Below are positions 1 to 25,313 of a stretch of 25,313 nucleotides of DNA, piece by piece (the stretch's first letter is position 1; each line of letters opens with the position of its first letter). The DNA is from a virus, in IMG/VR virus record IMGVR_UViG_3300020165_000140, positions 1 to 25,313 of that record. The stretch is one strand, 5' to 3'. The position numbers and the translations under genes were made by a program. The notes under the pieces are model-generated. The model had not been told where the DNA came from and searched no databases. It worked only from the letters and a program-made list of their open reading frames with translations.

Positions 1-629
1 GGTAGCCATAACTTTAAAGCGGTGTTATCCACTCCAGTAGGTACGACCTTTTCGGGGTTGTTGTATAGGTCGGCCACTTGTGCGGCGGTTAGGGCGGTGT
101 TGAATAATTTAAAGCCAGCCATCAAACCTTCAGCGTATGAAGATGCCGCAGTATGTTTAAACAAATTCAACAATCCGTTAGCCGTGCTGAAATTAAAAGA
201 TGCGGATATTGAACCGATTGAAACACCATTAATATAACCCTCAAGCGTTGTGCCGTTAAAGGTCATATCAAATTTATTCCATTCGTTTGCCGTTAGCGAT
301 GGCGTTTGTAAAGTGTAAGCGGTTCCGTCATCTAATGTAATCCGTAAAACGCTTAATCCTTGTTCTATTCTTATGTCATCCGTTCCGCTATGTAATAGAG
401 ATACTAAACGCAGTCCGTTGTCGGTTATATTTGCTAACTGAAAATTAAAGGACATTGAAATAGCGGTGTAAGCCGTTACATCTAACGTCCCACAATCAAC
501 ATAATCATTAACCCCATCAAAAGAAAGGGCCTTCCCGCTATAAAGTTTAGCACGATTAAAAGCCAAAGGGCTTTGGTCATTGCCGCGCGGTGAAAACGGC
601 TTATTCACTAAAGTTGTTTGTACTGCCAT
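1..629 (-). CDS. LamG/concanavalin A-like tail adhesin, partial (C-terminus outside window)
   Basis: The reading frame opens with ATG at 629 and stays open to the left window edge (209 codons), so the C-terminus is missing. The product starts MAVQTTLVNKPFSPRGND and then has the hallmarks of a LamG jelly-roll domain: ALSFDGVNDYVDCG (about residues 37-50), NEWNKFDMTFNGTTLEGYING (about 120-140), and a closing helix-like ALTAAQVADLYNNPE. It is followed by LKLWL, the usual start of a following segment in such proteins. LamG folds bind glycans or proteins, and its place at the end of the tail module suggests a receptor-binding or fibre-tip protein. It is a distant paralogue of its upstream neighbour at 646-1356, 16 nt away. 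The LamG fold is quite certain; the role as adhesin is inferred from position. Confidence 0.8.
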   Translation of the reverse strand, partial: MAVQTTLVNKPFSPRGNDQSPLAFNRAKLYSGKALSFDGVNDYVDCGTLDVTAYTAISMSFNFQLANITDNGLRLVSLLHSGTDDIRIEQGLSVLRITLDDGTAYTLQTPSLTANEWNKFDMTFNGTTLEGYINGVSIGSISASFNFSTANGLLNLFKHTAASSYAEGLMAGFKLFNTALTAAQVADLYNNPEKVVPTGVDNTALKLWL

Positions 630-645
630 AATAAAAAAATGTTTT

Positions 646-1356
646 TTAGTTAGCCGTACCGGTGTTCCCGTTACCGCTTGAATCCGGCACGCTTGTGCCG
701 CTTATATCATCCAAAGAATACCACGCCTTAAGGCCGTTTGATTCCGCACCGCTTAATGCTTCGTAGCTTTTCCACATCACGGAATTAATCTCATCGCTTG
801 AAAGTGCGCGGTTCCAAAATGCGACGTTGGCGAGGTTGCCGTCAAACCATTCAGCATCCGAATAGTTTTGTTTGCCTATCGTTGAATCGCTTTCGGTGTT
901 TATCGTTAAACTTACCGAACTCGTTATATTCTCGCTTCCGTTTATATATAGACGCATTGTACTTCCATCATAGGTACCAGTAACGAAAATCCATTCATTT
1001 GGATGCGTTGTAGTTGCGACTATTGACGTACCATTACAAGCGTAAATAGGAGCCTCCGAATAGCGCATATACAACAAAATACCATCGCTTGACGCGTCTC
1101 GGTTATCAAAAATAAATTTACTATTTCCCGTATCATCCGCATAAACCCAAGCCGCTATCGTGTGGTTCGTATGACTGAACGCGTTGTCCGTTTGTATATA
1201 ATCACTCGTCCCGTTGAATTCGGCCGAGCCTTGGGCTGGGAAATTGAGGCCAGCAGTCGTGAACTTGTTAAACATAACCAGTCCATTTTTGATAATTGCC
1301 GAACCCGCGCTGAACAACCCTCTCCGGAGGAGGTAGTAGAATTGAGATTGTTTCAT
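646..1356 (-). CDS. LamG-domain tail protein, probable receptor-binding adhesin
   Basis: This 236-residue protein has a single LamG domain: AEFNGTSDYIQTDN (about residues 45-58) begins the sandwich, HTIAAWVYAD follows, NEWIFVTGTYDGSTMRLYING marks the central strands, and ANVAFWNRALSSDEIN is the typical closing motif. After the domain comes GLKAWYSLDDISG...DSSGNGNTGTAN, which looks like the first strand of another LamG unit but stops there, a common ending in these phage proteins. The first 30 residues are basic and hydrophobic (YYLLRRGLFSAGSAIIKNGLV) and may attach the protein to the tail; no clear signal peptide is needed for a virion protein. It lies between the tail-tip protein and a second LamG gene. 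Host-surface binding is inferred from fold and context. Confidence 0.82.
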   Translation of the reverse strand: MKQSQFYYLLRRGLFSAGSAIIKNGLVMFNKFTTAGLNFPAQGSAEFNGTSDYIQTDNAFSHTNHTIAAWVYADDTGNSKFIFDNRDASSDGILLYMRYSEAPIYACNGTSIVATTTHPNEWIFVTGTYDGSTMRLYINGSENITSSVSLTINTESDSTIGKQNYSDAEWFDGNLANVAFWNRALSSDEINSVMWKSYEALSGAESNGLKAWYSLDDISGTSVPDSSGNGNTGTAN

Positions 1357-1408
1357 TCATCTTCGTCTTTATATGTTTTGTAAAGTTAACTATCAACGCG
1401 TGATCAGA

Positions 1409-3907
1409 TCACTTCTCTTTTTTCTGAATCACAAACCAATCGCCATTCGGCCCGCCCATCAATGTGACACCATCGTAGGGCCTTTGCATTGAGTACGAAT
1501 CTTCGCCATCAATGCGTTCACCCGATTGCGGAGTCAATGAAATGTTTTTGTTTGCGGCGATGGTGTCATCCGTTTTGAATCGCATAATCAATCCCGGTTC
1601 TGATGATGGTAAATTCAATGTGTACGTTCCATTTTCACCACTTGCAAAATCAATGAAGTTGAAATTGTTGGCCGATGATAATGTTTCCGAACCGCTTGGC
1701 GTTCCCGTCACTTCATTCAATGTCACATTCACGCGCCCCGTTGTTGTGAACTCACCAACCGATGTGGCCGCCAGTGTTGAATTGCCAGTGACGCCAAGCG
1801 TTCCGCCCAGCGTTGTGTTGCCGTCAACGTTTGCGTTCGTAGTTACATCAACAGAGTTCAGATCAGCATTCACGGCGTCAATGCCTTCGAATGATGAATT
1901 GCCCGTCAAGCCGTTGACGTTACCGACTGCAATCACATCCGTGATTGTTGTCACATCATCAAACGTTGGCGTGATAGACGCGCGACTTATTGCGAACCAT
2001 TCGCCATCCCATTCATCCGTGTTTGCTGAATACGTTCCGCCCAACTGCACCCAATTCTTTGAATCAAAAACCAATCGTTGACGGAAATCGTGGGAACTAT
2101 AAAAACGCCCCATGTATTTTTGAATCGGTTCATCCATCAGTTTCAAAAATTCTTCACACACCAATCGTTGGATTGTTTTATATGAACCGGAATTCCCTTC
2201 GCGCCAATTCGTGTAAGGAATTTTTATCAATAACCCGCCAACGTTTATTTGCTCCACCAATGAACCGCGTTCACCTTGCCCAGTGAACACACTTGTTTCG
2301 GGCAGTTCATAAGAAATCAATCCATTGACATCAGCGTTTGGCGACACGGCTCGAATTCTTGTTGTTTGATTTTGTATTGAGCCGAATGATGTCGCCACGG
2401 ATTGCAACGTCATCTTGTATGATGACGAATTCCCGACGTTCAATCCACGAACGGAACCATTCGTGTTTACAAAACCAACAAAATCCCAATTGATTGTCAT
2501 GTCGCCATCGGTTGGGATTGGCGGCGTCACAATCGTTGTTGGTCCACCGACTTGAATGACATCGGAATTTCCCAAAGTCACTTGACCGCTAAATTCTTGG
2601 AACGTGCCAACAAAAACTTCGTACCCCGAACCCGATTGTGTTGTGGTCCATACGGGTGTCGATGGTGTCATTCCGCTGAATGTTCTTTTCAAATAGTAGG
2701 TGACGTTGTTGTCAAAATCAAACAATTCAATATTCAATTTTAACTTCGCAAAGATGTTGTTTTGATTAACGTTGACATTTAAAAACAATTTGATTTGGTG
2801 ATTGAACACCAACGTCAATTGATTCTGCAACGCGGATGAAACCAAACCAATCGCCAAGTTCGGGTCAACTCCATTTTTCCACGTCACCCCCTTCATCGCC
2901 TTTGGTTCTTGATTCAATGTGATAGCCACATCATTCACCGCGGGCAAAAAGTTGAAAATATTTCCAGCCAAACGCGCTTTGTTTGACGTTTGGTCGATGG
3001 TCTTGTTGTAAGAAACCGACGCGTTGTCAATCTTTGTTTTGTCCTTCTTGTATTGATGTTGAATCATTGACGATGCGTCACGCTGGAACAATTGTTCCAA
3101 TCGGTATTGGCCGTTTGAATAGTAAAAACGCAACCCGAAAATCGTGCATATTTGTGACAATATTTCAAACCAATTTTTGTTGGTGTAAACACCTTGTTCA
3201 TCAATCGTGTCAAACGCGTGGAAATCAACCCACGTTTCATCCAGCGGATTGTTGTTGGCGTTGTAGGTCATTTCTTGCGCCCACCAGTTCGACACAACGG
3301 CCAACACGGGGTGTTCGCTTCCATATATTCCCAACACACCAACTTGGTCCAATGCGTTGATAAATTGGTTCGTGGATTGTCTAAAGAATGACGTGCCACA
3401 TTTAGTGTCTTTTAACTTTGAAATGCCGTCCGTGGCTTGGATGTTTAGAATGTAAGGTTGCGAAACATCTTCAACTTCAATGATGTCTTGCACGATGTAG
3501 CCACCCCAATGAAAGTCGAGGTACACCATTTGTTCCTCATCGGGTGAAAATGACATCACCAATCCATCGTCGGAAACCTTGCTTGTATTGTACCACGTGT
3601 TGGCATCTTCACCGCTGAATTCACCTTTCCAAATCTTGACGAAATAGCGGTCTTGTTGGTATTGTTTGAGCGTGTTCAAAAACGCGGTTGTTGCTAAATC
3701 TTGAACGTACATTCCAAACGATACCGACGACCCAATGATTGGGGAATATATGTTGTCCGTTTGCCCCGAATAGTTCAATTCAAAACCATCACCCGTGACA
3801 TTGAATTGGTCGGGGTCGGTTCCCGTATATTCGTCGTCCCAAATTTCAATCAAGTAAAAATGTCCGTAGCTACTGCGGAACTCGGAAAAGAGTTTTGGAT
3901 TCGCCAT
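1409..3907 (-). CDS. Large tail-tip/baseplate protein with fibre-like C-terminus
   Basis: This 832-residue protein follows the tape measure gene by 3 nt, the position where siphophages encode distal tail and tail-associated (hub) proteins. The N-terminal ~130 residues (FYLIEIWDDEYTG, IIGSSVSFGMYVQD) look like a baseplate domain known from Bacteroidota phages. The middle is long and beta-rich without a recognisable enzyme motif. Around residues 690-760 the sequence becomes short Gly/Thr/Val-rich repeats (GNTTLGGTLGVTGNSTLAAT) of the kind found in trimeric fibres, ending in a small domain with NGTYTLNLP and PNGDWFVIQKKEK. It probably combines hub and short-fibre functions. No lytic domain is seen. 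Its base composition differs sharply from the tape measure gene: a single GATC occurs in the whole gene apart from those near the stop. Confidence 0.75.
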   Translation of the reverse strand: MANPKLFSEFRSSYGHFYLIEIWDDEYTGTDPDQFNVTGDGFELNYSGQTDNIYSPIIGSSVSFGMYVQDLATTAFLNTLKQYQQDRYFVKIWKGEFSGEDANTWYNTSKVSDDGLVMSFSPDEEQMVYLDFHWGGYIVQDIIEVEDVSQPYILNIQATDGISKLKDTKCGTSFFRQSTNQFINALDQVGVLGIYGSEHPVLAVVSNWWAQEMTYNANNNPLDETWVDFHAFDTIDEQGVYTNKNWFEILSQICTIFGLRFYYSNGQYRLEQLFQRDASSMIQHQYKKDKTKIDNASVSYNKTIDQTSNKARLAGNIFNFLPAVNDVAITLNQEPKAMKGVTWKNGVDPNLAIGLVSSALQNQLTLVFNHQIKLFLNVNVNQNNIFAKLKLNIELFDFDNNVTYYLKRTFSGMTPSTPVWTTTQSGSGYEVFVGTFQEFSGQVTLGNSDVIQVGGPTTIVTPPIPTDGDMTINWDFVGFVNTNGSVRGLNVGNSSSYKMTLQSVATSFGSIQNQTTRIRAVSPNADVNGLISYELPETSVFTGQGERGSLVEQINVGGLLIKIPYTNWREGNSGSYKTIQRLVCEEFLKLMDEPIQKYMGRFYSSHDFRQRLVFDSKNWVQLGGTYSANTDEWDGEWFAISRASITPTFDDVTTITDVIAVGNVNGLTGNSSFEGIDAVNADLNSVDVTTNANVDGNTTLGGTLGVTGNSTLAATSVGEFTTTGRVNVTLNEVTGTPSGSETLSSANNFNFIDFASGENGTYTLNLPSSEPGLIMRFKTDDTIAANKNISLTPQSGERIDGEDSYSMQRPYDGVTLMGGPNGDWFVIQKKEK

Positions 3908-3910
3908 ATA

Positions 3911-6571
3911 TTAAAAACCTCTTTGTCTTGTTCGGTTGCGTGATGCTCTCTCTTGAGAAAGTAGTATGTCTGATCCAGAGATGCGACCAACGACTTCAAC
4001 GCGTTGAGAGCCGTTCCCGCCGTTATTCATGAGCGCATTCAATTTCGAGAGCGGTAGAACTGCTTCTGATTCTCTACCTTCGCCAACGAGCGCAAGAGTC
4101 GGTCCCGTCACAATTCCCCCTTCAGCCAGTGCTGGAATATCACCTTCAGACGCTTTCGACATTTTCGCTCGTATCGCACCAGCGGCCGCGATCATTGCAA
4201 TACCCGCGCCCACTGCTAAAGCGGCGCCCATTGGCGTTGGCCCAGCGGCCAATGCTTTGACAAATGCTTCAACGCTGATCCCGTATTGAATAAACATTCG
4301 CCCAAGTTGATCTAACAACCCAGCAAATGTACCCAGTAAGAAAGATCCCATATCAGCAAATGACGCTTCGCCCATTACCATTGCACCCGCGATCTCTGCC
4401 ATTCCTGCGATTGTGTCGATCGTTGTGCGATGCATGAGTTCAGCAACTGCGTTGTTCAGTTCTTTGTATTTCAAAGCAAATCTCTTTGCTGATTCATATG
4501 CTTTGCGATATGAATGATCGAATTCATCTGCCGCGTCACTTGTGTTCGCAAGATTTTCTTCTGACTTATCGAACCAATCCCCCATGCCATCATAGTTGAT
4601 GTTCGCAAGTCTTTTCAGTTTTTTTTCTGCGTCTTCAGCGCCGTTGCCAAGTCCGTCAAGATCGTCTTCAACTTCTTCAATTTCAACAGAAGCCGTTGCC
4701 ATGCTCGATGCAATCTTGTCAACATTTTCGCCGACTTTCACAACTGCTTTGTTTGCGTTTTTCAAAGCGATTTCTTGAGACTTCAAGATTGCATTTGTAG
4801 CACCGACAGAAGATGCCAATTTTTGTTGTTCTGGTGTAAATTTTTGATAGCTGTTGATCACGTCTTCCAATTCGCCGTCACTAAGAATGCGACCAAATTG
4901 TTCTTTCATTTGAACAGCAAGTTCATCACTGACTGCAAGAGTTTTGTTGAATTGCGTTTGTGCGTCAACTGCTTTCTTTGTGACCGCTGTCATTTCATCT
5001 TGAGCCGCCATCAATGCTATCTTTTTGGCGACTTGTTTGTTCATTTCTCTTTGAGCGGTTGCGATGTCATTTGTCGCGTCTTTTTCATCAATCAGATTCG
5101 GAAGAAGATCACCATATTCCGTGTTTAGTTTCGTGATCAATCTTTTTCTTTGATCTTGCGCGATGTTCTGATCTTGAATCGCATTCATCAACTTGTTCGC
5201 TTGAGTCGTGCGCACTTGAGTTTCTGCAATATCTTTCTTTGCGCCTTCGCTCAATTTGTGCTGTGTTTCAACAACTTCTTTTTTGCGTCTGTTGACTAAC
5301 ATCAAAACAGCGGCGAAGGCTGCCAATCCCGCGATGACAACACCGATCGGATTTGCTGTCAGTGCTAAATTGTACGCTCTTTGAACTGCGGCCGCAATCT
5401 TTGTAACCGTGTTTGATTTGATCATTGCAAATCTCAGAAGACGAACATTTCTGATCAAACCGCCAGTCAAGAACAAAAGCGGACCGGCTGAAGCTAACAA
5501 CGCCGCAAAGACGACAACCGTCTTTTTCACTGCTGGTGAAGCCTTGTTCAATTTACTTGCAAGATTTGCGAATCCTTCAATCAAAGGAACAACGGCTTCT
5601 GCAACAACTTCACCAACAGAGATTCCGAGACCTTCCATTGCTGACTCGAGACGCTTTGAAGCACCGAGAGCGTTGTCGCCCATTTCGTCTGCCATTGATT
5701 TTGCAGAGCCTTTTGCGTTCTCAAACTCTTTCGTCAATGGCTTGATCTGATCAACGCCTTCAGCAAGAATCAAGAGTGCTGATTGTGCTGAACGACCGAC
5801 TTCATCTTTTGCATCAGCGAGACCGATGCCTTTTTCAGCGAGATCTTTCAGTGCTTCAGATGTTGGCTTTCCAGAAGCACCAATCTCTGAGATGATTCTT
5901 CGCAGTGAAGTACCAGCTTGAGAGCCTTTGATACCAGCATTTGCGAGAACAGCCATCATCGCTGATGTTTCTTCAATGCTCATTCCAGCACTTTTTGCAA
6001 CTGGAGCGACAAACTTCATTGAGTTTGCGAATGTCTCCATGTCGAGTGCAGATGTCGAGAACGATTTCGCCATGACATCTGTGACGCGACCAGTTTCTGA
6101 TGCGTCAAGACCGAATGCTCTGAGTGTAGAACCAGCGACTTCTGCCGCTCTTGCGAGATCAGAACCAGATGCTTGAGCGAGAGCGAGAGTTCCTTCAGTG
6201 ACTTTTGTGATCTCTGTTGCACTGAAACCGAGTTTTGCGAACTCTGTTTGAAGAGACGCTACTTCTCGAGCAGTGAACATTGTTGAAGAGCCTAATGCTT
6301 TCGCATTGTCTGAAAGCATTTTGAACTCTTCTGCTGTTGCACCAGAGATCGCTTTGACTTTTGACATCTCTGCTTCAAATCCTTTGAAGACATTAAAAGA
6401 GACAGCACCAAGAGCAACAAGTGGCGCAGTCAGTTTCATCGACATATTTTTGCCGGTTGCCTGCATCTTCTTGCCGAGTCGATCCATTGATCGCTCTGCT
6501 TTTGTCAGCCCTTTTTTGAATGGCGCGATGTTTGCCGTTAGGCGAAAATTAAGACTTGAGAGATTGGCCAT
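3911..6571 (-). CDS. Tail tape measure protein (TP901-type)
   Basis: The 886-residue product spans the inside of the tail tube and sets its length. Residues 1-60 form a charged amphipathic start (FKKGLTKAERSMDRLGKKM), and about 60-250 match the TP901 tape-measure core (FEAEMSKVKAISGATAEEF, ASLQTEFAKLGFSATEI, ANAGIKGSQAGTSLRRIISEIG). Hydrophobic stretches lie near 345-370 (VVVFAALLASAGPLLFLTGG), 404-425 and in the Ala/Gly-rich region near 790-815. Helical, charged sequence fills the rest. By the general rule of about 0.15 nm per residue, the tail would be roughly 130 nm, which is an estimate only. The start overlaps the end of the frameshifted chaperone frame by 23 nt, the usual arrangement. 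The gene is rich in GATC tetramers, about 25 by my count. Confidence 0.95.
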   Translation of the reverse strand: MANLSSLNFRLTANIAPFKKGLTKAERSMDRLGKKMQATGKNMSMKLTAPLVALGAVSFNVFKGFEAEMSKVKAISGATAEEFKMLSDNAKALGSSTMFTAREVASLQTEFAKLGFSATEITKVTEGTLALAQASGSDLARAAEVAGSTLRAFGLDASETGRVTDVMAKSFSTSALDMETFANSMKFVAPVAKSAGMSIEETSAMMAVLANAGIKGSQAGTSLRRIISEIGASGKPTSEALKDLAEKGIGLADAKDEVGRSAQSALLILAEGVDQIKPLTKEFENAKGSAKSMADEMGDNALGASKRLESAMEGLGISVGEVVAEAVVPLIEGFANLASKLNKASPAVKKTVVVFAALLASAGPLLFLTGGLIRNVRLLRFAMIKSNTVTKIAAAVQRAYNLALTANPIGVVIAGLAAFAAVLMLVNRRKKEVVETQHKLSEGAKKDIAETQVRTTQANKLMNAIQDQNIAQDQRKRLITKLNTEYGDLLPNLIDEKDATNDIATAQREMNKQVAKKIALMAAQDEMTAVTKKAVDAQTQFNKTLAVSDELAVQMKEQFGRILSDGELEDVINSYQKFTPEQQKLASSVGATNAILKSQEIALKNANKAVVKVGENVDKIASSMATASVEIEEVEDDLDGLGNGAEDAEKKLKRLANINYDGMGDWFDKSEENLANTSDAADEFDHSYRKAYESAKRFALKYKELNNAVAELMHRTTIDTIAGMAEIAGAMVMGEASFADMGSFLLGTFAGLLDQLGRMFIQYGISVEAFVKALAAGPTPMGAALAVGAGIAMIAAAGAIRAKMSKASEGDIPALAEGGIVTGPTLALVGEGRESEAVLPLSKLNALMNNGGNGSQRVEVVGRISGSDILLSQERASRNRTRQRGF

Positions 6572-7228
6572 GCTTTAGTTTTGCGCGTTCGTTTCTTTTG
6601 TTTATGACATCAATGATCTCTCCTTTCGTCCAGATATTGTGCTTTTTGTTTTTACTCTCCCAAGGAAAGACAATCAAATCTCTTGCCTTGATCGATTTCT
6701 TTGTGTGAACATTCAACAGAAGCGTTGTTTGCCAACGCGTTCTTTCCCATTCACTTTGTTCTTTTCTATTCTCTCGCTCATTGAATCCGCTGACTAAATT
6801 TGTCCACTCTCTCGGAAGCAAATCATAAAATTCAAAAGGTCTGAGCCCAATCTGGCCGAACGCGAATGATTCGAGATCGTCCCAAGTCGCTTTCTTTTTG
6901 TTGTGATCGCGTCGGCCTATTTCTTTTTTTCTGACTTCGTGCTGTATTGTTCTTCAAAAACAGCAAACACTTTTTCAATCAGTTCTTCATCTTCGTCAAT
7001 CCAATCTGCAATATCTGCAACGTCATAGCGAAAATGTATTTTCTCTTTTCTTGCCCCATCTTTGAAACCGCAAAACATGAGCGTGATCGCTTGATCAAGT
7101 GTCATGTCATTGCCTAAGTCTTCAAGTTGTGACAAAGTTGTTCCAGTCATTTTACTGAATTCGCGAAGTGCATTGAACCCAAATCTGACTGCGTGTTTTC
7201 TTTCGTTTGTTTCTATTATCTGAACCAT
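6549..7228 (-). CDS. Tail assembly chaperone, long form made by -1 ribosomal frameshift (G-T type fusion)
   Basis: Reading starts at 7228 in the 103-codon frame and, after slipping back one base at 6929-6923, continues in the -1 frame to the stop at 6549, giving about 226 residues. The -1 frame is open immediately past the slip: EIGRRDHNKKKATWDDLE, then SFAFGQIGLRPFEFYDLLPREW, the Gly-Leu-x-Pro-x-Glu-Phe...Pro-Arg-Glu signature of C-terminal T domains in tail chaperones. The N-terminal G part binds tape measure protein and the T part recruits major tail protein; the long form is made in small amounts. The 90-codon frame at 6549-6821 has only a TTG as possible start and its first residues lie inside the conserved motif, so it is not a separate gene. 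Position between major tail protein and tape measure is canonical. Confidence 0.88.
6854..6917 (-). promoter_or_regulatory. Candidate frameshift-stimulating RNA stem
   Basis: On the minus strand GGCCGACGCG (6917-6908) is complementary to CGCGTTCGGCC (6864-6854) apart from one bulged base, giving a 10-bp GC-rich stem around a loop of about 43 nt. It begins 5 nt after the slippery heptamer, within the 5-9 nt distance usual for stimulatory structures. The pairing is seen directly; its effect on frameshifting is inferred. Confidence 0.65.
6917..7228 (-). CDS. Tail assembly chaperone, short form (G protein)
   Basis: This is the unshifted product of 103 residues. It begins MVQIIETNERKHAVRFGFNALREFSKMTG, a pattern seen in the N-terminal domain of tail assembly chaperones encoded just before the tape measure gene, and ends in an acidic helix and a Lys tail (STKSEKKK). 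It keeps the tape measure protein soluble and helps tail tube polymerisation. The lysine codons at the end, GAA AAA AAG AAA TAG, form the slippery site. It is separated from the major tail protein gene by an intrinsic terminator, which would lower its level compared with the structural protein. The start has the A/C-rich leader AACAACATCAACAAAT in place of a Shine-Dalgarno site. Confidence 0.9.
   Translation of the reverse strand: MVQIIETNERKHAVRFGFNALREFSKMTGTTLSQLEDLGNDMTLDQAITLMFCGFKDGARKEKIHFRYDVADIADWIDEDEELIEKVFAVFEEQYSTKSEKKK
6923..6929 (-). promoter_or_regulatory. Programmed -1 frameshift slippery heptamer A_AAA_AAG
   Basis: In the frame of the short chaperone the codons are GAA AAA AAG AAA TAG, which contains the heptamer A AAA AAG in the correct phase for simultaneous -1 slippage of both tRNAs. 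This is the same heptamer as in E. coli dnaX. The zero-frame stop follows one codon later. The -1 frame then encodes the conserved T domain without interruption. A stem begins 5 nt downstream (see 6854-6917). Confidence 0.9.
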
Positions 7229-7244
7229 ATTTGTTGATGTTGTT

Positions 7245-7272
7245 AAAAAGAGAGCATCTCTCGATGCTCTCT
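7245..7272 (-). terminator. Intrinsic terminator after the major tail protein gene
   Basis: On the minus strand AGAGAGCATC, loop GAGA, GATGCTCTCT form a perfect 10-bp stem with a GNRA-type tetraloop, followed by TTTTT. It starts 13 nt after the major tail protein stop codon. It would limit transcription into the chaperone and tape measure genes. A second hairpin of the same design lies at 13874-13897. Confidence 0.9.
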
Positions 7273-7285
7273 CTGTTGTTTAGTA

Positions 7286-7723
7286 TTAAGCGACAGACGC
7301 TTGAGTCAATACGCCAGTTCCGGTAAATCCGAACGAGTATGTCACGTTTTCTTCAACCCCCGCTTCTTGTTCGTAGCTTACGAGATACGCGTCGCCAGTG
7401 TAGTCAATCTCACCACTTGTTTCAGAACCGAATTTCACTTTCACAAGTGTACGGTTTGACAACAAAGTAAACAGATCGTCTGGTGTGTCGTAATCTCCAG
7501 AGATTGAGTAGGTGACAAGTCCGTCGCCACTAAGTGACCACGCTTTGAGACCTTCAAGATTCTCTTGCCATCCAGAAGAGTCTTTTGTAGTTGTGTCGCG
7601 TGTCTCCATTGAAACACTTAATGATGCCGATGTTGCACGGCCGATGATGTCGTAAGTTGTTCCGCCATCTTCGCTGATTTGAATCACAACGTCAGTTGAG
7701 TTCATGATGCTTGTTGCAGCCAT
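7286..7723 (-). CDS. Major tail (tube) protein
   Basis: The 145-residue product resembles TP901-1-type major tail proteins, which polymerise into the tail tube. Typical elements are the N-terminal DVVIQISEDGGTTYDIIGRATSASLSVSMET, followed by RDTTTKDSSGWQENLEGLKAWSLSGDGLVTY, the conserved 'distinguish the tag' loop and central strand pair of the family, and the C-terminal VEENVTYSFGFTGTGVL. The start has a long A-rich leader (AATAAAATAAAAACAAAAGAAAATG), consistent with strong translation in Bacteroidota. The gene sits directly after the tail completion gene and is followed by an intrinsic terminator, as expected for an abundant structural protein. Confidence 0.9.
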   Translation of the reverse strand: MAATSIMNSTDVVIQISEDGGTTYDIIGRATSASLSVSMETRDTTTKDSSGWQENLEGLKAWSLSGDGLVTYSISGDYDTPDDLFTLLSNRTLVKVKFGSETSGEIDYTGDAYLVSYEQEAGVEENVTYSFGFTGTGVLTQASVA

Positions 7724-7754
7724 TTTCTTTTGTTTTTATTTTATTATTCAATTA

Positions 7755-8144
7755 TTAATCAAGTGAAACGCGAAATATCAAATCTACTTGAGAAGAGAAA
7801 GTTCTTTCGTCATCACTAAACAAATCGCGCTCACCGTCGAATGAGCATGATTGTACTTTAATGCTTTCAATCGTTTCATTCATGCGAACGAATGCGCTTC
7901 TAATATACGAAACTGCGTTCTGCGTGTCAGCATATGAAGTCGAAACAATTGTCACTCTGACATTCATTTCATCGAGATGTGAGTCGCTGTCTTTTGAACG
8001 CTGTGCGTCATTGACAACAATCTCATAAATCGCGAAAGGATGTTGTGCTGTTTGCGCGCCAACGAGTGGATAGACTCTACCGCTGAACAAAGTGTTCAGA
8101 TCAGAATCATTGTCAAACTTGTATTTGATGACCTTACCAATCAT
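7755..8144 (-). CDS. Tail terminator/completion protein (DUF3168-like)
   Basis: This 129-residue protein has the features of the DUF3168 tail-completion family (lambda gpU-like terminators): LFSGRVYPLVGAQTAQHPFAIYEIVV early, then a central MNVRVTIVSTSYADTQNAVSYIRSAF with paired strand and helix, and a C-terminal strand FSSQVDLIFRVSLD. Such proteins cap the finished tail tube and join it to the head. The start codon overlaps the stop of the gp10-like gene upstream by ATGA, suggesting coupled translation, and the next gene downstream is the major tail protein, the order normal for siphophages. Confidence 0.85.
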   Translation of the reverse strand: MIGKVIKYKFDNDSDLNTLFSGRVYPLVGAQTAQHPFAIYEIVVNDAQRSKDSDSHLDEMNVRVTIVSTSYADTQNAVSYIRSAFVRMNETIESIKVQSCSFDGERDLFSDDERTFSSQVDLIFRVSLD

Positions 8145-8704
8145 TTGAGTGACGCTTTTACTTGTTTATCAAGAAACGCTTTCATCAGAGACTTGAATGT
8201 TGTTCTGACGAGAGAGAGCCCTCCTTTTTTTGCTTTTTCAGCAAAGCCAAAGTTGGCTCCTTTGACATATTCTCCGTACTTATTGATGAATCCGTATTCA
8301 ACAAAGTGAGCAAACCAACCACCTTTTTCTGGATCAGAATATCTGCCTTTCACTCTCGCACCTACTGAGAGCGAAGAGAAAGTCTGATGTTTTCTGACTC
8401 GCGTGTTGATGATACCGATCGACTTCTTGAGTGTGCCTTTCGGTATCTCTGCATACACACCGCCGTATCTGTACACTTTGAAACTTGATTCATCAGTGAT
8501 GTTCGCTTTGAAACGCGCCACCATAGGCTTCAGAGACGCTCTCTGAACTTTTCTGATGTCTTTAGTCTGAACACTATTCGCAAGAGCGTCAAGCTCTTTA
8601 AATGCACGTTGAAACTCACGCATGAGAACGTCTTCTTCAAAACCAATGAAGTTCTTGCCTTTGACAGAACTTCTCGACATCATTCTTTCAGCAGTTGTTC
8701 CCAT
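8141..8704 (-). CDS. HK97 gp10-like head-tail/tail completion protein
   Basis: The 187-residue product resembles the HK97 gp10 family found between the head closure and tail terminator proteins. Visible family features are the N-terminal helix with FKELDALANSV, a basic central part (RASLKPMVARFKANI), GTLKKSIGIINTR, and near the end the conserved WFAHFVEYGF motif followed by a helix (KAFLDKQVKASLK). The precise function in the virion is unsettled for the family; a role in joining head to tail or in tail completion is the usual view. It lies 2 nt after the head closure gene and overlaps the next gene by 4 nt. Confidence 0.85.
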   Translation of the reverse strand: MGTTAERMMSRSSVKGKNFIGFEEDVLMREFQRAFKELDALANSVQTKDIRKVQRASLKPMVARFKANITDESSFKVYRYGGVYAEIPKGTLKKSIGIINTRVRKHQTFSSLSVGARVKGRYSDPEKGGWFAHFVEYGFINKYGEYVKGANFGFAEKAKKGGLSLVRTTFKSLMKAFLDKQVKASLK

Positions 8705-8706
8705 GA

Positions 8707-9030
8707 TCAGTCTGTGAGTCTTGTCTCAATACGTTGAAAAGAATCTCTTGATTCATCGCTGATGATCGCTTCAATTTTGTACGTCTTATTGTTGTAGACG
8801 ATCCGCATCTGTTCATTGATGTCTGATCGATAGCGAATGAAAAAATGTACTTTTTTCACTGCAACGAGTTGATCAGACTGCTCATTTTCAGATCCAGACT
8901 TTTCAACGACTCTTGACCATACTGAAGCAAGTGTTGTGAACGACTTGTTGAGTTGTCCAAATGCATCAGTTGAAGACGTAAACGTCTGAAGCGTGATTCG
9001 TCTATCAAGTTGTCCAGCTTGTTTGATCAT
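8707..9030 (-). CDS. Head closure/head-tail adaptor protein (SPP1 gp16-like)
   Basis: I place the start at 9030 (MIKQAGQLDRRITLQTF, 107 residues), where TGATG joins it to the stop of the upstream connector gene by one base. A start ten codons upstream at 9060 would overlap that gene by 31 nt and adds nothing conserved. The sequence GQLDRRITLQ...DAFGQLNKSFTTLASVWSRVVEKSGSE...FFIRYRSDINEQMRIVYNNKTYKIEAI is typical of the head-tail joining family that closes the portal channel after DNA packaging and provides the tail docking surface. Context between connector and gp10-like genes fits. Confidence in family is high, in exact start moderate. Confidence 0.88.
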   Translation of the reverse strand: MIKQAGQLDRRITLQTFTSSTDAFGQLNKSFTTLASVWSRVVEKSGSENEQSDQLVAVKKVHFFIRYRSDINEQMRIVYNNKTYKIEAIISDESRDSFQRIETRLTD

Positions 9031-9599
9031 CAGAATGTGAAGATTCTGTACGGGTTCCATAAATACTCTGAAGCAGTCGGCAATCTCTTCACGCTGTCAG
9101 CGCGTTGATCGTAAAGATCAGAGATGACGAGCATCATTCCTTGAATCAACGGTTTTGGAATCGCTGAGACATCTGTGCCGACGACGTATCTGACGATCAC
9201 TTGATTCACTACACCAGCAGCCGCAAACCAACCAGCAGTTGATTGCACTCTTGCGGGTTCTGAGATCAAGTCAGTCACATACTGATCAGAAGTCAATGAG
9301 ACTTCAGATCCAATTTCATCGACATACTTGACTGAAGATATTGAAGTGACTGGTCCTCTTGACAGATAAATCAGATTTGACAAGTTGTTCCATGAATTTG
9401 TAGGGAACTTGTCAAAATATTCATCAATTGTCGTGCTGACAAGAATTCTTCTTGTGTACTCTTCACACATCTGTCGAGACGCAGTGATCAAAGCATTGAT
9501 CAAGCTGTCGTCATCTGAGTGATCAACACGCAAAAAGTTCTTTGCTTCAGCAAGAGTGATTGGCTCAGAGGCCGCCGCAGTTACAATATCAAATGCCAT
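9030..9599 (-). CDS. Head-tail connector protein (HK97 gp6-like)
   Basis: The 189-residue product begins with the connector signature EPITLAEAKNFLRVDHSDDDSLINALITASRQMCEEYTRR (written here across residues about 13-52), an all-helical domain that forms a ring below the portal. The rest contains strands (DEYFDKFPTN, LIYLSRGPVTSISSVKYVD) and a final helix (IPKPLIQGMMLVISDLYDQRADS), both normal for longer gp6 homologues. It lies between a small basic protein gene and the head closure gene. Position and sequence agree, so the call is firm. Confidence 0.9.
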   Translation of the reverse strand: MAFDIVTAAASEPITLAEAKNFLRVDHSDDDSLINALITASRQMCEEYTRRILVSTTIDEYFDKFPTNSWNNLSNLIYLSRGPVTSISSVKYVDEIGSEVSLTSDQYVTDLISEPARVQSTAGWFAAAGVVNQVIVRYVVGTDVSAIPKPLIQGMMLVISDLYDQRADSVKRLPTASEYLWNPYRIFTF

Positions 9600-9602
9600 T
9601 GT

Positions 9603-9794
9603 CTATCGTGTTTCCTTTTTCGTTGTTTTCTTGACTGCTTTCTTTGCGCGTGTCTTCGCTGGTTCAGCGATCACTTCACAAAACTTTGCATTCAAGAAGT
9701 CGAGCGCCATCTCTTCTGAATGGAGCTCCACTACCGCATCTTTGCGATAGTGGAATCCATTTCCAGAGACAGATTTCAAAAATCTGACTTTCAT
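9603..9794 (-). CDS. Small basic protein of the head module, unknown function
   Basis: This 63-residue protein sits 2 nt after the capsid gene and 3 nt before the connector gene. Its first two-thirds (MKVRFLKSVSGNGFHYRKDAVVELHSEEMALDFLNAKFCEVI) look like a small beta-rich domain with a following helix, and its end is a Lys/Arg/Ala/Thr-rich tail (AKTRAKKAVKKTTKKETR). Small proteins of this layout are common directly after HK97 capsid genes in Bacteroidota phages. The basic tail could contact packaged DNA or another virion protein, but this is a guess. Tight spacing on both sides supports a real gene. Confidence 0.75.
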   Translation of the reverse strand: MKVRFLKSVSGNGFHYRKDAVVELHSEEMALDFLNAKFCEVIAEPAKTRAKKAVKKTTKKETR

Positions 9795-9796
9795 GA

Positions 9797-10996
9797 TTAG
9801 GCTTGAGCCAAGTATTTCACTGCACGAGTGTCAAGAACTTTTGAGTCCTTACGAGCATATGAAACAAATCCTACCTCGAGTTCATCCATGTAACGCTCAT
9901 TCAAACGTACCATCTGAACACCACCAGCAGAGCGAACAACAAACTTGCTGAAGTCAGCCGCCAACAATGTTTTCTTGCCAGTCGTAATTGCTGACTCCAT
10001 ATCGTTGTTATAGTAGATGTTATATCCGAACAACTTGTCTGGCTGTCCCGCTTCCATTGAAGGAATAAAGATCGGGAAGTCATTTGCAGAGCCAAGACCT
10101 AAAGCACGAATGGCCGCGATCACGTTGTCGTGAGCCATAAGACCGAATGTTGGCTTGTTGCGGTAGCTTGGATCGATGCTGTGAATCAAGTCAAGGATGT
10201 CATCAGCCGCGATTGCAGTTGCAGAGGCCGCAGTGTTTCCTAAACTTGCGCCAGTGATGATCCCTTGTGGTTGGCTTGAGCCAGTTCCGCTTGTGAATAC
10301 ACCGTTTGTTGCACGAGCGATTCTTTCACCCATTGCTTCAGCAAGGAAAGAATTCAAATCGAATGCGTTGTCTTGTAGCAACTGCATTGAAACGCGCACT
10401 TGGCTTGCGTAGTTGTAGGCACTCAACTGAGCGTTTGCGAATGTCATGTCTTGAACGGTTACAGCCGCCGCTTCAGCAGTTAAACCAGCATCCGTTGCAG
10501 TGTCGTTAATTGTTGGGTAATCCAACAATGCGCCACCAGCAGTGTTCAATTTCTTTGCAAGACGCTCAACTTCACCAGTGAACAATGTCGCCATGTCCAA
10601 CTCGTTTGAGAACTCTTGAGGCACAAGGAAACCGCCTAAGGAATCGGTCCCAGCTACCTGCGTAGAAGTACCTCTCATTTCAGCCATCATGTTGCGCTCT
10701 TCAGCGTTTAATGATCCCATGCCAGAGCGTAGGTACTTGCCGAACGCTTCAGTGCGTGTTGCTTTCGGAGATGCTTGACGCGCCTCAGTATTTGCAGCCA
10801 ATTCTTTTTTCATCTCAGCGGCACGCTCAAGCGTATCGATCTGATCTTTGATGCCTCTTGCATCTGCTTCCATTTTGTCGAATTTCGACTTTTCTTCAGC
10901 GTTCAATGAACGTCCTTCTTTTTGAGCGATCTCAACGATTTCCGTTGCATTTTTGATCAACTCAGCGCGTTGTCCGCGTAGTTCGATGTTTTTCAT
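9797..10996 (-). CDS. Major capsid protein (HK97 fold) with N-terminal scaffolding domain
   Basis: The 399-residue product has a charged coiled-coil N-terminus (about residues 1-105: LRGQRAELIKNATEIVEIAQ, KSKFDKMEADARGIKDQIDTL) that corresponds to the delta scaffolding domain of HK97 gp5, cut off by the protease encoded next door. The mature capsid likely begins near GTSTQVAGTDSLGGFLVPQEF. Typical HK97 elements follow: an E-loop/N-arm region, QLSAYNYASQVRVSMQLLQDN, the spine helix AFDLNSFLAEAMGERIARATN, FTSGTGSSQPQGI and the C-terminal EVGFVSYARKDSKVLDTRAVKYL. Exact cleavage site is not visible from sequence alone. It lies 6 nt downstream of the protease gene. Confidence 0.95.
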   Translation of the reverse strand: MKNIELRGQRAELIKNATEIVEIAQKEGRSLNAEEKSKFDKMEADARGIKDQIDTLERAAEMKKELAANTEARQASPKATRTEAFGKYLRSGMGSLNAEERNMMAEMRGTSTQVAGTDSLGGFLVPQEFSNELDMATLFTGEVERLAKKLNTAGGALLDYPTINDTATDAGLTAEAAAVTVQDMTFANAQLSAYNYASQVRVSMQLLQDNAFDLNSFLAEAMGERIARATNGVFTSGTGSSQPQGIITGASLGNTAASATAIAADDILDLIHSIDPSYRNKPTFGLMAHDNVIAAIRALGLGSANDFPIFIPSMEAGQPDKLFGYNIYYNNDMESAITTGKKTLLAADFSKFVVRSAGGVQMVRLNERYMDELEVGFVSYARKDSKVLDTRAVKYLAQA

Positions 10997-11002
10997 CTTT
11001 TT

Positions 11003-12313
11003 CTAAAAATTTAGGGTTTTCAATTTATAAACATAAATGTCGGAATCATTCTCTTCTGCTTTCACTTCAACAGAAGCGTCTTCAGAAGACGTGTCTGTTT
11101 TTGCTTCAGCTTCAGATTCTGATGCCAAATCTCGTTGCTTGAGTTCACTTGTTGCGTCGGGGTAAGCCGGTTGGGCAACTGGTGAAACATCCAACAAACG
11201 TGATACTTTCTCAATGATTCGATATGTTGTGCCGTTGCGTTCTTCCCAACGATCACGATCGATCAAAAATGCGAACGAACTTTGATTGATGTCGCCTCTT
11301 TTCATGAGTTCCATCAGATCGTTCGCGTATGTTGTGTTCGGTAGATCTACTTCATAGTAGAGACCTTTTTTGTCTGTGCTGATTCTTAGTGTGCCAGAAG
11401 AGACACGGCCCAAGATCAAGTTTTCGTCATGATTGAAGTACGCACGAACATCATTGTCGAGAACATCGTCAAATGCTCCGCGTTCTATTTGTTCGTAGAA
11501 ACCGCCCATCCATTCGCTGTCAGATCCGTACACCGCCGCGTAGCCTCTGATCGTGTTGCCTTCATACTCAGCAGTTTCCATTCTGAACTCACGCTCTTCA
11601 CGAATCACTGAACTCTTGCGAACTTCAGCATCAAACTTCTCAAGTGTGCTGAATCTGTGAGCAACGTTCAACGCTGGTTTTCTCTCAACATACGCATCAG
11701 TTTCTGAGTCGAATCGATAGATTCTGATGAGCGCGGCTGGGTCATCTTCTGATCCTTTGACTTTGAATCCAGAATCTGCTTCAATTTCTCCGTCACGCTC
11801 GACTTGTATGATACGACCGTAAGCAGAGCCGCCAGATGACGACCAGCGAACGAAGTCACCGACAGAGAGTGAATCTGCTTCTGCGCGATTTTCAAGAGCA
11901 GAGGCGTCTTCTGAGACATCTTCTTGTTGCTCTCCTTTGCCGAACGTGATGACGATCTCATCATCAGTCTCGACAACGTTCTTGATATGACGTTCTGATT
12001 TGTCTTCCATTTTTTCAATTGTGCTTTTTGCCCAGCGAAGCATTGCATCACCGCCCCATGCATCGTACATGATTGATCCGCAAATCTCTTTTTGATCTTC
12101 ATCAAAGTATTTGCCTTGATCATAAACTTTTGCTCTGCTCAAAAAAGAAAACGTTCTGACAAGAGTGTCTTTCGAGATCGTTTCTCTTTTTGAAAGTTGA
12201 TTTGCACGTTGCCAGCCTACGGGTGTTCCGCAGTCAGAGCCGTGCTTCTCGCGATGATCGAGAGCGCGTTTTGCATTGTTTGTCGCCGCTTCTGGGTAGT
12301 TATTGTACGGCAT
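11003..12313 (-). CDS. HK97-type prohead maturation protease with long N-terminal extension
   Basis: The protease domain occupies about residues 238-385: EFRMETAEYEGNTIRGYAAVYGS, then FNHDENLILGR with catalytic His295, GDINQSSFAF with the nucleophile most likely Ser346, and Glu368 in RIIEKVSRLLDVSPV. It cleaves the capsid scaffolding domain during head maturation. At 436 residues it is about twice the length of HK97 gp4. The extra N-terminal part has two units: residues 1-110, helical, with NAKRALDHREKHGSDCGTPV and CGSIMYDAWGGDAMLRWAKS, and residues 148-225, a beta-rich SH3-like unit (VGDFVRWSSSGGSAYGRIIQ ... DPAALIRIYRF) that recalls XkdF-type phage proteases. An acidic linker (QQEDVSEDASALENRAEAD) joins them. 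The start overlaps the portal gene by 14 nt. Confidence 0.9.
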   Translation of the reverse strand: MPYNNYPEAATNNAKRALDHREKHGSDCGTPVGWQRANQLSKRETISKDTLVRTFSFLSRAKVYDQGKYFDEDQKEICGSIMYDAWGGDAMLRWAKSTIEKMEDKSERHIKNVVETDDEIVITFGKGEQQEDVSEDASALENRAEADSLSVGDFVRWSSSGGSAYGRIIQVERDGEIEADSGFKVKGSEDDPAALIRIYRFDSETDAYVERKPALNVAHRFSTLEKFDAEVRKSSVIREEREFRMETAEYEGNTIRGYAAVYGSDSEWMGGFYEQIERGAFDDVLDNDVRAYFNHDENLILGRVSSGTLRISTDKKGLYYEVDLPNTTYANDLMELMKRGDINQSSFAFLIDRDRWEERNGTTYRIIEKVSRLLDVSPVAQPAYPDATSELKQRDLASESEAEAKTDTSSEDASVEVKAEENDSDIYVYKLKTLNF

Positions 12314-13526
12314 CGTCGTTCTCTTCAGTTGTTTGTGCTGATCCTACTTCAGTCATATTCAACGGTTGCAAGTATGCGTCACCGCCTTCGATCGGAGTCA
12401 AGTTCTCCATTCTTCTGACATCATTTGCGCTGATCCAGCCCCATTGACGTCCTTTTGTATAGGCTTCGTATCGTGACTTGATGTCGCCGCGAAGTAAGCC
12501 TTCCATGTTGAATCTGATGTAGTATTCAGAATCTGTGACAAAGAGTTTTCTGTTGAACTCAGATTCCCAACGTTTAACCCACGGAAGGATCGTGTTTCTC
12601 TGAAACTGAATTCCTTGTTCTTCGATGTTTGCTCTTGTGCTTGAGTTCTCAAGACTGCCTAAATATGCGAGTGGGATTCTGAAGAATCTTGCGATGTCTT
12701 CAACTGCGAATTTTCTTGTACTGATGAACTGCGATTCTTGCGGACTGATGCTCATCTTCTCGACTTTCATTCCTTCTTCAAGAATTGCAGTCTTGTGAGA
12801 GTTGTCAAGTCCAGAGTTGCGTTGATGCCATGATCTGATCATGCGCTTGTACGCTTCATCTGACAATCTACCCGGGTGTGTCAGAACAGCAGAGATGTTT
12901 GCTCCGTTGCCGAAGAATGAACCGCCGAAGCGATCAGCCGCGAGTCCGAGTCCTATTGATTCTCGAGCCGCTTCGATGACAGACTTTCCGACGATACCGT
13001 CGAATCCAAGCCCAACGATGTGAATCACTTCACTATCGTCAAAAGTCTCTTTGTCGTCTATCGTGTAGAATTTTTCATCTTGATACACTTTCACTTTTAC
13101 GCGTTCTGGATGTACTGGGATCAATCGCACAGCTTGTCCAGAAGTGTTTCGTTTGATAACGATGAAAGCGTTTCCGTGAAGACAGAGATGCGCTTGACAC
13201 ACTTCGCGAAGCGTGAAGTCTGTCATCATAGCATTCGGCTCGTGAATCAGTTTGTTAACCGGATGATCTTTTGCGTCTCTGACGATTTCGTTCTGTGTTG
13301 TCTTGACATCCCAAGGAAGTGACGCGATCGTCTCTGATATGACACGAACTGCGCCGAAGACAGCAGAGAGTTGCATCGCTGTCGTTTCTGTGACTGGTAT
13401 TCCAGTCTTGCTCTCGTTGTCGCTGAACAACCACTCAGCAGGGTTTGCAAGTGATGTCGACGGTCTGTTCGGGTTTGATCTGATCGCTCCAAGAACTCGA
13501 GAGAACAAGTTTTGATTTTCTGCCAC
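12300..13526 (-). CDS. Portal protein (HK97 family)
   Basis: The 408-residue product starts at a GTG (MAENQNLFSRVLGAI). No ATG lies in a better place, and the candidate promoter and terminator upstream leave little room for a longer form. Family signatures are TETTAMQLSAVFGAVRVISETIASLPW near residues 45-72, LIHEPNAMMTDFTLREVCQAHLCLHGNAF, ANISAVLTHPGRLS, and the stem/wing region KFAVEDIARFFRIPLAYLGSLENSS. Twelve copies form the DNA gate at one capsid vertex and bind the terminase. It is the first gene of the structural operon. Notably it does not directly follow the large terminase gene; a 1.2 kb island lies between. Confidence 0.95.
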   Translation of the reverse strand: MAENQNLFSRVLGAIRSNPNRPSTSLANPAEWLFSDNESKTGIPVTETTAMQLSAVFGAVRVISETIASLPWDVKTTQNEIVRDAKDHPVNKLIHEPNAMMTDFTLREVCQAHLCLHGNAFIVIKRNTSGQAVRLIPVHPERVKVKVYQDEKFYTIDDKETFDDSEVIHIVGLGFDGIVGKSVIEAARESIGLGLAADRFGGSFFGNGANISAVLTHPGRLSDEAYKRMIRSWHQRNSGLDNSHKTAILEEGMKVEKMSISPQESQFISTRKFAVEDIARFFRIPLAYLGSLENSSTRANIEEQGIQFQRNTILPWVKRWESEFNRKLFVTDSEYYIRFNMEGLLRGDIKSRYEAYTKGRQWGWISANDVRRMENLTPIEGGDAYLQPLNMTEVGSAQTTEENDDAVQ

Positions 13527-13536
13527 GCGCTGATGT

Positions 13537-13561
13537 CTTTGAATGAAATTTCAATTCAAAG
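13537..13561. promoter_or_regulatory. Operator-like 25-bp dyad at the structural operon promoter
   Basis: CTTTGAAT (13537-13544) and ATTCAAAG (13554-13561) are perfect inverted repeats around GAAATTTC plus one extra base, so nearly the whole 25 bp is symmetric. The dyad overlaps the TAGCTTTG box at 13557-13564 and covers the expected transcription start. It could bind a dimeric regulator or form a hairpin in the 5' leader of the portal mRNA. The symmetry is seen directly; the regulatory role is inferred. Confidence 0.5.
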
Positions 13562-13564
13562 CTA
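13557..13564 (-). promoter_or_regulatory. Candidate Bacteroidota-type promoter (-7 box TAGCTTTG) for the structural genes
   Basis: TAGCTTTG on the minus strand matches the TANNTTTG -7 element used by primary sigma factors of Bacteroidota. It lies about 30 nt upstream of the portal start and just downstream of an intrinsic terminator, the expected place for a new transcription start. A good -33 TTG is not obvious: the region about 20 nt upstream is the T-run of the terminator. Exact same 8-mer occurs in the gap at 21356-21363. Confidence 0.5.
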
Positions 13565-13581
13565 ACTATCTACGAATGAAT

Positions 13582-13616
13582 AAAAAAGACACGATTCAGA
13601 TTTCTGAACCGTGTCT
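13582..13616 (-). terminator. Strong intrinsic terminator upstream of the portal operon
   Basis: On the minus strand AGACACGGTTCAG (13616-13604) pairs with CTGAATCGTGTCT (13599-13587), a 13-bp stem with one G-U pair and loop AAAT, followed directly by TTTTTT. It lies between the small gene at 13649-13855 and the portal gene and would insulate the structural operon from upstream transcription. Confidence 0.92.
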
Positions 13617-13648
13617 ACAACAAAACAAAGCGTTTTGAGTCCGCTCGA

Positions 13649-13855
13649 CTATTCGTTCATGATCTGCTCGATGTATTGCTGAATTCCAGTGTCGTAGCCT
13701 TGAGCGTCTACCCAGTTGTTCAGATGAGCGATGATGTATGCGTCAGCGTGACGCTCGTGTTCTGTGTCTTGAAGTGCTTGTGTGATTAACCCGATCGCTT
13801 CAGATAGATGATCTTGCGCTTGTTCAAGCATGTTGATTCTGTCTTGTAGTGTCAT
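13649..13855 (-). CDS. Small acidic protein of unknown function
   Basis: This 68-residue protein (MTLQDRINMLEQAQDHLSEA...) is helical by appearance, with a heptad-like first half (LQDRINMLEQAQDHLSEAIGLITQAL) that could form a coiled coil, then a His/Asp-rich middle (DTEHERHADAYIIAHL) and an acidic end (IQQYIEQIMNE). I do not recognise the family. It has a clear A-rich leader (AATAAAAACAAAATG), lies downstream of a hairpin at 13874-13897 and ends just before a strong terminator, so it is transcribed as part of the small island between terminase and portal. The regular leader and terminator argue for a real gene. Confidence 0.7.
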   Translation of the reverse strand: MTLQDRINMLEQAQDHLSEAIGLITQALQDTEHERHADAYIIAHLNNWVDAQGYDTGIQQYIEQIMNE

Positions 13856-13873
13856 TTTGTTTTTATTTTAATA

Positions 13874-13897
13874 AGAGAGCGACTCGCGTCGCTCTCT
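13874..13897 (-). terminator. Hairpin of the same design as the terminator at 7245-7272
   Basis: On the minus strand AGAGAGCGAC, loop GCGA, GTCGCTCTCT form a perfect 10-bp stem with a GNRA loop. It begins 10 nt after the stop at 13908 and is preceded by the same AACAACAG flank as the copy at 7245-7272. The upper stem differs from that copy by compensating changes (ATC/GAT against GAC/GTC). The following T-run is broken (TTATTAAAAT), so it may be a weak terminator or an mRNA 3'-end stabiliser. Confidence 0.7.
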
Positions 13898-13907
13898 CTG
13901 TTGTTTC

Positions 13908-14423
13908 TTACATGTCGGTCCAGATCTCGAATCTTGATTCATGATTGATCCATGTGCGGCCTTTTTCTGATTTGACGATGCGCTTTCCTTCACCGAATAC
14001 GTGATTCATAAACTTTGCTTTGAATACATTCTCTTCAGTTCTTACGATTGATACTGGGACAAAACCTCTGTTGTGAATACATCCGCCGACTGAAAGATCA
14101 TTGAAGAAGAATTTGTTGTCCCATTTGCGTAGTTGATAAAAACGCTTTCCAACAAAATCTTCTTTTCCGTAGTTCTTGATTTCTTCAACTTTGAAGATCA
14201 TCGTGTCTTCAGCGATTCTTGATGCTGTTCTTTCAACTGCGCTTTTTGCGTACACTTTCAAGTTGAATTCTTCGAACTCTTCAACCGAAGAAGTTTCAAG
14301 TGATAAATCGTAGTTGGCTTTCAATGTGTTTGAGAACAATGTTTTTGCTGTTTCTGCATCAAAGTTCTGAGTCATTGTGTAAACGTCTAAAATTGCTGGG
14401 TTGATTGTTGCTGTTGTTGTCAT
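13908..14423 (-). CDS. Unknown protein, 171 residues
   Basis: I choose the start MTTTATINPAILDVYTM at 14423 because it has the A-rich leader (AACAAAAACAAAAAACAAAATG) and the same ATGACAACAACAG opening as three other genes here. An upstream ATG at 14483 would read through that leader and adds a low-complexity stretch. The protein has an N-terminal helical part (AETAKTLFSNTLKANYDLSL), an acidic segment (TSSVEEFEEFNLKVYAKSAV) and a beta-rich C-terminal half (KRFYQLRKWDNKFFFNDLSVGG, RGFVPVSIVRTEENVFKAKF). I recognise no catalytic motif or family. It is the first gene of the island between large terminase and portal and is followed by a hairpin resembling the one after the major tail protein gene, suggesting strong expression. 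Confidence 0.75.
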   Translation of the reverse strand: MTTTATINPAILDVYTMTQNFDAETAKTLFSNTLKANYDLSLETSSVEEFEEFNLKVYAKSAVERTASRIAEDTMIFKVEEIKNYGKEDFVGKRFYQLRKWDNKFFFNDLSVGGCIHNRGFVPVSIVRTEENVFKAKFMNHVFGEGKRIVKSEKGRTWINHESRFEIWTDM

Positions 14424-14487
14424 TTTGTTTTTTGTTTTTGTTGTTATTACTTGTGTAAATGTACAGCTATTTTTTGAACTCACAAGT

Positions 14488-14499
14488 ATTCACAAGAAA
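14488..14499. repeat. Direct repeat ATTCACAAGAAA, copy 1
   Basis: ATTCACAAGAAA occurs here and at 14703-14714. AACTCACAA lies next to both copies, on the left side here and on the right side at the other copy. The pair brackets the non-coding region and may be binding sites. Confidence 0.6.
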
Positions 14500-14585
14500 A
14501 AAGTGACATTTATTTGATAATTGAGTACAAACACTCTTTCGTTTTAGTATTAAATACTCATAATCATCTGATACTTGTCGCTGAT

Positions 14586-14657
14586 ATGCAGTTTGCTTTC
14601 TCTGTGCGTGTGTGTATACACACACAAACAGAAAAACAAACAAAGAGACAACTGCAT
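14586..14657. repeat. Long imperfect inverted repeat (ATGCAGTT ... AACTGCAT)
   Basis: ATGCAGTT at 14586-14593 and AACTGCAT at 14650-14657 are perfect inverted repeats that enclose the central palindrome at 14608-14625. Between them, TTTCTCTGTG and CAAACAGAAA/CAAAGAGA also pair partly. The whole 72-bp stretch could form a cruciform or a long hairpin. Confidence 0.6.
14608..14625. repeat. Perfect 18-bp palindrome GTGTGTGTATACACACAC
   Basis: The two 9-bp halves are exact inverse complements with centre between 14616 and 14617. It lacks a following T-run in either direction and so is not an intrinsic terminator. It is the core of a larger inverted repeat. Confidence 0.85.
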
Positions 14658-14674
14658 GATTTTATTTTCTTCCA

Positions 14675-14688
14675 GCTATATATATAGC
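14675..14688. repeat. AT-rich 14-bp palindrome GCTATATATATAGC
   Basis: Perfect palindrome just downstream of the large terminase stop codon, extended on both sides by TCC/GGA pairing after one mismatch. The T-run lies on the wrong side for termination of the terminase transcript. It may be a binding site or an easily melted element. Confidence 0.75.
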
Positions 14689-14702
14689 GGGAGAAAAAAA
14701 CA

Positions 14703-14714
14703 ATTCACAAGAAA
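14703..14714. repeat. Direct repeat ATTCACAAGAAA, copy 2
   Basis: Second exact copy of the 12-mer at 14488-14499, immediately past the terminase stop codon, flanked by AACTCACAA on its right. Confidence 0.6.
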
Positions 14715-14721
14715 CTCACAA

Positions 14722-16275
14722 CTACAAGAACCGAATCTCGCTTTCTTCATACACAGAAGTTGAAGTGTGATCAGACTTCTCAATCGTCATCTTTTCACCG
14801 AGTGCCATGATCAAAGCGACAACGCCATCGATCTTATCACCAGCTTTTGATTTCGAGAACTTGACATTCTCTGCATCATCTTTCTTGACGACAACATTCG
14901 AGATCATCCATCTGAGCATTGCATTTCCTCCGTGATGAAGTTTCTGCTTCTTGATCAAGACTTCAGCATTTTTTATCGGTGCTGTCATTGAGATGAAACC
15001 TTGACCGAAAGGATCTGTCATGATACCAGCATCGCTCAACTGATTGATCAGAACGTTTGAATTCCATCTATCGTATGCAATCGACGTGATCTCAAATGCT
15101 TCTGCACATTCAATGATCTTGTTCTTGATGACATCATAGTCAGTTGAGTTGCCGTCTGTGACGATGAGTTCACCACGAGAGACGAAGTTGTCGTATGATC
15201 CACCAGTTTGATTTCGTCTTCTTTCAACTGCACTCTCAGAAACAAAAAAGTACGGAAGCACTTTCAACGATCCATCCTCAAAAGGAAATACCATAACAAA
15301 AGCACACACGTCTTCTGTTTGTGCTAAATCCAAACCAGCATAGCACTGACGATTCTTCAACTGCTCGATGTCAATGTCATCGCCAGATGAAGCCATCCAT
15401 TCAGCATCTGTGATCCATCCAGTGAGTGATGAAACCCATTGATTCAAATGCAACTGACGAAATGCGATCTCTGACGAAGGAAGTGTCTTCGCTTCTTTCG
15501 CCATCTTCTTGAAGTATTGTTTCGTGATGCTGACTTCATAATTCGGATTCGCTTTTCGCCATGTCTCTTCAATATGTATGTCATCATCTGGTTCTGCTTC
15601 ATATATAAGAGGCAAAAAAGTATCGTCGTCGATTGTGCCTTCGCGGACTTTCTTTCCGTATGAATAAAGTTCATAGCAGATCGAGTTCGGATCAAACATT
15701 CCAGCCGTCGTGATCGTCATCATCAGTGGCTGTTTTCGCGCACCCATAGAAGTCGCCATGACGTCCCACATCTCTCTGTTCTTTGCCGTGTGTAGTTCAT
15801 CGTATATCACCATGGATGCATTGGCTCCGTGAAGAGTTCCAGCCTCCGCCGCGACTGCTTTCAAGAATGAGTTTGAGTTCTTCATCACAATTGAGTTCTG
15901 ATACACATGACACGATCTTGAAAGTACAGCAGAATTTTTGATCATCTGTTTGCACACATCGAAGACGATCTTCGCTTGATCACGAGATGAAGCGCAACAA
16001 AAGATCTCAGCACCTTTCTCTGCACCGACAAACAATTCTGCAAGTGCTAACGCCGCAGAGAGATTTGACTTTCCGTTCTTTCTCGGAATCTGAACATACG
16101 CTGTTCTATACTGACGCGTGTCATCGTCATTGATTGTGCCGTACAATTTTCGAATGAATTCTTTTTGCCACTCTTCAAGAATGAACGCTTTGCTGGCAAG
16201 ATCGCCTTTAACGTGTGTACACACGCGTTCAATGAACTTGATTCTGATCTCTGCTCTGTCGTTGTCGTATCTCAT
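14722..16275 (-). CDS. terL: Terminase large subunit (ATPase and nuclease)
   Basis: The 517-residue product packages DNA into the prohead and cuts it. The ATPase domain has an adapted Walker A (PRKNGKSN, residues 64-71) and Walker B MVIYDE (155-160) with the following coupling segment ATSMGARKQPLMMTITTAG. The C-terminal RNase H-like nuclease shows its acidic residues at Asp316 (GLDLAQTED), Asp402 (YDRWN) and Asp484 (KIDGVVALIMAL). This set is typical of the Terminase_1/HK97-like group. The gene starts 2 nt after the small subunit gene. Nothing is missing compared with the family. It is followed by the regulatory island rather than by the portal gene. Confidence 0.96.
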   Translation of the reverse strand: MRYDNDRAEIRIKFIERVCTHVKGDLASKAFILEEWQKEFIRKLYGTINDDDTRQYRTAYVQIPRKNGKSNLSAALALAELFVGAEKGAEIFCCASSRDQAKIVFDVCKQMIKNSAVLSRSCHVYQNSIVMKNSNSFLKAVAAEAGTLHGANASMVIYDELHTAKNREMWDVMATSMGARKQPLMMTITTAGMFDPNSICYELYSYGKKVREGTIDDDTFLPLIYEAEPDDDIHIEETWRKANPNYEVSITKQYFKKMAKEAKTLPSSEIAFRQLHLNQWVSSLTGWITDAEWMASSGDDIDIEQLKNRQCYAGLDLAQTEDVCAFVMVFPFEDGSLKVLPYFFVSESAVERRRNQTGGSYDNFVSRGELIVTDGNSTDYDVIKNKIIECAEAFEITSIAYDRWNSNVLINQLSDAGIMTDPFGQGFISMTAPIKNAEVLIKKQKLHHGGNAMLRWMISNVVVKKDDAENVKFSKSKAGDKIDGVVALIMALGEKMTIEKSDHTSTSVYEESEIRFL

Positions 16276-16277
16276 TG

Positions 16278-16730
16278 TTAGTCGTTTAATAAATCATCAA
16301 GAGATTCAACTCTCTCTGGTGTGTTCAACTTTGCTCTTGATGATGCTGTGAGTCCAAACTCTGGAAGCATCTTCTTCAATCTGTCCCAGCTTTGTTGCAT
16401 CAACGCAAGTTCTGGTCTCGGTCTGTGCATCTCATCGCCTTGAGCATTCGTCGTCGTGTATGTCGGGCCCAATGTTCTGATCACTGCACGACTCGCGCAG
16501 TAATCTTCCCAAGCATCTGACATCATCTGCAAAGCGATCGCATCGATCTCTGCAAGAACGCCAAGATCATCAAGATGTTTGACGAGCCAATCGAACGTAT
16601 CTCTTGAGTCGCTGAAGACTGGTTGCTGTGGAGTTCCACTCGCTTCAAGTCGATTCTCGTGTCTGTCTTTGCGAAATGTATCAGATGCTTTGAGCATTGC
16701 TGTTGGTTTTGGCTTCCTACCTTTGCCCAT
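16278..16730 (-). CDS. terS: Terminase small subunit (P27 family)
   Basis: The 150-residue protein resembles the phage P27 small terminase group: an N-terminal basic segment (MGKGRKPKPTAMLKASDTFRKDRHENR), a helical centre (DTFDWLVKHLDDLGVLAEIDAIALQMMSDAWEDY, split over two helices) and GPTYTTTNAQGDEMHRPRPELALMQQSWDRLKKMLPEFGLTASSRAKL, the conserved end with 'P.fGLTPssRar' character. It recognises the packaging start site and regulates the large subunit. The order HNH, small subunit, large subunit is the usual one in HK97-like cos phages. A 98-nt gap lies upstream. Confidence 0.9.
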   Translation of the reverse strand: MGKGRKPKPTAMLKASDTFRKDRHENRLEASGTPQQPVFSDSRDTFDWLVKHLDDLGVLAEIDAIALQMMSDAWEDYCASRAVIRTLGPTYTTTNAQGDEMHRPRPELALMQQSWDRLKKMLPEFGLTASSRAKLNTPERVESLDDLLND

Positions 16731-16828
16731 ATTTTATCATTTTATTGCTCACTTTTTACCCCTCAAAATTGACTCCATGTTTAAACCTTGGGGTCGGTGA
16801 TTGTTTTATATTCTGCAATTTACATTTC
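16731..16828. other. Intergenic gap between HNH and small terminase genes; possible cos region
   Basis: The 98 bp hold no gene. On the minus strand there are G-runs (TAGGGGGGTGA at the HNH stop, GAGGGGTAAAAAG near the small terminase start), an ACCCC/GGGGT pair that could fold, and a PmeI-like GTTTAAAC. In phages with HNH next to the terminase genes, the cohesive end site often lies here. This is only a positional argument. Confidence 0.35.
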
Positions 16829-17128
16829 TCACCCCCCTATGCGTGTGTGGGCTTCGCGTCCAGACTTTCTGTTGTGACATTTATGACACATTGATTGCAA
16901 ATTATCCCATGAGAGCGAGTCGCCTCCGTCTCTGATCGACACGATGTGATCGACAACTTGAGCGATCGATTCACACTCAATACAAAGAGGGTTCTCTTTG
17001 ATGAACATGTTGCGAAGTTTACGCCATTGAGTTGTTTGATAGAACTTGTTGCGCTCTTTGCGATCGTGAGACGCCACGTTCTGACCAGTCAACCACGGTC
17101 TTTGCTTTCTACTTGGATTGCTCGGCAT
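16829..17128 (-). CDS. HNH endonuclease of the packaging module
   Basis: The 99-residue product has a complete HNH fold: the two zinc-binding pairs C49-x2-C52 (CIEC) and C81-x2-C84 (CHKCH), the catalytic DH at 60-61 in VVDHI, and Asn76 in WDNLQ followed by the NRKSG motif. In HK97-like phages such a protein next to the terminase genes is required for cos cleavage during packaging. Its start overlaps the end of the small HTH gene by 20 nt. It is free-standing and short, and both flanking genes are phage functions, so a packaging role is more likely than a homing endonuclease. Confidence 0.92.
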   Translation of the reverse strand: MPSNPSRKQRPWLTGQNVASHDRKERNKFYQTTQWRKLRNMFIKENPLCIECESIAQVVDHIVSIRDGGDSLSWDNLQSMCHKCHNRKSGREAHTRIGG

Positions 17129-17267
17129 CTCTCAAATCTTTTCTAATGAATAGCAGTGCGCGTGTCGTTATGCCTAACGCTTCAGCCGCTTCTTTGTATG
17201 TGTCGTGACGCTCAAGAGCGATCTTGATCAATCGTTCTTTATTTCTTTTTAAATTCAGATCTTTCAT
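17109..17267 (-). CDS. Small Fis-like helix-turn-helix protein, 52 residues
   Basis: Reading from ATG at 17267 to TAG at 17109 gives MKDLNLKRNKERLIKIALER..., 52 residues. ALERHDTYKEAAEALGITTRALLFIRKDL (about residues 17-45) fits the Fis-type helix-turn-helix pattern (A-L-x6-8-A-A-x2-L-G-I-x4-L-x3-L-K). The start overlaps the upstream stop by ATGA, and the end overlaps the HNH start by 20 nt, so it fits a coupled operon exactly where a gap would otherwise exist. It may bind DNA as a transcription regulator, or help HNH/terminase at the packaging site. The fold is well supported; the target is unknown. Confidence 0.8.
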   Translation of the reverse strand: MKDLNLKRNKERLIKIALERHDTYKEAAEALGITTRALLFIRKDLRDAEQSK

Positions 17268-17521
17268 CGTGTCAAGTATTGCTCGATTTCTTCTGCATCA
17301 GAGTCAAAGTCATTCACATAGATTGGTGTGTAGTCGCCGACGTATGTGTTCCATGTATTGTATTCGAGAAACTCAATCGCTTCTTCAACACTCATCTCAT
17401 CACGAGACACTAAGATCTCGAGCATCTGAACTTTGCTGTATACAATGCGAGAGTCGTCAGTGATGCCGAGCATTGCTTCATCAAAGCCGTCAGCGAATAG
17501 TGTTTTGTTTTCTTTAATCAT
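17264..17521 (-). CDS. Conserved phage protein of unknown function, 85 residues
   Basis: The product is acidic with the pattern LFADGFDEAMLGITDDSRIVYSKVQMLEILVSRDEMSVEEAIEFLEYN, followed by TWNTYVGDYTPIYVNDF. Small proteins with this 'DGFD-A-LG...VYS...EIL...SVEEAIEFLEYN' arrangement are encoded by many unrelated phages and some T4-like ones; their function is not established as far as I know. It lies in a chain of small genes with minimal spacing: 1 nt from the zinc-ribbon protein and a 4-nt overlap with the HTH gene. I see no catalytic motif. Confidence 0.8.
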   Translation of the reverse strand: MIKENKTLFADGFDEAMLGITDDSRIVYSKVQMLEILVSRDEMSVEEAIEFLEYNTWNTYVGDYTPIYVNDFDSDAEEIEQYLTR

Positions 17522-17522
17522 T

Positions 17523-17840
17523 TTATTTTCTCTTTAATGCGTTCAACTTATCAATCAATGGCTTCTCATAGTATTTCGTGTAATCAAGACGCCAGTTCTC
17601 TTTGTCATGCACCGTAAAGCCAAAATGTATGTAGAAGTGATTGTTCATTGTCTCGCTGTTTAGTAGATATTCTTCATCTTCTTTCGGTGTTTTTGCTTTC
17701 GCGCTTCTGTATTCACGTTGATAATTCTTGTCACACTCAAGACATTGAGAGCGTTTGCCGTTGCGCCCGTGTGAGAGTTTACCGAATTCAGTGACATCTT
17801 TGATCACATCACACTTCTTGCATTTGCGTCTACTGGCCAT
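17523..17840 (-). CDS. Zinc-ribbon protein, possibly nuclease-related
   Basis: The 105-residue product starts with a likely zinc site of two pairs, C7-x2-C10 and C33-x2-C36, in RRKCKKCDVIKDVTEFG and SQCLECDKNYQREYRS. This N-terminal module is frequent in phage HNH/endonuclease VII-like proteins, in which an HNH centre follows. Here the following part lacks a clear HNH triad: it contains HFYIHFGFTVHDKENWRLDYTKYYEKPLIDKLNALKRK, with scattered His and Asn only. It may be a degenerate or DNA-binding derivative. The start overlaps the previous gene by 11 nt. Confidence 0.7.
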   Translation of the reverse strand: MASRRKCKKCDVIKDVTEFGKLSHGRNGKRSQCLECDKNYQREYRSAKAKTPKEDEEYLLNSETMNNHFYIHFGFTVHDKENWRLDYTKYYEKPLIDKLNALKRK

Positions 17841-18078
17841 TTCTTAGTCTTTCAATCTTTTCTTTTTCAAAATTCTTCTCTACTGCTGTCATTCTGTACT
17901 TCTGAATGTGTGTGATCACTTGTTCAGAGTTGATGACAAAGCGACAAGCGTGACCAATCATTTGAGACTGATTCACTTCTTTGATCAGATCAATCATTTC
18001 TTTGCGCTTGATCTCGCGCTTCTCAAGTATGTTCATCTCAATAATCAACTGCGCGATCATGCTTCTCTTGTCGCTCAT
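17830..18078 (-). CDS. Small helical protein of unknown function, 82 residues
   Basis: The product is basic and mostly helical: MSDKRSMIAQLIIEMNILEKREIKRKEMIDLIKEVNQ is a likely amphipathic or coiled-coil segment, followed by SQMIGHACRFVINSEQVITHIQ and a Lys/Glu-rich end (AVEKNFEKEKIERLRNGQ). I do not recognise a family. The start overlaps the upstream stop by ATGA and the end overlaps the zinc-ribbon gene, so it is embedded in a translationally coupled series behind the primase-helicase gene, suggesting a replication-related accessory role. Confidence 0.65.
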   Translation of the reverse strand: MSDKRSMIAQLIIEMNILEKREIKRKEMIDLIKEVNQSQMIGHACRFVINSEQVITHIQKYRMTAVEKNFEKEKIERLRNGQ

Positions 18079-18524
18079 TTGATGATTGTGAGTCTGTCGA
18101 GTTGAACGTATGCATTCAGTCTGTCAACAGAACCACCATCAATGTCGTAGTTCGTGCGCGTGACTTCTTTCTTGAACGGCGTGATGTATTGACCTTTCTC
18201 GTTCGTCATCTTGATTGAACAGATGTTGTCGCTGTCAACAAGATACAACAGAATTACAAACGGCGCACAGAACGCTCTTGACGCTTCTCTACCAGCTTCG
18301 AGTTTGTCGTAGCTTATAAGATATGATCCAAAGTTTTTAAGCGTCTGTAATGACATCCAACGCACTTTGACTTCAGCGATGCGATGAATCTTGTTGTCTT
18401 TCATCAGTACGCCGTCGAGTCGTGCATAGTTCTCTGTCATTGCAAAGCTGAGATCATAATGTTCAGAGAGATACTCAAACATTCTCTTTTCTATCTTCTT
18501 GACTTGTTGTTTGCTTCTTTTCAT
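18075..18524 (-). CDS. Probable PD-(D/E)xK nuclease-fold protein
   Basis: The 149-residue protein contains NYARLDGVLMKDNKIHRIAEVKVRW, which fits the nuclease-fold core: Asp37 after a strand, a short spacer, then E51-V-K53 in the next strand, preceded by an N-terminal helix (VKKIEKRMFEYLSEHYDL) carrying Glu12. After that comes a helix (LQTLKNFGSYLISYDKLEAG) and a hydrophobic strand (FCAPFVILLYLVD), again as expected. The role could be processing of replication intermediates or host DNA degradation. The start overlaps the primase-helicase stop by ATGA. The fold is an inference from motif spacing, not a recognised family. Confidence 0.65.
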   Translation of the reverse strand: MKRSKQQVKKIEKRMFEYLSEHYDLSFAMTENYARLDGVLMKDNKIHRIAEVKVRWMSLQTLKNFGSYLISYDKLEAGREASRAFCAPFVILLYLVDSDNICSIKMTNEKGQYITPFKKEVTRTNYDIDGGSVDRLNAYVQLDRLTIIK

Positions 18525-20491
18525 AATTGAATATCTGTGTTGATGTTTGTGTCATAGTACGCAATATACTTCGGACGCTTTCCAACATACATGATCAAGT
18601 GTTCGTCTTCAAGCTGTGACAACACTTTCTCAGCGTCTTTCTTCTTGCAGTCTTCTGTGTCTCTGATGAAGATCAATGCGTCGCCTTTAGACTTGCCGAT
18701 GATTTTTGCAGTGATGCGTTTCTTATCTTCATCTGTGAAGACTCTCGTTCTATTGTAGAACTCATCCTCTTCGATCTCTGCGAACTCAACTTCATCAAGT
18801 GCGTTGATTGTCATCTCTAAAGCTGGCGGTTCAGCGTTTCTCGTGTACTCTGCTGTGATCTCTGTGATGTCTTTGTTGCGATCGCTCTTCTTTGCTGAGA
18901 ACGTCGTCTCTGCTTTTTGCACGAGATATGATCCGAGATGACCTTTTGCGTTTCTGTCGTGTTTGTTCTCGTGAAGAACGATTGTGATGTGACACTGCTT
19001 TTGTGCTGACCATTTAAGTAGTGACGACGCGATCTTTGTTGCTTCTTCTTCATCGTTGACACCTTTTGATGCGATGTCAGCGATTCCGTCAATGATCAGA
19101 AGTCCAATGTTGTCGATTGTTTGAATGATGAACTCGACAAACTTGAGTCGCTCTTTGTTTGAGTCCAGCGATCTGAACTTGAAGTATCTGAGTCGATCAT
19201 TGTTGATGTTTGTTGCGTGTTGTGCTTGTTGCAAGATCCTTTTCTTGACACGCTGTGCATGATAGTCACCTTGCTCTGTGTCCACGTAGACGACGATCTT
19301 GTCGTCAATGTAGCCTCTGAATGTTGATGCAACGTCTTGAGTTGATAGACCAGCAGATGCGAGTGCGCTGATGAAGTATGACTTGCGTGATTTCGCTTTT
19401 CCTTGTATGAGAGAAAAGTTGCCGAGAGTGCCGAAGATGTATGATTGTTGATTGATGACGATATCAATACACTTCTCTGGCTGTTCAACAACAATCGTTG
19501 AATCAACTTCTGTGTCAAGAAGACGTTGATGCATTTCATCAATTTCTTCTTCAGTGCTTTCTTCAATATCAAAAAATGACTCATCATCGTGTACTTCATA
19601 TTTTTTGCCATAACCGAGTTTTGCTATTTCAACAGATGCGTCATGAAAATTGCCGTCGTGATTCAATACCGCATAACATTGAAACGAGTCGTAAGGTTGC
19701 TCCGCTTGAAATGATGACGACGTTGTAAACGGCCAGAACAATCCGCTGTCTTTAAAGATGACACCAGATGTTTTGCTCTCTGTCTTTCCCGGACGCAACA
19801 GATAAACATATTTTGAAGACTCACCTACAATTGTCCACGAGTTCTGAAGCATGACATCAAGTGCAGTGTGTGACTCTCTGAACTCTCCCCACGGTGTATG
19901 ATCATCTGTCTGTTGATCGCCTTGCAATTTTACTTCTTGAACAACAATAGGCGTCACCTCATCCATGAGTCTTGCAACTCTGAACAGAATGTCACGCTCT
20001 TCTTCAGAGATGCGTGTGACGTTTGTGATCTTGCCTTCGATCTTGTAGCCTTGCGAGGGAAAGGCGACGATCTGTCCGCCACGACCGCGTGTTTCGAACG
20101 TGACTTCGCCTTTCTTGTTTCTTGCAAGTTTTTGATTTCCCGCGATTTGATCGCACTTGAAGATCCAGTGAAAGCCACCAGAGCGGGTGCGTTGCACGAT
20201 CATCTTTGATCTGAGATCAGATGCTTCTTCATCAAGATGATCACAGAATCGTTCATACTCGTCTGAAGTGAAATGCTTTGAGTCAATGTCGAGACATTGA
20301 ATGCCGTCGAAGCCCATGACGAGACCAATTGATTGTGTGTTGTTGAACAGACGTGACGCTTCTTCTAAACCCATAGGCTCTTCAGCGTATTGTTGCCAGT
20401 TCTTAATCGAAGGGCGTTTCTCACCGTCAATGATCGGTATCGGCGAAAAGCCACTCGCAATATATTTCTTTGCAATTTCTTTTGTTGTCAT
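18521..20491 (-). CDS. Primase-polymerase / AAA ATPase (helicase) fusion protein
   Basis: The 656-residue protein begins with a primase-polymerase (AEP) domain: GFSPIPIIDGEKRPSIKNWQ (14-33), CLDIDSKHF with Asp68 and Asp70 as metal ligands, and RSGGFHWIF with His108. Around 340-480 lies a RecA/AAA_25-like ATPase with Walker A IQGKAKSRKS (362-371) and Walker B LLIIDGIADI (464-473), and a sensor-like HITIVLHENKHDRNAKGHLG region, resembling RepA/DnaB-type helicases. The end (IIGKSKGDALIFIRDTEDCKKKDAEKVLSQLEDEHLI) looks like a winged-helix DNA-binding part. It probably starts and drives replication of the phage genome. Start chosen at the ATGACAACAAAAG opening with an A/C-rich leader. Confidence 0.9.
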   Translation of the reverse strand: MTTKEIAKKYIASGFSPIPIIDGEKRPSIKNWQQYAEEPMGLEEASRLFNNTQSIGLVMGFDGIQCLDIDSKHFTSDEYERFCDHLDEEASDLRSKMIVQRTRSGGFHWIFKCDQIAGNQKLARNKKGEVTFETRGRGGQIVAFPSQGYKIEGKITNVTRISEEERDILFRVARLMDEVTPIVVQEVKLQGDQQTDDHTPWGEFRESHTALDVMLQNSWTIVGESSKYVYLLRPGKTESKTSGVIFKDSGLFWPFTTSSSFQAEQPYDSFQCYAVLNHDGNFHDASVEIAKLGYGKKYEVHDDESFFDIEESTEEEIDEMHQRLLDTEVDSTIVVEQPEKCIDIVINQQSYIFGTLGNFSLIQGKAKSRKSYFISALASAGLSTQDVASTFRGYIDDKIVVYVDTEQGDYHAQRVKKRILQQAQHATNINNDRLRYFKFRSLDSNKERLKFVEFIIQTIDNIGLLIIDGIADIASKGVNDEEEATKIASSLLKWSAQKQCHITIVLHENKHDRNAKGHLGSYLVQKAETTFSAKKSDRNKDITEITAEYTRNAEPPALEMTINALDEVEFAEIEEDEFYNRTRVFTDEDKKRITAKIIGKSKGDALIFIRDTEDCKKKDAEKVLSQLEDEHLIMYVGKRPKYIAYYDTNINTDIQL

Positions 20492-20506
20492 TGTGTTTGT
20501 TTGGTT

Positions 20507-20869
20507 TTATCTGATCAAAGACCAGTTGTCACAATTGCGCTCGTGTAGTTTAGGTGATAATGTCGCGGATTTTTTGTCGCGCAACTCTTCAAATGGGAAA
20601 ATGAACCACCTTCGATTGTGTACGTCATAGCACACTATGAAATCAACGCCTTCATATTTGTTAAAATCAATGATGATTCGAGCGTGTCCGTTTGCTAACA
20701 TCGTTCCACTTTTAACTTGAATAGTAACGAATTGCGATTCGCGAAACGCGATCAAGTCAACTGCTGACTGATTCACGAACGGAAATGCAACATGCCAATC
20801 TCGTTTAATAAGTTCAGCCGCGCATCGCAATTCAGTCAATGCACCGTACTTGTGAGCATCGTGAATCAT
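20507..20869 (-). CDS. PD-(D/E)xK endonuclease family protein (PDDEXK_5-like)
   Basis: The 120-residue protein has HKYGALTELRCAAELIKRDWHVAFPF (helix with Glu13), SAVDLIAFRESQFVTIQVKSG (Asp38, then Gln51-Val-Lys53) and a strand near VDFIVCYDVHNRRWFIFP. That arrangement, with Q-x-K in place of E-x-K, is the signature of a group of small Holliday junction resolvase-like or group I intron-type endonucleases. In a phage replication cluster it could resolve branched DNA. It lies 15 nt before the primase-helicase gene and overlaps the VRR-NUC gene by 4 nt. Confidence 0.85.
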   Translation of the reverse strand: MIHDAHKYGALTELRCAAELIKRDWHVAFPFVNQSAVDLIAFRESQFVTIQVKSGTMLANGHARIIIDFNKYEGVDFIVCYDVHNRRWFIFPFEELRDKKSATLSPKLHERNCDNWSLIR

Positions 20870-21294
20870 ATTTGTGAGATCTTCTCAACATAGTCATCGT
20901 ATGATTTCGCGATGAAGTACACACCGCCAGAATCGTTGATCTCTTTCTCGATCTCTTTCTGATCTGCTGATTGTCTGTCTTTGCCTATCTTAACTTCGAT
21001 GCCTATGAAGCGACCGTTGATGATTCCGATGATGTCCGGCACTCCTTTTCTCTGAACTCCTTTTCTGTATGTTTGACGCTTTACGTCATAGACTGCGCCG
21101 TTGTTAATGCGATACGCACATCCTTCTCTGACGTGATGCATGTCATAGATGATCGTCTTTGTGAGATCATTCGCAGTCGTGTCTTTGAACTTCTTCTTCA
21201 CTAATGCATGAGGCGGAAAGTCCGGATGTTTCTCTGCTTTCAACTCAGTTGCCAGTTTTGAAAGTTCTTTCAAGTTCTTAGGAATCCATTTCAT
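20866..21294 (-). CDS. VRR-NUC domain nuclease
   Basis: The last 65 residues of this 142-residue protein form a VRR-NUC core: GVPDIIGIINGRFIGIEVKIGKDRQSADQKEIEKEINDSGG (84-124), with catalytic Asp87, Glu100 and Lys102 and the downstream QSADQ helix. Proteins of this kind cut flaps or branched DNA and occur in many phages next to helicases. The N-terminal 70 residues (LSKLATELKAEKHPDFPPHAL...) are helical and less conserved. It is the first gene downstream of a 104-nt gap that holds a TAGCTTTG promoter candidate. Confidence 0.9.
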   Translation of the reverse strand: MKWIPKNLKELSKLATELKAEKHPDFPPHALVKKKFKDTTANDLTKTIIYDMHHVREGCAYRINNGAVYDVKRQTYRKGVQRKGVPDIIGIINGRFIGIEVKIGKDRQSADQKEIEKEINDSGGVYFIAKSYDDYVEKISQI

Positions 21295-21398
21295 TGTTTC
21301 TAATATCTGTTAATTCGACAGAACGTTCAATCATTCTCACGATGTGCGATTTTCCCAAAGCTATGAAATGGCGCTTCGCCAAGTTCCAGCATCTTGCA
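21295..21398. other. Gap between exonuclease and VRR-NUC genes
   Basis: No convincing gene is present; the longest minus-strand frames are 22 codons or less. The gap contains the promoter candidate TAGCTTTG and a leader of about 55 nt before the VRR-NUC start. Confidence 0.5.
21356..21363 (-). promoter_or_regulatory. Candidate promoter (-7 box TAGCTTTG) for the replication genes
   Basis: TAGCTTTG on the minus strand matches the Bacteroidota -7 consensus TANNTTTG. A TTG lies 16 nt upstream (in ACTTGGCG), a slightly short but acceptable distance for a -33 element. It would transcribe the VRR-NUC, endonuclease and primase-helicase genes with a leader of roughly 55 nt. Confidence 0.5.
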
Positions 21399-22016
21399 TC
21401 AAAGTCCTTTGATCTCTTTTTCATACTTGCTCAACTTACTGAAAAATTTAATATACTCAGCGAACGTCTCGTTGAGTTGTTCTTGTATCTCTTCACGCGT
21501 AATTCTTACAACATGCAGATCTTTCTGATCAAAGCGCGGATCATACGAAACAAAATCAAGATACTGCAATGTTTCAATCACAATGAAGTAGTGAAAGATC
21601 TGGTGTTTGTATTCGTTCGGCATCTTATTCTGTCGCATGTATTCGACGTGCTTTCTTGATGAAGGACATTTGATCTCAACTGCACCGACAGCGATATTGT
21701 TCTCAAAAATCAATGCATCTGGCGACACGGCGAGCCAATCGTATTTGTCGTGCATACAATAGCCAACTTCTGTTGCATTGCTGTTCGTGCGTTCGTTGTA
21801 TGTCTTCAATGCTTCTGGCTCAAACAATATGCCATGCTCCATGAATTTTGACGTGTACGTCTCTTCAATGATTCTCGTCATTCTCTCAGCGATCAGTTCA
21901 TCGATGAATGAGAGATTGTTTGATTTGAAGATGTTCTTTGCGCGTGAGCCAGTGATGACACCGAGTCGTGCTTTGAACCATTCTTCAGATCGTTGCTGTA
22001 GTTCTAATATTTTCAT
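21399..22016 (-). CDS. YqaJ/lambda-type exonuclease for recombination
   Basis: The 205-residue product starts with LQQRSEEWFKARLGVITGSRAKNIF (6-30), the conserved N-terminus of the YqaJ/lambda exonuclease family. The nuclease centre is visible as WLAVSPDAL (Asp100), GAVEIKCPS (Glu114, Lys116), with the upstream Glu in GILFEPEALKTY (Glu66 or Glu68). Such enzymes resect double-strand ends 5' to 3' and work with a single-strand annealing protein, which I do not see in this window. The start directly abuts the stop of the preceding small gene (TAAATG), suggesting coupling. Confidence 0.92.
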   Translation of the reverse strand: MKILELQQRSEEWFKARLGVITGSRAKNIFKSNNLSFIDELIAERMTRIIEETYTSKFMEHGILFEPEALKTYNERTNSNATEVGYCMHDKYDWLAVSPDALIFENNIAVGAVEIKCPSSRKHVEYMRQNKMPNEYKHQIFHYFIVIETLQYLDFVSYDPRFDQKDLHVVRITREEIQEQLNETFAEYIKFFSKLSKYEKEIKGL

Positions 22017-22223
22017 TTAGTCTCTTTCTATACCGTTCTCCTTGAGGTCGCGGTTGTTTAATGCTATGATGCTGTTGCGGTTTATTTCCTTGGCTTTCTC
22101 TGCCAGTTCATTGACGGTCTGCATTGCGTATCCCATCATTTTGTCGAATGCTTCGTGGTTTTCTTTTTTCGGATAACGACATTCTTCCAATGGAATGTAT
22201 TTCGCTAAATAATCTCTTTTCAT
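22017..22223 (-). CDS. Small protein with C-terminal NGIERD tail, unknown function
   Basis: The 68-residue product begins MKRDYLAKYIPLEECRYPKK, has a helical centre (HEAFDKMMGYAMQTVNELAEKAKEINRNSI) and ends IALNNRDLKENGIERD. The final 13 residues match the end of the 53-residue protein at 23615-23776 (MNKDLRKNGIERD). I do not recognise the family. It is the gene immediately before the exonuclease gene with no spacing, and a 154-nt gap lies upstream, so it may open a transcription unit. A link to recombination is suggested by position only. Confidence 0.7.
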   Translation of the reverse strand: MKRDYLAKYIPLEECRYPKKENHEAFDKMMGYAMQTVNELAEKAKEINRNSIIALNNRDLKENGIERD

Positions 22224-22377
22224 TTCTCTTTGGTGTTAAAGGTTATATGTCTCTGCATACAAATTGATGTATAAACTCTTCATTATATGCTTAAACGCTC
22301 GTTAATGATGCAAATAAGCATCTTGTTTTGTGACAATTTAAGGCTCATCGTTGTGAGGATTTTTGCGATTCGAGAAA
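22224..22377. other. Gap upstream of 22017-22223
   Basis: No convincing gene. It contains a small hairpin (GATGC, 6-nt loop, GCATC on the minus strand near 22300-22316) and a 32-codon frame (22283-22381) that would overlap the glycosyltransferase stop by ATGA. TTTG followed 14 nt later by TAACCTTT is a poor promoter match. Confidence 0.4.
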
Positions 22378-23214
22378 TCATTTCAGCTTGATCATCTTCA
22401 TGTTGTAATTGTCAACGCCTTTGCTGACGATCTGATCGTAGTTGTCAACGCGCTGAAGTTTCTGTTTAAATACAGAGTAGTTGACTTCATGGTGCCAACG
22501 CTCGTATCGCCAAACGACTTTCACAAGATCTGGATGTTGCTCTCTTAAACTCTCAGCGAAGTCGCGTCTGTTGTTTGAGTCAGCGTACACTTCTTCTGTA
22601 TTGCCGCCTTTCATCTTGAGCGTTCCGATCTTATCACAGAAGAACGCATTGAAGAGCAGTGTGCAGTGATCGTCTTTCAAGATACGCAATGAGAGATCAG
22701 TGTCTTCGTTGTACTTACCGCGCCATCGATGCTCGATGTCGTTGCTCAGTAGAATGCAAGAGTAGATTCTTGTGTTCATCATGTACGGCTTTCTCGTTGA
22801 TCCTTCTGGAACAAAGAAGCGATAATTCATTCCGCTCATCTTTACGTTCTCGTATCTATCTGTGAAGTCTTCAACGGCTCTGAACGTCGCTGATGTTTTC
22901 ACTTTGATCTTTCTGTTGTTGTTGAGACGACCGAAGCCAGAGATGTTGTCGTCAAGAATCCAGTGTCTTTTGTGTCCTTCTGAAATGCTGTGTTCCCAAA
23001 CCCAGTTTCGTGCTGGTATTGAGCCTTGCCCTAAGTTACTGAACGGTAGTACTAAGATCTTCGCTTCATCAATCACTGAAGCATAGTCATCGAACTCTTG
23101 TGCTTCGATCACAATGCGATAGTTGATGCCGATGTCTTCAAGTGCTTTCGCTGTGAGTCGAGATTCGTGACGACCTTTGCTGATGATGTAGATTGGATAT
23201 TTTGTCTGTTTCAT
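22378..23214 (-). CDS. Phage glycosyltransferase, TET-associated glycosyltransferase (TAGT)-like
   Basis: The 278-residue protein has the pattern I associate with the TAGT family of phage glycosyltransferases: PIYIISKGRHESRLTAKALE (7-26), VIEAQEFDDYASVI (35-48), LVLPFSNLGQGSIPARNWVW (54-73) and HWILDDNISGF (84-94), in which Asp88-Asp89 resemble the nucleotide-sugar/metal-binding acidic pair of GT-A folds. YNEDTDLSLRIL (168-179) holds the second acidic site. Some TAGT enzymes are predicted to glycosylate modified pyrimidines in DNA; a virion or surface target is also possible. No hydroxylase or hydroxymethyl-pyrimidine synthase is visible in this window. The start overlaps the neighbouring small gene by ATGA, so both are likely made together. 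Confidence 0.72.
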   Translation of the reverse strand: MKQTKYPIYIISKGRHESRLTAKALEDIGINYRIVIEAQEFDDYASVIDEAKILVLPFSNLGQGSIPARNWVWEHSISEGHKRHWILDDNISGFGRLNNNRKIKVKTSATFRAVEDFTDRYENVKMSGMNYRFFVPEGSTRKPYMMNTRIYSCILLSNDIEHRWRGKYNEDTDLSLRILKDDHCTLLFNAFFCDKIGTLKMKGGNTEEVYADSNNRRDFAESLREQHPDLVKVVWRYERWHHEVNYSVFKQKLQRVDNYDQIVSKGVDNYNMKMIKLK

Positions 23215-23483
23215 ATGAAAAGCGTGTTTTCTTCATCTTCATCAATGTACAGAAAATACTTTGGCGCAAGTGTTTCTTTCTTAGGAAACCACACGCTCTT
23301 TGTGTTCGCTGTCAGATTCTGATCGATCATCTGTGCGAACATCTTGACGTGATGATACGTCTGAAATGACACGATGATCTGCTGAACTGGCTCTGTGTTC
23401 TCTTGCAAGAACTCTGGCATTGAATGCCATTCTTTTTCCCATTCGTTCTCAAACGTCGGAAACATGTCTATTTGATCACTCAT
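23211..23483 (-). CDS. Small protein with TKSVWFP motif, coupled to the glycosyltransferase
   Basis: The 90-residue acidic protein begins MSDQIDMFPTFENEWEKEW and contains PVQQIIVSFQTYHHVKMFAQMIDQNLTANTKSVWFPKKE. From memory, small phage proteins with a similar 'IxVxF...FAxxI.Q..T..TKS.WFP' pattern occur beside glycosyltransferases of the type encoded next door; function unknown. Overlap by ATGA with the glycosyltransferase and by 8 nt (ATGAGTGA) with the upstream small gene suggests strict co-translation. A regulatory subunit or substrate adaptor is possible, without direct evidence. Confidence 0.75.
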   Translation of the reverse strand: MSDQIDMFPTFENEWEKEWHSMPEFLQENTEPVQQIIVSFQTYHHVKMFAQMIDQNLTANTKSVWFPKKETLAPKYFLYIDEDEENTLFI

Positions 23484-23634
23484 TCTTTTTGAAGTTTTGA
23501 TTGTCGAACCACGTCAAGATCTGCTCTGTTGCTCTGAGTCGTTCGTCGTTGTTGATGTCTTTGAAGCATTCACGCCATGCAGAGAGTCCGTCTCTGATTG
23601 TGTTGATGATCTGCTCAGTCTCTCTCGATACCAT
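23476..23634 (-). CDS. Small helical protein, 52 residues, unknown function
   Basis: ATG at 23634 to TGA at 23476 gives MVSRETEQIINTIRDGLSAW..., 52 residues, mostly helical, ending TWFDNQNFKKNE. The frame fills what would otherwise be a gap of over 130 nt, overlaps the upstream gene by 20 nt and the downstream gene by 8 nt (ATGAGTGA), and has an amino acid composition like its neighbours. I do not recognise a family. The coupled overlaps are the main support for it being real. Confidence 0.65.
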   Translation of the reverse strand: MVSRETEQIINTIRDGLSAWRECFKDINNDERLRATEQILTWFDNQNFKKNE

Positions 23635-23776
23635 TTTTTCTCAAGTCTTTGTTCATTTGATCTACTAATGAACGAGGGAACTTCTCTCTCGTCATTTGTA
23701 GTGCTTCAGATGCGTCGACATTGCTGTCAACGAGCGCGATGAAGTAGTTCCATTCTTTTGAATCTCGCAAAATCAT
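23615..23776 (-). CDS. Small protein with C-terminal NGIERD tail, 53 residues
   Basis: I place the start at 23776 (MILRDSKEWNYFIALVDSNV...), 2 nt after the preceding stop; a longer version from 23929 would read through the neighbouring gene in another frame and gives a low-quality, Arg/Ser-rich sequence. The product has VDASEALQMTREKFPRSLVDQ, a possible small helix-turn-helix-like segment, and the tail MNKDLRKNGIERD, shared with the otherwise different protein at 22017-22223. Function unknown. The end overlaps the next gene by 20 nt. Confidence 0.7.
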   Translation of the reverse strand: MILRDSKEWNYFIALVDSNVDASEALQMTREKFPRSLVDQMNKDLRKNGIERD

Positions 23777-23778
23777 GA

Positions 23779-23982
23779 TCAGTACAAATCTGGAAACTCT
23801 CTTCTGTGATACTTCGTGAACAGATAGTCGCCATCTGTTTTGAGTTCTTGAACGAGACTCATGATTCGAGCGCGTTGTTCTGATCCTCTTTTGTAGACTC
23901 TTGAGTCTTCTGTTCTTTGATAGTGCCAATCGTGTGCTTTGAGCAGTTGATCAAGCGTTTGTTTTTTCTCTGTTGTTGTCAT
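23779..23982 (-). CDS. Small charged protein, 67 residues, unknown function
   Basis: The product begins MTTTEKKQTLDQLLKAHDWHYQRTEDSRVYKRGSEQR and ends DYLFTKYHRREFPDLY. The part LDQLLKAHDWHYQRTEDSRVYKRGSEQRARI looks like a short helix followed by a compact charged unit, but no known family comes to mind. The start has the leader AAAAACAAGAACA directly before ATG, identical to that of the methyltransferase gene, including the first codons ACA ACA ACA GA. The gene ends 2 nt before the next start. Confidence 0.75.
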   Translation of the reverse strand: MTTTEKKQTLDQLLKAHDWHYQRTEDSRVYKRGSEQRARIMSLVQELKTDGDYLFTKYHRREFPDLY

Positions 23983-23996
23983 TGTTCTTGTTTTTA
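23969..23996 (-). repeat. 28-bp repeat covering leader and start codons, copy 1
   Basis: The minus-strand sequence TAAAAACAAGAACA-ATG-ACAACAACAGA is identical to 24631-24658. It contains the stop of the methyltransferase gene, the A-rich leader and the first four-plus codons of the 67-residue protein (MTTTE). It probably acts as a strong translation start element and the repeat may have spread by duplication. Confidence 0.85.
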
Positions 23997-24644
23997 TTTT
24001 TTTATGAATGCGCTGTTTGTGTCCCAGCCGTTTTTAAATGTAGGCAATTTGATTGCAGGTACAAAGCCATGATCTTGTAGTTCTTCGATCATCAGATTCG
24101 CTCTTGATCGCCAATCAAAACCGCTCATCGGATGAAACTCAAGAATGATTGCTCTCAAATTTGGCTGAATGATATTGTAAGAATATTCCGCTCCTTCAAC
24201 ATCGATCTTCACAACTGAAGCGTCTTTGACTGCATCTTCATATCTGATCGCTTCAACAATCACGCTCTCATGCTTTCGTGAAGATTTGACGATTGAGTTT
24301 GTTGCTCCAATACCATTTGAAAGATGAAGTTCAACTTGTTGAGAGTCATCGCCTACAACAGCGAGATTCATCATCGTTGTATTTTCTCTTTCGTTCATCT
24401 TGAGAACTTCAAAAGTAACTGGTGACGCTTCGAATGCGTTGACGTGCTTTGCGAATCTTGACGCATAGAGAGCGTATTCTCCGACATATGCACCAATATC
24501 CGCGACGATATCGTCTTTGTGAAGATCAATTGAATACGCGCTTTTCATTGGGTTTTGGAAAGCATTGTTGCTCTTTGTGTTTTTCAATGCGTAATGACCG
24601 AGAGTGTGTTTGTTCTCGATGAACACTTTTTCTGTTGTTGTCAT
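23994..24644 (-). CDS. FkbM-family methyltransferase
   Basis: The 216-residue product has the class I SAM-binding motif VADIGAYVGEYALY (47-60), the acidic strand end FEASP (71-75), a central MMNLAVVGDDSQQVELHLS, and the FkbM hallmark VVKIDVEGAE (144-153), followed by AIILEFHPM. These enzymes usually methylate sugar hydroxyls, so modification of a glycan or of a glycosylated base made with the nearby glycosyltransferase is a reasonable idea, yet unproven. The start is MTTTEKVFIENKHTLGHYAL at the 28-bp repeat. Eleven nt separate it from the preceding gene. Family assignment is firm, substrate unknown. Confidence 0.9.
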   Translation of the reverse strand: MTTTEKVFIENKHTLGHYALKNTKSNNAFQNPMKSAYSIDLHKDDIVADIGAYVGEYALYASRFAKHVNAFEASPVTFEVLKMNERENTTMMNLAVVGDDSQQVELHLSNGIGATNSIVKSSRKHESVIVEAIRYEDAVKDASVVKIDVEGAEYSYNIIQPNLRAIILEFHPMSGFDWRSRANLMIEELQDHGFVPAIKLPTFKNGWDTNSAFIKK

Positions 24645-24658
24645 TGTTCTTGTTTTTA
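24631..24658 (-). repeat. 28-bp repeat covering leader and start codons, copy 2
   Basis: Second exact copy of 23969-23996, here at the start of the methyltransferase gene; it also reaches into the stop codon of the gene upstream. Shorter variants of the same ATGACAACAACAG opening are found at 14423 and, as ATGACAACAAAAG, at 20491. Confidence 0.85.
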
Positions 24659-24859
24659 AAATTTAAGCCATCTTCTTCTTCTCTCGTACTTTCTGATCAG
24701 CGTTGCATTGCTGTTCAGAACTCTTGTCGTTGCATCTGTCCAGTCAGTTGCAGACGCTGAGATCATAATGTTGAGCGAATCCCAGCGCAGTTCATTGATG
24801 TACTTGTTGACGTACATTCTGTGCTTTCTTTTACGAAAATAATTGTTCAGTGCTTTCAT
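24656..24859 (-). CDS. Small basic protein, 67 residues, unknown function
   Basis: The product is strongly basic: MKALNNYFRKRKHRMYVNKYINELRWDSLNIMISASATDWTDATTR ... and ends RKYERRRRWLKF. The clusters at both ends could bind nucleic acid. I do not recognise a family. It overlaps the 52-codon gene upstream by 29 nt, and its stop lies within the leader repeat of the methyltransferase gene. Confidence that it is translated rests on its ATG, its position in a gap-free operon and its non-random composition. Confidence 0.6.
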   Translation of the reverse strand: MKALNNYFRKRKHRMYVNKYINELRWDSLNIMISASATDWTDATTRVLNSNATLIRKYERRRRWLKF

Positions 24860-24989
24860 CTATGGTGTAGAGTTTGCGATCAACTATGAACTGACATATA
24901 TAGCTGTCTGATTTTTGTTTTTTGACCCATGCTGTGACATCATTCTCGTGAAGCATCAGCGAGATCTTGAATGCGTCATGTTGTTTCAT
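24831..24989 (-). CDS. Small protein, 52 residues, unknown function
   Basis: ATG at 24989 to TAA at 24831 encodes MKQHDAFKISLMLHENDVTA..., with WVKKQKSDSYICQFIVDRKLY, which looks like paired strands. It fills an otherwise empty 116-nt stretch and overlaps the gene before it by 14 nt and the gene after it by 29 nt. No family recognised. It is short, so the call is moderate. Confidence 0.6.
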   Translation of the reverse strand: MKQHDAFKISLMLHENDVTAWVKKQKSDSYICQFIVDRKLYTIDESTEQLFS

Positions 24990-25313
24990 TCATCTTTGTT
25001 CTGAGTTGCGTGAATGCAATCTTGTACTTGTTGAGATCTTTCACTTGTTTCTGTAAAGACTTCAACTGCTTCTCTGATTCTGCAAGTACGTCGTTGAGAT
25101 CGTCAACAATTATTTTGTGACGCTCAAGTTCTTCACGCACGTTCAGAATTGCATTGTACTGATCGAACTTCTTCTCTTTGATTAGATTGCTCACGAAATC
25201 ATACACAGCACAATACAGATCAAAGTGCTTGAGACGCTGTTCAACGACAACGTGATACTTGTGTTCGTGTTGTCGTGTTGAATAGATGATTGTTGAGTGA
25301 TCCATATCAAAGC
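24976..25313 (-). CDS. DnaA domain IV-like protein with coiled-coil C-terminus, partial
   Basis: The frame is open to the right window edge (FD before the first visible Met), so the true start is probably outside. The visible N-terminus MDHSTIIYSTRQHEHKY matches the DnaA domain IV signature (G/x-x-DHST-V/I-x-Y/H-A/S), which in DnaA contacts the DnaA box. Afterwards comes FDLYCAVYDFVSNLI and a long coiled coil (LNVREELERHKIIVDDLNDV, AESEKQLKSLQKQVKDLNKY). Short phage proteins with a DnaA-like C-terminal helix-turn-helix are known in Bacteroidota; they may bind an origin or hijack host initiation. No ATPase domain is visible here. Confidence moderate because only the signature part is seen. Confidence 0.6.
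   Translation of the reverse strand, partial: FDMDHSTIIYSTRQHEHKYHVVVEQRLKHFDLYCAVYDFVSNLIKEKKFDQYNAILNVREELERHKIIVDDLNDVLAESEKQLKSLQKQVKDLNKYKIAFTQLRTKMNETT

Follow-up and report, generated by a model that had tools for sequence, protein, structure and literature searches.

How does a phage genome rich in GATC come to carry a tail-tip gene in which this word is almost missing? The question arises at the left end of the window (the whole 25,313-nucleotide stretch of viral DNA analysed here), where a sequence-only reading had proposed a host-recognition module of sharply different word composition, probably taken from a phage that evolved under other host or restriction pressure. Our comparisons support this proposal: this siphophage, itself GATC-rich, has very likely imported its tail-tip gene from phages almost without GATC. 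The features concerned are:

3..629, minus strand: second LamG-type adhesin, truncated by the contig end (PF13385, E 6e-14; 0 GATC)
646..1356, minus strand: LamG (concanavalin A-like) adhesin (PF13385, E 6.3e-24; 0 GATC)
1400..1412: palindrome that includes two of the three GATC on the left and overlaps the stop codon of the tail-tip gene
1409..3907, minus strand: tail-tip or central-fibre protein, 832 aa, the putatively imported gene (1 GATC; 0 ACCGT/ACGGT)
3908..3937: homology switch, made up of the final 27 nt of the tape-measure gene plus the 3 bases that separate it from the tail-tip start
3911..6571, minus strand: tape-measure protein, 886 aa (PF10145, phrog_1533; 25 GATC)
9797..10996, minus strand: major capsid protein (PF05065)
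14722..16275, minus strand: terminase large subunit, TerL (PF20441/PF03354)

GATC and other avoided words

The first 3,907 bases contain three GATC (at 1402, 1407 and 1861), two of them within the palindrome, exactly as the sequence-only reading had counted; its expectation of 10-15 also agrees with the 14.7, 13.7 and 15.0 predicted from base composition, dinucleotides and trinucleotides. The 21,406 bases from 3908 to 25313 hold 214 GATC, with 26 in 3908-6620, so the word does stay frequent up to the right end, and the tape-measure ORF has the 25 that had been estimated. This left/right contrast is highly significant (binomial P-value 2.8e-12), and the best change point lies at 3970, with a log-likelihood gain of 26.2 compared to a maximum of 12.7 when the sites were re-placed uniformly 2,000 times. 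In windowed statistics the step falls at the border between the tape-measure and tail-tip genes, where the break had been placed, and the first 3.9 kb is the most deviant block of that length for 2-, 3- and 4-mers (blocks at 500-base steps).

When synonymous codons were permuted with the protein and codon counts held constant, the tail-tip gene had 1 GATC versus 9.8 expected, while the tape measure (25 versus 11.9), TerL (23 versus 12.5) and primase (24 versus 11.3) had more than expected; GATC is therefore low on the left and high on the right beyond amino-acid and codon-usage effects, and the left-side depletion is of the kind seen in restriction-site avoidance. The two LamG ORFs (0 GATC versus 1.2 and 0.7) are individually too short for significance. 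Selection for the GATC word could lie behind the right-side enrichment. TCAA, TGAA, ATCA and AAGA, however, rise with GATC in the window body as part of a wider shift; in two relatives, L128 and L215, GATC is well separated from the remaining tetramers.

Among IMG/VR relatives, 17 GATC-free loci together hold 1 GATC versus 814 expected, while others are GATC-rich and resemble the window body. Tail-tip and body GATC densities correlate across 49 contigs (rho 0.83, a value inflated by kinship). Six contigs show a mismatch between the two at P-value <0.01, and the window is the strongest of these, with 1 GATC in 2,499 bases of tail tip versus 120 in 11,451 bases of body (P-value 1.7e-9). A second word follows the same step: ACCGT/ACGGT is absent on the left (0 versus 6.6 expected) and at expectation on the right (17 versus 17.9), and it is missing from body and tail tip alike in GATC-free L002, L008, L009, L017, L018, L019 and L061. 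GATC-free L123 and L124 do contain it, which we counted against import. CAGG/CCTG is avoided on both sides with no step (0 versus 14.6 left; 5 versus 60.3 right).

We consider restriction the likeliest reason for the GATC-free donor genomes, and a probable one: the hosts that the donors passed through would have cut GATC with a GATC-specific enzyme, methyl-dependent or not, and the donors would have purged the word, while the recipient lineage would tolerate it. For 46 of 46 phages with hosts that encode corresponding Type IIM enzymes, the compositional bias of GATC is reported as under 1 (Rusinov et al. 2018, PMC6286503). GATC is likewise under-represented here; what differs is that the avoidance is near-absolute, toggles among relatives, stands beside GATC-rich sisters and is carried by an apparently imported gene. 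In an alternative that we think rather unlikely, the import is real but the donors lost GATC to escape mismatch repair directed by Dam, or some other function that binds GATC; this has been argued for phiX174, which has no GATC and in which restoring sites lowered the mutation rate eightfold (PMC5014478). The GATC-free relatives resemble phiX174 in their complete or almost complete lack of GATC, although they are tailed phages that avoid several words. Such an escape would leave the avoidance of ACCGT/ACGGT and CAGG/CCTG unexplained, with the caveat that CAGG/CCTG is avoided in GATC-rich as well as GATC-free genomes; in some contigs, moreover, the avoidance of GATC and that of ACCGT occur separately.

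The tail-tip and LamG genes

Adhesin and tail-tip proteins of unusual amino-acid composition might have genes that lack GATC without any transfer, and the left genes do specify much Thr, Asn, Gly and Ser and little Lys, Glu and Arg. The LamG gene at 646..1356 also fits such gene-specific composition: it has 24 relatives, and all 21 loci read are GATC-free regardless of the surrounding regime. Its lack of GATC alone therefore indicates no particular donor, and the left-side deficit may partly be a property of the LamG gene pool. Both LamG genes pass the Laminin_G_3 (PF13385) cut-off of 27.6 bits (85.3 for the gene at 646..1356 and 52.9 for the truncated one). For the tail tip, however, the deficit persists when protein and codon counts are held constant, and its homologues in GATC-rich genomes (L074, L076, L127, L140, L144) carry 7-17 GATC/kb (975 nt only for L074; L127, L140 and L144 distant, at 33-38% identity), so the gene is not intrinsically GATC-less. 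Amino-acid composition and codon usage were thus rejected as the entire cause for the tail tip, and with tree and identity profile shifting at the same place (see below), an origin of the deficit without transfer is very improbable.

Import of the tail tip is instead supported by its nearest relatives. The protein is 81-85% identical to the tail tips of GATC-free L002, L008 and L009, and the last 819 nt of the gene are 95.6% identical to L002; near-identity across the entire gene was found in only one contig, L001. Codon usage of the tail tip and of the second LamG-type adhesin differs from that of the window's own clade. The codon likelihood of GATC-free over window-clade usage is +134 nats for the tail tip and +15.7 and +27.8 for the LamG genes, while window-clade usage is favoured in each of the 13 remaining window genes scored. 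GATC-intermediate genomes, however, fit the tail tip nearly as well as GATC-free ones (+123.5 versus +134.3), and the LamG genes fit low- and intermediate-GATC genomes better, so codon usage alone does not point to GATC-free donors. Also counted against import were the intermediate tail tip of L003 (9 GATC versus 14.8-15.6 expected) and the position of L005, a contig of intermediate GATC, as one of the three nearest rows in the tree of tail-tip N-termini. Mosaicism within the tail-tip gene makes 'one donor' an oversimplification. The palindrome was seen in the window, L001 and L003 only, among 20 tail-tip ends (the window and 19 loci).

The tail-tip and adhesin module probably recognises the bacterial host. 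The tail-tip protein matched no Pfam or PHROG family at 1e-3, known tail-tip family models included, and tblastn found no match at 1e-3 among 50,697 phage records. Its AlphaFold model is weak (mean pLDDT 50.2); the last ~100 residues are better modelled and, in this prediction, would fit the short stretches of similarity to tailspike TSP4 and to baseplate proteins of the T4 type.

The border and its conflicting trees

We profiled identity in 30-nt bins against 16 contigs and found an abrupt change at the gene border, with the tape-measure side resembling GATC-rich phages and the tail-tip side GATC-free ones. The patch at 3908-3937 is at least 90% identical in 15 of the 16 contigs aligned, and because of this near-identity the exact crossover is invisible within it. 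Close kin of the tape measure are GATC-rich L052 (98%) and, partially, L058 and L068. The tape-measure tree groups the window with L003 and L052 (100/100), a grouping that the tail-tip tree rejects (AU P-value 2.6e-96); the tape-measure N-termini of the three stand together, yet they carry three different tail tips. The capsid tree sets the window beside GATC-rich L094, again a placement different from that in the tail-tip tree, so the tail-tip phylogeny matches neither that of the tape measure nor that of the capsid. L052 shares 92.7% of its tail-tip DNA over 1,400 nt with GATC-free L023, compared to 53% for the tape measures. The conflict between its tree and those of neighbouring genes and the abrupt identity change at its border mark the tail tip as a horizontally exchanged module. 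Fusion of two phages by the assembler, conceivable for a contig from a metagenomic collection whose border lies in a patch near-identical between lineages, is very improbable, since a separate contig, L001, crosses the border at 99.8% identity over 6,001 nt with few differences, and L052, which has a different tail tip, switches in like manner at this gene border.

Tailed phages are known to trade their genes for tail fibres and receptor binding as modules, in a mosaic fashion. The favoured import would resemble this as a swap of tail-tip and adhesin genes among related phages, with the joint where one gene meets the next; it differs in that donor and recipient pools have opposite GATC regimes, making the swap visible without a reference. 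The tail-tip gene joins the tape-measure gene inside the 30-nt patch common to nearly all relatives, which may offer a foothold for homologous recombination during co-infection, and LamG adhesins of like composition accompany it. The swap would alter which cells the phage adsorbs to, and the donor word pattern may persist because too little time has passed since import to regain GATC. A search of titles and abstract openings, with most subscription journals outside it, returned no report of GATC-free and GATC-rich sister phages swapping tail modules. How often and in which direction wild phages exchange genes is hard to measure; two gene pools with an almost all-or-none GATC difference label imported stretches, so that exchange becomes traceable in sequence, and GATC regained after import could act as a clock.

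As to the host, the one match in a scan of genome contigs was a piece of phage DNA within a WOR-3 MAG; we did not accept WOR-3 as host from a lone fragment in a locus with runs of N. Of the 31 gene starts in the window, 2 have a Shine-Dalgarno-like motif, which is not above the rate in random 20-mers (6%). In the top ten viral fold matches of the weak model, just one comes from a phage with a named host, a structural protein of a Cellulophaga phage. From these two hints we would guess at a Bacteroidota host. No tRNAs were found in the window or in 15 loci.

A variable slot near the right end

The recipient's tolerance of GATC may relate to a variable slot between two border genes:

21399..22016, minus strand: exonuclease, one slot border (phrog_149)
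22378..23214, minus strand: TAGT glycosyltransferase, slot gene, candidate for DNA modification (PF20691, E 1.5e-47)
23994..24644, minus strand: FkbM-type methyltransferase adjoining TAGT (PF05050, E 4.1e-10)
24976..25305, minus strand: DnaA-type helix-turn-helix protein, the other border, at the contig end (without its own Pfam match; the L003 homologue, 13728-14219, matches PF08299)

TAGT (TET-associated glycosyltransferase, PF20691) has been described as probably the second glucosyltransferase acting on the DNA of T6-like phages (PMC13390438). The window gene matches the profile strongly (162.7 bits versus a cut-off of 27.5); as a difference, no hydroxymethylase or TET partner was found among the window proteins scanned, several small ORFs lying outside the scan.

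The candidate slot systems are the TAGT glycosyltransferase, an ATPase-acetyltransferase fusion, a thymidylate-synthase-like enzyme with an amidotransferase, and a PAPS-reductase-like protein. A candidate DNA-modification gene occupies the slot in 14 of 17 GATC-rich contigs versus 0 of 32 others, a contrast for which labels were picked after the data had been seen and slot-gene presence amounts to one independent pair on the tree. The count becomes 13 of 17 without L221, whose PAPS-reductase-like protein (phrog_424) has no Pfam match. We examined 77 records (75 of 80 loci, the window and L003), of which 49 entered; the other 28 were excluded for an uncovered slot, a duplicate phage (L070), a missing marker or distant relationship. 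Excluded L003, L070 and L240 would agree with the slot idea, and L210 (GATC observed/expected 0.76), in which an ORF for a helicase-N6/N4 DNA methylase lies upstream of the exonuclease, would disagree if methylases count. We hypothesize that GATC-richness is tied to these candidate genes.

TAGT itself is present in 5 of 50 records and was rejected as the sole cause of GATC richness: GATC-rich L003, L071 (as two ORFs), L167, L168, L171 and L172 have the ATPase-GNAT fusion instead, and L215, L219 and L224 are GATC-rich without any listed slot gene. A D12-class (Dam-type) methyltransferase was likewise rejected as the source of GATC tolerance, with PF02086 in 0 of 50 records, many of them fragments.

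In the broadest reading, the slot would hold interchangeable DNA-modification systems whose carriers tolerate or enrich GATC while many non-carriers purge it; adhesins shared by both would meet the stricter rule and be GATC-free everywhere, and the window would be a modified-DNA phage with an unmodified phage's tail tip. We consider this doubtful, slightly more so than at first because GATC-free L231, scored as having none in the slot test, has a C5-cytosine DNA methylase within the slot. The two gene pools make two questions testable: does a phage with modified DNA no longer need to avoid words, and are mobile adhesin genes bound by the strictest restriction regime they encounter? In L206 (0.39) the slot contains a marginal methyltransferase-like ORF, and in low-GATC L209, L212 and L238 thymidylate synthases occur too, although not in the slot but on the far side of the DnaA-type gene.

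A step in GATC density at the tail-tip gene

All recognised genes of the 25,313-base virus record lie on the minus strand. The right part of the window encodes the tape measure, tail tube, capsid, protease, portal, terminase, primase, exonuclease and others, and the left part encodes:

1409-3907, minus strand: 832-aa tail-tip protein (position after the tape measure, partial structure matches)
646-1356, minus strand: LamG-type adhesin (profile match)
3-629, minus strand: second LamG-type adhesin, truncated by the contig end (profile match)

The 832-aa protein had no Pfam or PHROG match, and no tblastn match among 50,697 phage records. AlphaFold models it poorly (mean pLDDT 50.2), with a better C-terminal stretch of ~100 residues; fold matches about 100 residues long point to tailspike TSP4 and to baseplate proteins of the T4 type, and a weak fold match is the central-fibre protein gpJ of lambda. 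Location after the tape measure and these matches support its assignment as a putative tail tip. A Shine-Dalgarno-like motif precedes only 2 of 31 gene starts in the window. Beyond its adhesins the GATC-rich relative L003 carries a NUMOD3 homing-endonuclease gene, an amidase, more genes, a DnaA-type gene and the exonuclease, and some kilobases are therefore missing from the window.

The sequence-only reading had counted three GATC sites in 1-3907, two of them inside a palindrome at 1400-1412, and we found exactly these (1402, 1407 and 1861). Positions 3908-25313 hold 214, and the change point of GATC density falls at 3970. With the protein sequence and codon counts of each gene held constant (codon shuffle), the tail-tip gene contains 1 GATC where 9.8 are expected, the tape measure 25 against 11.9, TerL 23 against 12.5 and the primase 24 against 11.3; GATC is thus avoided on the left and in excess on the right. 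Codon usage also differs between left and right (Arg AGA 0.15 vs 0.45; Ile ATC 0.23 vs 0.60; Leu TTG 0.49 vs 0.27). Codon likelihood points toward GATC-free genomes for the tail tip (+134 nats) and the LamG genes (+15.7 and +27.8) and is negative for the 13 other window genes scored, so that the sign flips at the tape measure/tail-tip gene border, with values near zero for the tape measure's middle and C-terminal portions; intermediate or low-GATC genomes fit the codon usage of the left genes about equally, and that of the LamG genes better. ACCGT/ACGGT occurs 0 times on the left (6.6 expected) and 17 times on the right (17.9 expected). CAGG/CCTG is avoided on both sides of the border. The same word is avoided in most contigs counted, the exceptions being L005, L006 and the body of L013, and CTAG is absent from the entire window (about 20 expected).

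Origin of the tail tip

We aligned the window in 30-nt bins to 16 contigs, the border bin (3908-3937) being the last of the tape measure. Against seven GATC-free contigs (L008, L009, L002, L007, L024, L010 and L033) identity was 36-80% in the five bins before the border bin (46-63% in the nearest), 90-100% in the border bin and the next three (one bin set apart, at 93% or more), and 63-100% beyond. GATC-rich L052 gave 100% across the same five bins and 90% in the border bin, falling to 50% and 36% in the two bins that follow. The border bin is at least 90% identical in 15 of the 16 contigs, so the crossover is placed inside it and no more finely.

Phylogenetic analysis of the two genes gave different groupings. 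In the N-terminal tape-measure tree the window, L003 and L052 form a fully supported group, the L003 gene being near the window's over the first ~1.6 kb only. The N-terminal tail-tip tree splits all three: the forced group is rejected (AU p 2.6e-96), as is the window with L052 alone (AU p 2.9e-18). By path, the window's tail tip is nearest to L009 (GATC-free), L005 (intermediate) and L008 (GATC-free); it has 90% of 330 residues in common with GATC-free L002, and over the final 819 nt of the gene the two contigs are 95.6% identical. L052 and GATC-free L023 are 92.7% identical over 1,400 nt of tail-tip DNA and 53% in their tape measures. Grouping five GATC-rich contigs (window, L003, L052, L074, L076) as a clade is rejected in both trees, and tape measures therefore move too; that of L074 falls among GATC-free phages. 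The palindrome at the tail-tip end is present in the window, in L001 (the window's own phage in another contig) and in L003, and absent from 17 other loci compared, hence the window and L003 partly share the history of the module. There is good support for import of the window's tail tip from a GATC-free lineage. The earlier proposal, a step at this border marking a module probably taken from a phage under different host or restriction pressure, proved correct as to step and import; different restriction pressure is likely, and a different host may be involved.

Such a mismatch between tail tip and genome is uncommon. Among 70 contigs with a tail-tip match, 51 had 2 kb or more of body genes and at least 0.9 kb of tail tip at 28% identity or more; leaving out L001 and L006 as copies, 49 were compared. 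Tail-tip and body GATC densities correlate (rho 0.83, a value raised by kinship). At p<0.01 they show no difference in 43 of the 49 and differ in six: the window (1.7e-9), L013 (1.8e-7), L052 (5e-4), L043, L025 and L038; the last three lose significance under correction for 49 tests, and L043 is reversed, its tail tip having more GATC than its body. The tail tips of other GATC-rich contigs (L074, L076, L127, L140, L144) have 7-17 GATC/kb, those of the latter three being 33-38% identical to the window's.

Further GATC-free stretches, read as other imports, lie in L003 (4633-6536 and 6865-10195, the second ending shortly past the homing-endonuclease gene) and in L005, whose tail tip has GATC and is followed by none from 7939 to 12829. 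The NUMOD3 gene (L003:9430-10002) lies at the right edge of this GATC-free adhesin island. The first GATC of L139 is at 5286, within its own tape measure; L139:4800-5300, where GATC-free sequence turns GATC-containing inside that gene, is another visible exchange point. The LamG gene lacks GATC in all 21 loci read, several of them partial (L257-L276 without L275, L026, L031), whatever the upstream regime; these are 21 of 24 loci with a match, the other three matches being very short. GATC is present upstream in 17 of the 21, two of them near-copies; codon-shuffle expectations for the other 16 loci sum to ~28, a figure overstated by kinship, one locus being L001.

GATC regimes among relatives

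Viral contig scans gave relatives by tail tip (51), tape measure (26), TerL (24), primase (11) and capsid (80 of 144 confirmed). Many lack GATC altogether (17 tail-tip loci pooled: 1 against 814 expected), others have 8-15 GATC/kb, as in the window body, and further ones ~1/kb or values between. Mapping the GATC-free label onto the 90-row capsid tree takes 11 changes, five of which well-supported branches force; the regime therefore toggles among relatives. In L127, L128 and L215 GATC is about twofold above codon-shuffle expectation and, with all tetramers compared, stands far apart from the others in L128 and L215, as if selected for. A fragment of this phage group also lies among runs of N in L189 (CP070686.1), a WOR-3 MAG submitted as a chromosome, where it is probably mis-binned.

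Restriction is the likely, and the most economical, reason for GATC-free genomes: avoidance extends to at least two unrelated words, and contigs may avoid GATC without ACCGT or the reverse. ACCGT/ACGGT occurs 8 times in the pooled GATC-free loci (360 expected), and its avoidance toggles independently of GATC: L123 and L124 are GATC-free and contain it, and L125 to L128 are the opposite. Avoidance of this non-palindromic word is near-total in many relatives among L123-L133 and the pooled GATC-free loci. According to PMC6286503, GATC is under-represented in each of the 46 phages infecting hosts with genes for matching Type IIM enzymes. The main rival to restriction is escape from mismatch repair (PMC5014478). 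A library artefact is ruled out, since GATC-free contigs are spread over numerous data sets, and 3300025880 (L003, L072 rich; L063 free) and 3300020187 (L001, rich and bearing the imported tail tip; L022 free) each include both kinds.

A variable slot and GATC richness

Candidate DNA-modification genes lie in a variable slot between the exonuclease and a DnaA-type gene:

Window 21399-25305: variable slot with its bordering exonuclease and DnaA-type genes
L003:14935-16074: slot in L003
L170:5151-7558: slot in L170
L221:8344-9183: slot in L221

The window's slot holds a TAGT glycosyltransferase (PF20691), a family that PMC13390438 reports to be the probable second glucosyltransferase acting on T6-like phage DNA. 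One listed candidate was found in the slot of 14 of 17 GATC-rich contigs (TAGT in 4, an ATPase-GNAT fusion in 6, a PAPS-reductase-like protein in 1, thymidylate-synthase-like plus asparagine-synthase-like amidotransferase in 3) and in the slot of none of the 32 other contigs tested; L215, L219 and L224 are GATC-rich without any. In the window's clade slot content changes several times and one of the listed kinds is present in 11 of 11, and slot-gene presence changes once on the tree. We hypothesize that slot modification genes, among them the ATPase-GNAT fusion and PAPS-like protein as candidates only, are linked to GATC richness. Against this link stand the single change of slot-gene presence on the tree, the three GATC-rich contigs without a listed gene, and GATC-free L231, whose slot carries a C5-cytosine DNA methylase (PF00145, L231:7001-7831).

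Follow-up and report, generated by a model that had tools for sequence, protein, structure and literature searches.

Phage lambda makes two tail assembly chaperones, gpG and gpGT, by means of a frameshift (Levin 1993; Xu 2004, 2013; all via the review PMC5009743). Both proteins bind the tape measure protein, gpGT being the rarer of the two (a ratio of approximately 30:1), and the T domain of gpGT binds the tail tube subunit (PMC5009743). Chaperone frameshifts of the lambda type are present in many phages (PMC5009743). The heptamer A_AAA_AAG, which is the frameshift site of E. coli dnaX, is highly slippery in that bacterium, exceeding several comparable heptamers, as reviewed in the same source (PMC5009743).

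We analyzed a stretch of viral DNA of 25,313 nucleotides (IMG/VR virus record IMGVR_UViG_3300020165_000140; hereafter the window), for which a programmed -1 frameshift joining two tail chaperone frames had been predicted from the letters alone. Signals conserved in relatives back this original prediction, and the locus almost certainly uses a programmed -1 ribosomal frameshift to obtain a pair of tail assembly chaperones from a single mRNA. The mechanism class is textbook knowledge; what is described here is a well-supported fresh case, with evolutionary support of unusual clarity, in a divergent phage group in which it was previously unannotated. A literature search, limited in extent and thus no proof of absence, found no paper on such a frameshift in this phage group.

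Results

The window has the gene order of a tailed phage (terminase, portal, prohead protease, major capsid, major tail protein, G, T, tape measure), the G/T pair lying between the major tail protein and the tape measure protein in the place of lambda G and T. All features of this locus are on the minus strand. The major tail (tube) protein at 7286–7723 is directly upstream of the pair (PHROG 1407, E 5e-32; Pfam Phage_tail_2, E 5e-18), and the tape measure protein at 3911–6571 is directly downstream (PHROG 1533, E 1e-92; Pfam PhageMin_Tail, E 1e-41), its ORF overlapping the T frame by 23 nt. Shared with lambda are also the succession of a G frame and a -1 T frame, the lack of a start belonging to T, and a fusion that -1 slippage close to the 3' end of G would create. 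The lambda heptamer is G_GGA_AAG, whereas the window has A_AAA_AAG with a conserved stem 5 nt downstream, and the proteins of the window fall below the curated cut-offs for tail chaperones.

The G-like zero frame (6917–7228) runs from an ATG at 7228 to the stop codon TAG at 6917–6919, encodes 103 aa and has the 3' end TCA GAA AAA AAG AAA TAG. The heptamer at 6929–6923 fits the X_XXY_YYZ phase of this frame and is separated from the stop by one codon (AAA, 6922–6920), in agreement with the predicted coordinates. Reading at -1 from G6923 yields EIGRRDHNKKKATWDDLESFAFGQIGLRPFEFYDLLPREW..., a T-like extension of 124 aa plus stop (6549–6923) that is open to 6549, and the virtual fusion of G and T has the 226 aa that had been foreseen. 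In the -1 frame, the earliest start codon is a TTG at 6821, from which simple ORF calling produces, as had been anticipated, a second gene of 90 aa (6549–6821); this product lacks the first 34 of the 124 T residues rather than 32. The TTG ORF would agree with T being a separate gene, translated by re-initiation or from an unusual start near the G stop, but the TTG is situated within the conserved T domain and its use would cost invariant residues, for example W14, D15 and FAFGQ.

The identity of the two proteins was examined by profile and by fold. The resemblance of G to tail families was weak (PHROG 2115, E 4e-4), with Pfam TAC_12 below the cut-off. T matched PHROG 16333 (E 2.8e-16) and PHROG 7377 (E 6.6e-7), both PHROGs without annotated function, with Pfam TAC_6 below the cut-off; thus neither G nor T reached a curated Pfam cut-off. 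An AlphaFold2 model of G (pLDDT 81, pTM 0.74) matched an annotated viral tail assembly chaperone in Foldseek (TM 0.82, E 2.6e-6), and there were weaker Foldseek matches to several other annotated tail assembly chaperones. Comparison with the PDB by sequence and by fold returned no matching solved structure. A model of T was dropped due to its low confidence (pLDDT 66). The predicted tail chaperone identity is supported by gene order, by the match of the G fold and by weak similarity to profiles, with no curated family above cut-off. The tail position and the fold match of G support, by analogy, a role of the lambda G/GT type.

Several other genes on the minus strand of the window were identified in the course of this work. 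The ORF at 22378–23214 encodes a TET-associated glycosyltransferase (Pfam TAGT, E 1.5e-47), whose family has links to the hypermodification of DNA in phages, and that at 23994–24644 an FkbM-type methyltransferase (Pfam, E 4e-10). In the ORF at 11003–12313, the prohead protease (Peptidase_S78) is fused to a preceding N-terminal part of approximately 240 residues, in which there is a TUDOR-like Hva1 domain. The region 1–1356 encodes a concanavalin A/laminin G-like domain protein (Laminin_G_3, E 6e-24 at 646–1356), after which comes a second similar-looking ORF at 3–629; both are downstream of the tail genes and are possibly carbohydrate-binding tail proteins.

IMG/VR was scanned with T, G and alignments of each. 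This gave 267 locus entries with both parts, a number that includes the window itself and in which many entries share a contig, and these reduced to 51 distinct junction sequences, which do not represent 51 independent events as the relatives are mutually related. A profile mixing distant relatives was too diverse for scanning. A prophage copy was sought in genome contigs, where the one match (24 residues in a Bathyarchaeota contig, with no G) was attributed to chance.

Every one of the 51 distinct junctions places the T frame at -1 and has A_AAA_AAG in frame, 0 or 1 codons ahead of the stop, followed at a spacing of 5 nt by a stem in which 6 of 6 core pairs are formed. Two layouts are found: 17 junctions have one codon between heptamer and stop, as does the window, and in 34 the stop adjoins the heptamer, the distance of the stem from the heptamer being equal in both. 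The original prediction had named two findings in relatives that would speak against it, an independent start for the second frame and loss of heptamer and stem with both frames kept. The T frame contained no ATG, GTG or TTG ahead of the conserved domain in any of the 51 distinct junctions, and in no case was the heptamer or the set of six core pairs lost with both frames retained. With no such codon before the T domain in any relative, translation of T as a separate gene is extremely improbable. At the level of sequence, this conservation in relatives is the decisive support for the cassette. The frame relation also bears upon whether a sequencing or assembly error has split one gene, which might be suspected from the 7-A homopolymer at the junction. 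The same relation is present in independent contigs from many metagenomes, with differing flanks, stop codons and A-run lengths, leaving such an error a negligible probability.

The median pairwise dN/dS was 0.09 for G (47 sequences) and 0.16 for T; by this measure both frames are under purifying selection. The value for T indicates a constrained protein, and T is very likely translated.

The 35 gene models of the window, with approximately 7,600 codons in total, contain a single in-frame copy of A_AAA_AAG, which is that at the end of G, two codons before the stop. Among 47 distinct G genes, codons -2 and -1 of the slip site are AAA and AAG without exception (47/47), compared to 556 AAA and 426 AAG for Lys codons overall. 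Codon -3 varies between GAA, GGA and GCA (Glu, Gly, Ala) with A always as the third base, and codons -4 to -7 are free to vary. This pattern is the one expected if nucleotides rather than amino acids are selected at the slip site. An upstream Shine-Dalgarno-like stimulator was also considered, and conservation was lacking in the codons concerned.

Because the site is a run of A (A7 in the window), the shift might instead occur during transcription, with RNA polymerase adding one A, or dropping two, and normal translation then entering T; A runs are prone to such slippage in other genes (PMC5009743). Across the 51 distinct junctions, however, the run is A7 in 43 and A6 in 8, and the next base is always G. 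Transcriptional slippage usually needs runs of about 9 A. In addition, the run keeps a fixed codon phase and the compensating stem an unchanging distance of 5 nt, in keeping with ribosomal slippage. The short run and the fixed stem distance make transcriptional slippage most unlikely.

The predicted stem, 5 nt after the heptamer and with one bulge, is present; in the minimum-energy fold it has 11 bp where 10 had been proposed. RNAfold pairs 6917–6912 with 6859–6854 and 6911–6907 with 6865–6861, so that the 5' arm (6907–6917) and the 3' arm (6854–6865) are interrupted by a single bulged U6860 and enclose a loop of 41 nt. The stem is GC-rich, and its first paired base is the third base of the stop codon TAG. 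The 75 nt downstream fold at -22.2 kcal/mol (z -2.6 relative to dinucleotide shuffles, of which 3/200 were as good). A folded stretch of 131 nt was not unusual overall, the modest single-sequence shuffle z disappearing at this length.

Evidence for the stem is also found in its variation. The core arms of the 51 junctions are GACCGA/TCGGTC (26), GGCCGA/TCGGTC (9), GGCCGA/TCGGCC (8), GACCAA/TTGGTC (6) and GACCGG/TCGGTC (2), so that stem pairs 2 and 5 show compensatory changes, whereas pair 6 has a G-U variant. For 22 sequences, 132 of 132 cells were paired (100%), compared to at most 66.7% when the 3' arm was slid by one to three columns, and the covariation score was matched by 2/500 shuffles. 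Since the 3' arm falls in conserved Phe-Gly codons of T (within Phe-Ala-Phe-Gly), resampling of synonymous codons that retains the T protein was used as a control. The stem folded better than the resampled mean in 35/35 haplotypes, with a median z of -2.8 (range -1.2 to -4.9). The sequences being mutually related, these stem statistics are not independent tests.

Discussion

The signals themselves, their conservation and covariation, the purifying selection, the gene order and the fold match of G are seen here and form the basis of our reading as a programmed -1 ribosomal frameshift. From them we infer the occurrence and efficiency of frameshifting, the re-pairing of tRNAs and the chaperone role. 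For the majority of ribosomes, translation would terminate at TAG, with the G-like protein of 103 aa as the product. A minority would pause at the stem beginning 5 nt past the heptamer and slip one base back, with the Lys-tRNAs re-pairing from AAA-AAG to AAA-AAA; these ribosomes would bypass TAG and extend the chain by the 124-aa T domain to a GT-like fusion of 226 aa. If the analogy with lambda holds, G may form a coat on the tape measure protein, and the less abundant fusion may recruit tail-tube subunits through its T domain.

The signals resemble those of dnaX, which likewise has a stem a few nucleotides downstream of its heptamer and a stop codon close by. The heptamer A_AAA_AAG, the near stem and the near stop are thus common to both, whereas the gene and its purpose differ. 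In dnaX there is also an upstream Shine-Dalgarno-like stimulator; in contrast, codons upstream of the heptamer vary in the phage group of the window, and the genes of the window are mostly without Shine-Dalgarno motifs.

A more distant comparison is provided by gp19/gp20 of Cellulophaga phage phi39:1, which shares the gene order and has a T domain with 33% identity across the aligned part. In the deposited sequence of phi39:1, an A8 run separates G from a T frame shifted by +1 (equivalently -2), as opposed to -1 in the window. The run within this locus (NC_021804.1 10330–11056; L029:2086–2812) reads ATA AAA AAA AGA AGG TAG, and the annotation of gp20 begins at an internal ATG, which leaves the protein truncated at the start of its T domain. 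This frame relation reflects either a different type of shift, slippage during transcription or an error in sequencing. In a phi39:1-like contig, GGG-AAA-AAG-TAA precedes a T frame at -1. Two gut phage contigs carry unannotated G/T-like pairs with T at -1 (L111:1193–1818 and L112:1220–1845) and A runs longer than that of the window (GAA AAA AAA AGG in L111, GCA AAA AAA AAG in L112); these pairs are likely to be further tail chaperone frameshifts. Taken by their sequences, the distant relatives suggest that the junction is evolvable. It is possible, although rather doubtful, that the frameshift of this group needs no upstream stimulator pairing with rRNA, being driven solely by the heptamer and 3' stem, and that neighbours such as phi39:1 have moved to another frame direction at this junction.

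The host of this divergent phage group is probably a member of the Bacteroidota. This assignment is drawn from sequence likenesses of three kinds: the primase is similar to primases of Cellulophaga and Flavobacterium phages (Arthrobacter phages match too), T has a distant homologue in phi39:1, and a Shine-Dalgarno-like motif is found at only 2/35 gene starts of the window, as expected given that Shine-Dalgarno sequences generally go unrecognised by Bacteroidota ribosomes (PMC8710568). For the major tail protein, however, the closest matches are in Firmicutes phages.

Our analysis sets right a gene model on which automatic callers fail. It also suggests a function for the PHROG 16333 family, and likewise for PHROG 7377, as the extension that a tail assembly chaperone gains from the -1 frame. 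The 51 naturally varying heptamer-stem cassettes, with their covariation, are useful for testing which features of the stem set frameshift efficiency, and may be testable on ribosomes that rarely use Shine-Dalgarno pairing.
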